The notes beneath the pieces are model-generated. The model worked only from the letters and a program-made list of their open reading frames with translations. It did no database searches and had not been told where the DNA came from. DNA of 60,083 bases from Myxococcales bacterium (GTDB taxonomy: Bacteria; Myxococcota; B64-G9). The position numbers and the translations under genes were made by a program. The DNA is taken from positions 1 to 60,083 of the forward strand of contig JAAZNF010000103.1 in NCBI GenBank assembly GCA_012798435.1. The letters run 5' to 3'. This document shows, one piece after another, positions 1 to 60,083 of this stretch. Every line of letters starts with the position of its first letter. Positions within the stretch are counted from its first letter, which is position 1.

Positions 1-3
1 CTT

Positions 4-16
4 GGGGACAGGCCCC
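4..16. repeat. REP-like GGGGACAGGCCCC motif
   Basis: A 13-base imperfect palindrome, GGGGACAGGCCCC, lies about 70 bases beyond the stop of the TonB-like gene. The same motif occurs in the opposite orientation twice near 56.15-56.23 kb. Short GGGGACAGG-type palindromes between genes are typical of REP elements mobilised by RAYT (REP-associated tyrosine) transposases; no such transposase is in this window. Confidence 0.5.
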
Positions 17-84
17 GGTTTTCCCCCACGGCCCGCGTCAGAAGTCGCCCAAACGGTGTCGCTGCTTGAGCCCGTTGTCGTGGG

Positions 85-1389
85 TCATTGCACCGGGGGC
101 GGAGGGTAGCCGCCGGAGCGGAACACCCGCACCGCCGGCCGGTCGCCGATCTCGAAGTAGAAGCCGAACTGGAAGGCGATGCGCCCCCGCTCGTCGAGCA
201 GCCCGGCGGGCGGGTTGGGGAAGGGCGAGGCCTTGCGGAACGCCGCCATGGCCTCCTCGTCGAGGAAGTCCAGCCCGCACGAGTGCGCCACGTTCATGTC
301 GGCCACCGCCCCGCCCGAATCCAGTTCCACGTTGAGCACGGTGTAGCGGTCGCGCACCCCGTAGATGTTGCCGTACGGGTCGCGCTCCATGTACACCCGG
401 GCCGGGTTCCAGTGGTTGCTCACGCCGCGCTTCACCCGGTTGAAGAAGGTGGCGTACTTGAACTCGCGGGTGTTGAGCAGTGTCTCCTCGCCCTCGGGGA
501 GCCCGGTGATGTGATCGTTGGCCGGCGCCCCGGACACCATGGCCAGCTTGCCCGGATCGGCGCGCTTGAGCATGGAGAGTGTGCGGTCGTCCTGCCCGCC
601 CTCGCCGGGCGGCTCCTCGCCCGCTTCCCCGCCGCCCGGGTTCAGCCGCAGCCGGTCGGAGTTGCCGCGCACCCGGTCGGAGGCCGCCTGCTCCGTCGCC
701 GGCCCCTCGCCGCCCAGCTTGAGCTTGAGATCGAGGCCGGTCCGGCGCTCGATGTCGGGGATCTCCAGGGCGAAGCCACGGCCCCTCTTCTCTCCCGCCT
801 GACCGGTGCCGGCCTTCTGCATGAAGATGGCGAAGGGCGCATCACCGGTCTTCTCGGCGCGCTCCACCGGCCCGGTGGTGACGCGCGCCATGGTGGGGTG
901 GGGCTGGGCCACGCCGTAGTCGGCGCGCCGGTGCCGCGAGACCGTCTCCTTCTCCACGCGGGTGTTGTGCTCGGAGAGGAATCGGGCGTTCTTGGGCGGC
1001 CGGTTGTCCGAGGTGGGCGCCACGTCCACCACCTGGCCGTCGAGCCGGGAGTTGTCGGGCTTGGGCTTCTCGGCCTCTACCTTGGGAGGCTCCGCCGGCC
1101 GGGGTGCCTCCGCCCGGAGCGCGGCCGAGGCAGACCGCGCGCTCGGATCCCGCTGCAGCAGCCTCGCCGACGGCGGCAGCAGTGCTCGGTTGGCGTCCCA
1201 CTGGGAGGCCGGGATGGCCACGCGCTCCACCTGCCGGGGCGGCGTCGGGTTGTGCGTGGGTGCGATGCGCGTCCACAGAGAGTACAATGACGGCACCAGG
1301 TCGGAGAACAGCAGTTGGGCGTGGATCAGGAGGGCGGCCAGGAAGGCCACCACCAGGGGATCCAGCCGGGTTCTGCGCCGCCGCGACAT
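85..1389 (-). CDS. TonB-like protein (energy transducer C-terminal domain)
   Basis: A 434-aa protein with a basic N-terminus (MSRRRR), one membrane helix at about residues 11-33, a long Pro/charged periplasmic linker and a TonB-type C-terminal domain from about residue 310. That region contains an NHW-like start, a conserved strand with G-A-V-x-x-M and a final strand before the C-terminus. TonB proteins couple inner-membrane proton-motive force to outer-membrane receptors through this domain. The start has a good ribosome-binding site (AGGAGG upstream of ATG 1389). No ExbB/ExbD genes are adjacent, so the energy source is not visible here. It could instead be a TonB_C-domain protein with another envelope role. 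Confidence 0.7.
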   Translation of the reverse strand: MSRRRRTRLDPLVVAFLAALLIHAQLLFSDLVPSLYSLWTRIAPTHNPTPPRQVERVAIPASQWDANRALLPPSARLLQRDPSARSASAALRAEAPRPAEPPKVEAEKPKPDNSRLDGQVVDVAPTSDNRPPKNARFLSEHNTRVEKETVSRHRRADYGVAQPHPTMARVTTGPVERAEKTGDAPFAIFMQKAGTGQAGEKRGRGFALEIPDIERRTGLDLKLKLGGEGPATEQAASDRVRGNSDRLRLNPGGGEAGEEPPGEGGQDDRTLSMLKRADPGKLAMVSGAPANDHITGLPEGEETLLNTREFKYATFFNRVKRGVSNHWNPARVYMERDPYGNIYGVRDRYTVLNVELDSGGAVADMNVAHSCGLDFLDEEAMAAFRKASPFPNPPAGLLDERGRIAFQFGFYFEIGDRPAVRVFRSGGYPPPPVQ

Positions 1390-1409
1390 GCGCCGCTTCC
1401 TCCTGCTCT

Positions 1410-1415
1410 ATTATA
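1410..1415 (-). promoter_or_regulatory. TATAAT -10 box upstream of the TonB-like gene
   Basis: A perfect TATAAT reads on the minus strand about 21 bases before the TonB-like start codon. The nearest -35-like hexamer (TTGACG) is too far away at about 21 bases, so the promoter is only tentative. The leader would be very short. Confidence 0.3.
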
Positions 1416-1517
1416 CGTAACATCGGCCATTTCGGGCGTCAAAAACACCTCGGAGTGGCGGCGAATCCGTTTGTGTCAGATGCGAGGATGAAGGACAATC
1501 CCGCGCGGGAGGAGATC

Positions 1518-3209
1518 GTGAACGCCTGGCGCTTTCACCTCGTCGTGATTCTTTTGTGCGGCGCGGCCATCGGCGCCGTGTACGGGCAGGCGCTCCACTT
1601 CCCCTACGTCTGGACCGATCACGCCGAGATCGAGGGCGGCGGCCTGGTGCCGAAGACGCTCGACCAGGTCGGCCGTTTCTGGACCCACGTCAAGGGGCAG
1701 GCGGTGACCATCGCCCGTGAGGAGGCCACGTCTTCGCGCCCGGGCGGCGCCGGGTATTTTCGGCCCATCAAGGCCGCAAGCTACGGCCTCGACTGGCAGA
1801 CCGGGGGCGGCCAACCCTGGAGTTTCCACCTCTCCAACGTGCTCCTCCACTTCCTGTTCTGCCTGGTCCTGTACTGGGTGGCGCTGGAAGTCATCGGGCG
1901 GGAATACCGGTTGTGGGCCGCGGCCATCGCCCTCTGGCACGCGCTGGCGCCGCAGCACGTCGAGACGGTGTGCTGGGTGAGTGCCCGCTCGGACTCGCTG
2001 TGGGGCCTGTTCGGCCTGCTGGCCTTCTGGGGTTGTGTGCGCGTACCGCGCTCGCGCCACCCCGTCACGCTGCGCGTGCTTTCGATCTTCCTCGCCATGC
2101 TGGCGGTCTTCTCCAAGGAGTCCGGGGCGGTGGCCGCGATCTTCCCCTTCCTGTACTTCTGGCTGGTGCCCCAGGAGGGACACAGTGGATTGCGTAAGGC
2201 TCTGCGCGCCGGCGTCTGGACCGCGCTCGGGGCCGGCCTTGCGGTGGCCTACCGCTTGCTCGTCGTCGGAGGCGTCGGCGCGGGGCCGGCGCCGGCGGCG
2301 GCGGGTTTCTGGACCCGGCTCCATGTCTTCGGGGAGAACGTGCTCCAGAGCTTCTTTCCCGTCGGGCTGCGGCTCGCCGACACCGTGGAGATCGCGGCCG
2401 GGCCGACGTTGCTGGGGCTTTCGGGCCTGGCGCTCTTTTCGGCCTGGCTGTGGCTGGGATTTCGAATGCGCCGCGACGGGCGGTTGTTGTTTTCGGCCCT
2501 GGCCTTCCTGCTGGCCATCCTGCCGGTGAGCCAGCTCTGGCCGCTGCTCCAGCCGCGCGGCGAGCGGTACCTGTACGTCCCGGCCGCCTTCGCCGAACTC
2601 GCGGGGGCGCTGCTGCTGCTCGAGCTGCTTCGGCGGGTCCAGGCGAGCGCGCTGCGCCGGGTCCTGGCCGCCGCCACCCTGGCGATCCTCGTGGTGCTGG
2701 GGTTGTTCTCCGGCGTGCGCACCAGTGCCTGGGGGAACGAGGCGCGCCTTTTTTCCGAGGCGGTCGAGGAAGAGCCGAACTGCGCCGAGTGCTGGAACAA
2801 TTTGGCCTTCGCCCTGGCCGTCGAAGGAAAACACGCCGGGGCGGAGCGCGCCTGCAGGGCGGCGCTCTCGGTCGACCGGCGGCGCTACTGGACCTACCTG
2901 GACGGGTTTTCGGTGCGCTGGATCCTGAGCCAGCTGCTCCTGCTTCGCGGCGAGGGGGAGGAGGCGGCCCGCTGGCTCTCCCAGATCGAAGCGCGGGTGG
3001 ACGGGGGGCCGGCCCTGTTCCTCTCGCTGGGCCGGGCGCATCTTCTCTCCGGCGAGCCGGAGCTTTCCTTGCTCGCTGCGGGCCGGGGCCTGGCCCGGCA
3101 TCCCGGCCATCCGGGCCTGCTCGCGCTCGAACAAGCGGCCGCCGAGCGCATGATCGCGGCCGGGCATGCCTGGCTCGAAAGCCGGCCCCAGTGCCGCGCG
3201 GCGCGTTGA
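1518..3209 (+). CDS. Multi-pass membrane protein, TMTC/PMT-like with C-terminal TPRs
   Basis: About 563 aa if started at GTG 1518, chosen because GGAGG sits 5 bases upstream; ATG 1488 in the same frame is the alternative and lacks a spaced site. The N-terminal ~400 residues hold around ten hydrophobic segments, starting with one immediately after the start. The ETVCWVSARSDSL stretch in an early loop matches the conserved region of TMTC-like proteins, GT-C-fold membrane glycosyltransferase relatives that carry TPRs. The last ~150 residues are Ala/Leu/Glu-rich helical repeats consistent with TPRs. A role in O-glycosylation of envelope proteins is an inference. It overlaps no neighbour and lies 43 bases before the cyclic-nucleotide-binding gene. 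Confidence 0.7.
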   Translation: MNAWRFHLVVILLCGAAIGAVYGQALHFPYVWTDHAEIEGGGLVPKTLDQVGRFWTHVKGQAVTIAREEATSSRPGGAGYFRPIKAASYGLDWQTGGGQPWSFHLSNVLLHFLFCLVLYWVALEVIGREYRLWAAAIALWHALAPQHVETVCWVSARSDSLWGLFGLLAFWGCVRVPRSRHPVTLRVLSIFLAMLAVFSKESGAVAAIFPFLYFWLVPQEGHSGLRKALRAGVWTALGAGLAVAYRLLVVGGVGAGPAPAAAGFWTRLHVFGENVLQSFFPVGLRLADTVEIAAGPTLLGLSGLALFSAWLWLGFRMRRDGRLLFSALAFLLAILPVSQLWPLLQPRGERYLYVPAAFAELAGALLLLELLRRVQASALRRVLAAATLAILVVLGLFSGVRTSAWGNEARLFSEAVEEEPNCAECWNNLAFALAVEGKHAGAERACRAALSVDRRRYWTYLDGFSVRWILSQLLLLRGEGEEAARWLSQIEARVDGGPALFLSLGRAHLLSGEPELSLLAAGRGLARHPGHPGLLALEQAAAERMIAAGHAWLESRPQCRAAR

Positions 3210-3252
3210 CCCCGGCAGGGCGCCGTGCCAAACTCCGGCCGCGGAGGCTCGC

Positions 3253-3765
3253 ATGGCCGACATAGAACAGGTGCTGAATTTCTTCGCCAACGCCCGCTTT
3301 CTGCGCCTGCTGGACGAGGCCGGCCGCCGGCGCTTGCTGGCCGAGGCCGCGGCGCTCACCTTTCAAGACGGCGAGACGGTGGTGCGCGAGGGCGACCCGG
3401 GCGACGCGCTGTACATCATCGTGGACGGCGTGGCCTCGGTTGAGGCCGACGACATGGGCACCGCCCGAGCGGTGGCGGAGCTCACCGACGGATCGTTCTT
3501 CGGGGAAATCGGGGTCATCACCGACCAGCCGCGCTCGGCCACGGTGCGCGCCCGCGGGGTGCTCCAGGTGATGCGTATCCCCAAGGCCCGGGTGCTGGAG
3601 GTGCTCAAGGACTACCCGCGGGTGCGCGAGCTGATGGCCAAGGTGGGCGTGGCCCGCACCGAGGACACCATGGAGAAGATGAGCCTGGCTGCCGATCTGC
3701 CCCCCTCCGCTGAGGGCGTCATACCGGATCCCGAGGACCCGCACGAGGATCCCGAAGAAGACTGA
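3253..3765 (+). CDS. Cyclic nucleotide-binding domain protein
   Basis: A 170-aa protein made almost entirely of one cNMP-binding (Crp/cAMP-type) domain at about residues 10-130, followed by a short acidic tail ending in EDPEED. The phosphate-binding cassette is clear: FFGEIGVI then PRSATVRA, keeping the Glu and Arg that contact the cyclic nucleotide. There is no DNA-binding helix-turn-helix, kinase or channel domain, so it probably acts as a stand-alone sensor or adaptor. ATG 3253 is chosen because GGAGG lies 5 bases upstream and the domain starts directly after it. Confidence 0.85.
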   Translation: MADIEQVLNFFANARFLRLLDEAGRRRLLAEAAALTFQDGETVVREGDPGDALYIIVDGVASVEADDMGTARAVAELTDGSFFGEIGVITDQPRSATVRARGVLQVMRIPKARVLEVLKDYPRVRELMAKVGVARTEDTMEKMSLAADLPPSAEGVIPDPEDPHEDPEED

Positions 3766-3776
3766 CCCCGTCCCCC

Positions 3777-3838
3777 CCCTGTCAGCTCAAGAATCGACGC
3801 CGATTCGCGCGGGCGGGAGGAAGCGAGCGGCGACAGGG
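3777..3838. terminator. Possible hairpin terminator after the cNMP-binding gene
   Basis: Outer arms CCCTGTC (3777-3783) and GACAGGG (3832-3838) enclose an inner perfect hairpin GAATCG-acgc-CGATTC (3791-3806). It starts 12 bases after the stop codon. There is no T-run, so intrinsic termination is uncertain. The rest of the gap up to 4046 shows nothing recognisable. Confidence 0.25.
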
Positions 3839-4046
3839 TGCATTTCGCTCGTGCGTGCGGCTGCGCTGGCCATGGCGAACCCGCGGCCGAACTCCAATCG
3901 TGCCGGGGCGGCCAGAAGCGGGATTTTCAATACTCCTCAGGCCTGGACACGATGGTGGATGCTCCATCGACCGGCGGTCATTGGTGAGCGTTGCGTTCAG
4001 GGATGTGATGAAGGTTTTCGACGCGCACGAAGGAAGCCGGGCCGGC

Positions 4047-4622
4047 TCAGAGCCGTTCTTCCAGCCCGCGGGCCTTGTCGCGGAGCTTCGCCTCGCGGGC
4101 GACCTGGGCCACCGCGCGCAGGCGCTCCTTGAGCGTCGCCCGGCGCGGCACCTTGGCCGAGACGGGGAGCAGCGCGATCATGCGATCGATGGCCTGCTCC
4201 TGGAGGGCCTCGCCGGGGTGCTCCAGCACCCGGATCAGCACCTCCCACTCGTCGGGCAGGCCGAAGCGCTGCGAAAGCTCGTCCACCGCGGCCACCAGGG
4301 CCGCCGGGTCGCCGGCCTCGAGCACCGCCCGGATGAGCTTGAGCCGGCTCAGGGAGGCCTTGGAATCGGCGGTGGGCTGGCGCATGGCGTCGCGCCGGCG
4401 CTTGCGGGCGTCATCCTCCGCGGCCGGTTTGTCCTTGCCGAACTTCTTCACCAGCTCGCTGGCCATGCCCTGGTCGAACAGGCGGTTGAGGTCGGATTTG
4501 TATTTCTCGTAGCGGGTGGAGTGCTCCGACAGATCGCGGATCTGGTTGTCGCGTTTCTTGCGCACGCGGCCTCCATCCCGCATCTTGTCGATCTCCCGCC
4601 AACTGGGTCTGTCGTACGCCAT
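4047..4622 (-). CDS. Conserved hypothetical charged helical protein
   Basis: A 191-aa soluble protein with no signal peptide, membrane segment or recognised catalytic motif. The N-terminal ~85 residues are highly charged (Arg/Lys/Asp/Glu) and include a K/R/D-rich segment ending in ARKRRRDAMR. The C-terminal ~110 residues look like an all-alpha, HEAT-like domain. Composition suggests a nucleic-acid- or protein-binding cytoplasmic protein, but I do not recognise the family. It is 85 bases downstream of the porin-like gene on the same strand, so cotranscription is possible. Confidence 0.6.
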   Translation of the reverse strand: MAYDRPSWREIDKMRDGGRVRKKRDNQIRDLSEHSTRYEKYKSDLNRLFDQGMASELVKKFGKDKPAAEDDARKRRRDAMRQPTADSKASLSRLKLIRAVLEAGDPAALVAAVDELSQRFGLPDEWEVLIRVLEHPGEALQEQAIDRMIALLPVSAKVPRRATLKERLRAVAQVAREAKLRDKARGLEERL

Positions 4623-4707
4623 GCCGCGCCTCGCCGGAAAGTCGATCTTACGGAAAACCGCCCGCCCCCGCAGAACGCTTCATATATATGATCTTCGCCG
4701 GATCTCG

Positions 4708-5832
4708 TCAACCCCGGCTGGCCGCCCACAGGATGGCCAGGCCCAGGGTGTCCTGGGAGGAGTTGCCGGCGAAGGATTTTTTCGTGGACCAGTCGTGGCG
4801 GTACTCCAGGCGGATCTTCAGCGAGTCGGCCGGGCGGGCCTCGACCGTCGCGGTGAGGCCCTTGAGCTCCTGGGCGGCTCCAGTGCGGACGCCGTCCGGG
4901 TCGTTCATGAACTCGCCGCGGATGGCCACGCCCAGGTAGGCCAGCGGGTCCGCGCCCACGACCGCCTGGACCCCGTGCCAGGCCACCGCCTCACCGCCGA
5001 TCCGGTCCCGCCCGTAGGCCCCGGCCGCGGTGAGGGCGAGCCAGCCGAGCGGCCGGCCGGTGAGCACCAGGTCCACCAGCACACGCCAGTCGCCGGTGTT
5101 GCCGTCCTGCTCCGGCCCGGCCAGCAGGTTCAGCATGGCCATGAACCGGTCGGCGCGGGCGTAGGTGAGCGAGGCGCCCACGGACTTGGCCTCGTTGTTG
5201 TCGGCGGTGCAGTCCCAGCCGTTGAGCCCGAAGAGTCTCAGCGAGAAGTCCGACAGCGAAAGCTCGGCCATGATCCCGGTGTGGCTCACCGGCAGGGCGT
5301 AGTTGAACAGGTAGGTGCGCGAGGTGTTGGGGTTCTCCCAGGCCTCGAACAGCTCGGCGCCGAAGTAGGTGGAGAACTTCCCCGCCCGCAGGCGCAACCC
5401 GTCGAGCACGTCGAAGCGGTAGTCGAGGTAGGCCTCGGTGAGGTCGAACGGCTCGTCGCTACCCAACCCGCGCGAGTGGATGAAGCGGGCGGCCTCGCCG
5501 GCGGTGAGTTTCACCTTGAAACCGGCCCCGCCGAGCGGTGAATCGTGCCGCGCCTCGACCTCGACCAGATCGATGGTGAAGGTGTTGTGCAGATGATCGA
5601 ACACGCGCAGGTCGTTCTCGCCGCTGGCAGGATCGGCCAGGTTGTACAGGTAGCCGGCCTGGATGAAGGATCGAAGCTGCAACCAGGGCGTTTCTTCCTG
5701 CCCGGTCTCGGCCGGTGCCGGCGGCGGCGCTGGAGTGAAGGAGGGTTCCTGCGCGGGCGGTTCGTCGGCCCAGGCGGCGGCGGCCGCCAAGAACATGACG
5801 AAAAGGGAGATCAACCACTGAAGATGTTTCAA
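4708..5832 (-). CDS. Outer-membrane beta-barrel porin (BBP2/OmpL-like)
   Basis: A 374-aa exported protein: a short basic start, a hydrophobic signal segment ending near AAAAWA, a Pro/Glu-rich linker of about 30 residues, then alternating strands typical of a porin. The FIQAGYLYN entry strand, LRLRAGKFSTYFGAE and the final FAGNSSQDTLGLAILW strand fit the putative beta-barrel porin-2 (OmpL-like) family. The start is taken as TTG 5832 because AGGAGG lies 5 bases before it. An upstream in-frame ATG (5859) would place the N-terminus inside the repeat at 5851-5974 and has no such site. Substrate unknown. Confidence 0.75.
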   Translation of the reverse strand: MKHLQWLISLFVMFLAAAAAWADEPPAQEPSFTPAPPPAPAETGQEETPWLQLRSFIQAGYLYNLADPASGENDLRVFDHLHNTFTIDLVEVEARHDSPLGGAGFKVKLTAGEAARFIHSRGLGSDEPFDLTEAYLDYRFDVLDGLRLRAGKFSTYFGAELFEAWENPNTSRTYLFNYALPVSHTGIMAELSLSDFSLRLFGLNGWDCTADNNEAKSVGASLTYARADRFMAMLNLLAGPEQDGNTGDWRVLVDLVLTGRPLGWLALTAAGAYGRDRIGGEAVAWHGVQAVVGADPLAYLGVAIRGEFMNDPDGVRTGAAQELKGLTATVEARPADSLKIRLEYRHDWSTKKSFAGNSSQDTLGLAILWAASRG

Positions 5833-5850
5833 GAGCGCCTCCTGAAAAAG

Positions 5851-5974
5851 GAGGAGCATGCCTGCTCGCTCCTCATGATAGCAATAGAAGCCGAAGCCCG
5901 ACCGCAGTCAAGGGCGAGCGCTAGCGAATCGCGAAGCGACCGGAGGCCCTTGACGGCAGAAGTCGGGCGAAGGC
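5851..5974 (+). repeat. 125-bp palindromic repeat, copy A
   Basis: One of three copies of a dispersed element (others at 34097-34224 and, inverted, 40790-40914). It begins with a GGAGCATG.../...CTCC-type hairpin, then a CCGAAGC(C/T)CG segment, then the core: GTCAAGGGCGAGCG at one side and CCCTTGAC at the other, enclosing TCGCGAAGCGA. In this copy the first arm reads AGTCAAGGG and the second CCCTTGACGG. It fills the whole gap between the barrel gene and the stop codon of the 1496-aa gene. Confidence 0.85.
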
Positions 5975-8900
5975 TACAAGCCTTCCAGAATGTGCTGAAA
6001 GAACGGCGGCGGCTCGTCCTCGGCCGCGGCCTTCTCGCCACCCTCCTCGGAGAGGAAGGAGATGAGCGCCCGGTAGCGCTGGTCGGTGCGGGCGGCCGGG
6101 TTCAAGGTGGTGGCCTGCTCCAGGTGCCGGCGAGCCTTGGCGGTGTTGCCGTTCTGCCGGTAGCACTGGGCCATGGCCATGTGGCACTGGAACTTCTGCA
6201 GCGCGTCGGCGGACAGGTTGAGCGCCTTCTCGAACCCCAGGATAGCGGGCAGCAGCTCCCCCCGGCCGGCCCGGGCCGCGGCCAACCCGAAGGCGGCCTC
6301 GTAGCTCTCGCGTGAAGCGAGGGCCTTCTCGAAGGCCTGCGCGGCCGGTTCGAACATCCCCGCGCGCAGCAGCGCCTTCCCCCGGGCGAGCAGGGCCGCA
6401 GGATCGTCGCCCGCCGGGGCATTCTGCAAGGCGCGGTCGACAAAGCGCAGAGAAAGCGCCTTCACCTCCGTCTGGGCCCTGGCCAGGTCCGGCAGGGCGG
6501 GGGCGGCCGCGGCCGTCCAGGTGGCCGGCGGGTTGTCCAGCCAGGCCGCGCGCACGTCCACCGTGGTCGTCTGGGCGGGCGCCACCTGGGCCAGCCGCAG
6601 CGCGCCGGACGCCCAGGCGCCGGAGAAGTCGGCGTCCTTCGTGCCCAGGCGGGTGACCTCGATCGGGAGCCACACCCGGCCGTCGCGCAGGTGGAGTCGC
6701 GCCTCCTCCCCCGCGAACACCTCCCGGTTGGCCGCGGTCACGCCGGTGTCGAGGAGCACCAGGACGTGGCCCGGCTGGACGGCCAGCGCGCTCGGCACGT
6801 TGAGGTTCTCGAGCAGGGAAGCGTAGAGCACGCTGAGATCGTCGCAGTCGCCGGTTCTCCGCTGCAAGGTGACGGCGGGGAACTGCACGCTGTCGACGGC
6901 CGCCTTGCCGGGGCCGACGCTCGAGAACGGCCGCGCCGGGTCGGGCTTGTAGGAGAGGCCCGCCGTCTGCAAGGCGTCGAAGGCCGCCGCGCCCAGCAGG
7001 AGGTTGCGCAACGGCGAGGACGGGCGGAAGTGTTCGGGCAGGGCGGCGGCCAGGTTGGCGTACAAGGCGCTCCCCAGCGCCTGCACCGCCGGATCGTGGC
7101 TGCTCACGAACGAGGCCGCCCGCTCGGGCCGGTCCCAGGCGAAGGCGCTGCCCTCCATGATCTCCACCGGAAAGCTGTGGCGGGCGCTGCGGCGCGCCGC
7201 CTCGTGCTCGTAGGCGATCTCCACCACCGCCTGGGTGGTGCGCTGGGCGCGGTTCTCCAGCACCCGCGCGGTGAACGGCCCGGGCAGGGAGAGCCAGCGC
7301 TTCTCGTTCGGGCCCAGGGTGGCGCGCGCCGTGGCCGGGGATTCGAACAGGTCCTCGATCGACAGCTTGACCTCGACCTCCACCGGTCGCGGCAGAGTGT
7401 TCTCCAGCTCCACCCTCCCAACCTCGCCCTTCTGGTAGCGCAAGAACTGCGAGGGGAAGACGCGCTCGAACTGCCCGTCGCGCACCCGGATCACGGTGAC
7501 GTCGCGGGTGACCACGGTGAAGCGGAGCTCGGCCGGGGTGGGATCGACGTTGCCGTCCGCATCGCGTGCCTGGGCCAGCACCCGGTGCACGCCTTCGTCG
7601 AGGATGTCCGGGGTGATGAGCAGGTTGGCGTCCGACCACTCGGTCCAGGGCCGCTCGTCGAGCTTGAAGCGAAGCTGCACCGGGCCGAAGTCCCACGGAT
7701 CCTTGGCCACGGCCGAGACCGAGACGACGTTGGCCGGGATCTTCACCACCTCGCCGGCGGCGAACTTGCGCTCGAGGTTCTGGCCCGAAAGCGCGATGTC
7801 CGGGTTGTCCTGGAAGAAGGCCCCGCCGCTCACGCGGGCGATGATCGTCTCCGGTGGCAGGCCCGCGCGGGCCGGGTCCTTCTTCACCAGCCGCAACACG
7901 GCGCCGTGGCCCTGCCGGGTCACGACCGCGTAGGGGAGCGCCAGCCACACCTCGCCAGAACGCGAGAGAAGCGCCCCCGCCGGCAGCGGGCCGGCGGTGA
8001 GGCCGCGTTCTGCGAGCAGGCGGCGCGTATTGTCGTCGAAGAACGCGCGGCGGGCGGTCTGGCCCTCGATGATCTCGATAAAGCCCGGGTAGCCGACGAC
8101 GAGCCGGCGCGCCTCCCCCGCGATGGCGCCCGGCGGGATGGGCGAGCGCCGCTCGGCCTCCGGCGGAAAGGGTCGCGTTCTTCCTCGTTCGACTCGTAGC
8201 AGCCCGGTCCCGGTGGAGATCCACACGCCACCCCCGGCGTCGCCGAGGAGCGAGAAAGGTTCGATGGCGAACGTCTCGCGAAAGGTCGCCCGCCCGGCGC
8301 GCGTCCAGACGTCCTGGGGTTTTCCGCGGTACGAGCGGAAGACCCGTGAGATCTCCTCGGCCTTCCCTCCCGCGAAGGCGAACAGCGAGTGCGGACCGTT
8401 TTTCCCTGGTGGCGCGAAAACGGCCCACACCGCGCCGCGGCCATCCACGGCCACCGCCCGCACCGGCCGCTCGGGGCCCGGAAGCCGCGAAAACTTTCCG
8501 GATGCGAACTCGAACATGCCGCGCTCGGTGCCGAGGTAGAACCTTTTCCCGCCGCTGGCGAGCCGCGTCGGCGGTACCGGCGCCGCCTGGCACTCGAACT
8601 TCCCCGCGCGCTCGACGGCCACGCCCGCGCCGGACGCCGCCGCCAGCGCGCCGTCGACGAGGGCGATGTCCTGCACCTCACCGGCGCACAGCCCGTCCTT
8701 GGTGGTCAGGGTGCGCCACTGCATCCCGTCATAGATCCACACCCCGTCGGCGGCGGCCACGGCGACGCGCCCGTCGGAAAGCTCCAGCAGGCGGCGGGCG
8801 TCCTTGGCCGGGCCGGCCGCGCTCCAGCCGGCGCTCTCCTCGGGGAGCAAGGCCAATCTGTCGCCGGCCAGGGCGGCCAGGGTCGGGCCAGCGAGGTAGA

Positions 8901-10464
8901 GGCGCGCCTCGTCGGCCACTTGCCAGGCGGGATCCTGGAGGGCGCGTTCGAGCTGTGGCCGGAAGCGCGGCAGCGCGTACCGCCCCAGCAGGCGCACCGC
9001 CAACACCCGGGCCGGCAGGTCGCCGTCCTGGAGCAGGGCAGCGAAGGTCGGGTATGGGTCGAGCGGCAGCGACATCAGGCGCGCGGCCGCCAGGTTGCGA
9101 CTTTTCCACCCGCCGGAGCGCAAGCGCTCCGCCACCGCCCGGGCCACCACCTCGGCGGGCATCTCCCGCAAGGCGATCTCGGCATGGTGGCCGATGCCAC
9201 CGGCCCGCACGAAATCGGTGAGCTCCAGGAGGATACGGGCCGCCCCGGGCGTCGCCAGCTCGGCGATGGCCTCGGCGATCTCGTCCATCGGGTAGTGGAG
9301 GTTCTTGTCGATGTCGCGGTAGGGCCGCAGGCGCTCGAGGATCTTCTGGGCGTAGGAAAGGCCGCGCAGCCGCAGCAGGCCGAGCAGCGCGTACATGCTG
9401 GCCTGTTCCTCCGGGTCCTTCTCCTGTTCGAGCAGCGCGCGCTCGCCGGATGCGTCGCCGAGCCGGGCCAGGGCGTAGGCAATGGCCGAGCGGTTGACCC
9501 ACGGGCGGCTGGCGGGGAGGTCCTTCACCCGCGGCAGGGCCTCGCGCAGCGCCGGCAACGCGGCCGGATCGCCGAGGCGCGCCAGGGCGAGGGCCGCCCA
9601 GTACTGGTTGTGGAAATCGAGCTTCCGGACCGCCTCCATGAGGACCGGCGTGGCGGCGCGATCCCCGAGCAGCCCCAGCGCGTAGAAGCCGTCGTCCACC
9701 AGGGTGCTGCCGCGCTCCACCGCCTTCTTCACCGCCTCCGTCAGGATGGGCAGCAGGCGCTTGTCTTTGCGGAGCGCGAGCTTGCGCGCGATGAGGCCCC
9801 ACCAGGGCATGTACTCCTGGGATAGCTCGTAGACCTTTCCGCTCTGCCTGCCCTCGAAGAGGCGTTTCTGCCCCAGCTTGCCGAGCGCGTAGGCCGCCGC
9901 CGCCTCGCCCGGCGTGTCGGCGATGGCGCCAAGCACCTGGAGGTTCCCCGAGCGGCGCCGCTCGCCGTCAAAGCGCATCAGCGCCGGAAGCGCTGCCGGG
10001 TGGCGCAGCCAGTGGAGGGCGCTCGCAGCCGCCTCAGACACCGCGCGCTCCTCGTCGAAGAGCGAATCCGCGATGGCGCGCACCGCCGAATCGTCCTTCC
10101 GGTAGCGCGAGAGGATCTCCACACCCGCCAGCCGGATGGCGCGGGCCTTGGCCGGGTCCAGCGTGCCCGGGTCCTTGAGCCGCCGGATCCAGAACTCCTT
10201 CTCCGCGGGATGGCGGCAGAGCTCCAGCGCCGCGAGCAGGCTCGAGAGGTGGGGAGTGTGGGGCTTCTCCGCCAGCGCCTCGTCGAGCAGGCGCGAGAGA
10301 TCCGCAAAGGCCTGTGCGCCGAGCAGCTCGACCAGGGCCATGGGATCCTGTCGCAGGGCCTCGAGCGACGGGCAGCCGGGACAGCCCTCGGCCCAGGCCG
10401 GTGGACGCGGCCCCGCCAGGAGGCCCGTCAGGGCCAGCATTCCAACGATCGGACCGGTCTTCAT
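5974..10464 (-). CDS. Secreted HEAT-repeat / beta-propeller / transglutaminase / TPR protein
   Basis: A 1496-aa protein with a signal peptide (residues 1-25, ending AWA). About 20-530 are HEAT-like helical repeats (repeating ALGLLGD and ALARLGDPAALPAL units). About 570-855 form a ligand-binding propeller like those of hybrid sensor proteins. Around 910-960 is a YYY-like beta domain (PWTEWSD). About 1130-1250 is a transglutaminase-like domain with the nucleophile context TGDCDD near residue 1204, then PGHV and WLPIEVT for the His and acidic positions. About 1350-1490 are TPRs. It is probably a periplasmic or surface protein that binds and crosslinks or cleaves a partner; this is inferred from domains. 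GGAGG sits 6 bases before ATG 10464. The stop codon overlaps the end of repeat copy A. Confidence 0.75.
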   Translation of the reverse strand: MKTGPIVGMLALTGLLAGPRPPAWAEGCPGCPSLEALRQDPMALVELLGAQAFADLSRLLDEALAEKPHTPHLSSLLAALELCRHPAEKEFWIRRLKDPGTLDPAKARAIRLAGVEILSRYRKDDSAVRAIADSLFDEERAVSEAAASALHWLRHPAALPALMRFDGERRRSGNLQVLGAIADTPGEAAAAYALGKLGQKRLFEGRQSGKVYELSQEYMPWWGLIARKLALRKDKRLLPILTEAVKKAVERGSTLVDDGFYALGLLGDRAATPVLMEAVRKLDFHNQYWAALALARLGDPAALPALREALPRVKDLPASRPWVNRSAIAYALARLGDASGERALLEQEKDPEEQASMYALLGLLRLRGLSYAQKILERLRPYRDIDKNLHYPMDEIAEAIAELATPGAARILLELTDFVRAGGIGHHAEIALREMPAEVVARAVAERLRSGGWKSRNLAAARLMSLPLDPYPTFAALLQDGDLPARVLAVRLLGRYALPRFRPQLERALQDPAWQVADEARLYLAGPTLAALAGDRLALLPEESAGWSAAGPAKDARRLLELSDGRVAVAAADGVWIYDGMQWRTLTTKDGLCAGEVQDIALVDGALAAASGAGVAVERAGKFECQAAPVPPTRLASGGKRFYLGTERGMFEFASGKFSRLPGPERPVRAVAVDGRGAVWAVFAPPGKNGPHSLFAFAGGKAEEISRVFRSYRGKPQDVWTRAGRATFRETFAIEPFSLLGDAGGGVWISTGTGLLRVERGRTRPFPPEAERRSPIPPGAIAGEARRLVVGYPGFIEIIEGQTARRAFFDDNTRRLLAERGLTAGPLPAGALLSRSGEVWLALPYAVVTRQGHGAVLRLVKKDPARAGLPPETIIARVSGGAFFQDNPDIALSGQNLERKFAAGEVVKIPANVVSVSAVAKDPWDFGPVQLRFKLDERPWTEWSDANLLITPDILDEGVHRVLAQARDADGNVDPTPAELRFTVVTRDVTVIRVRDGQFERVFPSQFLRYQKGEVGRVELENTLPRPVEVEVKLSIEDLFESPATARATLGPNEKRWLSLPGPFTARVLENRAQRTTQAVVEIAYEHEAARRSARHSFPVEIMEGSAFAWDRPERAASFVSSHDPAVQALGSALYANLAAALPEHFRPSSPLRNLLLGAAAFDALQTAGLSYKPDPARPFSSVGPGKAAVDSVQFPAVTLQRRTGDCDDLSVLYASLLENLNVPSALAVQPGHVLVLLDTGVTAANREVFAGEEARLHLRDGRVWLPIEVTRLGTKDADFSGAWASGALRLAQVAPAQTTTVDVRAAWLDNPPATWTAAAAPALPDLARAQTEVKALSLRFVDRALQNAPAGDDPAALLARGKALLRAGMFEPAAQAFEKALASRESYEAAFGLAAARAGRGELLPAILGFEKALNLSADALQKFQCHMAMAQCYRQNGNTAKARRHLEQATTLNPAARTDQRYRALISFLSEEGGEKAAAEDEPPPFFQHILEGL

Positions 10465-10527
10465 GCGTCGCCTCCCGGGCGAGACACACCCTGCTTCATG
10501 AGACGGACAAGGCAGCGGGGCTCGGGA

Positions 10528-11463
10528 CTAGAAGAACGCCAGCGGCAGGTTTCGCCGCTCGCTGCGCCAGGCGCCGGTCTTGGGATCGCGCGAGGCCATC
10601 ACCAGGATGGCCCGTCCCAGCACGTTCGCGCGTGGGACCGGGGCCGGCGGCGCCAGCTCCTGGGCGGCGGCCCGGTTGTCGCCAAGCGCCAGGATCTCGT
10701 CCGGCCCCAGGCGAAAGCTCTTGCTGCGGCGCGCACTGGGATCGGCCGCCTCCAGCACGATGATCTTCTGCCCGTCCAACCATTCGGCGAACTTGGCCAC
10801 GGGGGCGACCTTGCCCCCGGCGGAATGTTCGCTCGCGGCGCCCGCCACTTCCTCCCGCCGGACCGCCTGGCCGTTCAGGTGCAAGCCTTCGGGGCCGAGC
10901 TCGATCTCGTCTCCCGGGAGCCCGACCAGGCGCAGCACCCGGATGGTCTCGGGATCGGCCGGGTCTTGCAGCGCGATCACGTCGGCGCGCCCGAGGCGCG
11001 AGAGGGTCCGGGCGCGCCGATCGACGAGCACCATGTCCCCGGCGAGCAGGGTGGGGGCCATGCCGTCCGTCACCAGATCGAGCCGGGTGAGCAGGTTTCC
11101 CTGGACCCAGCGGGTGATGCCGAAGGCCGGCAGGGCCACTCCGGCGAACCACAGCAGGAGGTAGAAGTACCACAGGTTGTAGGGCCGGAGGCGGTATTCC
11201 TTCCCCGCGCGCCGGGCGGTCCAGGCCGCGTGGACGCAGGCACCGACCGCGAAGACGAGCCAGGTCCAGGAGGCCACCCGGAAGGCGCCGCGCAGGCTCC
11301 AGTCGAGCCCGGCGAACCCGCCGATGAAGAGGGCCGGTCCCAGGAAGGCGATGGGGTAGAAGAGCAGGGCCAGCCGCCAGCGCCCAGCGTAGAGGTGTCC
11401 CAGGCCGGGCATGAACAGCGACAGGATGGCGGCCACGGCCGCGGAGCGGCTTTTCTGTTCCAT
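10528..11463 (-). CDS. S26 signal peptidase I homologue, catalytic residues missing
   Basis: A 311-aa membrane protein. Residues 8-120 hold several membrane helices, with a GLGHLYAGRW motif typical of TM2-like helices. From about residue 128 the S26 (LepB) fold is recognisable: VTDGMAPTLLAGD, then LRLVGLPGDEIELG, then LALGDNR. In active enzymes the residue before Met of box B is the Ser nucleophile (SGSM); here it is Gly134. The general base Lys precedes the Arg of KRVVGLPGD; here it is Leu177. It therefore looks catalytically inactive while the scaffold is preserved. It is 63 bases upstream of the 1496-aa gene on the same strand, although the two genes may not be in one operon. Confidence 0.8.
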   Translation of the reverse strand: MEQKSRSAAVAAILSLFMPGLGHLYAGRWRLALLFYPIAFLGPALFIGGFAGLDWSLRGAFRVASWTWLVFAVGACVHAAWTARRAGKEYRLRPYNLWYFYLLLWFAGVALPAFGITRWVQGNLLTRLDLVTDGMAPTLLAGDMVLVDRRARTLSRLGRADVIALQDPADPETIRVLRLVGLPGDEIELGPEGLHLNGQAVRREEVAGAASEHSAGGKVAPVAKFAEWLDGQKIIVLEAADPSARRSKSFRLGPDEILALGDNRAAAQELAPPAPVPRANVLGRAILVMASRDPKTGAWRSERRNLPLAFF

Positions 11464-11528
11464 GCGGACACCTTAGGCCAGATTCAGCGGGCGCGCAATC
11501 GCGCTCACGGCGCGCGAGCGGGCGTGAA

Positions 11529-11572
11529 CGCGTCTGGCCGCGACGGCTCTCACGGCCGCGCGACCAGACGCG
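11529..11572. terminator. Strong hairpin after the C11 protease gene
   Basis: Perfect 9-base arms CGCGTCTGG (11529-11537) and CCAGACGCG (11564-11572), extendable with a mismatch by CGCG pairs, lie 10 bases after the stop codon of the C11 protease gene. No T-run follows on the minus strand, so it may be a processing or Rho-linked structure rather than a classical intrinsic terminator. Confidence 0.4.
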
Positions 11573-11581
11573 AATGACCCG

Positions 11582-14500
11582 TCACTGCGCGAAACTCTGC
11601 AAGAACTCGTCCCAGGTGGCGTGCTGGCTCCACACCGCGCCGGAGGCGGTGTAGGCCGTGTCCATGCCGCTGCTGCGCTCCGGGAAGTAGATGGCCATGC
11701 CGTGCGCCCCGGGGTAGTCGGATTGGTTCCGGTTGTAGGCGATGGACGTGCCGAGCTGGGCGATGAGCGCCTCCGCCGCGGCCACGATGTCCGGCGTCAC
11801 CCCCGACATGGTTCTGATCCGGTTGGCGAAGTCCCACAGGTCGCGGTTGTCGGAGTAGTAGAAGGCCTGGGTCTGGCCGCGCACGGTGGCGATGTTCGGG
11901 TACAGCTCGGTGTGGGCGCGCAGGGTGTCGGCGAAGCCCGTCACGGCGGTGGCGAGGCTTGCCATGGTGTCGAGGTTGACCACGGACAGGGTGGAGTCGC
12001 TGGGGCTCTCGGCGTAGTAGGCGTCCGCGATGAGGCGGCCGAGGGCCAGGGCGCTCGTGTTCAGCGGGTCCTGGATCAGCGCGGGCAAGAAGCCGTCGTA
12101 GGCCCAGCCCGGCCCGGGCTCGGTCTCTTCCGATGCCACCAGGTAGCGGGCGTAGGGCGCGGAGGCCTCGGCCACCTCCCACATGCCCATGAGGCAGGCG
12201 TCGAAGCCCACGATGTCGATCTTGTCGCCGATGGCGGCGCTGATGGCCTGGAGCGCCCGGGCGTAGTCGCCGTTGGAGATGGAGATCTCGTCCGCCCCTC
12301 CGCCGCCTCCGGGGTTGTCGTCCATGGAGAAGCTCTTGAACACGGGCTTGGGCGGCCCGGCCTTCCAGCCGGCGCCGTGGTCCCACATGATGAAGGCGTA
12401 GTGCCGGGCGGGGTAGTTCTGCACCGCCCACACCCCGAACTGGGCCAGCACCTGCCAGTCGCTCATGTTGACCTCGCCCAGGTTCTGCAAGGTGTCGAAG
12501 GCGCCCGGGCGCACGTAGATGTACCGCGCGTCGCCGTTGTCGCGAGAGGCGGAATCGAACAGGGCAGCGATGTGCACGTAGGGCGTGGAGCCGGCCACCT
12601 CCATCTCGGCCAGATCCTCGTAGCCGTAGTCCTCCAGGTTGTTGTCGGCGTTGAGGAACACGAAGAAGGCCCACTCGTTGGCGTTGGGGTCCATGACGCA
12701 GGCGTCGGGGTTCCCCGGATCGGGAATGTAGCCCACGTTGCAGCGGCACTCGAAGGCGCCGGGGAGCTGCGGCACGCAGCGGGTCTTGTGCGGTTCGCTG
12801 CACAGGTTGGGATCGCAGGGGTCGTCCACGCACTCGCCGTTGTGCGGCAGGTAGCCCGCGGGGCACACGCACTCGTACCCGGTCCAGTCGGCGTTGGCCT
12901 GGCAGGTGGGCACGCCGGGGCACACCGCCTCTTCATCCGCGCAGGGATCGGGCCGCAGGTCGTAGTTGAGGGTGAAGTCGCCGCCGGAGTAGTCGCTGTC
13001 CGCCCACACGAAGTACACTCCCGCCGGCACGATCTGGAGGAGCTCGGCCAGGCTGCCCCAGTACGGCGCGTTGCAACCGACCTCGGCGCCAGGGAGGTCG
13101 CACGCCGAGCGCAGGTGCAGCACCGGGCTTCCCGAGGAGAGGCGCAGGCTCACCCGCGTGCGCACCGTGGCCTGGAAGGCGTACACCCGGTCCGCTCCCG
13201 CCCCGCCGCAGGAGCCCTCGGCGTCGTTGGCGGCGCCGGTCAGCGTGCCCTGGATGACGCCGCTCTGCCCCACCAGCGGGATGGGGTCGAAGCAGTTTTC
13301 GGCGGTGGGGTTGGGGTTGACGATGCAGGACTCGGGGTCGCCCGGATCGGGGATGTAGCCCGGGCTGCACGAGCAGGTGTAATCCGTCGGCAGCACCGGC
13401 TGGCACACCGTGCGGTTCGGTTGCTGGCACGGGTTGGGATCGCAGGGGTCGTCGACGCAGGTGCCGCTTACGGGATCGAAGATGGTTCCGGGGGTGTTGC
13501 AGGTGACTTCCATCTTCAAAGTGTAGCTGCCCGAGGCGCTGCCGTAGCCATCGCAGAAGACGTAGTAGGTGCCGGGCGCCATGTCGGCGGTAATGAGGGA
13601 GCTGCCGTTGCCGCCGCCGTCATCGTCGCAGTCGATCTCGCTCTGTGCGTCCGTGCAGCTCGAGCGCAGGTACATCACCGTGTCGAAGCCGGTCAGGTGG
13701 AACTTCACGCGCAGCGGCTCGTTGATGGTGAAACGCCACACCACCTCCGGTCCGGTGTCGCTCACGCACGAGCCGCTGGATTCATCGCCCGCGCCCTCGG
13801 TGGAACCCTGGACCGAGCCCTGGCTCAGATCGAGCGGGGTGGCGGTGGCGCAGGTGAAACCGTTCGGCGGCAGGCAGTGTCCGTGTCCGTCGTCGTAGTA
13901 GCCGCTCTCACACTGGCAGACCGCGGTGCCGGTATCGTCCATGCAGAGGCCATGGTCGCTGCACGTCCAGCCGAGCGTCTCACAGGTGGCGCGGCAGAAG
14001 CCATCGCCATCGTTGTCTTGAAAACCTTCGGCGCACTCGTCGCACAAGGCGCCGGTGTATCCGGTGTAACACTGGCAGGTCGGCGTGCCGGTGAGGTCCG
14101 AGCAGCGGCCGTGAACCCCGCAACTCAGGCCGGAGGTGGCGCAGTTGGGGGTGCAACTGCCGTTGTGGTCGTTGTCCTGGTAGCCGTTCTGACAGCGGGT
14201 ACAGTCGGCCCCGGTGTAGCCGGTGTCGCACACGCACCCGGCCGTGCCCGTCCCGTCATCGCAGATACCGTGGTGGCAGTCGAGGTCGGCGGTGGCGCAG
14301 TCCGGCAAGCAGGTGCCGTTGTCGTCGTTGTCCTGGAAACCATCGGCGCAACGCTCGCAGAACTCGCCGCCGAAGGTGGCGTCGCACTGGCAGCGCGCCG
14401 TGCCCAAGAGATCATCGCACACCCCGTTCAGGCCACAGTCGATGCCCGCGCCCTGGCAATCCGGCAGGCAGGTGCCGTTGTCGTCGTTGTCCTGGAAATG

Positions 14501-15001
14501 GAGATCGCACGCAGCGCAGTCCGGCAGGGCGTAGCCCGACTCGCACACGCAGTGCGCCTTGCCTCCCTCGTCGGAGCACGCACCGTGGTGGCAGTCGAGG
14601 GCGGCGCTCTGGCAATCCGGGGCGCAGCGCCCGTCCGCGTCCTTGTCCTGGTAGCCTTCGGCGCAATTCTGGCAGGTGTCCCCGGCGTAGCCGGTCTCGC
14701 ACACGCAGTGCGCCGTCCCGGAGGCGTCGTCGCACTGGCCGTGGCTGCCGCAGCGGAGCCCGGAGTACGGACAGGAGGCGAGGCAGGTTCCGTCGTCGTC
14801 GTTGTCCTGGTAACCGACGGCGCACTGGGAGCACGTCTCGCCGCGGTAGCCCGTCTCGCAAGTGCACACCGGCTTTCCGTCCTCGGCGCGGCAGGCCCCG
14901 TGACCGGAGCAGGAGTCCTGCCGGCACGGGTCGTCGCTCCCGCCGCAGGCCGCGATTGTGAAAAGCAGAACGAGCGCCATCCCCATGGAGTGCTTCCTCA
15001 T
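11582..15001 (-). CDS. Lipoprotein with EGF-like modules, PPC-like domains and C11 (clostripain-like) protease
   Basis: A 1139-aa predicted lipoprotein (lipobox IAAC, mature Cys about residue 19). Residues 25-380 contain seven tandem Cys-rich EGF-like modules of about 53 aa, each including a QDND(D/N)GTC-type segment. Two beta-sandwich PPC-like domains follow (about 385-510 and 570-690), separated and followed by three more EGF-like modules. About 770-1139 is a family C11 caspase-fold protease: the His lies in WDHGAGW (near 876) and the nucleophile Cys in FDACLMG (near 935). C11 enzymes cleave after Arg/Lys or similar residues and are often Ca-activated. It is expected at the outer membrane, facing outward or to the periplasm. 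AGGA lies 7 bases before ATG 15001. Confidence 0.85.
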   Translation of the reverse strand: MRKHSMGMALVLLFTIAACGGSDDPCRQDSCSGHGACRAEDGKPVCTCETGYRGETCSQCAVGYQDNDDDGTCLASCPYSGLRCGSHGQCDDASGTAHCVCETGYAGDTCQNCAEGYQDKDADGRCAPDCQSAALDCHHGACSDEGGKAHCVCESGYALPDCAACDLHFQDNDDNGTCLPDCQGAGIDCGLNGVCDDLLGTARCQCDATFGGEFCERCADGFQDNDDNGTCLPDCATADLDCHHGICDDGTGTAGCVCDTGYTGADCTRCQNGYQDNDHNGSCTPNCATSGLSCGVHGRCSDLTGTPTCQCYTGYTGALCDECAEGFQDNDGDGFCRATCETLGWTCSDHGLCMDDTGTAVCQCESGYYDDGHGHCLPPNGFTCATATPLDLSQGSVQGSTEGAGDESSGSCVSDTGPEVVWRFTINEPLRVKFHLTGFDTVMYLRSSCTDAQSEIDCDDDGGGNGSSLITADMAPGTYYVFCDGYGSASGSYTLKMEVTCNTPGTIFDPVSGTCVDDPCDPNPCQQPNRTVCQPVLPTDYTCSCSPGYIPDPGDPESCIVNPNPTAENCFDPIPLVGQSGVIQGTLTGAANDAEGSCGGAGADRVYAFQATVRTRVSLRLSSGSPVLHLRSACDLPGAEVGCNAPYWGSLAELLQIVPAGVYFVWADSDYSGGDFTLNYDLRPDPCADEEAVCPGVPTCQANADWTGYECVCPAGYLPHNGECVDDPCDPNLCSEPHKTRCVPQLPGAFECRCNVGYIPDPGNPDACVMDPNANEWAFFVFLNADNNLEDYGYEDLAEMEVAGSTPYVHIAALFDSASRDNGDARYIYVRPGAFDTLQNLGEVNMSDWQVLAQFGVWAVQNYPARHYAFIMWDHGAGWKAGPPKPVFKSFSMDDNPGGGGGADEISISNGDYARALQAISAAIGDKIDIVGFDACLMGMWEVAEASAPYARYLVASEETEPGPGWAYDGFLPALIQDPLNTSALALGRLIADAYYAESPSDSTLSVVNLDTMASLATAVTGFADTLRAHTELYPNIATVRGQTQAFYYSDNRDLWDFANRIRTMSGVTPDIVAAAEALIAQLGTSIAYNRNQSDYPGAHGMAIYFPERSSGMDTAYTASGAVWSQHATWDEFLQSFAQ

Positions 15002-15147
15002 GAGATCTTCCTTTCTCTTTCCAGACTGTTCCGGACCGGCATCGTTCGGTGACTCTGCTACCGCCGCACCGGGAAATCAAGCCCGGCGGCACGCCCGCGC
15101 TTCGCGAACAACCCTGGCGTGGGCGCCCCCTCCGCGTCAGGTTGCGC

Positions 15148-16584
15148 TCAGATCTGGATCTGCTTCCAGCGGCCCTGGTGGAACTTCCAGGCCATGACCG
15201 ACGATAGCAGGATGGCGTACACGGCGGCGGCGGCCCAGGTGCCGAACATGCCCAGCCCCAGGCCCACGCCCAACACGTACGACAGCGGGATGAGACAGCC
15301 GAAGTGCAGGAGCATCTGGGCCTTCATCACGAACTTGGGGTTGCCCGCGCCGTACAGCGCCTGCACCAGCACCAGCCCGGCCGACACCAGCCCGGTGACC
15401 GAGCCCATCAGCCGCAGCGAGGGCACGGCGAACTCGATCACGTCGGGCTTGTTGGTGAAGATAGAAAGGAACGTGCGCGGGAAGGCGATGAGCAGCAGGC
15501 CCACCGTGCCCATCACGTAGATGCCGAGCTTGGCCGACTCCCAGCCGAACCGCTCGGCCAGCTCGGGCTTCTTCGCGCCCAGGCTCTGGCCCACCAGCGT
15601 GGCCGTGGCCGTGCCGAAGGCGAACGAGGTGAGGAACACCAGCGTGAGGATGGACAGCATCACCCCCGAGGCCGAAGTGGCGAGGTCCGGGCGCACCAGG
15701 TCCAGGTTGCGCAGCACTGGCCCCGAGAGGGGCAGGAAGCCCAGGGGGTCGAGCAGCGCCGGCGCCGATCCCAGGTGGCCCATCACCCACAGGAAGAACA
15801 CGAAACCGCTCATGAGGAAGATGGAGGCCAGCCCGGAGGGGAACGACAGGCGCACCACCTCCCACATCACATGACGGTTCAGGTTGCGCAGGCGAAAGTA
15901 GGTGAAGACCTTGCGGTAGTTCCCCTTGACCGCCCACCCCAGCATCACGAACAGCCCCACGTAGGTGGCGCACAGGGTCGCCACCGCCGAGCCGGCCACC
16001 TCCAGGCGCGGGAAGCTCCACAGCCCGTACACCAGCAGCACCGCCAGGCACAGGTTGACGATGTTCATGGCGATGGAGGCGGCCATGTGGACGTAGGTCT
16101 TGCCGATGGCGTCGAAGAACCCCTTGAAGCTGAAGGTGATGACCATGGAGAAGATGTTGAGCATGCGGATCTGGCAGTACTCGGAGCCCAGGCGCACCAC
16201 CTCGGGATTGGGGTTGAGCAGCGGGAACAGCTTGGGGATGACAAACCACCCCGCGGCCGAGGCCGCCGCGCCAGCGAAGAGCGCCACCGCCAGGGAGTTC
16301 GTCAGCACCTTGCCGGCCTCCTCCGGGCGGTTCTCGCCGAAGCGCCGCGCCACCAGCGCCTGGGTGCCCACCTGCAGCGAGGCGAAGAACCCGCCGATGG
16401 CCCAGAACACCGGCAGGCTGAGCCAGATGGCGGCCACCCCGTCGATGCCCACGTTTCCCGGTAGCCGGCTCACCAGGATGGTGTCCACGTGGTTCACCAG
16501 CGTCTCGGTGAGCATGCCGATGATCACCGGGATGGCGAGCTGGGCGATCCGCTTGGAGAGGGTGGTGTCGATGCCGAGCCGCAT
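15148..16584 (-). CDS. MATE family multidrug/Na+ antiporter
   Basis: A 478-aa inner-membrane protein with about 12 hydrophobic helices in two related halves. The entry IAQLAIPVIIGMLTETLVNHVDT and the motif WLSLPVFWAIGGFFASLQVG-type second helix are characteristic of MATE transporters, which export cationic drugs or metabolites using Na+ or H+ gradients. ATG 16584 is selected over an in-frame ATG 48 bases upstream: GAGGA lies 6 bases before it and the usual short N-terminus follows. It has its own promoter candidate facing away from pal. Confidence 0.9.
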   Translation of the reverse strand: MRLGIDTTLSKRIAQLAIPVIIGMLTETLVNHVDTILVSRLPGNVGIDGVAAIWLSLPVFWAIGGFFASLQVGTQALVARRFGENRPEEAGKVLTNSLAVALFAGAAASAAGWFVIPKLFPLLNPNPEVVRLGSEYCQIRMLNIFSMVITFSFKGFFDAIGKTYVHMAASIAMNIVNLCLAVLLVYGLWSFPRLEVAGSAVATLCATYVGLFVMLGWAVKGNYRKVFTYFRLRNLNRHVMWEVVRLSFPSGLASIFLMSGFVFFLWVMGHLGSAPALLDPLGFLPLSGPVLRNLDLVRPDLATSASGVMLSILTLVFLTSFAFGTATATLVGQSLGAKKPELAERFGWESAKLGIYVMGTVGLLLIAFPRTFLSIFTNKPDVIEFAVPSLRLMGSVTGLVSAGLVLVQALYGAGNPKFVMKAQMLLHFGCLIPLSYVLGVGLGLGMFGTWAAAAVYAILLSSVMAWKFHQGRWKQIQI

Positions 16585-16613
16585 GCTGATTCCTCGTCCC
16601 CCGCGAGGCCAGC

Positions 16614-16642
16614 AACATACTTCGGCGACCACAGGATGGCAA
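16614..16642 (-). promoter_or_regulatory. Candidate sigma70 promoter for the MATE gene
   Basis: On the minus strand TTGCCA (16637-16642) and TATGTT (16614-16619) are separated by 17 bases, just ahead of the MATE start. The -35 box overlaps the left arm of a symmetrical dyad (16640-16677). Confidence 0.45.
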
Positions 16643-16677
16643 CTGCGATCTCTCCGGTTCCGGAGCCAACTCAGTTG
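16640..16677. promoter_or_regulatory. 38-bp dyad, candidate operator between MATE and pal
   Basis: A symmetrical element CAACTG-N6-CTCCGG-TT-CCGGAG-N6-CAGTTG, with both pairs of arms perfect and centred on 16658/16659. It overlaps the MATE -35 box and ends 10 bases before the pal -35 box, so a dimeric or tetrameric regulator bound here could affect both genes. Confidence 0.45.
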
Positions 16678-16687
16678 TTGTTTTCTG

Positions 16688-16715
16688 TTGACAAATCCAT
16701 CAGGCTTGGTCTAAT
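16688..16715 (+). promoter_or_regulatory. Candidate sigma70 promoter for pal
   Basis: TTGACA (16688-16693) and TCTAAT (16710-16715) with a 16-base spacer, about 60 bases before the Pal start codon. Confidence 0.5.
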
Positions 16716-16774
16716 CCCCCATCGGTTTCACGGTTTTTCTAACGGAGAGAGGTTCACCCGCCAGGAGGGTTTTC

Positions 16775-17626
16775 ATGAAACAGCAGCGGATCCGGATGAT
16801 TTCTTTCTTGGTCGCAAGCGCGGCGTCCCTCGCCTTGGTCTTGCTGGCCGGCGGCTGCCGTCCCCCATTCCCCCAGTGCCGCGACGATGACGACTGCAAG
16901 GCCGAGGAGAAGAACAAGACCCTCTTCGTGTGCGTGAACGGACAGTGCCAGGAGTGCGGCAAGGACGCGGACTGCCCCAAGGAGCGCCCGCGCTGCAAGG
17001 ACAACCGCTGCGTGGAGTGCATCGAGAACAAGGACTGCCCCGAGGACAAGCCCTACTGCGAGAACGAGCGCTGCGTGTACGAGTGCGAGATCGACCCGGA
17101 CTGCGTGAAGCGCGACAAGGCCGGCATGATCTGCAAGGACCACAAGTGCAAGTGGGAGTGCGAGCAGGACGCCGACTGCCCCGAGGGCATGGAGTGCAAG
17201 GACCACAAGTGCGTGGTGAAGTGCAAGTGCCAGTCCGACGCCGACTGCCCCGAGGGCAAGATGTGCCAGAGCTGCGAGTGCATCGACAAGCCGAAATGCC
17301 AGCTCTCGGCCATCTACTTCGACTTCGACCGGCACGACATCCGCACCGACGCCCGCTCCACCCTGGACCAGAACGCCGAGTGCCTGCGCCAGCGCGCGGA
17401 GATGAGCGTCACCATCGAGGGCCACTGCGACGAGCGCGGCACCGAGGAGTACAACCTCACCCTGGGCGACAAGCGCGCCCGCTCGGCCCAGAAGTACCTG
17501 CAGAACCTGGGCATCCCGGCGAACCGCCTCAAGACCATCACCTACGGCAAGAACCGCCCCACCTGCCGCGAGTCGAGCGAGGACTGCTGGTCGCAGAACC
17601 GCCGCGACGAGTTCGTGGAGCAGTAG
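16775..17626 (+). CDS. pal: Peptidoglycan-associated lipoprotein (Pal) with Cys-rich insert
   Basis: A 283-aa lipoprotein: lipobox LAGGC gives a mature N-terminal Cys28. About residues 34-170 contain six Cys-rich repeats with the pattern C-x(2-3)-D-x-D-C (CRDDDDC, CGKDADC, CEIDPDC, CEQDADC), an extra region not present in ordinary Pal. About 178-283 is an OmpA/Pal domain with IYFDFD, EGHCDERGTEEYN and a YGKNRP end, which binds diaminopimelate of peptidoglycan. Pal anchors the outer membrane and works with TolB/TolA during constriction. CpoB is encoded next on the same strand, but TolA/TolQ/TolR/TolB are not seen here. The ribosome site is CAGGAGGG. Confidence 0.85.
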   Translation: MKQQRIRMISFLVASAASLALVLLAGGCRPPFPQCRDDDDCKAEEKNKTLFVCVNGQCQECGKDADCPKERPRCKDNRCVECIENKDCPEDKPYCENERCVYECEIDPDCVKRDKAGMICKDHKCKWECEQDADCPEGMECKDHKCVVKCKCQSDADCPEGKMCQSCECIDKPKCQLSAIYFDFDRHDIRTDARSTLDQNAECLRQRAEMSVTIEGHCDERGTEEYNLTLGDKRARSAQKYLQNLGIPANRLKTITYGKNRPTCRESSEDCWSQNRRDEFVEQ

Positions 17627-17708
17627 ACCCGCGCCGTTCCCGCCGCGTCCGATCCCGTCGGCGCTTTCTTTACCCCCGGTGGGTCATCTGTTGTGATGAT
17701 GAGGACGC

Positions 17709-17743
17709 GGGCGCAGCCGGCGTTCCGGAGGTGGGCTGCGCCC
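17709..17743. terminator. Stem-loop between pal and cpoB
   Basis: Perfect 10-base arms GGGCGCAGCC (17709-17718) and GGCTGCGCCC (17734-17743) with a 15-base loop, 83 bases after the Pal stop codon. No T-run follows; it may reduce read-through or stabilise the pal mRNA end. Confidence 0.35.
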
Positions 17744-17917
17744 GGCTGGAGAGGTGGTCCGGATGAATCAAAGGTTCTGTTGGGTGCGCGAAGGCAGCTT
17801 CAGCGCGGCCGGCCGCGGGGCCGGCAAAGCCAGCGCGTTCGCGCGCGACATGGCGCCGCAACGTGCGATCGCGTTAGGATGGCAAGGAGGCCGCGCCTTG
17901 CCGGGGAGGTTGCCCCG

Positions 17918-18793
17918 ATGATTCACCGAACCCTGTGCCTGCTGTGCCTTGCGCTTCCGCTGCTGGCCGGTTGCTGGGTCAAGAAGGAAGAGGGCCGGCA
18001 GATGCTGGCGGACATCCAGGCGCTGCAGGCCGAGTTCGAGGTGGTGAAGCGCGCCCACGCCGAGGAGAAGACCGCCCTGGAGCAGCGCATCCAGGAGGCC
18101 GACCGGCGCATCGCCGAGCTCTCGCAGCTCATCGAGGACTTCAAGCGCGCCACCGGGCGCTCGGCCGCCGACATCGGGGTGGACATCGAGAAGGTCAAGA
18201 CCCAGCTCATGGAGCTGCGCGGCCAGCTCGAGGTGGACGGGCACCGGCTGGAGGTGATCGAGCGCAAGCTCTCGGGCATCAAGGACGACCTGTCGGCGGC
18301 CAAGAGCGCCGAGCAGCTCCGCAAGGAGGAGGAGGCGCGCCTGAAACTGGAGGCCGCCCGCGAGGCGGCGAAACCGCGCGACCCGCTGGCGGGCATCAAA
18401 CGCCCCGAGAAGATGGCGGACTTCTACAAGCTGGCCCAGTCGCTCTTGGAGAGCGGCCAGACCGAGGCCTCCCGGCTCTTGTTCGGGGAGTTCTTGTCGC
18501 GCTGGCCCACGGGCGAGTATTCCGACAACGCCCAGTACTGGATCGGCGAGAGTTACTACGCGGAGAAGAAGTTCAAGGAGGCCGCCCTGGCCTTCCAGGT
18601 GGTGCGGGAGAAGTTCCAAAAGAGCGACAAGTATCCCGACGCCACCTACAAGCTCGGCCTGTGCTTCACGAGCCTCGAGATGTGGAAGGAGGCGGTGCCC
18701 TTCTTCTCCGAGTTCGTGCAGAACCACCCCAAGCACCCGCTCATCGGAAAGGCCCGCGAGAAGCTGAAGGAAGCCGAGAAGCGATCCAGATAA
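17918..18793 (+). CDS. cpoB: CpoB/YbgF-like periplasmic TPR protein
   Basis: A 291-aa protein with a lipoprotein signal (LPLLAGC, mature Cys19), a coiled-coil at about residues 28-150 (heptads of Leu/Ile with Glu/Lys) and C-terminal TPRs from about 165 (YKLAQSLLESGQ, WIGESYYAEKKF, YKLGLCFTSLEMW). The order coiled coil then three TPRs is that of CpoB/YbgF, which coordinates peptidoglycan synthesis with Tol-Pal constriction; having a lipobox is common in this clade. GGGAGG lies 10 bases before ATG 17918. Its nearness to pal supports the assignment. Confidence 0.85.
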   Translation: MIHRTLCLLCLALPLLAGCWVKKEEGRQMLADIQALQAEFEVVKRAHAEEKTALEQRIQEADRRIAELSQLIEDFKRATGRSAADIGVDIEKVKTQLMELRGQLEVDGHRLEVIERKLSGIKDDLSAAKSAEQLRKEEEARLKLEAAREAAKPRDPLAGIKRPEKMADFYKLAQSLLESGQTEASRLLFGEFLSRWPTGEYSDNAQYWIGESYYAEKKFKEAALAFQVVREKFQKSDKYPDATYKLGLCFTSLEMWKEAVPFFSEFVQNHPKHPLIGKAREKLKEAEKRSR

Positions 18794-19169
18794 TCCCCGC
18801 CGCTCGAGCGCGACCCCACCAGCGCCGGCGCTTTCGCGCACGACACAGGCAGTCTCCGCCCGACCTGTGCAGTCGAGGGCCTGCGATCGCCCCCAATCCT
18901 CGGATCAGACTCGACCCCACTGGTTCCTTGAACGATTTCATGCGCGAAGGGGTGATGCCGACAAGTCCCCGGCAAACGCTCTTTCGAAAGAACGTCTCCG
19001 CGAAGAGGCGGCAGGACCCGTTTGCGTCATCCGGGGACTCGGGGTCAGTGCGGGATTCGCTGCTCTGGCTCGGCCGCTCGCGCAAGAAAACATCCTCGCA
19101 GCAGAAGCGGGTTCTCCGGAAAGATGCAATTGAGCCAGGTCGGGGGTGCGGGGCCGGACGAGCCGCGCC
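18794..19169. other. 376-bp convergent intergenic region
   Basis: Lies between the converging ends of cpoB and the small lipoprotein gene. I find no supported gene. It contains a 12-base palindrome TCTTTCGAAAGA near 18980 and a weak GTCGAG/CTCGAC inverted pair near 18870-18915, neither with clear meaning. Confidence 0.5.
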
Positions 19170-19679
19170 CTACTTCGCCACCATGCGGATGGGGATGTAG
19201 GTCTTCTTGCCCTTCTCGATGTTGCCGGTGCCGCAGCCGTAGGCCAGCACGCGCTGCACCGAGTCCATGGCCTCCACGTAGAACACCAGCTTGCCCTCGG
19301 AGAGCTTCTGCAGCACCACGGTCCCGCCGGAGGCGGCGTCGAAGAGCACGTTCTCCATGCGTAGCTGGTAGATGCGGTAGTCCATGATGGTCTTGGTGGC
19401 GGTGGGCCCGACCAGGTCCTCGCACTTGATCTCGATCTCCTGCTGGGTCGGGCTGATGGCCACCGAGGGCAGGACGTAGATGCGGATGATGGCGGTGCCC
19501 GCGGGGAGATCCTCCGGGGCGAAGTGGATCGACAGGGTGAGCCCGTCCCATTCGGCGCCGCCGCAGGCGAAAAGCCCCAGCGAAAGCAGTACCAGCGCGA
19601 CGCCCGGAAAGCGGCCGGAGCGGCGGGCCGCACAGGCTCTACCCACGCAGTGCTCGGAACGTGAATCTTGGAAGGACAT
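19170..19679 (-). CDS. Small predicted lipoprotein
   Basis: A 169-aa protein with an Arg-containing N-terminus, a hydrophobic segment and a lipobox-like LFACGG (Cys about residue 39), followed by about 130 residues of beta-rich sequence without a known domain. The N-terminus before the hydrophobic segment is long for a signal peptide, so the true start may lie further in. It begins 9 bases after the stop codon of the TPR gene and is probably cotranslated with it. Function unknown. Confidence 0.6.
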   Translation of the reverse strand: MSFQDSRSEHCVGRACAARRSGRFPGVALVLLSLGLFACGGAEWDGLTLSIHFAPEDLPAGTAIIRIYVLPSVAISPTQQEIEIKCEDLVGPTATKTIMDYRIYQLRMENVLFDAASGGTVVLQKLSEGKLVFYVEAMDSVQRVLAYGCGTGNIEKGKKTYIPIRMVAK

Positions 19680-19688
19680 GCCTTGCCC

Positions 19689-20615
19689 TCACATGCGCAG
19701 GATGAGCACCGCCGCGCCCGTGTTGGGCGGTGCGGGTTCTTTCTGCAAGGCGAGCCCGATGGCCACGCCGCCGCCGACCACCGCCGCCACCCCGACGCCG
19801 ATGAGCGTCCAGAACCACCAGGTGCGGGTGAGCGGCGGCTTCAACGCCTCCTCGGGCACCTTGCCGGCCAGCAGGTTCACCCGGAAGGTCACCGGCTGCT
19901 TGGGGTTGCCGGAGTTGGCCACCCAGCGGCCCTGGCTGTCCAGCGCCGCCAGGTAGTAGTCGATGAACAGCTCGCTCTCGCCGTAGACGTTCCACAAGAA
20001 GGGGATGAACCCCACGTAGGTCTGGGCCCCCTGCCCCATGCCCACCGCCGCCTCCTTGCTGGGCGACATCTCCACCGAGGAGTACTGGGGGTCGTCGCGG
20101 CGGCGGTAGTAGAGCATCATCTTGTTCAGGTTCTTCTGCAGGTCCACCACGTAGGCCCGCACCTCGATGCGCTCGGCCGCGGACACCTCGGTGAGCGCGG
20201 TGTGGCGCATGATCACCCGGTCCTTCTGGCGCAGATCGTCGCGGATCTTGTTGAAGAAGTTGAGGAACTTCGGCGAGGTGAGCAGCGGGTTCATCTCGTA
20301 GCCGGGGTCCACCTTGAGCAGCAGCTCGAAGGCTCGCCGGGCGTTCTCCTTGTGCCCTTGCACGATGTAGATGAACCCCATGTACTTGTAGATCTCCACG
20401 ATGTCCTTGCGCGGGGTGCCCTTGATCTTGATGGCCTGCTGGAGCTTCTGCATGGCCTCGGAATACTGGCCGTTGTCGTAGAGGATCTTCGCCTCTTGCA
20501 GGAACTGGTTGGACGAGTCCTGGGCGAGCAGGGAAGCATCTGCGAGCAAGATGGCACCGATGAGCAGCACGGAGACGGCTGCGCTGCGACTGCGGGCGAC
20601 GGATAGCATGAACAC
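19689..20615 (-). CDS. Exported TPR protein with C-terminal membrane anchor
   Basis: A 308-aa protein: signal sequence (1-31), TPRs at about 35-115 (YDNGQYSEAMQKLQQAI, KENARRAFELLLKVDPGY), a beta-rich middle part and one C-terminal membrane helix near 270-292 (WWFWTLIGVGVAAVVGGG). It is divergently transcribed from the first PEGA kinase gene, and similar TPR/anchor proteins accompany kinases in related bacteria, so a shared envelope-sensing role is possible. AGGAAGGG stands before ATG 20615. Confidence 0.7.
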   Translation of the reverse strand: MFMLSVARSRSAAVSVLLIGAILLADASLLAQDSSNQFLQEAKILYDNGQYSEAMQKLQQAIKIKGTPRKDIVEIYKYMGFIYIVQGHKENARRAFELLLKVDPGYEMNPLLTSPKFLNFFNKIRDDLRQKDRVIMRHTALTEVSAAERIEVRAYVVDLQKNLNKMMLYYRRRDDPQYSSVEMSPSKEAAVGMGQGAQTYVGFIPFLWNVYGESELFIDYYLAALDSQGRWVANSGNPKQPVTFRVNLLAGKVPEEALKPPLTRTWWFWTLIGVGVAAVVGGGVAIGLALQKEPAPPNTGAAVLILRM

Positions 20616-20647
20616 CCTTCCTGGCTAACCGCAGACGATACCAACAA

Positions 20648-20676
20648 ATTTTCGACGCCGGGTGCTGTAAAGTCAA
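20648..20676 (-). promoter_or_regulatory. Weak candidate promoter for the TPR gene
   Basis: On the minus strand TTGACT (20671-20676) and GAAAAT (20648-20653) with a 17-base spacer. The -10 box is weak. It overlaps the left arm of an inverted repeat, CAACAAATTTT (20642-20652), whose partner AAAATTGTTG is at 20690-20699. Confidence 0.3.
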
Positions 20677-20696
20677 GATAATTTCCGCCAAAATTG

Positions 20697-20726
20697 TTGA
20701 CTCGGCCAAGGGGCGGCGAATAACAT
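20697..20726 (+). promoter_or_regulatory. Candidate sigma70 promoter for the first kinase gene
   Basis: TTGACT (20697-20702) and TAACAT (20721-20726) with an 18-base spacer, 46 bases before the kinase start codon. The -35 box overlaps the right arm of the inverted repeat described for the divergent promoter. Confidence 0.45.
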
Positions 20727-20772
20727 CGAGCCTCGGGCGAAGTGTACCTGCCTGGATCGGAACGGCGTCCGC

Positions 20773-23247
20773 ATGGGACAGCAGTTCGGGAAATTCCAGC
20801 TGCTGAAGAAAATCGCCACCGGCGGCATGGCCGAGATTCACCTGGCCAAGCAGCGAGGCATGGAGGGCTTCGAGAAGCTGGTGGTGATCAAGATGATCCT
20901 CCCCCACCTGGCGAACAACCAGGAGTTCGTCCAGATGTTTCTGGACGAGGCCCGCATCGCTGCCCGGCTGAATCATCCCAACATCGTCCAGATCTTCGAC
21001 CTCGGCCGCGCCGGCGGGACCTACTTCATCGCCATGGAGTACATCCAGGGCGAGAACCTGCGCACCATCGCCAAGACTGCGCGCAAGGCCGGCAAGCCCC
21101 TGCCGCTGTCCCACATCGTGAAGATCATGTCCCAGGCCTGCGAGGGCCTGTACTACGCCCACACCAAGCAGGACACCAGCGGCAAGCCGCTCAACATCGT
21201 CCACCGCGACATCTCCCCGCAGAACATCCTGGTGTCCTTCGACGGCGTGACCAAGCTGGTGGACTTCGGCATCGCCAAGGCGGCCACGCAGGTGCAGGAG
21301 ACCCGCTCGGGCGTGCTGAAGGGCAAGTACGCCTACATGTCGCCGGAGCAGTGCCTGGGGCGGCCGGTGGACGCGCGCTCGGACATCTTCGCCACCGGCA
21401 TCGTGTTGTGGGAGCTGGCCACCGGCACCCGCCTGTACAAGATGTCCTCGGAGCTCCTGATCCTCAAGGAGATCACCGAGGGCCGCATCGTGCCTCCGCG
21501 CGAGGTCAACCAGACCATCCCGGCCGAGCTCGAGGCCATCATCCTCAAGGCGCTGGAGAAGGATCCCAAGAACCGCTTCCAGGACGCCATCCAGATGCAC
21601 CTGGCGCTCGAGGAGTTCATGCGGAACTCCGGGCTCTCCTCCAGCGCGGTGCACCTGGCCAACTTCCTCAAGGAGCTGTTCCCCAACCGCCTCGAGGGGC
21701 TGCGCAAGATCGAAGAGGCGCAGGCCGCCGGCGACTCGCTGGAGTCGTTCTTGTTCGACGACGTGGCGGGAGAGGGTTCGGGAGTGATCACGCCCTCCGG
21801 GCCCTCGGCGGTCACCGATCCCTCCCGGCCGCTCATGCCCAAGGCCACCACCGGCGTGTCCCGCGTGGGGCCGCGCCCGGTGGTCAAGACCCCTTCCGGG
21901 ACCACCCCACGCCCGTCCGTATCCGCGCTGACCGTCCCCGCCGCGGCCACCCCGCTTCCCCCTCCGCCCCCGCCGGCCCGGGCCCCGGGATGGCTCAAGG
22001 GCGCGCTGGCGGTGCTGCTGCTGCTCGTCCTCGGCGGCGGCGGGTTCTTCGTGTATCTCAAGTTCTTCTCCGGCCCGCCCCCGGAGGGTCCGGTCGATGC
22101 CGGCGTTGACGGGGGGACGCTGGCGCTGTCGCGCCGAGCCGGCATCCGCGTCACCTCCGATCCGACAGGGGCCGAGGTGCGCATCAACGGGGAGCGGCGC
22201 GGCGTGACCCCGCTCGCACTTGACGACCTGGAGATCGGCACGCCCTACACCCTGGAGGTCTCCAAGCCGCCGCTCAAGGCGTTCTCCACCCAGTTCCGCC
22301 TCGACGAACCCGGGGAACAGCGGCCCTTCAACGCCCGACTGGAGGCGGCGGTGGCCGGTTTCGGCTGGGTGGAGGTGGTGACCGCTCCGCCCGGCGCGCG
22401 CCTGGAGCTGGACGGAAAGCCGCTCGAGGCGCAGACCCCCACCACCATCGGCCAGGTGGCTTCGGGCGTGGAGCACACCCTGCGAGCGACGTTCCCGGGA
22501 CGCAAGGACTGGGTGCAGACGTTCCGCCTCCAACCCAACGAGCGCATCACCCTCACCGGCAACCTGGTTCTGGGTGACGTCAAGCCTCTCGACAAGGCCG
22601 TGCCGGTCGTGCTGCGCTCGCGCCCGAACGGGGCCAGGTTCTTCCTGGACGACGCCCCGGTGGAGGGCGATACGGTACGGCTCGAGCCGGGCCGCCGCTA
22701 CCGGCTCACCGCGAAGCTCGCCGGGTACAAGGACTGGAGCGAGGATGTGACCGGCGGTAAGCGCCGCACCGTGGTCGCCGCCATGGTCCCGACGCGCGAC
22801 GTCCCGCCCCCCCCGCCCCCGCCGGGGGAAGGCAAGGCGCGCCTCTCGGTCCAGTCCAACCCCTGGGCCATCGTCTACCTGGACGGCAAGAAGCTCGGCC
22901 AGACTCCGATCTCCGAGCTGGACATCCCGGCCGGCCCGCACGAGCTGCACCTCGTCAACAGCCAGCTCGACATCAGCAAGGACCTCAGGGTGAACGCGCG
23001 CGTCGGCGAGACGGTGAAGGTGAACCACGAGTTCGCCAAGGGCTTCCTGCTGGTCAAGGCCAACCCCTGGGCCCAGGTGAAGGTGGGCGGCCGCAGCCTG
23101 GGCACCACGCCCTTCGACAAGAAGGAACTCTTCGAGGGGAGCTACACCGTCGTCCTGGAGAACTCCACCCTGGAGCGCACCATCGAGAAACGCGTCACCA
23201 TCCGCGCCGGCGAGACCACGGTGCTCGAGGTCAACTTCCTCGAGTGA
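20773..23247 (+). CDS. Transmembrane Ser/Thr protein kinase with five PEGA domains
   Basis: An 824-aa kinase. Residues 8-285 are a Hanks-type kinase domain: glycine loop ATGGMAEI, Lys in VVIKMIL, catalytic HRDISPQN, metal-binding DFGIAK and APE-like SPEQ. A Pro-rich linker follows, then one membrane helix near 402-427, and five PEGA repeats outside (starts about 455, 535, 615, 695, 757), each with a hydrophobic strand, a Gly/Asn turn and a GxTPL-like strand. PEGA domains bind surface or periplasmic ligands, so this is a transmembrane sensor kinase. HRDISPQN in place of HRDLKPEN is normal for myxobacterial kinases. Confidence 0.9.
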   Translation: MGQQFGKFQLLKKIATGGMAEIHLAKQRGMEGFEKLVVIKMILPHLANNQEFVQMFLDEARIAARLNHPNIVQIFDLGRAGGTYFIAMEYIQGENLRTIAKTARKAGKPLPLSHIVKIMSQACEGLYYAHTKQDTSGKPLNIVHRDISPQNILVSFDGVTKLVDFGIAKAATQVQETRSGVLKGKYAYMSPEQCLGRPVDARSDIFATGIVLWELATGTRLYKMSSELLILKEITEGRIVPPREVNQTIPAELEAIILKALEKDPKNRFQDAIQMHLALEEFMRNSGLSSSAVHLANFLKELFPNRLEGLRKIEEAQAAGDSLESFLFDDVAGEGSGVITPSGPSAVTDPSRPLMPKATTGVSRVGPRPVVKTPSGTTPRPSVSALTVPAAATPLPPPPPPARAPGWLKGALAVLLLLVLGGGGFFVYLKFFSGPPPEGPVDAGVDGGTLALSRRAGIRVTSDPTGAEVRINGERRGVTPLALDDLEIGTPYTLEVSKPPLKAFSTQFRLDEPGEQRPFNARLEAAVAGFGWVEVVTAPPGARLELDGKPLEAQTPTTIGQVASGVEHTLRATFPGRKDWVQTFRLQPNERITLTGNLVLGDVKPLDKAVPVVLRSRPNGARFFLDDAPVEGDTVRLEPGRRYRLTAKLAGYKDWSEDVTGGKRRTVVAAMVPTRDVPPPPPPPGEGKARLSVQSNPWAIVYLDGKKLGQTPISELDIPAGPHELHLVNSQLDISKDLRVNARVGETVKVNHEFAKGFLLVKANPWAQVKVGGRSLGTTPFDKKELFEGSYTVVLENSTLERTIEKRVTIRAGETTVLEVNFLE

Positions 23248-23405
23248 GCCGGTTGGCAGCCGCGAAAAAAACGTCTGTCGGGTTCTTCATTGTTTCCAAA
23301 GCAATGGTGCAGTAGACAATACGCGTGAAACTGATGCGCTTGGATTTCGCGTGGGAAGTCGGCGAGAGCGGTGTATGATTTGCATATGTTACCCGCGGCG
23401 CGCGC

Positions 23406-23438
23406 AGGCGCGGCCCAGGCCGCCCGCGCCTTCGCGGG
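23406..23438 (+). other. Alternative GC-rich hairpins in the second kinase leader
   Basis: Arms AGGCGCGG (23406-23413) and CCGCGCCT (23424-23431) can pair, but so can CCCGCG (23423-23428) and CGCGGG (23433-23438) around a CCTT loop; the two are mutually exclusive. They lie 31-63 bases before the start codon. A TATGAT at 23374-23379 might be the promoter -10 box, but no good -35 box matches it. Confidence 0.3.
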
Positions 23439-23468
23439 CCATCTGACATTGCGATAGAGAGGTGTGGC

Positions 23469-25028
23469 ATGAAGTGGATCGGCAAGTACGAGATCTTGCG
23501 GCACATCTCTACCGGCGGCATGGCCGAGGTGTACCTGGCCCGTCAGCGGGGCATCGGCGGGTTCTCCAAGCTGGCCATCCTCAAGCTGGTGCGATCCGAT
23601 CTGGCCGACGATCAAGACTTCGTCAGGATGTTCCTCCAAGAGGCCCGGCTCACCGCTTCTCTGGAGCATTCCGGCATCGGACAGGTGTTCGACGTGGGAG
23701 AGAGCGGCGGCCGGATCTTCATGGCCATGGAGTTCATCCGAGGGGAAACCTTGCGCCTGATCGCGCGCACCTGCCGGGAGCGAAGCACCCCCTTCCCGCT
23801 CAGCCTGATCCTGTACATCTCCTGCCGCGCCTGTGAGGCCCTGGAGTACATCCACACGCACGATCCACCGGTGATCCATCGCGACATATCGCCGCAGAAC
23901 ATCATGATCTCCTTCGACGGCGCGGTGAAGCTCATCGATTTCGGGGTCGCCAAGAGCCGCGAGCTTGCGGAGGACGAGGCCACCGCGCAGGGGATTTTGA
24001 AGGGCAAGATCGGCTACATGGCGCCAGAGCAGATCCGCGGCCAGCCGGTCACGCCCCGGTCGGACATCTTCTCCTTCGGCATCGTGCTGTGGGAGGTCCT
24101 GGCCGGGCGGCGCCTGTTCCGCCGCGCGGACCGCATGCAGACCTTGCAAGCCGTGTTGCAGGACGAGATCCCTGCCCTGGGCTCACTGCGCGGCGACGTT
24201 CCGCCGGCGCTCGACCGCTGCCTGACCCGGGCGCTGGCCCGCCCCCCGCAGGATCGCTTCGCCAGCGCCAAAGAGATGCTGGGCGCGTTGGAAGAGATCG
24301 TGGCCCAGCACCACCTGCACGCCAGCCAGGCGCAGCTCTCTCAGTTCGTGCGCAACCTGCTGCCGGAACGGCTGGCCAGCCAGCAGCGCATCCTGGGGGC
24401 GCAAGAACGAGAGGCGGACCTCGAGGCCTGGCTCTTCGACGATCTGCGTTTCGACTTCGACCGCGACGGAGACTCGTTCCCGCCCAACGAAACATCGACG
24501 ACGTCAGCCCCCATTCCGCCTTCCTCGGGGCCTGCGGCCGCGGCCTCTTCTCCCTCCCCCGGTCAACCCTCGGTCTCTCCGACCGGCTCTTCACCGAGCG
24601 CACCCTCCCGAGCAGCGTCCGTCGGGCCGCCGACCCTGCTGAACCTGGCGGAGATGCTCGAGGGGCCGGAGCGCCCGGCCCTGGAGGCGCGCAGGATGCG
24701 GCGAGCGTTCCTGTGGCGGGTGTTGGGTTGGGCGCTACTGGGCGCACTCACCCTGGCCGCCCTGGTCGGCGCCTGGCTGTGGCGGCAGCATGCCGTGCCG
24801 TCGGAAGAGCCCGCCGGCCCCCCCGCCACGCTGCGGATCGCGTCGAACCCGCCGGGGGCCCAGGTGTGGCTGGACGGCCGACTCCAGGAGGGAAAGACGC
24901 CGCTGCGGCTCCAGACGAGCTCCGGCCGGGAACACCTGCTCCGGGTTCGCCTGCCCAAGCGGCCGGATTGGAACGGCAACGTGCGCCTTGCGCCGGGCGA
25001 GGTGAAGGATCTCCAGATCCGCCTGTGA
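23469..25028 (+). CDS. Transmembrane Ser/Thr protein kinase with one PEGA domain
   Basis: A 519-aa kinase with the same order as the preceding one: kinase domain at 5-275 (TGGMAEVYLA, LAILKLV, HRDISPQN, DFGVAKS, APEQ), a Ser/Pro-rich linker with a predicted disordered stretch, one membrane helix near 417-438 and a single C-terminal PEGA-like domain (about 455-519, LRIASNPPGAQVWLDG). It is probably a paralogue of the first kinase. It has its own 221-bp leader, so it is likely separately transcribed. Confidence 0.9.
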   Translation: MKWIGKYEILRHISTGGMAEVYLARQRGIGGFSKLAILKLVRSDLADDQDFVRMFLQEARLTASLEHSGIGQVFDVGESGGRIFMAMEFIRGETLRLIARTCRERSTPFPLSLILYISCRACEALEYIHTHDPPVIHRDISPQNIMISFDGAVKLIDFGVAKSRELAEDEATAQGILKGKIGYMAPEQIRGQPVTPRSDIFSFGIVLWEVLAGRRLFRRADRMQTLQAVLQDEIPALGSLRGDVPPALDRCLTRALARPPQDRFASAKEMLGALEEIVAQHHLHASQAQLSQFVRNLLPERLASQQRILGAQEREADLEAWLFDDLRFDFDRDGDSFPPNETSTTSAPIPPSSGPAAAASSPSPGQPSVSPTGSSPSAPSRAASVGPPTLLNLAEMLEGPERPALEARRMRRAFLWRVLGWALLGALTLAALVGAWLWRQHAVPSEEPAGPPATLRIASNPPGAQVWLDGRLQEGKTPLRLQTSSGREHLLRVRLPKRPDWNGNVRLAPGEVKDLQIRL

Positions 25029-25267
25029 CGACTCCCGGGCCGCACGCACCTGCGGCGTGGCGGCCAGCCTCATACGTCAATCCACAAGATCTTCCTGGAG
25101 CGGTAGATGGCCGTTCGCCGGGGTCATCGGATCATCGGTGCCACCCGCTCGCGTTGGTCCTCTATCCAATCTTCACGGGGACGAATCTATCCAAGGATCA
25201 GGGACGACAGAGAAAAGACGGCACTGGGGGAACGGGTGCTTTTCGGTGCTGGAGCGGGCGGCCCGGA

Positions 25268-25786
25268 TCAGGTCAAACCCTTGAGCCGGCGGATCTCCTC
25301 GACCGTCTTGCGGTAGGCGATGTCCCAGTCGCGGCCGCCCTCCTCCAGGTTCTTCAGGCGGCGGCGCACTTCGGTCTCGATCTCCTCGTCCAGCTTCATG
25401 TGCTCGCGGATGATGTCCACGATGCGCTTGCGCATGACGTGGTCCTCGGCGAACACCTCCTCGAAGTTCGTCGAGTTCATCATGGCCTCCAGCACCTGAT
25501 TGACCACGTACTCGATGGCCTCGTCTCCCTGTGGCACCTTGCGGGCCTCGGCGGCCACCCGGCGCGCCTCACCGTAGTGGGAAGAGCTCCAGCCCCGGCT
25601 GGCCAGCACGTCCTTGGCCAGATCGTCGAGCTGGCGCTCCATGCGCAGAAACTCGCTGAGCACCGCACCGATGTCCTTGCGGGCTTCTTCCACTTTGGCG
25701 GGCTGAACCTCCACGTCGTTGTTGTCCATCAAGGCCTTCAGGATGTCCCGCGCCATGTTCGGGATCTGCTTGGGATAGATGCGCAC
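25268..25786 (-). CDS. DUF507 family protein
   Basis: A 172-aa protein that matches the DUF507 family: it starts with MRIYPKQIPNMARDIL, has conserved VRRRLKNLEEG and DWDIAYRKTVEEIRRLKGL stretches and is fully helical. Its role is unknown. The start is GTG 25786, with GGGAGG 5 bases upstream. It is the last gene of the aconitase homologue-ettA-uvrB-uvrC operon, 51 bases behind uvrC. Confidence 0.85.
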   Translation of the reverse strand: MRIYPKQIPNMARDILKALMDNNDVEVQPAKVEEARKDIGAVLSEFLRMERQLDDLAKDVLASRGWSSSHYGEARRVAAEARKVPQGDEAIEYVVNQVLEAMMNSTNFEEVFAEDHVMRKRIVDIIREHMKLDEEIETEVRRRLKNLEEGGRDWDIAYRKTVEEIRRLKGLT

Positions 25787-25837
25787 GGCAACCTCCCTGG
25801 ATTGGACCGCTTTTCTATCAGGCCAGCCGCCGCGAGG

Positions 25838-27739
25838 TCAAGGAAGATCGAATGCCGCGCCGCCAAGAAAGCGCGCGATGCGTTTGGCGAGTTGAACCGT
25901 CACTCCGGGGACGCGCGCCAGCTCTTCGGCCGGCGCCTGGCGCACCCGGCGCAAAGAGCCGAAGCGCAGCAGCAGCCGCCGGCGCAGCGTCGGACCCACG
26001 CCGGGGATCTCCTCGAGGCCGCTCTTCAGGGTGGCGGCGCGGCGCAGCGCACGGTGGTAGGCGCCGGCGAAGCGGTGGGCCTCGTCGCGGATCCGGCTGA
26101 GGAGGAACAGCTCGTCCGACTCGGGCCGGAGCCGGATGGGGTTTTTCCTGCCCGGTAGAAACACCCGCTCGCGCGTGACCCGGTGGCGGCCGGCCCCGGC
26201 GCCGCCCTTGGCCAGCGCGGCTAGCGAAAGGCCATCGAGGCCGAGCTCGGCGACCACCTGCCGGGCGGCGTTGAGCTGCTGGACGCCACCATCGACGAGC
26301 AGCAGGTCGGGCAGTGGAAGCTCGCCCGAGCGCGCGCGCCGGAGCCGCCGCCGCAGCACCTCCTGCAGCATGTCCACGTCCGAGTCGCACCGCGCTGCCC
26401 GGATACGAAAGCGGCGGTACTCGGCGGGCGCCGGCTGCCCGTCCCGCAGCACCGCCATGGCGCCCACCGCGGCCGCGCCCTGGAACACCGCCAGGTCGAA
26501 ACACTCGATGCGGCGGGGCGGCGAGCGCAGAAAAAGGCGCGCCTGGAGCCGGCGCAGCCGATCGCGCCGCGCCGAGGTGGTCGCCAGCCGTTGACGGAAG
26601 GCCTGCGCGGCGTTCTCCCGCGCCAGCTCGAGCATGCTGGCGCCGGGCCCGCGCCGGGGCGTGTGGACCTCGATCGGCTGGCCCGCCTGCTCCGAGAGCA
26701 GAGTCGAGAGCGCGTCCACCTCCTCGCCCGCCTCCGCGCCCTCCAGGGCCTCGCCGGGGATCAGCCAGCGCCGGGCCGCGTCCAGGCCGGCCGCGGCCCG
26801 GTCGAGCAGGTGGCGGCGCACAAGCTCCCAGGTGGGTAGTGGCGCGTCTTCGAAGAAGTGTCGCGTCACGTCCGCGGCGCGCCCGGCGCGCACCCGTAGC
26901 CACAGCAGCGCCCCGCCGCCACCCTCACGGTGAATCCCGAGCACGTCCGCGTCGCCGCCGGCCGGATCCACCACCTGCTGCCGCGCCAGGCTCCGCTCGA
27001 CCAGCCGCAGCCGATCGCGTAGCCGGGCCGCCTCCTCGAAGTTCTCCCGCTCCGACTCCCGCCACATGCGCTCCTGCAGCGCTCGCAGCAGCCCGTCGCC
27101 GCGCCCGCGCAAGAACTCCTGCGCCTCGCGGACCCGCTCCGCGTACGTGGGGAGCGCCAGCGTCCCGGTGCAGGGGGCCAGGCAGCGGCCGATGCCGGCG
27201 CGCAAGCACGGCCGGGTGCGGGAGGTGAACTGACGGTCCGAACACACGCGCAGCCCGAAGGCGCGCTGTAGAAAACGCAGCAGCTCCCGCGCGGCCTCGG
27301 CCGAAGGGTACGGGCCGAAGCACTGGAGATCGCGCATCCGCGCCGGGCTGCCGCCGCGCGGGTGGAGGCGCTCCAGGCTCAGGCGCGGAAACGGGTGGCG
27401 GCTCAGGCACAACACGAAGAAGTTCTTGTCGTCCTGGAGGTCCACGTTGTAGCGCGGCCGCAGGCGGGCGATCAGCTCGCGCTCGAGGAGCAGCGCCTCC
27501 CGTTCGTTGCGGCACACGATCACCCGGATGTCCGAAAGCAGCGCCGGCAGCCACCCCACGAAGGGCCGCGGATCCGAGGGCGCGCCGAAGTAGCTACGCA
27601 CCCGGTGGCGCAGGTTGCGGGCCTTGCCCACGTACACCACCGCCTCGTCAGTGTCCACGAACTGGTACACCCCCGCTCGCTGCGGCAGGCTCGAAAGCAG
27701 CGCCTCGCGCTGTTCGTCGCTGAGCGGTGGCCGGGTCAT
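25838..27739 (-). CDS. uvrC: UvrABC system subunit C (excinuclease)
   Basis: A 633-aa nucleotide-excision repair nuclease. The GIY-YIG domain is N-terminal (GVYQFVD, VVYVGKARNLRHRVRSYF) and makes the 3' cut; a UvrB-interaction (UVR) segment is near 200-240; the RNase H-like half (IECFDLAVFQG, LPDLLLVDGG) makes the 5' cut; and HhH motifs end the protein (IPGVGPTLRRRLLLRFGS). ATG 27739 starts 3 bases after the uvrB stop, so translation is probably coupled. Confidence 0.95.
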   Translation of the reverse strand: MTRPPLSDEQREALLSSLPQRAGVYQFVDTDEAVVYVGKARNLRHRVRSYFGAPSDPRPFVGWLPALLSDIRVIVCRNEREALLLERELIARLRPRYNVDLQDDKNFFVLCLSRHPFPRLSLERLHPRGGSPARMRDLQCFGPYPSAEAARELLRFLQRAFGLRVCSDRQFTSRTRPCLRAGIGRCLAPCTGTLALPTYAERVREAQEFLRGRGDGLLRALQERMWRESERENFEEAARLRDRLRLVERSLARQQVVDPAGGDADVLGIHREGGGGALLWLRVRAGRAADVTRHFFEDAPLPTWELVRRHLLDRAAAGLDAARRWLIPGEALEGAEAGEEVDALSTLLSEQAGQPIEVHTPRRGPGASMLELARENAAQAFRQRLATTSARRDRLRRLQARLFLRSPPRRIECFDLAVFQGAAAVGAMAVLRDGQPAPAEYRRFRIRAARCDSDVDMLQEVLRRRLRRARSGELPLPDLLLVDGGVQQLNAARQVVAELGLDGLSLAALAKGGAGAGRHRVTRERVFLPGRKNPIRLRPESDELFLLSRIRDEAHRFAGAYHRALRRAATLKSGLEEIPGVGPTLRRRLLLRFGSLRRVRQAPAEELARVPGVTVQLAKRIARFLGGAAFDLP

Positions 27740-27742
27740 GGG

Positions 27743-29725
27743 CTACCCCAGCCTCAGGTGCCACTGGCGCAGCGCCCGCAGCTCGTCGCGGATCTCGGCC
27801 GCGCGTTCGAACTCCAGGGCCTCGGCCGCGGCCCGCATCTCGCGCTCGAGCTGATGGATGCGCTCGACCAGATCCTCGATGCGGGAGGGGGGCGCGGGCG
27901 CGGCCGCGGGGCCGCCGGCGACATCGTCCAGCGCCACCATCTCCGGCCCCAGCTCCCGCTCGACCGAGCGGGGCACGATGCCGTGGGCCCGGTTGAACTC
28001 TTCCTGCAGCCGCCGCCGGCGCTCGGTCTCTCGCAGCGCGCGCTCCATGCTCTCGGTGCGCCGGTCGGCGTACAGGATCACCCGGCCGAGCACGTGGCGC
28101 GCCGCCCGGCCCATGGTCTGGATGAGCGAGGTCTCCGAACGCAAGAACCCCTCGCGATCCGCGTCCAGCACCGCCACCAGGGCCACCTCGGGGATGTCGA
28201 GCCCCTCGCGCAGCAGGTTGATCCCCACCAGCACGTCGAACTCTCCGGCGCGCAGCGCTCGGACCACCTGGAGCCGCTCCAGCGTGTCGATGTCGGAGTG
28301 CAGGTAGCGCACTCGCACCGCGTGCTCCTTGAGGTACTCGGTCAGATCCTCGGCCATCCTCTTCGTGAGCGTGGTCACCAGCACGCGCTGCCCGGCGGCG
28401 GCAGCCGCACGAACCTCGTGCAACAGATCGTCCACCTGGTCCCGGGCCGGGCGCACCTCGACGCGCGGATCCATCAGGCCGGTGGGCCGGACTAGCTGCT
28501 CCACCACCACCCCGCGGGCGAGCTCGATCTCCTGGCGAGCGGGCGTGGCCGAGACGCACACCGCCTGGCCGATGCGGGCGGCGAATTCCTCGAAGGTCAG
28601 CGGCCGGTTGTCCAGCGCCGAGGGCAGGCGAAAGCCGAACTCCACCAGGTTCTCCTTGCGCGAGCGGTCGCCCTTGAACATGCCCTGGATCTGGGGCAGC
28701 GTCTGGTGGCTCTCGTCCACGAACACCACCGCGTCCGCGGCGAGGTAGTCGATCAGGGTGGGGGGCGGCTCCCCCGGGGCGCGGCCCGAGAGGTGCCGGC
28801 TGTAGTTCTCGATGCCGGCGCAGTAGCCCAGCTGCTCCAGGCTCTCGAGATCGTAGAGGGTGCGCTGTTCCAAGCGCTGCGCCTCCAGCAACCGGCCGGT
28901 GCTGCGCAGCTCCCGCAGGCGCTCGCCCAGCTCCTGGCGGATGCCCTGGATGGCCCGGCGCAACTGGTCCGGTCCGGTGACGTAGTGGCTGCCGGGGTAG
29001 ACCGCGACCTCTTCCAGCGCCTCCAGGCTCTTTCCGCGCAAGGCGTCGATCCAGTGGATGCTCTCGATCTCGTCGCCGAAGAAACGCACCCGCAGGCCGC
29101 GGGCCTCCTCGTAGGCCGGGAAGATGTCCACCGACTCGCCCCGCACGCGGAAGGTGCCGCGGTGAAAGTCGGTGTCGTTGCGCGCGTAGTGGATGTCCAC
29201 CAGGCGGCGCAGCAGCTCGTCGCGCGGCAGTGCCGTCCCCGCGCGCAGGCGCACCACAAGCTCCCCGTAGCTCTCGACCGGCCCCAGCCCGAACAGGCAC
29301 GACACCGAGGCCACGATGATCACGTCGCGCCGGGTGAGCAGGGCGTGGGTGGCGGCGTGCCGCAGGCGATCGATGTCGTCGTTGATGGAGGCGTCCTTCT
29401 CGATGTAGGTGTCGGTCTGCGGGACGTAGGCCTCCGGCTGGTAGTAGTCGTAATAGGAGACGAAGAACCCCACCGCGTTGTCGGGGAAGAAACGCGAAAA
29501 CTCCGCGTACAGTTGGCCGGCCAGTGTCTTGTTGTGGGCGATCACCAGCGCCGGGCGCTGCAGCCGCTCCAGCACCGAGGCCATGGTGAAGGTCTTGCCG
29601 GAGCCGGTGACCCCCAACAACACCTGCCAGCGATCGCCCCGCCGCAGGCCCTCCACCAGCCGTTCGATGGCCTCGGGCTGATCGCCCGCGGGAGCGAAGG
29701 GGCTGTGGATGCGCAGCGGCGGCAT
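27743..29725 (-). CDS. uvrB: UvrABC system subunit B
   Basis: A 660-aa damage-recognition helicase of nucleotide-excision repair. Walker A is GVTGSGKT (near 39-46); the beta-hairpin region contains [12 protein letters not shown]; the helicase DEAD-like box is DESH; helicase C-terminal motifs include [10 protein letters not shown] and QTMGRAAR; and the UVR domain that binds UvrC is at the C-terminus ([14 protein letters not shown]). Its length is typical. It follows ettA by 6 bases and precedes uvrC by 3. Confidence 0.97.
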
Positions 29726-29731
29726 GCGGCC

Positions 29732-31417
<1,686 letters not shown>

Positions 31418-31432
31418 GCGCGGCTCCCGGTG

Positions 31433-33349
31433 CTAGCGAGCGGTGAAGTTGCACAGCCCGCCGGCCAGCACGATGTCGATCTGGCGCCGGGTGAGGCCGT
31501 GGCGTGCCTTGAATTCGTAACCCCGCTCGGGGTTGCGCACGGTCACCATCTCGGACTTGCGCAGCTCGGTGGCCAGCCAGGGGAACTCCAGGAAATCGTC
31601 TCGGTGCACCACGTCGTAGGAGTGCTCGTCCAGCAGCCACAGCGGCAGCACGCCCTGGTGGATGAGCTGGAGCTGGTGGCGCCGCTCGAAGCCCTTGGCC
31701 AGCACGACCCGGATGCCGAGGATCATCTGGCACATGGCCGCCAGCTCCTGGGCCGGCCCGGCGCCGTAGCCTTGCCCGGCCACCAGCACGTTGACGATGG
31801 CCCGCCCCTTGTTCTCTTCGATGCGGCGGATCAGGGTCGGGTCGATGCGTTCGAACGCCCGCCGCGCGAAGCCCTGCACGTCACCGTACAGGTAGGCACC
31901 GCCCCTCGCCGGTAGGATCTGCGAGGTGGCCACGCCGTTGGGGAGCTTGAGCACCGCCTCGCCGGCCAGCGAGGGCGGCAGGGAGCCGAACAACGGCGGC
32001 TCCACCACGCCTCGGCCGCGTGGCAGCTCTCCCGGCGCGCGCCGGGGCGAGACGGCGAGGAAGCGATCGTCGACCACCACACGGCAAGCGGCCCGTGCCC
32101 GGAAGGGGTTCGGCTTGAGCTCACGCGGATCGGTGAGGCGGCCGCGCAAGGCGCAGGCGGCCGCGGTCTGCGCGCTGACCCGGATCTCCCCTCCCTCGGG
32201 GCCCGCCGCGGCCCGCCCCGGAACGCGCAGCACCCGCGGGCCCGCCGGGAGTTCTCCCTCGCTCAGCCCCTCGGCGCAGCAGCCGGCCTCAGTGAGACGC
32301 GCGCCGGCGTCGAGCAAGACCTGCAGGCTGCCCTGGCGCGCCAGGGATTGCCACACCTGGCGCGAGGCCGGCACCACGCGCAGATCCACGCCGGGGGCGG
32401 CGCCGTGTGCTCGGAGCACCATGGCAGCATGCACCAGATCTTCCACGTCTCCGCCCACGCACCCGCCCAGGTGCACCTCGCTCACGCCACCGCCGGCCAG
32501 GGCGCGGATCGGCAGCATTCGCTCGGCGGCGCGCGGGAGCCACGCCAGGGGCTCCACCTTGGCGAGATCGATCTCGAGCTGCGAGGCGTAGTCGTCTCCC
32601 GCGCCGGTGGACAGCGGAGCGAATTCGCGCGCCCGTCCCTGGGCGCGGAGGTAGGCGGCGCTCACCGGGTCCGCCGGGAACAGAGCCGTCACCGGCCCCA
32701 GCTCGGCGCACAAGGCGCACAGCGCGGCGCGCGTCGCCACCGACAGGCTGCGCACGCCCGGCCCGCAGAACTCCAGCACCGTCTCCGAGGAGGCCAGCAA
32801 ACCCCAGCGGGCGCTCAGGTGCAGCGCCAGGTCGAACGCCGCGCAGCCGCTCGGGAGCGTGCCCTTGAGAACCACGCGCACCACCACTGGACACACGGTG
32901 TAGTGCGGTCCCCCGGCCAGGGCCACCGCCATCTCCAGCGCGCCCACCGGCAGCGCCAGTGTTCCCAAGCCGCCAGCCGCGGCGCCGTGCCCGCCGGCGT
33001 AGAGCAGCAGCCGTCCCGGGGACGCCCGCCGCTCCAGGAACACCTGGTGGGCCAGGCCGTTTCCGGGCCGGGACAGCGGGACCCGGAAGGAGGCGCAGGC
33101 TTGCTCGAGGTAGCGCTGGATCTCCTCCCCGACCGCGTCCGCCGGATCGAGCACCGGGTCCAGGCAGCACAGCGCGCGCCGCGCCGGGTGTCGCGGGCGG
33201 GACAAGCGCTCCAGGTGGAGGAACGACAGCACGGCGGTGCGCGCGGGCAGGAGAAGATCGTCGGGCCGAAGCCCGATCTCCTCGCCCGGCTGCAGGCCGC
33301 CGTGCACCAGGTGGCGCCGCAGGATTTGCAGGGTGGCGCTTTCGGCCAT
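31433..33349 (-). CDS. Aconitase/isopropylmalate isomerase homologue lacking catalytic residues
   Basis: A 638-aa protein with the aconitase-superfamily layout (catalytic domains then swivel domain). GNGLAHQVFLE (His101 kept) and AAAGGLGTLALPVGALEMA align with the active-site segment normally preceded by TDSHT; here the Asp-Ser pair is Gly-Gly before His121. The first cluster Cys is kept (HLGGCVGG, Cys297), as is one at 357, but the position of the second Cys of GCGxC holds Glu360. In the swivel domain GxNYGxGSSREH has become GQGYGAGPAQEL, losing the catalytic Ser and Arg. Enzyme activity is unlikely. It starts a five-gene operon with ettA and uvrBC, with a candidate promoter at 33392-33421. 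Confidence 0.8.
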   Translation of the reverse strand: MAESATLQILRRHLVHGGLQPGEEIGLRPDDLLLPARTAVLSFLHLERLSRPRHPARRALCCLDPVLDPADAVGEEIQRYLEQACASFRVPLSRPGNGLAHQVFLERRASPGRLLLYAGGHGAAAGGLGTLALPVGALEMAVALAGGPHYTVCPVVVRVVLKGTLPSGCAAFDLALHLSARWGLLASSETVLEFCGPGVRSLSVATRAALCALCAELGPVTALFPADPVSAAYLRAQGRAREFAPLSTGAGDDYASQLEIDLAKVEPLAWLPRAAERMLPIRALAGGGVSEVHLGGCVGGDVEDLVHAAMVLRAHGAAPGVDLRVVPASRQVWQSLARQGSLQVLLDAGARLTEAGCCAEGLSEGELPAGPRVLRVPGRAAAGPEGGEIRVSAQTAAACALRGRLTDPRELKPNPFRARAACRVVVDDRFLAVSPRRAPGELPRGRGVVEPPLFGSLPPSLAGEAVLKLPNGVATSQILPARGGAYLYGDVQGFARRAFERIDPTLIRRIEENKGRAIVNVLVAGQGYGAGPAQELAAMCQMILGIRVVLAKGFERRHQLQLIHQGVLPLWLLDEHSYDVVHRDDFLEFPWLATELRKSEMVTVRNPERGYEFKARHGLTRRQIDIVLAGGLCNFTAR

Positions 33350-33391
33350 GGGGCCTCACTCGCTCGGGGAAACGGCCCGGAGCGTTGGCGG

Positions 33392-33421
33392 ATTGTAGTC
33401 CGGCCGGGAAAAACGGCGCAA
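33392..33421 (-). promoter_or_regulatory. Candidate promoter of the aconitase homologue-ettA-uvrBC operon
   Basis: On the minus strand TTGCGC (33416-33421) and TACAAT (33392-33397) with an 18-base spacer, 42 bases before the start codon. This would drive all five genes down to DUF507. Confidence 0.4.
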
Positions 33422-33438
33422 GTTTCTGCGGGTTCTGC

Positions 33439-33468
33439 TTGAAGGCGGCGCGGGCGCGGCGGTATGCT
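33439..33468 (+). promoter_or_regulatory. Candidate promoter giving a leaderless mRNA
   Basis: TTGAAG (33439-33444) and TATGCT (33463-33468) with an 18-base spacer. The expected start would be at or next to ATG 33475. No ribosome-binding site is visible before that codon, consistent with a leaderless transcript, but the boxes are weak. Confidence 0.3.
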
Positions 33469-33474
33469 GCCGGC

Positions 33475-34038
33475 ATGATGCAGGCCGTCGAAAAGTCCTT
33501 CTCCAATCTGCTGCCGTTGCTCGCCCTCCTGGGCGGCGTGCTGGTGGTGCTTTTGGTGCTCGCCTTCCTGGTGCGCCTGCGCATCCGGCGCGACTCCAGC
33601 GCCCTCGGCGCGCGCCGGTCCTCCTCTGCGGCCTGCATGCGAAAGAGCGACGTGGTGGTGGTGCTGGGCCGGACCTTCTCGGTGGAGGAGACCTGCGCCC
33701 TGACCACGCCGGAGGGGGAGGCCCTGTGGGCGCGCCTGGTGCGCGAGGACGGTGCGAGCCGGCTTCTGCTACGCGCCGATCTCAGCCTGGCCTGGTACTT
33801 CCCCGGCCAAGCCGAGGCGCCGGCTGGCGAGCCCGAGAGCCTGCGGCAGGCGGACGGCGAGTACCGGCGCACGCTCGGGCCGGTCCCCGTGGCCGACGGC
33901 ACGCTGGCCGTCTACCGGGGCGAGTCCGAGCGCTGCCTGGCCATCGAGCGGAGCGGCGAGGCGGCCATCCTGTGGCGCGGCAAGTCCATCCCGCCCGAGG
34001 GCGTGAGCCTGCTCGAGGACAAGGGCCAACCCGCCTGA
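33475..34038 (+). CDS. Single-pass membrane protein, unknown
   Basis: A 187-aa protein: N-terminal membrane helix at about 12-36 (LLPLLALLGGVLVVLLVLAFLV), a basic stretch, then about 140 residues of soluble beta-rich sequence including VVVVLGRTFSVEETCAL and WARLVREDG. It could be distantly related to DUF4178-type proteins, but the match is weak. It diverges from the aconitase-homologue operon and stands alone, followed by repeat copy B. Confidence 0.6.
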   Translation: MMQAVEKSFSNLLPLLALLGGVLVVLLVLAFLVRLRIRRDSSALGARRSSSAACMRKSDVVVVLGRTFSVEETCALTTPEGEALWARLVREDGASRLLLRADLSLAWYFPGQAEAPAGEPESLRQADGEYRRTLGPVPVADGTLAVYRGESERCLAIERSGEAAILWRGKSIPPEGVSLLEDKGQPA

Positions 34039-34096
34039 AACACCACTCCTGCCTGGCCAGGCGCTCTGTTCAAAAAGAAAGATCCTCATGGAAAAC

Positions 34097-34224
34097 GAGG
34101 AGCATTCCTGCATGCTCCTCCTCATACATGCGGTCCCAGCCGAAGCTCGGCTGCCGTCAAGGGCGAGCGCAGCGAGTCGCGAAGCGATCGCAGACCCTTG
34201 ACGGCGCAAGTCGAGCGGAGGCCA
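34097..34224 (+). repeat. 125-bp palindromic repeat, copy B
   Basis: Second copy of the element found at 5851-5974, in the same orientation. The outer hairpin is GGAGCATTCC/...GGATGCTCC-like, and the core reads CCGTCAAGGGCGAGCG ... CCCTTGACGG with TCGCGAAGCGA between. It fills most of the gap between two convergent genes. Confidence 0.85.
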
Positions 34225-34271
34225 GGCAGGAAGATGAGGCAGAGAGTCTTCCGTGACGGATCACTCGAGCG

Positions 34272-35252
34272 CTAGCGGCGGTTCCGGCGCCGCATCCAGG
34301 TGATGAAGCCGAAAACCACGATCTCGGGGAAGAACCGCGAGACGAGGCGGATGGGCCCGCCGCGGGGCCGGGGCGGGGCGACCGCGGCCCGAGCCGCGCC
34401 CTCGCACCCCCCGCCGCCGCCGGAGCAGCCCCCGCCGCCACCGCCGCCGCAGTCGGCGCCACCGGTGTCTCCCTCGCAGCCCGAGCCGCCGCTGTCCCCC
34501 TCGCAGCCCGAGCTCCCCGAGTCGCCCTCGCAGCTCGAGCTCTCGCTTCCGCTGTCGCCCTCGCAGCCGCTGCCCGAGGTGTCGTCGCCGCCGCAGTCGC
34601 AGCTCTCGCCGTCGTCCACGATGACCACGTCGCCGTTGCACCCCGACTCGACGTACACGTCGCCGCCGGGTTGATCGGGAGGGATGTAGGTGTGCTGGCG
34701 CACCTTCTCGGGAGAGGGGTTGGTGACGAAGGTGCCGGCGCGCAGCACCCGGCAACCGGGGTAGCGCCCCTCGGGATCGTCGAAGAGGAACTCGAAGTGG
34801 CCCAGCACGGCGCCGGCCTCTTCGAACGAGCGGATCAGATCGGACAGCCACACCTCGCCCTCGGCCGGGGTACCGAAGAACAGCACCTCGTCGCCGCGCT
34901 TCTCGACGTACTCGGCGCGGATGGAAGACACCGGCAGCGAGGTCCCGAGCCCCGCGTAGGCGAGGTCGAGATCGATCTGCAAAATGCCGACGCGCTGGCC
35001 GTCGGGCGCCTCGAGCGGGATGGCCGCCCAGATCAGCACGCCCTCGGCGCCGAAGGTCGAGGCCGCCGAGCCGAACACGGCCTGGGCGGCGGCGGGCACC
35101 CAGGGGGCGTCCGCGGGAAGATCGGCCAGCGGCGGGCAGGCGACTTCCTCGGCCAGCCAGTCGAAGTCGATGATGCCGGGCGTATTGAATCCGGCCCGCG
35201 CCGCGGCCGGCGCCAGCGCGAAGCACAGCACCAGGGGAAGGAGCCGTTTCAT
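34272..35252 (-). CDS. Secreted protein with Cys/Gly-repeat tail and C-terminal anchor
   Basis: A 326-aa protein with a signal peptide (1-20, ending AARA). The first ~210 residues have no known domain. Residues about 215-285 are a low-complexity tail with repeated CEGDSG units, followed by a Gly stretch with Cys. The end has a short hydrophobic helix (FFPEIVVFGFITW) and an Arg-rich terminus (MRRRNRR). That layout resembles a C-terminal sorting signal, but it lacks the usual MYXO-CTERM Gly-Cys motif right before the helix. It is 8 bases downstream of the small barrel gene. Confidence 0.6.
   Translation of the reverse strand: MKRLLPLVLCFALAPAAARAGFNTPGIIDFDWLAEEVACPPLADLPADAPWVPAAAQAVFGSAASTFGAEGVLIWAAIPLEAPDGQRVGILQIDLDLAYAGLGTSLPVSSIRAEYVEKRGDEVLFFGTPAEGEVWLSDLIRSFEEAGAVLGHFEFLFDDPEGRYPGCRVLRAGTFVTNPSPEKVRQHTYIPPDQPGGDVYVESGCNGDVVIVDDGESCDCGGDDTSGSGCEGDSGSESSSCEGDSGSSGCEGDSGGSGCEGDTGGADCGGGGGGGCSGGGGGCEGAARAAVAPPRPRGGPIRLVSRFFPEIVVFGFITWMRRRNRR
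34460..34580. repeat. Tandem repeat coding CEGDSG units
   Basis: An imperfect tandem array of about 27-30-base units (CTCGCAGCC-type) inside the preceding gene, encoding its CEGDSG tail. Copy number may vary between strains. Confidence 0.55.
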
Positions 35253-35261
35253 GGCGTCCTC

Positions 35262-35891
35262 CTAGAAGTGCAGCCCCAGCGTGACGTTGAGGTGGCTCCA
35301 GGCGAGCTCGCGACCGTCCTGGCGCTCGCCCAAAAATCCCGCGATGAGATCGCAGTTGCGGGTGTCGGTGACGTAAGAGTAGTTGTACATCACGCCCAGC
35401 GAGAGCCACTCGAAAAAGCGATAGTTGAGCCCGATGCCGGTCTCGAAGACGGTGAGATCCTCGTCGTAGCTCACCTCGCTCATGCCGGCCTCGCCGTAGC
35501 GGTTGCGCGAGAGCATGGTCCCGCCGCCGGCCTCGAGGTTGAGGCGCAACCGGCCCACGATGGGGAACACCACCCGCAGGCCGCCGGTGATCCGAGTGTA
35601 GGCGCGGCTCACGGTGCCGTATGCCTCGCGGTTGTCGATGAAGACTTCATCGTCCCCGAAGATGGACTCCGAGGCGCGCACGTAGAGGTAGAAGCGGGGC
35701 GGGAACCCCTTGAGCTTTCCGCCGACCGCAAAGAGCGCGCCGGATTCGAAGCCCACAGCGTTCTCCATGGAGAAGCCATGGTTGAAGGTCACGCCGGTGA
35801 AGGGCTCGAAGAGGAAATGACTGCCGCCGGCGAAGGCGGCGGGGGACACCAGGAGAAGGCCGGCGATGAGGAGCAACGACGGTTTTTTCAT
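35262..35891 (-). CDS. Small outer-membrane beta-barrel protein
   Basis: A 209-aa protein: signal peptide about 1-21 (LLLVSPAAFA), then alternating amphipathic strands ending in HLNVTLGLHF, with the terminal Phe typical of outer-membrane barrels. ATG 35891 is chosen because GAGGTG lies 6 bases upstream; a longer in-frame start (35942) is not supported. It is the first gene of a pair with the Cys-repeat protein. Confidence 0.7.
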   Translation of the reverse strand: MKKPSLLLIAGLLLVSPAAFAGGSHFLFEPFTGVTFNHGFSMENAVGFESGALFAVGGKLKGFPPRFYLYVRASESIFGDDEVFIDNREAYGTVSRAYTRITGGLRVVFPIVGRLRLNLEAGGGTMLSRNRYGEAGMSEVSYDEDLTVFETGIGLNYRFFEWLSLGVMYNYSYVTDTRNCDLIAGFLGERQDGRELAWSHLNVTLGLHF

Positions 35892-35910
35892 ATCACACCT
35901 CATGGATTGG

Positions 35911-35928
35911 GGATCGCCGAGGCGATCC
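35911..35928. promoter_or_regulatory. 18-bp perfect palindrome before the barrel gene
   Basis: GGATCGCC-GA-GGCGATCC, 20 bases upstream of the barrel start codon. It could be an operator or leader hairpin. The rest of the 232-bp upstream region has no clear promoter. Confidence 0.3.
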
Positions 35929-36123
35929 GATGTATGCCACACCCTTGGGATTTAGCAAAACCCGGGCCACGCGGGCCGGACGAAAAATGGCAGATAAATG
36001 CCACCGAACCCGCCCATGAAACTCCCCGAGCCGTTCAAATGGCCCGCATGACTCTTCCATTATGGAATCCGTGACCGTTCAAACACGAAAGGCGCGGTTC
36101 TTTTCAGGGAATTGTGATGCCGA

Positions 36124-37080
36124 TCACGCGACCCCGGTGTTTCTCTTGTTGGCCGGATCGGTCTCGACGACCCCGAGCTTGCAGATGACCGCGCCGCCGA
36201 TGATGAGCAGGCAACCGACCCACAGCGTCAGGGTCATCGGGATGCCCTGGAGAGCGCAGAGCAGAAGCGTCGAGAAGAGCGGGGTACAATAGGACAGCGC
36301 CGCGACGATGGCCACTCGCCCGTTCCGCATGGCGTATTCCCAGCAGGCGTACGCGGCCAGGGCGGGAAGGAGCGTCATGTACGACAACATGGCGAAAGAG
36401 AGCGGGCTCCATCTCGCGGTTTCCGAGAAGAAGGCGCGGAGCATGAGCAGGAAAAGGCCGGAGGCCAGCAGGAACACGGGCACCGCGCTTTCGGCCGCAC
36501 CGCCAGCGAGGCGCCGGCTCAAATTCGAGTACAAGCTCCAGGTGACCGCCGCGATCAGGGCTAGCAGGTAGGGGACGGGGTCGTCGCTAGCGTGCGCGGC
36601 GAAGGCCGCCAGAGGGGAGACGAACGCGTCCAGGTCGAGCGGCCGGTCGGCGTTCGCCGAAACGAAGATCCCCAGGCTGGCGAGCAGGATCCCCGGCAAC
36701 AGCCACAGCCGGGCTCGCAGGCCGAGCAGCGGGACCGACAGCGCCAGCGTGAGCGAGGGCCACAGGTAGTTCACCAGGCCGACCTCCACCACCCGCGCGC
36801 CGCTCCCGGCCAGACCGATGGCCAGGCAGAACGACACCAGGTACGCGACGAACAACCCGCCGCAGCCGAGGAGGTACGCCCGGGGGAGCCGGAGCAGCCC
36901 GCGCAGCCGGCCGCGCGCCGCCAAAATGGCGCAGCCGATGAGCCCGGCCAGCCCGTAGGTGAGCGCCGAGGAGGTGAGCACGCCGAGCCGCTCCGCGAGC
37001 TCGCGGGTGAGGCCGACCGAGGTGCTCCAGATGAGGATGGCGAGCGCGCCCAGAAGCGTTGCGCCGAAGCGGCTGGTCAT
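36124..37080 (-). CDS. EamA/DMT exporter, YddG-like
   Basis: A 318-aa, ten-helix drug/metabolite transporter. It resembles YddG (aromatic amino acid exporter) in its first helix (AILIWSTSVGLTREL), the VVEVGLVNYLWPSLTL stretch and the late GRVAIVAALSYCTPLFS stretch. The substrate is inferred only from this similarity. It follows the lipoprotein gene by 21 bases, in line with one transcript. Confidence 0.75.
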   Translation of the reverse strand: MTSRFGATLLGALAILIWSTSVGLTRELAERLGVLTSSALTYGLAGLIGCAILAARGRLRGLLRLPRAYLLGCGGLFVAYLVSFCLAIGLAGSGARVVEVGLVNYLWPSLTLALSVPLLGLRARLWLLPGILLASLGIFVSANADRPLDLDAFVSPLAAFAAHASDDPVPYLLALIAAVTWSLYSNLSRRLAGGAAESAVPVFLLASGLFLLMLRAFFSETARWSPLSFAMLSYMTLLPALAAYACWEYAMRNGRVAIVAALSYCTPLFSTLLLCALQGIPMTLTLWVGCLLIIGGAVICKLGVVETDPANKRNTGVA

Positions 37081-37101
37081 GCGGTTTCGCCGCTGGCCGG
37101 C

Positions 37102-38742
37102 TTACGGGCAGTCCACCGAGAGCGGCGAGACGCTGGAGGGGTTGAGCCAGGCGTCCAACCGGCAGTCGCCGTCGCTGTCGCTCTGGCGCTCGCGCACGTC
37201 GGGGATGCCGTCCTGGTTGGCGTCGGTGTCCCAGGTGACGGTCCCGCTGCCGCCGTTCGCCTTGAGCAGCATGTTGTCCTTGTCCTTGTTGGTGGTCTCG
37301 TCGCCGAAGTTGTCGAGCCGCACCACCAGCCCGTCGCCGTTCGCGTCGGCGATCTCCAGCAGGCGTTGGTTGCCGGGCCACTCCTCGGTGCCGCCCCAGT
37401 TGTCGCCTTGCAGGCCCCAGGAGAACTTGTAGCCGATGCGCATCCCCACCGGCAGCACGAAGGTGGCGGTCCAGATGCCGTCCCCGGCCTTGCCGTCGCC
37501 GTTCGTGCCGTCGTCGGACATGGGCACCTGGTTGGGCGTCCAGGCGCCGAGCGCCTGGTGGATGGCGGCGTCCTGGATGGGGCTCTCGGGGTGGACCCCG
37601 GCGGCGACGAACAGGCGCGCGCCGGGTTTATCCTCGGCCCAGCGGAAGCGGTCGATGACGTCGCAGTTGCCATCCTTCTGGCCCGCGTTCATGTTGGCGG
37701 CGATGACCACCCGGATGACGGGCCGGCCGGGGGCGGGCCCACAGGCGGTGGCGAGGTCCGGGTTGGCGCAACAGGTGGCCACAAAGGCCGGGTCGTCGCA
37801 GGTGCACAGGCTGAACTCGAACTCGGCCAGCGCCTGCTGCATGGCGGCATCGAAGGCCTCGGTGGTGTCCTCCTCGCCGGCGCCCGGGTCGTAGTCCACC
37901 GGGTTGGCCAGGATGAAGTCCGGATCGAGCCCGCTCTTCACCACCACCCCCGCCGGGCTCACCAGCGGCTCCGCAAAGCGCGCCGCCGAGCCGCGGGTGC
38001 AGCTCGCGCAGTTCGCCACCGCCGCGACCATGTCGTAGAAGACCTTTACCGGGCCACTCCCCGCGCGCGCGTCCAGGTCCAGGAGCGCCGCCTCCAGCGT
38101 ACGGCCGGAGAGCGAGGACACCGGCAGGCCCCGAGCCGACGCCTTGGCCAGGATGAGCAGGCTGGCGGCGGTGGAGCGCTCGCCGATGAGGTCGGAGCCC
38201 TGGGGCCGGGTCTCGCCCGGGATCGCCTCCGGGATCAGCGAAAAGAGGTTCATGGTCTTGCGGCGCACCTCGACAAGCAAGCCGCGGAAGGCCTGGCCGG
38301 GCGGGAGCTTGGCCGAGAAGCTGTTCTGTCCCGCGTCGATGGCGATCTCAGTTGGCGTGACCGTCCCCTGCGAGCGGAAATTGAGGTCGAGGGCGGAAAG
38401 TCCAGGGACGAACGACGCCGGCACGCGGCCGGTCACGATGGCCGGGCGGGTGTCGGGGCCGGTGCCGCCGTCCGGGGTCGGGTGATCGCTTCCGGTGGCC
38501 AGGCCCAGCAGGCTCTCCAGGCCGCAGGCGGAAAGCAAGATCACCAGGAGCAGCGAGAGCGCCGCCCGCAAGACACTGCACAATGTGCTATCTGGTGCGA
38601 CGCGCCAGATGAGTCCTCCACGCAGCGCAGGCGGCTCTGCGCCGAGCAGGTGGGAGGACTCACCGAAAGCAGCCGCGTTTGGGACCCATGGTTGTGTCGC
38701 ACCATACTGGCATCCGCGCACAATGGGCTTTTTCGATCTCAT
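37102..38742 (-). CDS. Lipoprotein with Ca-binding and carbohydrate-binding-like regions, start uncertain
   Basis: Up to 546 aa. The signal peptide and lipobox (SLLLVILLSACG, Cys73) lie unusually far inside. ATG 38742 has a textbook TAGGAGG site 6 bases upstream, but the sequence between it and the lipobox is a nested palindrome (38586-38725) that need not be coding; TTG codons 38583 and 38571 are alternatives that would give a normal signal peptide. The mature protein has paired-Cys segments (CASC, CTCD, CCANP), an MSDDGTNGDGKAGDGIWT beta-domain and a DxDxDG-like C-terminal segment. Ten bases separate it from the 651-aa barrel gene. Confidence 0.65.
   Translation of the reverse strand: MRSKKPIVRGCQYGATQPWVPNAAAFGESSHLLGAEPPALRGGLIWRVAPDSTLCSVLRAALSLLLVILLSACGLESLLGLATGSDHPTPDGGTGPDTRPAIVTGRVPASFVPGLSALDLNFRSQGTVTPTEIAIDAGQNSFSAKLPPGQAFRGLLVEVRRKTMNLFSLIPEAIPGETRPQGSDLIGERSTAASLLILAKASARGLPVSSLSGRTLEAALLDLDARAGSGPVKVFYDMVAAVANCASCTRGSAARFAEPLVSPAGVVVKSGLDPDFILANPVDYDPGAGEEDTTEAFDAAMQQALAEFEFSLCTCDDPAFVATCCANPDLATACGPAPGRPVIRVVIAANMNAGQKDGNCDVIDRFRWAEDKPGARLFVAAGVHPESPIQDAAIHQALGAWTPNQVPMSDDGTNGDGKAGDGIWTATFVLPVGMRIGYKFSWGLQGDNWGGTEEWPGNQRLLEIADANGDGLVVRLDNFGDETTNKDKDNMLLKANGGSGTVTWDTDANQDGIPDVRERQSDSDGDCRLDAWLNPSSVSPLSVDCP
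38586..38725. repeat. Nested palindrome with 8-bp flanking direct repeats
   Basis: Outer arms GGTGCGAC (38594-38601) and GTCGCACC (38696-38703) enclose TGAGTCCTCC (38610-38619) / GGAGGACTCA (38653-38662), which enclose GCGCAG/CTGCGC (38625-38642). A further hairpin ATCTGG/CCAGAT sits at 38590-38610. GCACAATG occurs at 38578-38585 and 38718-38725, exactly 140 bases apart. It resembles a small palindromic insertion or a structured leader. Confidence 0.55.
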
Positions 38743-38752
38743 GGCGCGCCTC

Positions 38753-40708
38753 CTACCAGGCCACTTCCAGGGTGGCCTTGCTGCGGATCACCGACCAGTA
38801 CTGCTCGGGATCGCGCTCGCCCCGCCACTGGTCCTTGTAGAGGTACTCGATGAGGTAGCGCAGGGTGGCCCCGCCGTAGCTGAAGTTTACGAGCAGGAAG
38901 GGTTTCACCTTGGTGGTCTGGTACCAGGCGTAGCCCTGGGCCGGGCTTCCGTCGCGGTTCTGCTCGTCCCACCAGTCGAACTGCCCGCCCAGCGTCACCT
39001 TGATGGAGTCGCTGAAGGGATAGGTGAAGGTGAGCCGCGCGATGGTGATGTTGCCGCTGTAGTCGTCGCTGTCGGTGGTCTCGCGCCGCTTGTCGCGGTC
39101 GATGATCTGTTTCACCTTGGCGCCGATCTCCAGCCCCCGGCCCACGTCCAGGTTGAGCGTGGCCCACAGCGCGAAGATGGCCGAGAAGCGGTCCTGGTCC
39201 TCCTTGAACACCGAGCGCGGGTCGCGGCCGCGATCCACGTTCTTGGGGTTCGCGTAGTCGTACAGGTCCACGTCGGTGTACCCCTCGGAGTACAGGAAGG
39301 TGGGGTACACCGGCTCGCCCTGGCAGTTGTCGCAGGAGAACACCCGCCGGTGCTGGCCGTTGGTGTTGTAGCCGATGAGCGTCGCCTCGAGTTTCAGGTT
39401 GAGCGCGCCCAGGCCGAGCTCGCCGACCAGCGTACCGCCCATCCAGCCGATGCAGCTCTCCACGAAGGCCTCGTCGAAGTCGAGGAACTCGTTGGCCAGG
39501 TTGAGACTGGGGAGCTGGCCGCCCTCGATGAAGCCGTCGGTGAGCAGCACGTCGTCCTCGCGCCGCGCCCCGAAGGTCGAGGTCCAATGCTCGCCGATGT
39601 AGAAGCCCTCGGCCTTGAGGTTGAACTCCGACACCCCGAAGGCGTCGAGGTAGTTCACCCGCAACGTCCCGGCCACGTCGGCCACGTTGCCGTACACCAT
39701 GGGGAACATGCCCTGGTTGAGCGCCACCCCGTTCACCGCGTACTTCTCGTTGATGAAGCTTGCGCTCCAGCCGAACAGGCCCTGGATGGAGAGGTCGTCG
39801 GTGGGGTCGAGGGTGGCGGCCAGCGTCACCACCGCGTTCTTGTAGCGGCTGGCGAGGTCCACGTTGTGGTCCGGGCAGCGGGCGGCGTCCTCGGGGTGCT
39901 CGCGGCAGTACGCGGCGTCGGCGGGGTTCTCGGTCCCCTTGGCGTCGGGGTCGGCGAGATCGGCCTCGAAGTCGAGGCTGAGCATGGCGCACAGCTCGAG
40001 CTTCAGCCAGTCGGCCAGATCGCTCTGGACCTTCAGCGCGTAGGCCCAGTCCTGGCTCCAGAAGGGATCCACCACCCGGGCCCCGGCGTAGGTGTTCTCG
40101 CCGATGCCGGTGGACCAGTTGGGGCCCACCCACAGCTTGGGCAGCGCGATGATGCCGAGATCGTAGCGCAGCAGATCTTCCACCGGCTCGCCGTGGGCGA
40201 AGATGCCCTTGGCGTTGTCCCGGTCGATGTAGCGGATCTTGCCCACCGTCCAGGCGTTGAACATGCCGAGGTCGGAGGAGCCGACCTGGAAGTAGCCGAC
40301 CCCGGGCAGGGGCTTTTCCAGTTTCACCCAGTAGCCGCGCAGCTTCATGTACTCGGCGTGGTCCATGCCCAGGCTCTCGCCCGAGGTGTTGGGGGTGGTC
40401 CAGCGCAGGTTGCCGTTCTCCCAGAAGTCGTGCCAGGTGGAGCCGAAGCGGCTCTGGATGCGCACCCCGGCGCTCACCGTCTCCGAGACGCGGCCCTTGA
40501 TGGTCAGCTCGAATTCCGAGCCTACCCCGTTGTCGCCGGAGAGGTTCTCCGACCAGAAGGGGTTGCCGTAGTTGAGAACGCCCTGGGAGGTGTTGTTGCG
40601 GTACAGCCACTTGGTGTAGATGCGGCCGCCCAGGTCGAAGTTGGAGGAGTCCGCCTGCGCGGCGAGCGGCACGAGCCCGAGCAGCGCGGCCAGAAACCCG
40701 AGTTTCAT
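38753..40708 (-). CDS. Large outer-membrane beta-barrel protein
   Basis: A 651-aa exported protein: a signal peptide (1-20, ending AAQA), then long alternating strands with aromatic girdles (IYTKWLYRNN, FGSTWHDFWENG, YLIEYLYKDQW) consistent with a porin or alginate-export-like barrel, and a terminal W. It includes acidic loops and CDNC. I do not recognise a specific substrate. ATG 40708 with GAGG 6 bases upstream is preferred over an in-frame GTG at 40714. It heads an operon with the following lipoprotein and YddG-like genes. Confidence 0.7.
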   Translation of the reverse strand: MKLGFLAALLGLVPLAAQADSSNFDLGGRIYTKWLYRNNTSQGVLNYGNPFWSENLSGDNGVGSEFELTIKGRVSETVSAGVRIQSRFGSTWHDFWENGNLRWTTPNTSGESLGMDHAEYMKLRGYWVKLEKPLPGVGYFQVGSSDLGMFNAWTVGKIRYIDRDNAKGIFAHGEPVEDLLRYDLGIIALPKLWVGPNWSTGIGENTYAGARVVDPFWSQDWAYALKVQSDLADWLKLELCAMLSLDFEADLADPDAKGTENPADAAYCREHPEDAARCPDHNVDLASRYKNAVVTLAATLDPTDDLSIQGLFGWSASFINEKYAVNGVALNQGMFPMVYGNVADVAGTLRVNYLDAFGVSEFNLKAEGFYIGEHWTSTFGARREDDVLLTDGFIEGGQLPSLNLANEFLDFDEAFVESCIGWMGGTLVGELGLGALNLKLEATLIGYNTNGQHRRVFSCDNCQGEPVYPTFLYSEGYTDVDLYDYANPKNVDRGRDPRSVFKEDQDRFSAIFALWATLNLDVGRGLEIGAKVKQIIDRDKRRETTDSDDYSGNITIARLTFTYPFSDSIKVTLGGQFDWWDEQNRDGSPAQGYAWYQTTKVKPFLLVNFSYGGATLRYLIEYLYKDQWRGERDPEQYWSVIRSKATLEVAW

Positions 40709-40789
40709 GGGCACCTCGCAAGATAGGGTTTCAGGCGCGGGATACCACCGATCGGCCGCCCGCGTCCACAGTTTCCAGCGGTTCGTGGA

Positions 40790-40914
40790 GCCTCCGCTCG
40801 GCTTGTGCTGTCAAGGGCCCGCGGTCGCTTCGCGACTCGCTGCGCTCGCCCTTGACAGCCGCCGAGCTGCGGCTGAATTACCTGTCATGAAGAGCATGCG
40901 GGCATGCTCTTCCG
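40790..40914 (-). repeat. 125-bp palindromic repeat, copy C (inverted)
   Basis: Third copy of the element, in reverse orientation. Read on the minus strand it shows GAAGAGCATGC/GCATGCTCTTC, then CGCAGCTCGGC, then GTCAAGGGCGAGCG...CCCTTGAC with TCGCGAAGCGA inside. It sits in the 343-bp gap between the M1 peptidase and the large barrel gene; the remainder of the gap (40915-41051) shows nothing recognisable. Confidence 0.85.
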
Positions 40915-41051
40915 GCATTCGGAATCAATGGAGAATCCAATCGAATATCGGGCTGCGGGGACGACACGGCCAGCATGGACCGACGCACTGCCGACCTGCG
41001 GCGCGGACACGAGGTCGAGCGAGCCAGCCCTCGCGCACGACGGGTTCTCCG

Positions 41052-42809
41052 TCAGGGGAGGTCCAGAAGAAATTCCTGGGCTGCATTTTCCAGCGTGAAG
41101 CTTTTCTCGGTGGCGGCCTCTCCCTTCTCGGCCCGGAGGAGGAGCGGCGTCCGAAAATAGCGCGCCGGCTCGCTGGCAAAGCTCTTCTTCTGCGTCACCG
41201 TGACCGTGGCGCGACCGTTCTCGACCACGTGCGTCTCGTCGAGCTCGAGCCAGCCGGTCCCGAACGCCCACTGATCGAAGAACCAGCCGAGGTCGCTCCC
41301 CGCCTCGGTCTGCGCAACGGTCATGAACTCCTCGGTGGTGATGGCGGTGAAGGGGTGGCCCGCGCGGATTGTGCGCAGCAGCGAGCGCATGGCGGATTCG
41401 CCGATGACGCCCTCCAGCATCTTGAGCACCCAGGCGCCCTTCACGTAGAAGATGCGTGGCTCCATGTCGATCGGGGCGGGCGGGACCAGCGGATGATCCG
41501 TGCCACCGGCGGCCCACCAGTCGAGGAGCGGCCGCACCTCCCAGCGCCACAGGTTCCGGATGGCCTGCGCATCGTAGAGCGCTCCGAGCGCCTGCATGGT
41601 CACGTAGTCGGCCATGCCCTCGATGAGCCAGATGTTCCGGTTCTGCTGAATGAAAACGTCGTTCCCCCACCACTGGTGCGAAAGCTCGTGGCCCAAAAAG
41701 AAGTCTCGCTCAGAAAACGACCCCGTGCCGTCGTCGTCGAAGGTGTAGTTGGGGACCAGGATGAGCCCGGGAGCGGAAAAACCGTTGATAAAGCGCTCGT
41801 CCACCCCAGCGAAGGCGATCTCGGAGAAAGCCGGCGGCCCGAAGCGGGCGCTGAAATCCTCGCACAGCTTCTTCATGCCCGCCGCGTACGAGGCCGGGAC
41901 AATGGGGAACCCATCGATGCTCGCGCCCGGCATACCTGCCAGATGCAACGTGACATCGCCGCAATCGATATCGACGACCTGGTAACTGGATAATGCCAGG
42001 GAGACCCCGAACCATAACACATGCTCGACCTCGTATGCGGCGCTAGCGGTGCCGTCGCCGTTGCTCGCCTCGCTCAGTTTGCGCCCGCTGAAATACAGCC
42101 TCTGCGCCTCCGGGTAGCGGAGGCGGAACTCGACCCGGCCCAGGTTGTTTGTTTGCCGCGGCCTGGGCCAGAAGTGGTAGCCGTAGGTGAAGAAGGTGGA
42201 TGGGTTGCCCAGGTAGTTCGCGAGCACGATCCCGCCGCCCTCGAGCGTGAAATCCAGCTCTCGCTCGACGTCGCGGTCATGCCAGCGCACGCTCACGCTC
42301 CAGGCACCGCCCGCCGGGATGGGCTGGGCCGGGGTGACGGTGAGGATCTCGTTCTGGAAGGTGAAGGTCGCGGCGGGGTCCTGCGCCTCGACGGCGTCGA
42401 TGGCGGACGCCGAGAGGTAGAAGGCCAGCGACGAGATTTCGGCGTCGGCCGCGGTCACGGCGATAGTGGCCCGGCCCTCGAGGGTGCGCGCCACCGGATC
42501 CAGCGAGAGCTCGACGACGGTCGAGGGGAACTGGGGCGCAGGAAGGGCGGGAGCGCCGGGGGGTTCCATTCGCTCATGCAAGCGAAAGGCGTCGAGATCG
42601 AACCGACCGGGGAGCCGGCGGCGGGGCCACTCGGCCGACGTCAGGGCCTGCGAACCGGTGTCCGGCGGCGGGAGATCGGCGCGCAGCAGCGTCTCGTGCG
42701 GGTCGAGGAGGATGCGCCATTCTCCCGACCCGCCGCCGCAACCGGCGAAGAACGCGCAGATTGTCGCCACCAACGACCGGCCGACCGTTCGCCACTTGAG
42801 GTTCATCAT
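41052..42809 (-). CDS. M1 family metallopeptidase, lipoprotein
   Basis: A 585-aa predicted lipoprotein (hydrophobic start, FFAGCGGG lipobox). The M1 catalytic motif HELSHQWWGN (near 375) binds Zn with the Glu of WLIEGMADY (near 397), and the YVKGAWVL segment supplies the Tyr expected to stabilise the transition state. The usual GAMEN exopeptidase motif is replaced by GFSAPGLI, suggesting a changed substrate mode. Likely acts at the cell envelope on peptides. The start at 42809 is supported by AGGATGGGG upstream; an ATG at 42845 is less likely. It is 63 bases behind the S26-GNAT gene and may belong to the same transcript. Confidence 0.85.
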   Translation of the reverse strand: MMNLKWRTVGRSLVATICAFFAGCGGGSGEWRILLDPHETLLRADLPPPDTGSQALTSAEWPRRRLPGRFDLDAFRLHERMEPPGAPALPAPQFPSTVVELSLDPVARTLEGRATIAVTAADAEISSLAFYLSASAIDAVEAQDPAATFTFQNEILTVTPAQPIPAGGAWSVSVRWHDRDVERELDFTLEGGGIVLANYLGNPSTFFTYGYHFWPRPRQTNNLGRVEFRLRYPEAQRLYFSGRKLSEASNGDGTASAAYEVEHVLWFGVSLALSSYQVVDIDCGDVTLHLAGMPGASIDGFPIVPASYAAGMKKLCEDFSARFGPPAFSEIAFAGVDERFINGFSAPGLILVPNYTFDDDGTGSFSERDFFLGHELSHQWWGNDVFIQQNRNIWLIEGMADYVTMQALGALYDAQAIRNLWRWEVRPLLDWWAAGGTDHPLVPPAPIDMEPRIFYVKGAWVLKMLEGVIGESAMRSLLRTIRAGHPFTAITTEEFMTVAQTEAGSDLGWFFDQWAFGTGWLELDETHVVENGRATVTVTQKKSFASEPARYFRTPLLLRAEKGEAATEKSFTLENAAQEFLLDLP

Positions 42810-42872
42810 GTCCCCATCCTGAACGTGTTTGCCGAATAAAATCAACCCGTCACCGCGCCGCTCGGTCGAGCG

Positions 42873-43730
42873 CTACAGCATCTTTTCAAGCAGGTCCATC
42901 TCGGCGGGCAGCGGTAAAAGATCCTTGCGCCGCGAGATCTCGCCGGGCGGGACGACCCGGAAGTCTCGCGATTCGAACAGCGCGCGCGAGGCGAGATTGT
43001 CCTTTCGCACCAGGGCCCCCAGGCGGCCGAGGCCCTCCCCGCGCGCCTTCTCTTCGACGGCCTCGAGCAACGCCCGGCCGACGCCCAGCCGCCGAAAAGG
43101 CGCGATCACCGAAAGGCTCGAGACGTACCCCGTGAGCGGGTCGGTCGAGGCCACGCAGGCGAGCACCACCTCTCCCATGCGTCCGAGACGCGAGCGAGCG
43201 ACGAACACCCAGGATTCACCGGTCCCGCCGCTGGCCCCGCCGCCATCCGGTTTCTTCGCGGACCCGAACGCCTGGCAGGCGACCTCGATCCTTCCTGCGG
43301 CGAGCCGGAGCAGCCGGACCGCGAGCGCGGAGAGCGCCGGGGCGCCGAGATCCTTGTCGGTGACGGCGCGCTTGATCCGCGGCAGGCGGCGCAGGAGCCG
43401 GCGCAGGCGGTGCTGCGCGTGGTTCGAGGCCAGCCCCACGAGATCGTCTATCCTGCGGTCGAGCCGGTGGTATTTCCCGTCGCGCCAGAAACCGACCACC
43501 CGGCCCAGCGCCTCGTGCGGCGAGAACGGGCCCTCCATCTCCAGGGTGGCGTCCCCCCGCGTCCAGAACTTCTCGCCCTCGAGCTTCACCACCCGGTGGG
43601 TGAGGTGGCGACCGCGACTGAGGATGGAGACGATCCAACCGAGGCGAGGCGGACCATCGAGCGGTGAAAGCTCCGGCCGGTCGCCGGAGCGGAGGATGGG
43701 GGACATGCTAGGGCCGAGGCTGCAATTCAT
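42873..43730 (-). CDS. S26-type peptidase domain fused to GNAT acetyltransferase
   Basis: A 285-aa fusion. Residues 3-90 match compact S26 peptidases: GPSMSPILRSGD (Ser8 as nucleophile), a central segment with THRVVKLEG (His45), and WTRGD (57-60). A Ser/His arrangement, as in the ER/SipW-type signal peptidases, fits better than Ser/Lys. Residues about 150-285 are a GNAT domain with the acetyl-CoA loop RRLGVGRALLEA (213-224). There is no hydrophobic anchor, unlike true signal peptidases, so it may act on cytoplasmic peptide. It is 8 bases downstream of the radical SAM gene in the peptide-modification locus. Confidence 0.75.
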   Translation of the reverse strand: MNCSLGPSMSPILRSGDRPELSPLDGPPRLGWIVSILSRGRHLTHRVVKLEGEKFWTRGDATLEMEGPFSPHEALGRVVGFWRDGKYHRLDRRIDDLVGLASNHAQHRLRRLLRRLPRIKRAVTDKDLGAPALSALAVRLLRLAAGRIEVACQAFGSAKKPDGGGASGGTGESWVFVARSRLGRMGEVVLACVASTDPLTGYVSSLSVIAPFRRLGVGRALLEAVEEKARGEGLGRLGALVRKDNLASRALFESRDFRVVPPGEISRRKDLLPLPAEMDLLEKML

Positions 43731-43738
43731 TTTGAAGC

Positions 43739-44737
43739 TTACAGGAGCAGTTGCCGGGCGAGTTTTCGGCGGACTGTCTTTTCATACAGCATCACCCGGG
43801 CCACGATCTCTTTCTTTCTTGCCTCTAGCTTTTCCAGCAGGACAGTGGTGGTCGCTTCGTCATTCATCAACGATACACACCTCTCGCACTGGAACATCCC
43901 CGCTCCCCAATCCTTGTCTTTCCCGGCCATTCTGGCGAGCCGGTCGGGTCCGAGAACAAGGATTCCGGCAAGCAGCAGGTCGCGTGAAGATCTCTCGAGG
44001 ATGTCGCCGATCGCCTCTCTTCGTACATCACCGAGGACAAGCGGCCATCTCGCCATGTGAAAGATCCGCGACGAGCAGCACGCCATGAGGCGGCCTTCTG
44101 GTGTAAGCAGCGGAGACAGGACGGTTTCGCAGGGAGCTCCTCGCGGTTTTTTCAGCCGGTCGGGCGGGAGCACCAGGGCTTCGCCAACGTTGTCGAGGTC
44201 GTAGGCGCCATCACGCTCGATCTGAATACCTGCCTTTTTTTTCTTCAGGACCGCTCGAAGCATCGATTGGGATCGGGCACCGACACCGCGCACTTTGACG
44301 AGAATGTTCGCCCGATTGCAGGCTCGGGCGAGCGTCGACACCTCCTCCACGGTGATCGCAGGATGGTGATAAGCGTCGAAGCTCACCGCAAGGCCCCGCA
44401 GACCTTTCTGGTGCGCCCGGTCGAGAATGCGATCGAGGTGGTGTGCTCGACGAGACCACAAGCCGTTGGTCACCACCGTCGAGGCCCGCCCGGTGTCCCG
44501 CGTGCATTGCAGCAGCCGAAGGAACCGCCCTGGATCGAGAAAAGCCTCGCCGCCGGTAAAGCTGACGACACGGATCCAATCGGGAAGGCCGCGGATCACA
44601 GTACGGATCATGCGCTCATCGCACACGGACCGACTTCGGATCGTTCGGGGAATGAAGCAGTGCCGGCAGGTTGCGTCGCAGGCCCAGCTTGTGGCGATCG
44701 CGATGCTGCGGTACTGGATGATCCGATCTGTTGTCAT
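43739..44737 (-). CDS. Radical SAM protein with extra cysteines
   Basis: A 332-aa radical SAM enzyme. The [4Fe-4S]/SAM motif is CDATCRHC (Cys20, 24, 27), followed by SFTGGEAF (GGE 62-64). Extra Cys at 203, 220-221 and 284/287 in SPASM-like positions suggest an auxiliary cluster used for peptide substrates. ATG 44737 is chosen because the domain starts right after it; no strong ribosome-binding site is seen, and it is 14 bases after the HprK-like gene, consistent with translational coupling. It may modify the 48-aa peptide; that is inference. Confidence 0.8.
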   Translation of the reverse strand: MTTDRIIQYRSIAIATSWACDATCRHCFIPRTIRSRSVCDERMIRTVIRGLPDWIRVVSFTGGEAFLDPGRFLRLLQCTRDTGRASTVVTNGLWSRRAHHLDRILDRAHQKGLRGLAVSFDAYHHPAITVEEVSTLARACNRANILVKVRGVGARSQSMLRAVLKKKKAGIQIERDGAYDLDNVGEALVLPPDRLKKPRGAPCETVLSPLLTPEGRLMACCSSRIFHMARWPLVLGDVRREAIGDILERSSRDLLLAGILVLGPDRLARMAGKDKDWGAGMFQCERCVSLMNDEATTTVLLEKLEARKKEIVARVMLYEKTVRRKLARQLLL

Positions 44738-44751
44738 TGTAGGTATTGAGC

Positions 44752-45513
44752 TTATAGCACCCGAGAGACGTCGTCGTGCTTTCTGAACGTAATCTCTTTG
44801 AGCTCTAGCTCCGCTGCCAGTCGCAAGAGAGAGGCGAACACGGTTTGGGGTGAACCCAGGAATCGGTCCGGCCAGATCACGTGCGGGCACAAGCTCGACA
44901 GCGCCAAGTTTCGCGGCAACGCGCGAACGGAAAGCGGTTTGTTCTTCCGGATGATCGCCACCGTTGCGACCGGGCCGTGCTCGTTTGCCCCCGGCCTCTT
45001 GTCGTTCTGGCACAGGGGAACACCGCAGGCTATCCAGCGCCCGTGGCAGCGGAGCAGTCCAATCCGATCGTCGTGGAGTGCCGCGTCGTAGGATGCGTGT
45101 TTCAACAAGGTCGACTTGCCCGACCCCGACTTCCCCGCGAACACGTGAACGGCGCCTTTCGTGCGATACCCGGCGGCATGGAGCAGGAGTCCGCCCGCGC
45201 GCGAAAGGGCTCGCGCGATGCACAGCGCAAGGGCTCCTGACACCGCCTCCACGATGGAGGCCTTGAGGACGACGCGCATGACCTTCGTGTGCTGCACGGA
45301 TTGAATCCATATACGGGCGGCGGCAACCCCATCCGCAAAGCGCGGGGTGCAGCGGACGAACTCTGGGCCCAACTCCAAACGGAGACCGTGTGAGGCGTGG
45401 TGGGATGTGCGAAATGGCCCGATGAGGGAATCCAAGGCCGGAAGCAACCTGTCATCGCACGACGCCGTGAACACCTCTCCGCACGTCTCGAATCTCCTTG
45501 TGGAAAAACCCAT
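44752..45513 (-). CDS. HprK-related kinase
   Basis: A 253-aa protein related to HPr kinase/phosphorylase and to HprK-like kinases found near PqqD proteins. LLLHAAG, the P-loop AGKSGSGKST (127-135) and HDDR (147-150) are present, and it has no HPr-binding N-domain. Such kinases phosphorylate small proteins or peptides, including in some lasso-peptide clusters. It starts 33 bases after the 48-aa ORF and has no good ribosome-binding site of its own. Confidence 0.8.
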   Translation of the reverse strand: MGFSTRRFETCGEVFTASCDDRLLPALDSLIGPFRTSHHASHGLRLELGPEFVRCTPRFADGVAAARIWIQSVQHTKVMRVVLKASIVEAVSGALALCIARALSRAGGLLLHAAGYRTKGAVHVFAGKSGSGKSTLLKHASYDAALHDDRIGLLRCHGRWIACGVPLCQNDKRPGANEHGPVATVAIIRKNKPLSVRALPRNLALSSLCPHVIWPDRFLGSPQTVFASLLRLAAELELKEITFRKHDDVSRVL

Positions 45514-45546
45514 GGGAAGCGCAGCACGGCGAGGGAAAAACGGGTC

Positions 45547-45693
45547 TTACCGTCGAGGTGGCCTGCGATATGGTCCGTATTCCAGGGCGCCCTCCTGCAC
45601 TGGAGTGGAAAACATGCTCCGTATGAAAGAGAGCCGTTTCGATACGACCACGGGCCGAGAGTATCTGGACTTCTTCCTGTGCGACCTTCTCAT
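45547..45693 (-). CDS. 48-aa basic small ORF, candidate peptide precursor
   Basis: A short ORF on the minus strand, ATG 45693 to TAA 45547, preceded by GGAGG with 4 bases to the ATG, the same spacing as at the PqqD-like gene. It starts 16 bases after the stop of the giant lipoprotein gene and ends 33 bases before the HprK-like gene. The peptide has 11 Arg, 3 Lys and 1 His but only 2 Glu, and no Cys. Residues 7-17 read KKSRYSRPVVV, matching the Y-x-x-P leader motif that RRE/PqqD-type proteins recognise in several RiPP families. The C-terminal part (31-48) is Pro/Tyr/Arg-rich. Its role as a substrate of the locus is a proposal, not shown. Confidence 0.5.
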   Translation of the reverse strand: MRRSHRKKSRYSRPVVVSKRLSFIRSMFSTPVQEGALEYGPYRRPPRR

Positions 45694-45709
45694 GTTTCCT
45701 CCGGGGATT

Positions 45710-48700
45710 CTAATAATACACTGTCATGTATCCATTGCTGGGGGAGCCGATTCCCGTGACCACGAGCTCAATGTCCCCGAGTCCATTGAAGTCACCCAGC
45801 GCCGTTCCGTATCCGAAGTAACCACTTCCGCTCAACGTGGTGTCGGGGTCGCTTGGGAAGTATGGCGAGGTGCCGGTGTTGAGGTACAAGAACGCGCGGT
45901 TGCCGCCCGAGGAGTTCGTCCCGACGCAGAAATCCGGACGGCCGTCGCCGTTGATGTCTGCGGAATCGAGATCCCAGCCGAAGTTGATGTTCTCGGGGTG
46001 ACTGATGAGCTTGGTATAGGTCTGCGAGATCTTTCTCGCCGGCGGCGGATTGCCGTTGTCCACGGCCGGGAATAGGTAGATCAGGTGGGAAAAGGCGTTG
46101 GAAACCAGCAGGTCCGGCACCGAGTCTCCGGTGAAGTCGACGCCGCCGATCGTGCGCATGCCGAACCCCGCGCGGTTCGTACCTGGATTGGCGATGTTGT
46201 ACGTGATGGTATCCACCGCGTTTCCCGAGGCAGTCAGGCTGGTTCCGCTGGCCCCGGAAAGCACTCGGCCGTCGTACGTGTAGATCTGGTTGATGCCTGA
46301 GGCGATGAACACCGCATCGTCAATGCCATCTCCATCCACGTCGCCGAGCGTACCGGTGCCAGAGCGGTAGCCGAACCAGTCGTTCGCGGCGTTGCCGAGG
46401 ATGCTGATATCGGCGGCGCTCGCGTCGATGTATCCCGTGCCGCTGGCCGCGGCCAGCCAATCCGCCCTGGAGCGACCATAGAAGATGTACCCCACGCCGT
46501 TGCTGTTCGCTGCCGGAGCCGAGACGAACAAATCATCGCAGTTGCTGCAGGTGCAGTTGAACGGCGGAGTTGTCTCCTTGATGCAGCCCACGTTGCCGAT
46601 GATTTCGACGCTGCGGCCAAACTCGGCGGCGGGCAGCGGTCCACGAATTTCTACGTCCGCCGTGGCGGGCAAACCCGCCGCGCCCCGGCTGAAGTAGATG
46701 GACACCCGTCCCTGGTTGGAGTTGTAGCCCCGCCCCGCCACCGCGAGATCCGGATAGCCGTCGCCGTCCAGATCGCCCCGGCAACCCAGATCCCATCCGA
46801 AACGCTCTCCGGTGCTGCCGCGGGTCAGGACGGTCGGGGCGGTGCCCCCACTGCCCCAGCTGGCCAGATTCTCGTTGCCATAGAAAACATACAGGGCACC
46901 GATATTTCCGGAGTACGGGTACTCCGACACCGCCAGGTCTTGTCTGCCATCGTCATTGACGTCGCCGATGTTCCAGGCATTGGCACCGAACCCCACGACC
47001 GTACCCGAGAACGTGGCCTGGTTCCAGTTGTTGGCCACCACCACGTCCCCCGGCACCGGCCCCAGATTGCCCAGCTCGTCCACCGCGCGCAGCGCGAGGT
47101 GATAGGTGTTGAGCGGCGGCAGCCACTGGGCGGTGAAGCTCTCGGCCTGGCCCGGGGCCTGCGGATCGAGGTTCACGGCAATCGGCCTGGCGGCCGTCCA
47201 GCTCGCCTCGTCGGTGATGGCCGTGCGCGCCCAGCGCAGCTCGTAGGATGTGGCCGTGCCGCTCGCGCCGTCGTCGCCGACCGCCGTCCAGTCGAGCCGC
47301 ACGTCGGCGTGCCGGCTGTGGGTGAGCGTGGCGCTGGCGGCGATGACCGCCGGCGGGGTGACGTCGGCAAGCACCGTCATGGGGAGGTGCGTCTCGTTGC
47401 CGGCGTAGTCGCTGGCGACGACGTCGAGCGCGTTCGAGGCGTTGTCGGGGAGCTGCACGTTGGTGAAGCTCACCGCCTGGCTGGCCTGGTCGATGGACTG
47501 CGAGGCCAGCGTGTTCGCGCCGAGCTTGATGGACAACGTGCCGGGGTAGGTGGCGTCCCCGCCGCCGGTCACGGTGAAGCCGAAGTCCATGTCGCAGGGC
47601 GCGCCGTCGATCTTGTCGGCCAGGATGGTCGTGCCGTTCGCGTTGGGGTTGCCGCTGGAAGCGACACACTGGACGCTGTCTCCGCCGGGGGCGGTTCGCG
47701 AGAGCCCGGGCGGGACGAGATCCACCAGCTCGACCTGGAAGGATTCCTGGTTCTGGTTGCCGACCCCGTCGTCGATGGTGGCCTCGACGGTGATGCCCGA
47801 GGCGCCGTCCGCCATCTGGACGTTGGTGAACGTGGCGCAGCCGCTGCCGTCGAGCGCCTGGGCCGAACCGAACGGCACGCCGTCGAGGGTGAGGCGCATG
47901 GTGCAAGCGGCGCAGTTTGCGGCGTTGCAGGTGTTGGAGCAGGCGGTCACGTCGATCTGGAGACCGTTCGCGGCGTTGTGGTCCTTGTCGTCCGATAGGT
48001 TGAAGATCTCGACGCCGAGGAAGCCGGCGATCTCGATGTCGCAGCCGGTGACGTCCACCGCCACGCCCGGGATGGGGTAGTCGGCCGAGACGTTGCCGGA
48101 GGCGTCGGTCGCGTTCACCGTCACGTCGCGCGTGCCCTCGGGGAAGCCGCAGGTGAAACTGGTGGTGCCCGAGCCGTCCACCGGCACGGTGCAGCGCAGC
48201 CCGGAGACGCTGGAGTACACCCGGATGTCGCCTCCCGTGGCGCCCGTGGTCGAACAGGTGAAGGGCACGTCCTGGGTGTTGTAGGTGTGGTTGGCGCTCG
48301 GCGAGCTGCACGAGATGGTCGGCCGGACGGTGTCGACGAAGATGTTCTTGGTCGCCTGGGGGGCCGGGTTGCCGCAGGCGTCCGCCACGTCCGCGCGCAG
48401 GGTCTGGTCGCCCTGGCCGACGCTGACCTGGAGCGAGGCCGCGCCGCCGGTGACGGAGCCCGCGCCGCCCGGGGCGAAGATCACCGTCTGGCCGTCCTCG
48501 GCATTCGTCGAAACCGCGAAGACGAAGTCGAGATCCTCGCTGGCCGGGTTGAGGTCGTCGGCGTAGAGCAAGTTGGTCTTGCTCGGCTGGGTGATGGCGA
48601 GCGCCGGGGGCGTCACGTCCACCTTGGCCATGAAGTGCGCCTCGGGGTTCTCGATGAGCGGGTTCTCCCACACGTTGGGGTTGTTGAAGGCGTCGCGCAC

Positions 48701-51700
48701 TTCCACGGTGAGGTCGTACTCTCCCTCGGCCAGCGAGACGTTGAACACCGCCGAGCCGCCGTTCACCGTGGAGGTGGCCAGGGTGGTCCCGGGCGGCCAG
48801 TCGCGCTTGAGGGCGATGGAGCGGCCGTCCTCGGCGCCGGTGACGCTCACCGTGGCCTGGAGGCTGCCCTGGGCGGCCGAGACGCAACCAAGCGAGTTCA
48901 GGTTGGTGACGATCGAGGTCACCGCAGGCGGGATGCTGTCCACGTGGACCAGGATAGGGTCCGAGTACGTGCCCTGGCCGGGGATGTTCTCGGCGTAGCC
49001 CACGATGACGTTGTCGCCCTGCTCGAACGGCACGCAAGAGATAGACGTCGTGCCTCCGGTCACCGTGCCGCGCCAGGCCTCGTTGCCGTGGCCGGCGCAG
49101 GCGCCCTCGGGGAGTCCCGTGCCGGGCGACACGCACACCACCAGGAGGTCTCCGAGCGCCGTGTTGATGGTGTCGATGTTGACCTGGGTCTGGAAGCCGG
49201 CCGGCGCGCACATGTCGGAGAAGACGTTGAGGTTGGCGTCGTTGAGCGGCCGGGACACCGTGACCTGCGGGGCCAGGGTGCGGATGGATACGTTGCTCGT
49301 GGCGGACCCGCTGTTGTCCGCGGCGTCCTTGAGCGAACAGGTGATGACCACGTCCGCGCTCGGCTGGGCCGTCGTGTCGGCGATGAGCGTCGCCTGCGAG
49401 AAGGTGTAAGAGGCGAGCTCAGAGGCGGCCAGCGTGTGCTCGACGGGCAGGATGCTCCCGCCGCCGGCCACGGTCAGCGTGACCACGTCGCCAACCACGG
49501 CGCCGGTGAAGGTGCAGGTGACGTTGCGCTGGAAGCCGGGGGCCAGCGACTGGTCGTCCATGGCACCGAAGACCGAACCGTCCGCGGGGGCGGTGACGGC
49601 CACACCCGGGATCAGCCGGTCCACCCGGATGGAAACCACCGGCACGTCCGAACAGTTGCCGGCGCGGTCGCACACCCGGGCCGCGAGCGTGTGCTGGGCC
49701 TGGTCGGCGACGGTGACGGCCGGGAAGGTGACGAGGTTGCTGGCGAACCGCGGAGGCTCGCCCACGAGCTCTGCGGGCGCGCCGTCGACGAGCAGCGTCG
49801 CCGGTTGATCGTCCTCCACGTCCGCGCCGATGCGCACCCGGATCTGGAAGCCCGGCGCACCGGAGGTGTCTACGCTGGCGGCGTTGTAAACGGCGCCGTC
49901 TTGCGGCTCGAGGAAGGCCGCCTGGGGAGGTGCGCTGTCCACCACCAACCGCGAATACAGCGAGGTGCCGGTGTGCCCGGCCGGATCCGCGCACGAGGCC
50001 CAGAAGTCGTAGTCGCCATCCACCAATGTTTGCGCGACGTTCGAGTCTCCGCTGGCGTTTACCACGCCCTGGCCCACGGCGATGGCGGAGTCGCACACCG
50101 GAGGCAGCCCGCCCGCCTGGTGGGCGCGCCGACACAGGTAGCAGGTCTGCCCCGTCCCGGCGCTGGTGTGGATGGTCAGTGTCTGGTCGGTCTGCGGCGA
50201 GGCGGTCCCGTCGAGCGGCGCGGAGATCACCACGATGGGCAACGTGGCGTCGCCGACCTGCAGCAAGACGCTCTTGTGGGCGGTGCCGACCGCGTTGTGG
50301 GCCTCGATCCGCAGTTCGACCGCGCCGCGCGGGAGCGGAAGGTTCGAGAACACAGCCATGCCAGCGCCGGAAACCAGCGCCCGCACCGGCGCGCGGGCGA
50401 ACCCGTTGTCGACGATGGTGAGATCGGCCGGGGTCCCAGGAGCGACGTGGTCCACCCGGGCGATCACGGTGTACACCCGCGAGGCCTCGTCGATGGCGAT
50501 GGGTTGGCTCGCGCTCTCGTCGGGATCCAGGAAGGTGATGACCGGCGGGTCGGTGGCGAGACAGGCCGAGAGGTGCAGGGTGGCGGTGCCCTGGTTGCCC
50601 GGCGCGCCGGGCTGACCGGCCAGGATGTCGCCCACGGAGACGACCAGCGTGTTCTCGGTGCAGCCGCTGCCGGCCCAGAAGAGCGTCACCGGGCACAGCG
50701 CGCCGTTGCCGGTCACGGTGCAGCCGAAGTCGGCCGAGTCCGTCCCGGCGCTGACATGGATGCCGGCCACCGCGCCATCGGGAACGCCGCTGGTGGTGAT
50801 CGACAGCTCCACGTCGAGGGTGTCCGCGGACGAGCCCTCGGCGGGGCTGGTGACGGCGACCTGCGGGGTGTGGCCGTCCACGGTCACGGAGACGGCGGGC
50901 GAGGCCTCGCCGGTGTCGAGCACGCAGCGAAGCGTCCTGACGCCGTCCAGGAGGGTGGTCTCGGCGACGGCCGCGTTGCCGTTCACCTGGATGCCGGCCA
51001 GGGCCTGCTGCCCGGAGATCTGCAGGGTGAGCCCGGCGCCGTCGCTCACGTTGGCGGTGACGATGCGCACGTCATACTGGAGGTCGTTCTGCTCGTCGTG
51101 ATCTTTGTCGACCGCGGCCAGCAACACGCTGTCCGGCGCGGGATCCACGATCTGGCAGGTCCGTTGCTCGGTCTGGGCAGTGACGATGACCGGGTCGGAG
51201 AACGCCTCCTGGCCGCAGGCGTCGCGCCCGCGCACCTGCAGGGTGTAGGCGCGCGACTGGAGGAAGCTCGCCCAGTGGAACTCGAAGTCCGCGCCGGGGA
51301 AGAATACCTCGGGCCGCAGCGGCTGCTGGTCGCTGCCTAGCACCGCCTGGCCGTCGAGCAGAAGCTCCATGTCCTGCGCCCGCGGCACGCCCTGCGAGGC
51401 GCCGCGCACGGCTACCTGAATACCGGGTTCATTCACGTCGCGATCGGCGGCGTCGGTGATGACGATGCCGGCCGGGGGCGAGGTGATCTCCATGGCAAGC
51501 GGGGTGGCGCACACGAAGTAGGTGTTGGGGACGGCGCGGCCCGTGCGGCCACCGCTGGGCTCCGCCGCCACGGCCTGGACCAAGAACTCTCCGTCCGCGA
51601 AGGTCACCTTGACCGGCGCCCGGTGGTTTTCGATGGTGGCGTTGTACTCGACCGTCCCCACGGTGAGGATCACGCTGGAGCCCTCGGCGCAGGCGAACGT

Positions 51701-52588
51701 CCCCGCGGCGTCCGTCTCGGCGGCGAGGGTCACCTGCAGGCCGTCCACGCCCGGCTCCTCGTCGTCGGCCACGCGGAAGATCGTCCCGTCGGCGGGCGAA
51801 AGGCGCAGGGCGCAGCCGCCGGTGCTCACCGTGGCCCGGATCTCGGCCACCACGGTCTCGCCGCCGCTGCCGGTGGTCTCGGCGTGCAGCAGGTTCTCAC
51901 CCTCGGAGAAGTCCACGTTGGCAAAAAGCGCCCCGCCGCTCGCCAGGTCCCGCGTGAGCGGCCGGCGGCCGTTTATGGAGAGCCGGAGCTCGGTGCCGTC
52001 ACTCACGCCCTTGCACACCAGCCGGACCTCGTGCTGGAAGCCCTCGGCCGGGTTCTGGTCGTCCGTGGCGGAGAGCGTCGCGCCCTCGGTCGGTGACTCG
52101 AAGCGGCAGGCCGGAATGCCGAGCTGGACCAGCACGTCCCGGCAGGACTCGAGCGGGACCGCGTGGGCCGAGCAACCGCCGCTGCCGTCCTGGTTGCGGT
52201 CCACCGCGGGGGTGGCGCTCGCGCACAGGTGGTTGATGCCCGGCAGGAAGGTCTGATCCGAGAAGTCCACGTGCCCCACCTGCGAGACGGCGTCGTCGAT
52301 GACCACGGTTCCTTCCACGGGTGTCGGCTGGAGGGAGTTGACCAGGGTCACCTTGGTCCCGGCCGGCAGACAGCGGGTGGTCAGCGTGACCGGGTACTGG
52401 ATGCCTTCCACCGCGGGCTTGGTGTCGTGGAACTCGGTCAGCGGCGCGGTGCCGGAGGGGCTGGTGAATGACGCCTCCGGGGTGCAGTCGCACGGCTTGC
52501 TGGTGCCTCCGCAGTCGCAGGCAGCCGCGGCGAGAGCCAGAGAGGCGATGGCGATGACGTACAGGGTTCTTTTGGCGAGGCGCTTCAT
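45710..52588 (-). CDS. Giant lipoprotein with Ig-like repeats and FG-GAP propeller
   Basis: A 2292-aa lipoprotein (signal 1-24, lipobox LAAAAC). About residues 30-1740 are tandem bacterial Ig-like domains with strands such as VAVTAPADGSVFGAMDDQS and VDSIPPAVTSIVTNL and paired Cys in several. A fibronectin-III-like domain is near 1743-1843 (TSYELRWARTAI). From about 1859 to the end there are FG-GAP repeats with Ca-binding DVNDDGRQDLAV and DLDGDGYPDLAV motifs, forming an integrin-alpha-like propeller. It is expected at the outer membrane as an adhesin or scaffold. The C-terminal third looks less GC-rich than the Ig part. The small ORF and the kinase/radical SAM genes follow at short distances. 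Confidence 0.85.
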   Translation of the reverse strand: MKRLAKRTLYVIAIASLALAAAACDCGGTSKPCDCTPEASFTSPSGTAPLTEFHDTKPAVEGIQYPVTLTTRCLPAGTKVTLVNSLQPTPVEGTVVIDDAVSQVGHVDFSDQTFLPGINHLCASATPAVDRNQDGSGGCSAHAVPLESCRDVLVQLGIPACRFESPTEGATLSATDDQNPAEGFQHEVRLVCKGVSDGTELRLSINGRRPLTRDLASGGALFANVDFSEGENLLHAETTGSGGETVVAEIRATVSTGGCALRLSPADGTIFRVADDEEPGVDGLQVTLAAETDAAGTFACAEGSSVILTVGTVEYNATIENHRAPVKVTFADGEFLVQAVAAEPSGGRTGRAVPNTYFVCATPLAMEITSPPAGIVITDAADRDVNEPGIQVAVRGASQGVPRAQDMELLLDGQAVLGSDQQPLRPEVFFPGADFEFHWASFLQSRAYTLQVRGRDACGQEAFSDPVIVTAQTEQRTCQIVDPAPDSVLLAAVDKDHDEQNDLQYDVRIVTANVSDGAGLTLQISGQQALAGIQVNGNAAVAETTLLDGVRTLRCVLDTGEASPAVSVTVDGHTPQVAVTSPAEGSSADTLDVELSITTSGVPDGAVAGIHVSAGTDSADFGCTVTGNGALCPVTLFWAGSGCTENTLVVSVGDILAGQPGAPGNQGTATLHLSACLATDPPVITFLDPDESASQPIAIDEASRVYTVIARVDHVAPGTPADLTIVDNGFARAPVRALVSGAGMAVFSNLPLPRGAVELRIEAHNAVGTAHKSVLLQVGDATLPIVVISAPLDGTASPQTDQTLTIHTSAGTGQTCYLCRRAHQAGGLPPVCDSAIAVGQGVVNASGDSNVAQTLVDGDYDFWASCADPAGHTGTSLYSRLVVDSAPPQAAFLEPQDGAVYNAASVDTSGAPGFQIRVRIGADVEDDQPATLLVDGAPAELVGEPPRFASNLVTFPAVTVADQAQHTLAARVCDRAGNCSDVPVVSIRVDRLIPGVAVTAPADGSVFGAMDDQSLAPGFQRNVTCTFTGAVVGDVVTLTVAGGGSILPVEHTLAASELASYTFSQATLIADTTAQPSADVVITCSLKDAADNSGSATSNVSIRTLAPQVTVSRPLNDANLNVFSDMCAPAGFQTQVNIDTINTALGDLLVVCVSPGTGLPEGACAGHGNEAWRGTVTGGTTSISCVPFEQGDNVIVGYAENIPGQGTYSDPILVHVDSIPPAVTSIVTNLNSLGCVSAAQGSLQATVSVTGAEDGRSIALKRDWPPGTTLATSTVNGGSAVFNVSLAEGEYDLTVEVRDAFNNPNVWENPLIENPEAHFMAKVDVTPPALAITQPSKTNLLYADDLNPASEDLDFVFAVSTNAEDGQTVIFAPGGAGSVTGGAASLQVSVGQGDQTLRADVADACGNPAPQATKNIFVDTVRPTISCSSPSANHTYNTQDVPFTCSTTGATGGDIRVYSSVSGLRCTVPVDGSGTTSFTCGFPEGTRDVTVNATDASGNVSADYPIPGVAVDVTGCDIEIAGFLGVEIFNLSDDKDHNAANGLQIDVTACSNTCNAANCAACTMRLTLDGVPFGSAQALDGSGCATFTNVQMADGASGITVEATIDDGVGNQNQESFQVELVDLVPPGLSRTAPGGDSVQCVASSGNPNANGTTILADKIDGAPCDMDFGFTVTGGGDATYPGTLSIKLGANTLASQSIDQASQAVSFTNVQLPDNASNALDVVASDYAGNETHLPMTVLADVTPPAVIAASATLTHSRHADVRLDWTAVGDDGASGTATSYELRWARTAITDEASWTAARPIAVNLDPQAPGQAESFTAQWLPPLNTYHLALRAVDELGNLGPVPGDVVVANNWNQATFSGTVVGFGANAWNIGDVNDDGRQDLAVSEYPYSGNIGALYVFYGNENLASWGSGGTAPTVLTRGSTGERFGWDLGCRGDLDGDGYPDLAVAGRGYNSNQGRVSIYFSRGAAGLPATADVEIRGPLPAAEFGRSVEIIGNVGCIKETTPPFNCTCSNCDDLFVSAPAANSNGVGYIFYGRSRADWLAAASGTGYIDASAADISILGNAANDWFGYRSGTGTLGDVDGDGIDDAVFIASGINQIYTYDGRVLSGASGTSLTASGNAVDTITYNIANPGTNRAGFGMRTIGGVDFTGDSVPDLLVSNAFSHLIYLFPAVDNGNPPPARKISQTYTKLISHPENINFGWDLDSADINGDGRPDFCVGTNSSGGNRAFLYLNTGTSPYFPSDPDTTLSGSGYFGYGTALGDFNGLGDIELVVTGIGSPSNGYMTVYY

Positions 52589-52712
52589 GAAAAAAACCTC
52601 CCCGGGAACGGGCTATTCTCCCCCGGTAGTGGGTAAACTAACCGATTTCGACCATCACCACAAGGGGCCGTCGCACAGATCGCGAGTTTCGCCCCTGCTC
52701 CGTGCGGCGCGG

Positions 52713-53117
52713 CTACCCCTTCGAGACCAGACCCTTCTTGGACAGGCACTGGATGAACCACAGCGTATCCTTCTGGGCCACCTCGGGCGTGACGTCGAAC
52801 TCCTCCCGGATCCGCTCGGCGACCTGGGCCACCGTCTGGTTCTGGCCCAAGAGCTCCCAGATGCGCGTGCCGGTCTCGTTCAGCGAGTGCATGGTGCTGT
52901 CCGAGGGGGTGATGATCACCGCCTCGCCGTCGATGAGCCGCCAGGCGACGTTCTTCTGGCGCTGGATGCGGTCCGAGGGCTTGAAACTCACTGCGGCGGC
53001 GGCCGTCTTGGCGCAGGCCTTGCTCCCGGCCTTGGAGGAGGTCTTCGATGACGTCGCCTGCTTCGTCTTGGACTTCGCCGGTTTGGCTGCCGCCCGAACG
53101 GTCTTTTTCGTGGCCAT
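52713..53117 (-). CDS. PqqD-like protein with Lys/Ala-rich N-terminus
   Basis: A 134-aa protein. Residues 50-130 resemble the PqqD winged-helix fold that binds peptide leaders (RLIDGEAVIITPSDSTMHSLNETGTRIWELL). The first ~45 residues are a low-complexity Lys/Ala/Ser tail not found in ordinary PqqD. PqqD-type (RRE) domains present substrate peptides to radical SAM enzymes; a radical SAM gene is in this same locus, about 8 kb away on the same strand. GGAGG lies 4 bases before ATG 53117. Its promoter (53171-53199) is good. Confidence 0.8.
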   Translation of the reverse strand: MATKKTVRAAAKPAKSKTKQATSSKTSSKAGSKACAKTAAAAVSFKPSDRIQRQKNVAWRLIDGEAVIITPSDSTMHSLNETGTRIWELLGQNQTVAQVAERIREEFDVTPEVAQKDTLWFIQCLSKKGLVSKG

Positions 53118-53170
53118 GGTTCCTCCGCGATTCTCGCCGCGGGTCTGCTCCGGCCGCGGCGCCGGGTGCG

Positions 53171-53199
53171 AGACTACGGGAAAGGCCGCGATCTGTCAA
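53171..53199 (-). promoter_or_regulatory. Candidate sigma70 promoter of the PqqD-like gene
   Basis: On the minus strand a perfect TTGACA (53194-53199) and TAGTCT (53171-53176) with a 17-base spacer. It is back-to-back with the promoter at 53229-53257 and could start the whole PqqD-to-peptidase locus. Confidence 0.55.
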
Positions 53200-53228
53200 T
53201 CCAAAGGGCGCCGTGCCAGACCGTCGGT

Positions 53229-53257
53229 TTGACAGGCCGATCGCGCACGACTAGATT
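53229..53257 (+). promoter_or_regulatory. Candidate sigma70 promoter of the MBL-like gene
   Basis: A perfect TTGACA (53229-53234) and TAGATT (53252-53257) with a 17-base spacer, 17 bases before the start codon, giving a very short leader. It is divergent from the PqqD-like gene promoter. Confidence 0.55.
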
Positions 53258-53274
53258 CGCCGCGAGGTAGAGAG

Positions 53275-54294
53275 ATGCCGTCGGGAAGGACGAGATCTTC
53301 TGCCCGTGTCGAGTACAACCGCGGGCTCCACCTCCTGGGGACCGTGTTGTGGTTCGACGCTCCCCGGCGCGCGGACCTCTGCTTCCTGTCCCACGCGCAC
53401 TTCGCCCGGCCGGTCCCTCACCGGAAGATCCTCACGACTCCGACCACGGCCGCGCTGGTCCGCCCGCGGCTCCACAAGGCCCGGACCCTGCTGTGCCCCT
53501 ACCACCGCTCGTTCGCCCTCGGCGAGCTCGGGCTCATGCTGGTCCCCGCCGGCCACATCGCGGGCTCGGCGCAGCTCGTCGTGGAGCACCGGGCGGAGCG
53601 GATTGTCTATACCGGCCATTTTTCGCTTTCGTCGAGCCGCTGCGCCCAGGCGGCCGAGATCCCGCCGGCGGACGTGCTCATTCTGCACGCGATGTTCGAA
53701 CCTCGCCTCCGTTTGCCTCCCAGGGAAGAAGAGGAATCCTCGCTGATAGAGTGGGTCGAAAAAGTCCTGAACGCCGGCGAGATCCCCGTGTTCCTGTGCC
53801 CCGAGACGGGAAAGTCCCAGGAAATCGCATTGTTGCTTCTCTCTCGCGGATTTTCTATCCGGGCCGAGCGGAGGGTCCTCGAGGCCTGCCGACGGGTCGA
53901 GGCGGCCACGGGCGTCGGACTCTCGGGAGTGAAGCGGGCACGCAGTGTCCCGAGGCCGGGCGAGGTCCTCCTGGCGGGGCCGTCGCGTACTGCCAAAGCG
54001 CGTCTGCGGAGGAACCCTCGCGTCCGTCTGGCCGCGGCTAGCGGGTGGTCGCTTGTGCCGGGGTTTTGTGAGCGCGAAGGTCTGGACCGTGCCTTCGCCA
54101 TCTCGCTGCACGCGGACTTCGGGATGCTCGAGCGGTACCTCGAGGAGTGCTCGCCGCGGCGGGTTTTTCTCTTCGGGCCGGGGGCGGGGGCGACCGCGGA
54201 GATCCTCTCCCGGCGCAATCGCGAGATCCGGGCGCTGTATGCGCCGGAACAACTGCCGCTGCCCCTCTCGCGCGATTCGAGCGTGGCCAGCTGA
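53275..54294 (+). CDS. Degenerate metallo-beta-lactamase-fold protein
   Basis: A 339-aa protein with the order of an MBL-fold exonuclease/CPSF-like protein: LSHAH near 39-43, PAGHIAGSAQLVVE near 91-104, VYTGHFSLSS near 111-120. The metal-binding HxHxDH has become HAHFAR (Asp and last His lost) and the conserved TGD is TGH. It keeps a few His ligands but probably not a working di-zinc site. It sits divergently from the PqqD-like gene, sharing its promoter region. The function could be a retained nucleic-acid- or protein-binding scaffold; that is inference. Confidence 0.75.
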   Translation: MPSGRTRSSARVEYNRGLHLLGTVLWFDAPRRADLCFLSHAHFARPVPHRKILTTPTTAALVRPRLHKARTLLCPYHRSFALGELGLMLVPAGHIAGSAQLVVEHRAERIVYTGHFSLSSSRCAQAAEIPPADVLILHAMFEPRLRLPPREEEESSLIEWVEKVLNAGEIPVFLCPETGKSQEIALLLLSRGFSIRAERRVLEACRRVEAATGVGLSGVKRARSVPRPGEVLLAGPSRTAKARLRRNPRVRLAAASGWSLVPGFCEREGLDRAFAISLHADFGMLERYLEECSPRRVFLFGPGAGATAEILSRRNREIRALYAPEQLPLPLSRDSSVAS

Positions 54295-54345
54295 CCGATG
54301 GGCGCGGCGGGCCGGCGAGTTTATCATTTGCCTTGAGAATTCCTC

Positions 54346-56088
54346 ATGGGTCCACCGGAAGAAAAGAAGACGAAGATCCTGCTCAGCGGTTTCTTCACCG
54401 TGCCCGCGCCGAACGGCAACTCCTGCTGGCTCGCCGAGGAAATCCGCATTCTTTCCAGGCACTTCGATGTGGATGTGCTGTCGCTCAAGACCGAGTCCCT
54501 GTCCCACATCGAGCGCTTCTTCGGCGCCAGGCTCCTGCGGGTGCCGACGGGGGGCACGCTGCCCGAGTCCATCAAGGCCTTTCAACGCGCCCTCAACCGC
54601 CAGCTCGACTCCGAGGACTACCGGGTGTGCCACGCCACGGGGCTGTGGGACGGCATGGTGCTCTCGCAGCGCAAGAAATCGCTGGGATACAAGCTCATCA
54701 TCGAGCCGCTATCGCTCCCCTCGGTCGACCTGTCCACCACCTCGCCGCGCGACGCTCGCACCATCGAGGGTTCCTATTCGCTCAAGCAGCAGGAGGAGAA
54801 GAGCCTGTCCCTGGCCGACCGCGTGCTGGCCGGCTCCGGCCTGCTGCGCGAGCAGCTGGTGCGCCGGGGGATCCTGGGGCGAGTCATCGATCTCCACCCG
54901 CCGTGGTTCGATCCGGCGCTGTTTGCGGGCTCCCCGTCGGGTCCGGGGCAGACCGGGGTGGTGCTGTACCTGGGGAGCCTCATGCCATGGCAGGGGGTCA
55001 ACACGCTGCTCTCGGCCATCGCGAGGCTGCCCCGCCAGATCCCCACGCGGCTTCTTTTGGTTTCGCCGCGCGAGTCGCCATGGTTCGAGGAGACCATGGG
55101 CAAGGTCCAGATGCTGGGTCTGGCAAAGGTGGTGGAGCATGTGCCGCCGGTCCCGTTCGAGGAGCTGCCGAAGCTACTCGAGCGCGCCTGGGTGTGCGTC
55201 TGCCCCCTGGGCAATCACGAGCACAACCGGCTCGCGGCACGGGTGCCGCACAAGGTCCTGGTGTACCTGGCCGCCCGGCGGGCGGTGGTCGCCGCCCACC
55301 AGCCCGCGCTGCGGGGGCTCATGGAGAACGGCGTTCACGGGCTGCTCTACCCGCCCGGCGACGCCGGTGCGCTCGCAGAGTGCCTGCAAAAGCTCCTCCT
55401 GGACCGCGAGTTGGCCTCGCAGCTCGGCAACCAGGGCCGGGACAGGCTCGAGCGCGATTGGTTTCCGGTGTACGGCCCGGGGCGCCTGCTCTCGCTCTAC
55501 CGCGATCTCACCGGCGAGCCGATTCCACAACAGGCGCCGGCGCCGCCCGGCGAGGACACCCTCCCGCGTGTGCCCTGCAAGGACCAGGACGCTGAGACCC
55601 CGGTGTCTTTCACCGAGGCCGGGAGCGGGGACACCGCGCCGCTTCCGCCGGATCGGCTGGCGAAGATGGCCCACGCCCGGCCCGTCGCTGCAGAGCCCGC
55701 ACCGCCCCCGCCGCTGCCGCCCGAGACTGAAGGCAAGGAGGAAGAACCGGAACTCAACTTCACCTCCCCGGACAAGGAGCCGCCGGGGCCGAAGGCCTCG
55801 GACGCCGACGACTGGCAGGTGGTCGAAGCTTCGCAGGCCCGCATCCCCGACACCGCGCCGAACCTGCGCCATGGCTTTCTGCTGGGGGGGCCACCGTTCC
55901 CGATCGAGGGACAGCAGGAAGCCGTCGCGCCGGAGGGCATTCCCACCAAGCGGATGGAAGACGGGCCGGTGCTCCCGCCGGAAGAAGGCGAGCTTGAGAT
56001 GGTATCGGAAGAGGACATCCAGCCGCTCGATGGCGAACCCCCCCGCCCCGCCTCCAGGCCGCCGCGCAAGAGAAAGACCAAGGGCTGA
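54346..56088 (+). CDS. GT4-like glycosyltransferase with disordered C-terminal tail
   Basis: A 580-aa protein. Residues 1-390 have the GT-B fold of family 4 glycosyltransferases, with LLSGFFTVPAPNG near the start and the donor-binding region around VPHKVLVYLAARRAVVA and the EN-G-L loop (MENGVHGLLYPPGD). Residues 390-580 are a low-complexity Pro/Glu/Asp-rich tail ending in a Lys/Arg cluster, unusual for the family. The acceptor is unknown. It follows the MBL-like gene by 51 bases on the same strand, so they may share a transcript. Confidence 0.8.
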   Translation: MGPPEEKKTKILLSGFFTVPAPNGNSCWLAEEIRILSRHFDVDVLSLKTESLSHIERFFGARLLRVPTGGTLPESIKAFQRALNRQLDSEDYRVCHATGLWDGMVLSQRKKSLGYKLIIEPLSLPSVDLSTTSPRDARTIEGSYSLKQQEEKSLSLADRVLAGSGLLREQLVRRGILGRVIDLHPPWFDPALFAGSPSGPGQTGVVLYLGSLMPWQGVNTLLSAIARLPRQIPTRLLLVSPRESPWFEETMGKVQMLGLAKVVEHVPPVPFEELPKLLERAWVCVCPLGNHEHNRLAARVPHKVLVYLAARRAVVAAHQPALRGLMENGVHGLLYPPGDAGALAECLQKLLLDRELASQLGNQGRDRLERDWFPVYGPGRLLSLYRDLTGEPIPQQAPAPPGEDTLPRVPCKDQDAETPVSFTEAGSGDTAPLPPDRLAKMAHARPVAAEPAPPPPLPPETEGKEEEPELNFTSPDKEPPGPKASDADDWQVVEASQARIPDTAPNLRHGFLLGGPPFPIEGQQEAVAPEGIPTKRMEDGPVLPPEEGELEMVSEEDIQPLDGEPPRPASRPPRKRKTKG

Positions 56089-56127
56089 GGCAGTTCACGC
56101 CGGGCCAAGTTCGAACCGGTGCAAAGA

Positions 56128-56146
56128 GCCTGCAATCCACGCAGGC
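56128..56146 (+). terminator. Short hairpin downstream of the glycosyltransferase
   Basis: GCCTGC-aatccac-GCAGGC, 40 bases after the stop codon, with no clear T-run. It lies immediately before the first REP-like motif. Confidence 0.3.
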
Positions 56147-56147
56147 A

Positions 56148-56229
56148 GGGGCCTGTCCCCATTGTTTGTGTCAGTATTACAATGAGTTGGCTGAAAAAAT
56201 AAACATAGGGAAGTAGGGGCCTGTCCCCA
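56148..56229 (+). repeat. Pair of REP-like GGGGCCTGTCCCC motifs
   Basis: GGGGCCTGTCCCC at 56148-56160 and again at 56217-56229, each followed by A(T/A)TGTTTGTGT; the copies are 69 bases apart in direct orientation with an AT-rich spacer that contrasts with the GC-rich genome. The inverse motif is at 4-16. Confidence 0.6.
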
Positions 56230-56286
56230 ATGTTTGTGTAGCTATTTCAGGATCTTGAGGCGGACGGTCCCAGCGAGAGCAGCCGG

Positions 56287-59200
56287 TCAGTGTATGCAGC
56301 GCCGGCGGCGCAGCAAGAACACCAGGGGCAGCAGGGAAAGCCCCGCCGGTCCGCTCCCGCAGCCGCAGCCGCCGTCGGTGGGAAGCTCGTCTTCCGTCAC
56401 CTCTACGAAATGCAGCGAGTTCGGCGCGTCGGCCGGCGAGCGGGCGGTGTTCTCGAGCGGCGATGTGTCCCTGGCCTCGAGGTAGTATTCCAGCATCCCC
56501 CGCTCCACCACCGCGGCCGGGATCTCGCCCGAGAAGACGCCGCCGGTTCCCGCCGCCATGTCCACGGACAGGAAGGTCTGCGTCCCCTGCATGCGGAAGA
56601 AGAGCCGCGCCTGCTGGATACCCGAGGCGTCGGTGATGCTCGCCTGGACGGCGATCGCGTTCTTGGCGCGGGCGGGATCCGGCTCCGCCTTCACGCCGGA
56701 TATCACCGGCGGGTCATGGTCGAGGGTCGTGTTCTCCTCGACGCCCACGCTGAAGGTCGCGTCCGGGGCGTTCGCCGGGAGGCTGGAGCTGTTCTGGTTG
56801 GGCGAGAAGTCGATCGCCTCGATGTAGTACTTGAGCTCCGGCAGGCGCACGGCGGAGGCCGGCACCGTGGCCGTGTATTCGCCCACGGTGCCTGTGGGCG
56901 AGGCGCGCAGGGGCCAGAACCCCGCCTGGTTGGCGTCGTACACCCACACCGTCACGTCCTCGACGCCGCTCGCGTCGGTGGCGGTGGCGCGAAGCTCGAC
57001 GGCCGTGCCCTCGGTCACCGGGCCGGCGGGCGGTGTGTGGCTGATGACCGGGCCGTCGCGGTCCGAGCTGTCCTGGACCGCGAAGAAGAAGGGGCTTTCG
57101 GCGAAATCCGCCGGCAGGCTTGTGAGGTTCGCGAGCGGGGAGCCGTCCGTGGCCTGGAGGTAGTACTCGACACCCGGCAAAGTCACTGTCGCCGCTGGGA
57201 TCTCGGCGGTGTAGAGGCCGCCCGTCCCGGCGGCCATGGCAAGGTGCTGATACGCGCCGGCGCCCTGAACCCGATAGAACAGGTCGACGCTGGCGACCGT
57301 GCTGCGATCGCTCACCAGGGCGGAGATGGCGACCACCGTCCCCGCCTCCACCGGGCCGACCACCGGCTGGTGGGAGATGGCCGGGCCTTCCCGGTCCTCG
57401 GTCTCCTGCGTCACGCTGAACACGAACGGGGCGGAAGCGCCCTGGGCCGGCAAGGTGCGGGTGTTCTGGTTGGCGGAGGCATCCGTCGCCTCCAGATAGT
57501 ACTCCACGCCGGGCAGAGCCACGGCGGCGCCGGGGATGGCGGCCGCGTAGAGGTCTTGTCCCACGCTCGCCAGCGAAAGGTCGGTCCAGGCCGTCGCTCC
57601 CTGGAGGCGATAGCGGCAGGTGACGGAGGCCACCCCGCTCGGGTCGGTCACCGCCGCCTGGATGCTTACATCCTGCCCCGCCGGCTGGCCGTTCGCCACC
57701 GGGGTGTGGGTGATCGACGGCCCCTCGGTGTCGTCCGGCGTCGAACAGACCGGGTTCTCCTGGCCGGGGCTGCCGAAGTCTCCCCCCGCCCAGGTGGCGT
57801 CGGCGAGGCACCAGTTGGCGGCGACGTCGTTGTCCTGGTGGGAGAGGTGCGCCGGATCCAGGCTCAGCGCGGCGCCGACCATGATGGGCCAGCCCGCGCT
57901 CTTGTCGTAGGCTACCCGGTCCACCACCGTGGCGCCGGCCCGAAGCTCGATCTCATCTGTGCTGTTCGCCAGCAGCATGCCGCCATACACGTAGTCCACC
58001 GGGACCGAGCCGTTCGCCTGGGGGTCGGAGGAGCGGCCCAGTACCAGGTAACCGTGAGATGGGATGATCACCGGCAGCGTGCCGCCGATGGTGAAGCGAT
58101 CCGAGCCGTCGTCGCGCACCTCCCAGCCGGTGAGGTCGATGTCGCTCGCGGTGGTGTTGTAGAGCTCGAACCACTCGCTGGCCGGCTCGGGGAGCGAGGC
58201 GTCCGCCATGATCTCTGTGACGATGACGTCGCCGGGCTGAGCCACGATCTGGCGCGCAACGCTGAAGGAGAACGTCGTGGCCGGGGCGTCCGCCGGCAGC
58301 GTCCCGGTGTTGGCCGGGCTGGCCCGGTCGGTGGCTTCCAGGTAGTACTCCACGCGCGGCCACAGGACCGAGGCCGCCGGGATGCTCGCCTGCCAGGTGT
58401 CGCCGCCGGTGTTGCTCATGGCCACGCTGGAGAACGCGATGGCCGAGCCGCCCTTGAAGTACAGGCGCACCGCGTCCACGCCGCTTCCGTCCGTCACCGT
58501 GGCCTGGATGGCCACCGCGGTCCCCTCCGGCTGGCCGTCGCCGATGGGCGTGTGCGCGATGGCCGGCGGTTGGGTGTCGAGGTTGACCACGTTGAAGTGG
58601 AAGAACGCCGCCGGGGCGGTCCCGGGCAAGACGCTCACGTTCTGGTTGGCGCTCCCGTCGCGGGCCCACAGGTAGTAGTCCACGCCGGCGGTGGTGACCG
58701 CGGAGGCCGGGATGGTGCCGGCGTACTGGTTGCCCGCGACCTGCGCGAGCGGTGCCTGGGAGAAGGAGGCGGCGCCGCTCACCCGGTAGTAGAGCGCGGC
58801 GGATTCGATGCCGTTCTCGTCGGAGAGCGAGGCCACCACGGTCACGTCTTGCCCCGCGGGCTGCTCGCCGAGCTGGGTGTGGCTGATGACCGGGCCGGTG
58901 GTGTCGCCGGGGCTGCCCACCCGCACCAGCACGGTGTCCTGCCCGGTGGCGCCGTCGTCGTCGGTCACGGTCAGCGTCACAGTGAAGTTGCCGCTGGCGC
59001 CGTAGCGGTGGTTGACCTGGGCGCCGGAGGCGTTCTGGCCGTCGCCGAAGTCCCAACTCCAGGCCACCACCGTGCCGTCCACGTCGCTGGAGGCGCTGCC
59101 GTCGAAGTACACCGTCTCGTTGATCTCGGCCACCTTGTCCGGGCCGCCGCGCGCTACCGGCCGGGTGTTCACGTGGATGGTGGCCCGGTCGATCCCGGTG

Positions 59201-60083
59201 AGTCCACCGTTGTCGGTCACGGTGAGGGTGAGCGTGTACGTCCCGGCGGTGGCGTAGGTGTGCGTCACGTCCAGGCCGCTGCCGTTGTTGCCGTCGCCGA
59301 ACTCCCAGGCGTACGAGACGATGGTGCCGTCGGGGTCGTAGGAGCCGCTGCCGGAGAAGCTGGCCGGCTCGTCCTTGATCACGGTGCGGTTGGGGCCGGC
59401 GTCGGCCACCGGGTAGCGGTTGGCGGTGCGGTTGAACTCGTAGGCCCCCATGTCCCACAGCGGCGAGCCGGGATCGCGGCCCTGGAGCGGCCGCGGCTGG
59501 TTTTCGATGTCGTGATCGGGCGAGCCGGTGCCGGTGCCGGTGTCGATGCAGGGACTGTTGGGCTGGAGGTGGAGGTTGTCCTCGGTGGCGTTCACGTAGA
59601 TCGGATCCAGCGAGATGCTGTTGCTGCCGCCGTTCTGATTGCCGCTCGTGTTGCCCCACACGTCGTTGTAGCTCGCAGTGTAGCTCGTCGAGTAGGTATA
59701 GATGCCCTGGGAGTTGTTCTGCGAGACGATGCTGTTTTTCAGCGTGGCCGTGCCGTACCAGAAGTACAGCCCGTAGCTCGAGTTGGCGTGCACGGTGCAG
59801 TTCACCAGGCTGGTGGTCCCCGAGTCCGAGTACACCCCGTAGCCGGTGTTCCGGTAGATGAGCGCGTTGGTGAGCGAGGCGGAGGCGCCGCTGGCCACGC
59901 TCACGGCGGTGCTCGAGCTCGAGGTGCCGTTGTGGTGCAGATACAGCGCGTCGCCCGTGAGCGAACCCTGGTTCGCGTAGAGCCCCGCCGTCCCGCTCCC
60001 CGTGATCTCGCTCTGCGTGATCATCGTCCCCGTGGCATAGTTGTGCACCCCGTACTTCGCCTTCTCGATCACGCCGTTGTCCA
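56287..60083 (-). CDS. MYXO-CTERM surface protein with beta-helix, PKD and Ig-like domains (5'-truncated)
   Basis: The gene runs off the window end; the visible 1265 codons are open to the edge and the apparent start is internal. In order: right-handed beta-helix (visible residues 1-210, GYGVYSDSG and GLYFWYGT turns), two PKD domains (WEFGDGNNGSG, WSWDFGDGQNASG), about seven repeated Ig-like domains (each with GP(A/V)ISH... and YYLEATD), and a lamin-tail-like domain (WFELYNTTASDIDLTGWEVRDDG). The end is a MYXO-CTERM signal: GGCGCGSGPAG, a hydrophobic stretch (LSLLPLVFLL), RRRR. Such proteins are sorted to the surface, probably by a myxosortase. Confidence 0.85.
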   Translation of the reverse strand, partial: DNGVIEKAKYGVHNYATGTMITQSEITGSGTAGLYANQGSLTGDALYLHHNGTSSSSTAVSVASGASASLTNALIYRNTGYGVYSDSGTTSLVNCTVHANSSYGLYFWYGTATLKNSIVSQNNSQGIYTYSTSYTASYNDVWGNTSGNQNGGSNSISLDPIYVNATEDNLHLQPNSPCIDTGTGTGSPDHDIENQPRPLQGRDPGSPLWDMGAYEFNRTANRYPVADAGPNRTVIKDEPASFSGSGSYDPDGTIVSYAWEFGDGNNGSGLDVTHTYATAGTYTLTLTVTDNGGLTGIDRATIHVNTRPVARGGPDKVAEINETVYFDGSASSDVDGTVVAWSWDFGDGQNASGAQVNHRYGASGNFTVTLTVTDDDGATGQDTVLVRVGSPGDTTGPVISHTQLGEQPAGQDVTVVASLSDENGIESAALYYRVSGAASFSQAPLAQVAGNQYAGTIPASAVTTAGVDYYLWARDGSANQNVSVLPGTAPAAFFHFNVVNLDTQPPAIAHTPIGDGQPEGTAVAIQATVTDGSGVDAVRLYFKGGSAIAFSSVAMSNTGGDTWQASIPAASVLWPRVEYYLEATDRASPANTGTLPADAPATTFSFSVARQIVAQPGDVIVTEIMADASLPEPASEWFELYNTTASDIDLTGWEVRDDGSDRFTIGGTLPVIIPSHGYLVLGRSSDPQANGSVPVDYVYGGMLLANSTDEIELRAGATVVDRVAYDKSAGWPIMVGAALSLDPAHLSHQDNDVAANWCLADATWAGGDFGSPGQENPVCSTPDDTEGPSITHTPVANGQPAGQDVSIQAAVTDPSGVASVTCRYRLQGATAWTDLSLASVGQDLYAAAIPGAAVALPGVEYYLEATDASANQNTRTLPAQGASAPFVFSVTQETEDREGPAISHQPVVGPVEAGTVVAISALVSDRSTVASVDLFYRVQGAGAYQHLAMAAGTGGLYTAEIPAATVTLPGVEYYLQATDGSPLANLTSLPADFAESPFFFAVQDSSDRDGPVISHTPPAGPVTEGTAVELRATATDASGVEDVTVWVYDANQAGFWPLRASPTGTVGEYTATVPASAVRLPELKYYIEAIDFSPNQNSSSLPANAPDATFSVGVEENTTLDHDPPVISGVKAEPDPARAKNAIAVQASITDASGIQQARLFFRMQGTQTFLSVDMAAGTGGVFSGEIPAAVVERGMLEYYLEARDTSPLENTARSPADAPNSLHFVEVTEDELPTDGGCGCGSGPAGLSLLPLVFLLRRRRCIH

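Follow-up and report, generated by a model that had tools for sequence, protein, structure and literature searches.

The window, by which we mean the whole stretch of 60,083 nucleotides analyzed here, carries on its minus strand a run of closely spaced genes that encode a discrete PqqD/RRE domain protein, a giant lipoprotein, a small open reading frame (ORF), a kinase, a radical SAM enzyme (rSAM), and an S26 peptidase domain fused to a GNAT domain (Table 1). An earlier note, made from the sequence alone, had described these six genes, and all of them were found on the minus strand where the note had placed them, with the gaps it had given (124, 16, 33, 14, and 8 bases, in the order just listed). 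Its domain guesses also held, by Pfam for the PqqD, rSAM, FG-GAP, Big_13, and GNAT domains, by motif and alignment for the S26 domain, and by predicted fold for the kinase. Gene content and order are directly shown; the folds are predicted by model. In two respects the note had to be amended. The unit extends to a seventh gene, encoding a secreted M1 metallopeptidase lipoprotein, which lies directly downstream in L013, L014, L015, and L018 as well, with its HELxH motif kept. The strong promoter claimed for the PqqD gene is only half supported: the −35 element is a perfect TTGACA (53198, minus strand), but the −10 element, TAGTCT, is poor, and a promoter scan upstream of the PqqD gene called no minus-strand promoter.

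Table 1. Features of the minus-strand unit, in order along that strand
Feature	Coordinates	Strand	Supporting evidence
PqqD/RRE domain protein, discrete, 134 aa	52713..53117	-	PF05402 1.9e-18
Giant lipoprotein, 2292 aa	45710..52588	-	Lipobox LAAAAC, Ig-like repeats, Fn3-like domain, FG-GAP propeller
Giant, C-terminal modelled region (Fn3-like + propeller)	45713..47398	-	AlphaFold, Foldseek
Precursor peptide, 48 aa	45547..45693	-	Y11-x-x-P14 leader motif; core end YGPYRRPPRR
HprK/PEPCK-fold kinase, 253 aa	44752..45513	-	H112, GKSGSGKST, HDD
Radical SAM enzyme, 332 aa, EpeE/YydG-like	43739..44737	-	Radical_SAM 9.9e-9; CxxxCxxC
SipW-like S26 peptidase domain fused to GNAT	42873..43730	-	S8, H45; GNAT 1.5e-11
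Secreted M1 metallopeptidase lipoprotein	41052..42809	-	PF01433 1.3e-17; HELSHQWW...WLIEG

The giant lipoprotein gave Pfam matches to FG-GAP (3e-16) and Big_13 (3e-12). An AlphaFold model of its C-terminal 562 aa (pLDDT 87.9) found its best Foldseek matches among integrin alpha headpieces, and the protein is predicted on this basis to end in an integrin-alpha-type propeller, the fold by which integrins bind their partners. It is further predicted to be anchored by an N-terminal lipid. Most of the modelled region is comparatively well conserved within the giant, and the peptide gene adjoins the propeller-encoding end of the giant gene.

The genes differ in codon composition. The peptide, kinase, and rSAM genes (43739-45693) have a low GC3 (0.63-0.76) compared with the giant and PqqD genes (~0.91-0.94); at L014, the kinase, rSAM, and S26 genes (0.51-0.66) lie beside a giant and a PqqD gene at about 0.91-0.94. 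These low values may reflect either relaxed codon use or replacement by transfer.

Conservation of the gene order and of the PqqD-propeller-peptide trio

The earlier note had proposed conservation of the gene order in myxobacterial genomes as a check, and relatives that keep the kinase and rSAM genes without a small ORF and a PqqD-like gene as a refutation. The outcome was the opposite of that refutation. Relatives of the rSAM occur in 8 of 195 genomes from the phylum, one of them being that of the window (a single-sequence rSAM scan of GTDB contigs gave no match), and the order PqqD-giant-small ORF-kinase-rSAM, mostly followed by S26, was found in seven other genomes from families f1, f12, and f17, three of these relatives being Myxococcota/Deltaproteobacteria metagenome-assembled genomes (MAGs). 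All relatives whose contig is intact keep a small ORF with a YxxP motif, and none whose contig extends far enough lacks PqqD at the locus; in G003, the PqqD gene and the start of the giant gene are on another contig. Since the order is conserved in seven other genomes and the peptide is conserved at the protein level (below), we judge the unit to be more than a chance arrangement.

Conservation is uneven across the unit. Within f1, the giant (~42% identity; full-length relatives at L013-L015) and PqqD (~55%) are better conserved than the kinase, rSAM, and S26 proteins (~25-37%), and PqqD is present in all nine f1 genomes. A search with PqqD only matched 67 of 193 genomes, and the neighborhoods show the same trio of PqqD, giant, and peptide in other Myxococcota families. 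For these loci we scored an ORF of 35-75 aa carrying [YW]xxPx[ILVM] within ~110 bp after a gene. Such an ORF directly follows 32 of the 70 ORFs of ≥900 aa, and inspection showed 31 of these to be PqqD-linked giant or propeller genes, while the remaining one (L175, 949 aa) looks like a chance hit. A peptide ORF follows every one of the 31 giant Ig/FG-GAP or PQQ-propeller genes, from 11 Myxococcota families, that are linked to PqqD and intact at the 3′ end; no such gene lacking one was found in the loci examined. In the control, only 5 of 1,142 shorter ORFs passed the same test, three of them being followed by genuine RiPP-type precursors. The control ORFs are shorter than the giants. The motif had been derived from the f1 peptides; similarity to PqqD was the only basis on which 21 of the 31 loci had been collected.

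The remaining genes vary between loci. The kinase and S26 form one fused protein at L153, the S26-GNAT fusion recurs at L167, and no S26 was found in f17 (L018). Neither kinase nor rSAM was detected at L163, L164, L182, L184, and L187, where the giant-peptide link still holds, and at L182, L184, and L187 no kinase, rSAM, or S26-type enzyme was detected nearby. Members of f13 can have, in place of the FG-GAP giant, a secreted protein of 1025 aa that carries a PQQ-type propeller. The f13 loci L170-L173, L175-L177, L180, and L189, from large myxobacterial genomes, read S26-PqqD-small lipoprotein-PQQ-type propeller protein-peptide-kinase (annotated by Pfam in L177).

PqqD is not always accompanied by a giant. 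In G001 the two lie apart, and G007 has PqqD without a giant; at L166 (G001) and L151 (G007), the PqqD gene lies beside other genes. G007 has a second, SPASM-type PqqD/rSAM/kinase/S26 locus (L179), which, like L188, reads PqqD-rSAM-peptide-kinase-S26, with a C25 gingipain-family peptidase and no giant propeller protein as neighbor, and has a Cys-containing precursor. The window's genome itself encodes a second PqqD-domain protein (L190, around 9463-9888, on contig C124 of G000), around which no YxxP peptide, kinase, rSAM, or S26 relative was found.

The precursor peptide and its putative modifying enzymes

The 48-aa ORF is very likely a real RiPP-type precursor, although a modified product itself is inferred. 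Its gene has a GGAGGAAAC-ATG ribosome site, and the alignment of its relatives shows an invariant Tyr and Pro (YxxP) followed by a conserved SK/SE-x-(I/V) segment, while the f1 peptides end in GP[FYE]R-x-x-PRR. In most f1 pairs, synonymous sites are near saturation and non-synonymous differences amount to 0.33-0.53; the f12 pair has a dN/dS of 0.18. Because pN lies well below near-saturated pS in f1, and given the dN/dS in f12, we regard the ORF as translated and under constraint. The RiPP criterion of a small precursor ORF with a conserved leader adjoining an RRE is fulfilled, and the note's statement that the locus makes or tailors a modified peptide is supported, while the final form of the peptide is not shown by sequence.

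The PqqD protein consists of an Ala/Lys-rich N-terminal tail and an RRE, and its closest solved structures are a PqqD-family protein (9x8z) and the lasso RRE TbiB1 (5v1u). Discrete PqqD/RRE domains bind the [Y/W]xxP leader motif, and RREs recognize leader peptides (PMC13381572); we predict by homology that the window PqqD binds the 48-aa precursor through its YxxP leader.

The fold of the kinase was predicted because sequence evidence alone was weak (best NCBIfam E value about 1e-3, no PDB match). Its AlphaFold model (pLDDT 86.6) matches PEPCK and HPr kinase/phosphatase structures, and the His, Walker A, and DD motifs are kept. That it phosphorylates the peptide is inferred by homology.

The rSAM carries C203, C220, C221, C284, and C287 in addition to the CxxxCxxC motif. 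Its closest solved relative is by far EpeE (8ai1-8ai6), which its profile matches at 2.5e-30 over nearly the whole length (vs 2.8e-8 for PqqE), with all eight cysteines aligned, including a CC pair that is conserved in all eight EpeE-like rSAMs. Cys223 of EpeE is the proposed H-atom donor (review, PMC8326336), and it would be one of the two cysteines of this pair provided that the 344-residue construct includes a 25-residue tag. The YydG family model (TIGR04078) was not reached, however, with 77.1 bits against a cut-off of 300, and the reaction could differ from epimerization. A longer, 523-aa reading of the rSAM ORF was rejected: its first 190 aa lie over the kinase gene in a different frame, and the match to relatives begins no earlier than about residue 177. 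The gene starts with the ATG at 44737. At other loci, the rSAMs examined belong to types other than the YydG-like one. The L015 rSAM (8045-9991) carries, fused at its C terminus, a SAM-dependent methyltransferase domain (Methyltransf_25, 3e-11), which by eye resembles protein arginine methyltransferases; the cores end in PRR.

The S26 domain was identified by its motif GPSM...THRV...RGD and by alignment with relatives. Of the Ser-His-Asp triad, Ser8 and His45 are present and the third residue is unclear. We infer by homology that this domain is a leader peptidase resembling the SipW-like one of linear polyphosphorylated peptide (LPP) loci; that the fused GNAT domain acts on the new N-terminus is merely a possibility and a guess. 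The nucleophile is Ser in the window, L012, L167, and L177, and Cys (GHCM, GRCM, GACM, or GTCM), with the His kept, in L013, L014, L015, L016, L017, and L153 (9356-10513).

In our opinion, the best single argument for the inferred chemistry, made by analogy, comes from spacing. In the LPP motif YxxPxVLxHQxIxFET|xxS, the cut falls between Tyr+15 and Tyr+16 and the phospho-Ser is at Tyr+18 (PMC13381572). Counting in the same way, the window leader is predicted to be cut after S26 (Tyr+15), leaving the putative core MFSTPVQEGALEYGPYRRPPRR, with S29 at Tyr+18 as candidate phospho-Ser. Position Tyr+18 is Ser in five of the six f1 peptides and Thr in one (L012). The f13 peptides at loci with S26 and kinase carry ALA|QVS, ALA|QIS, or ALA|AMS at the LPP cut position, an AxA signal-peptidase-like site exactly at LPP spacing. 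In the rSAM-linked f12 and f17 peptides, Tyr+18 is Ala or Gly. This agreement at Tyr+15 and Tyr+18 played no part in the selection of the loci. Cysteine content follows the rSAM: Cys is absent from all 11 peptides beside a YydG-like rSAM and present at least once in all 24 others, and the split recurs within f12, where Cys is missing from the peptides at L016 and L017, which have the rSAM, and occurs once at L153, which does not. The lineages are not independent, and we claim no p-value. Thioether (sactipeptide) chemistry was ruled out for the window, there being no Cys in its peptide or in any peptide linked to a YydG-like rSAM.

Relation to known systems and a proposed surface partnership

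The LPP genes LppA/K/B/S/D/N (Popov et al. 2026), described from Bacillota, offer the closest comparison: leaders with YxxP are bound by the RRE, which is also required for their removal by a SipW-like peptidase, and Ser3 of the core is the target of an HprK-like kinase (PMC13381572). The window shares the YxxP precursor, the discrete RRE, the HprK-like kinase, and the Ser at Tyr+18, and its S26 domain resembles the SipW-like peptidase. In contrast, LPPs have an NTP transferase and an MsbA-like exporter, both absent among the operon genes and nearest neighbors scanned, whereas the operon has an EpeE-like rSAM, a GNAT domain fused to S26, an M1 peptidase, and a giant propeller lipoprotein; further, the f1 core is conserved at its C terminus, and the S26 nucleophile of several relatives is Cys instead of Ser. 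Epipeptides (EpeX/EpeE, that is, YydF/YydG) have the most similar rSAM, with all Fe-S cysteines and the CC pair, but the window enzyme scores far below the family cut-off, and epipeptide loci, as described, use EpeP/EpeAB and have no PqqD, kinase, S26, or giant. Phosphorylated lasso peptides of the paeninodin type share the [Y/W]xxP leader, discrete RRE, and HprK-like kinase; a lasso assignment was ruled out by the absence of a macrolactam cyclase and B2 peptidase from the operon and the scanned neighbors. The SynChlorMet cassette (ScmC, ScmD, ScmE, and ScmF) likewise unites HprK-like, PqqD-like, and radical SAM proteins, but its models stayed well below their cut-offs (ScmC 15.6/125, ScmD 37.9/100, and ScmF 23.3/400 bits), and a giant protein is not part of those family descriptions. 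By inference, the operon is likely to work like an LPP system with an epimerase added, yet with the missing NTP transferase and exporter, the 77 of 300 bits, the missing cyclase and B2 peptidase, and the low SynChlorMet scores, it does not qualify for any of these four. In its general logic it also recalls PQQ biosynthesis (PqqA/D/E), in which an RRE and an rSAM mature a peptide and a secreted beta-propeller quinoprotein uses the product; unlike there, the cores vary by family without a common Glu/Tyr pair, and the propellers are FG-GAP or other types. RiPP systems as such are known, and the combination is new. The PqqD-giant propeller protein-YxxP peptide trio was not found in the literature searched; apart from a lasso paper that is unrelated, no accessible publication links PqqD to FG-GAP proteins (the searches did not extend to subscription articles or to most preprints).

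On balance, we favor, without strong confidence, a model in which the operon makes a phosphorylated, probably epimerized, leader-cleaved peptide that partners the giant outer-surface lipoprotein. PqqD would first bind the Y11xxP14 leader; the kinase would then phosphorylate S29, and the EpeE/YydG-like rSAM would alter stereochemistry (L- to D-residues) in the Cys-free core. Together with PqqD, the S26 peptidase would cut near S26|M27, and the GNAT domain might acylate the new amine. Transport of the core to the surface would depend on genes outside the operon. Once there, the core may be trimmed by the M1 peptidase and would act with the giant, whose Ig stalk bears a propeller head resembling that of integrin alpha, either as a docked ligand, as a plug, or as an attached tip. 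While leader motif and catalytic residues are shown, leader binding, phosphorylation, cleavage, and epimerization are inferred by homology, the export route is an inference too, and the M1 role, like that of GNAT, is a guess. The missing exporter is the main gap. The note had suggested that the giant may be a partner, scaffold, or substrate; the link between giant and peptide proved stronger than it supposed, but how the two meet is not shown, and the use of the peptide by the surface protein is inferred from linkage only, without expression data.

It is tempting to go further and to regard the mature RiPP as a component made specifically for its giant integrin-like surface protein, structural or acting as a ligand, that would form a tip, docked or attached, on the propeller of that protein and not be released as an antibiotic, with core and maturation enzymes swapped between lineages and the PqqD-propeller-peptide trio kept together across Myxococcota. 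Taken jointly, we consider these two statements a tentative proposal that may well prove wrong.

Among the alternatives, a different rSAM reaction on the core, such as a C-C or C-O cross-link or C-methylation, remains possible. The low YydG score, the core Arg, Tyr, Phe, and Pro residues that other rSAM enzymes use, and the methyltransferase fusion at L015 speak for it; the clear lead of EpeE among solved relatives and the invariant CC pair speak against it, and thioethers are excluded by the Cys-free cores.

Unlikely, in our view, is a secreted natural product (an LPP- or epipeptide-like antimicrobial or signal), with the giant as immunity protein, receptor, or regulated neighbor in the same transcript and not a physical partner. 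Four parts match LPP loci, epipeptides are antimicrobial (PMC8326336), and related Methylococcus and Acidobacteriaceae loci carry export genes (an ABC transporter, or HlyD and an outer membrane efflux protein) with no giant detected. However, the operon has no exporter, the peptide follows the giant in 31 of 31 loci even where kinase and rSAM were not detected, and within the unit, conservation is comparatively high for giant and PqqD.

That PqqD, kinase, and rSAM act on the giant itself, with the small ORF as docking or adaptor peptide, is very unlikely: the giant gene is in the operon and HprK-like kinases can act on proteins, but the YxxP motif sits in the small ORF and none stands out as conserved in the giant alignment, RREs recognize leader peptides (PMC13381572), and the signal peptide and lipobox take the giant out of the cytoplasm, where the enzymes work.

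RiPPs have mostly been studied as released antibiotics, signals, or cofactors. A YxxP precursor following a giant secreted propeller gene throughout a phylum would link the surface of bacteria with the modification of peptides, and the surface-partner reading, if true, would amount to more than a new variant of RiPP system. The analysis suggests EpeE-like epimerases in a Gram-negative, RRE-dependent setting, and a SipW-like leader peptidase outside Bacillota, with GNAT fused to it and a natural Ser-to-Cys change of its nucleophile. It yields a searchable signature (PqqD, a giant propeller gene, and a YxxP ORF within ~110 bp) and 30-odd precursors, none of which was found described in the literature searched.

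Two side observations remain. At L024 (Methylococcus capsulatus Texas), L025 (an Acidobacteriaceae MAG), and L023 (Methylacidiphilum), a small peptide gene precedes YydG-like rSAM and PqqD genes, with a kinase gene between in L023 and L025, NTP_transf_5 in L024 and L025, export genes present, and no giant or S26 detected. The leader in L024 and L025 is lasso-like (YxxPxLxxYG..TQG), and these three loci apparently represent a second undescribed RiPP type. Within the window, positions 56287-60072 (minus strand) encode a further large protein of secreted type, in which PKD, lamin-tail, and Ig-like domains are combined with a beta-helix region.
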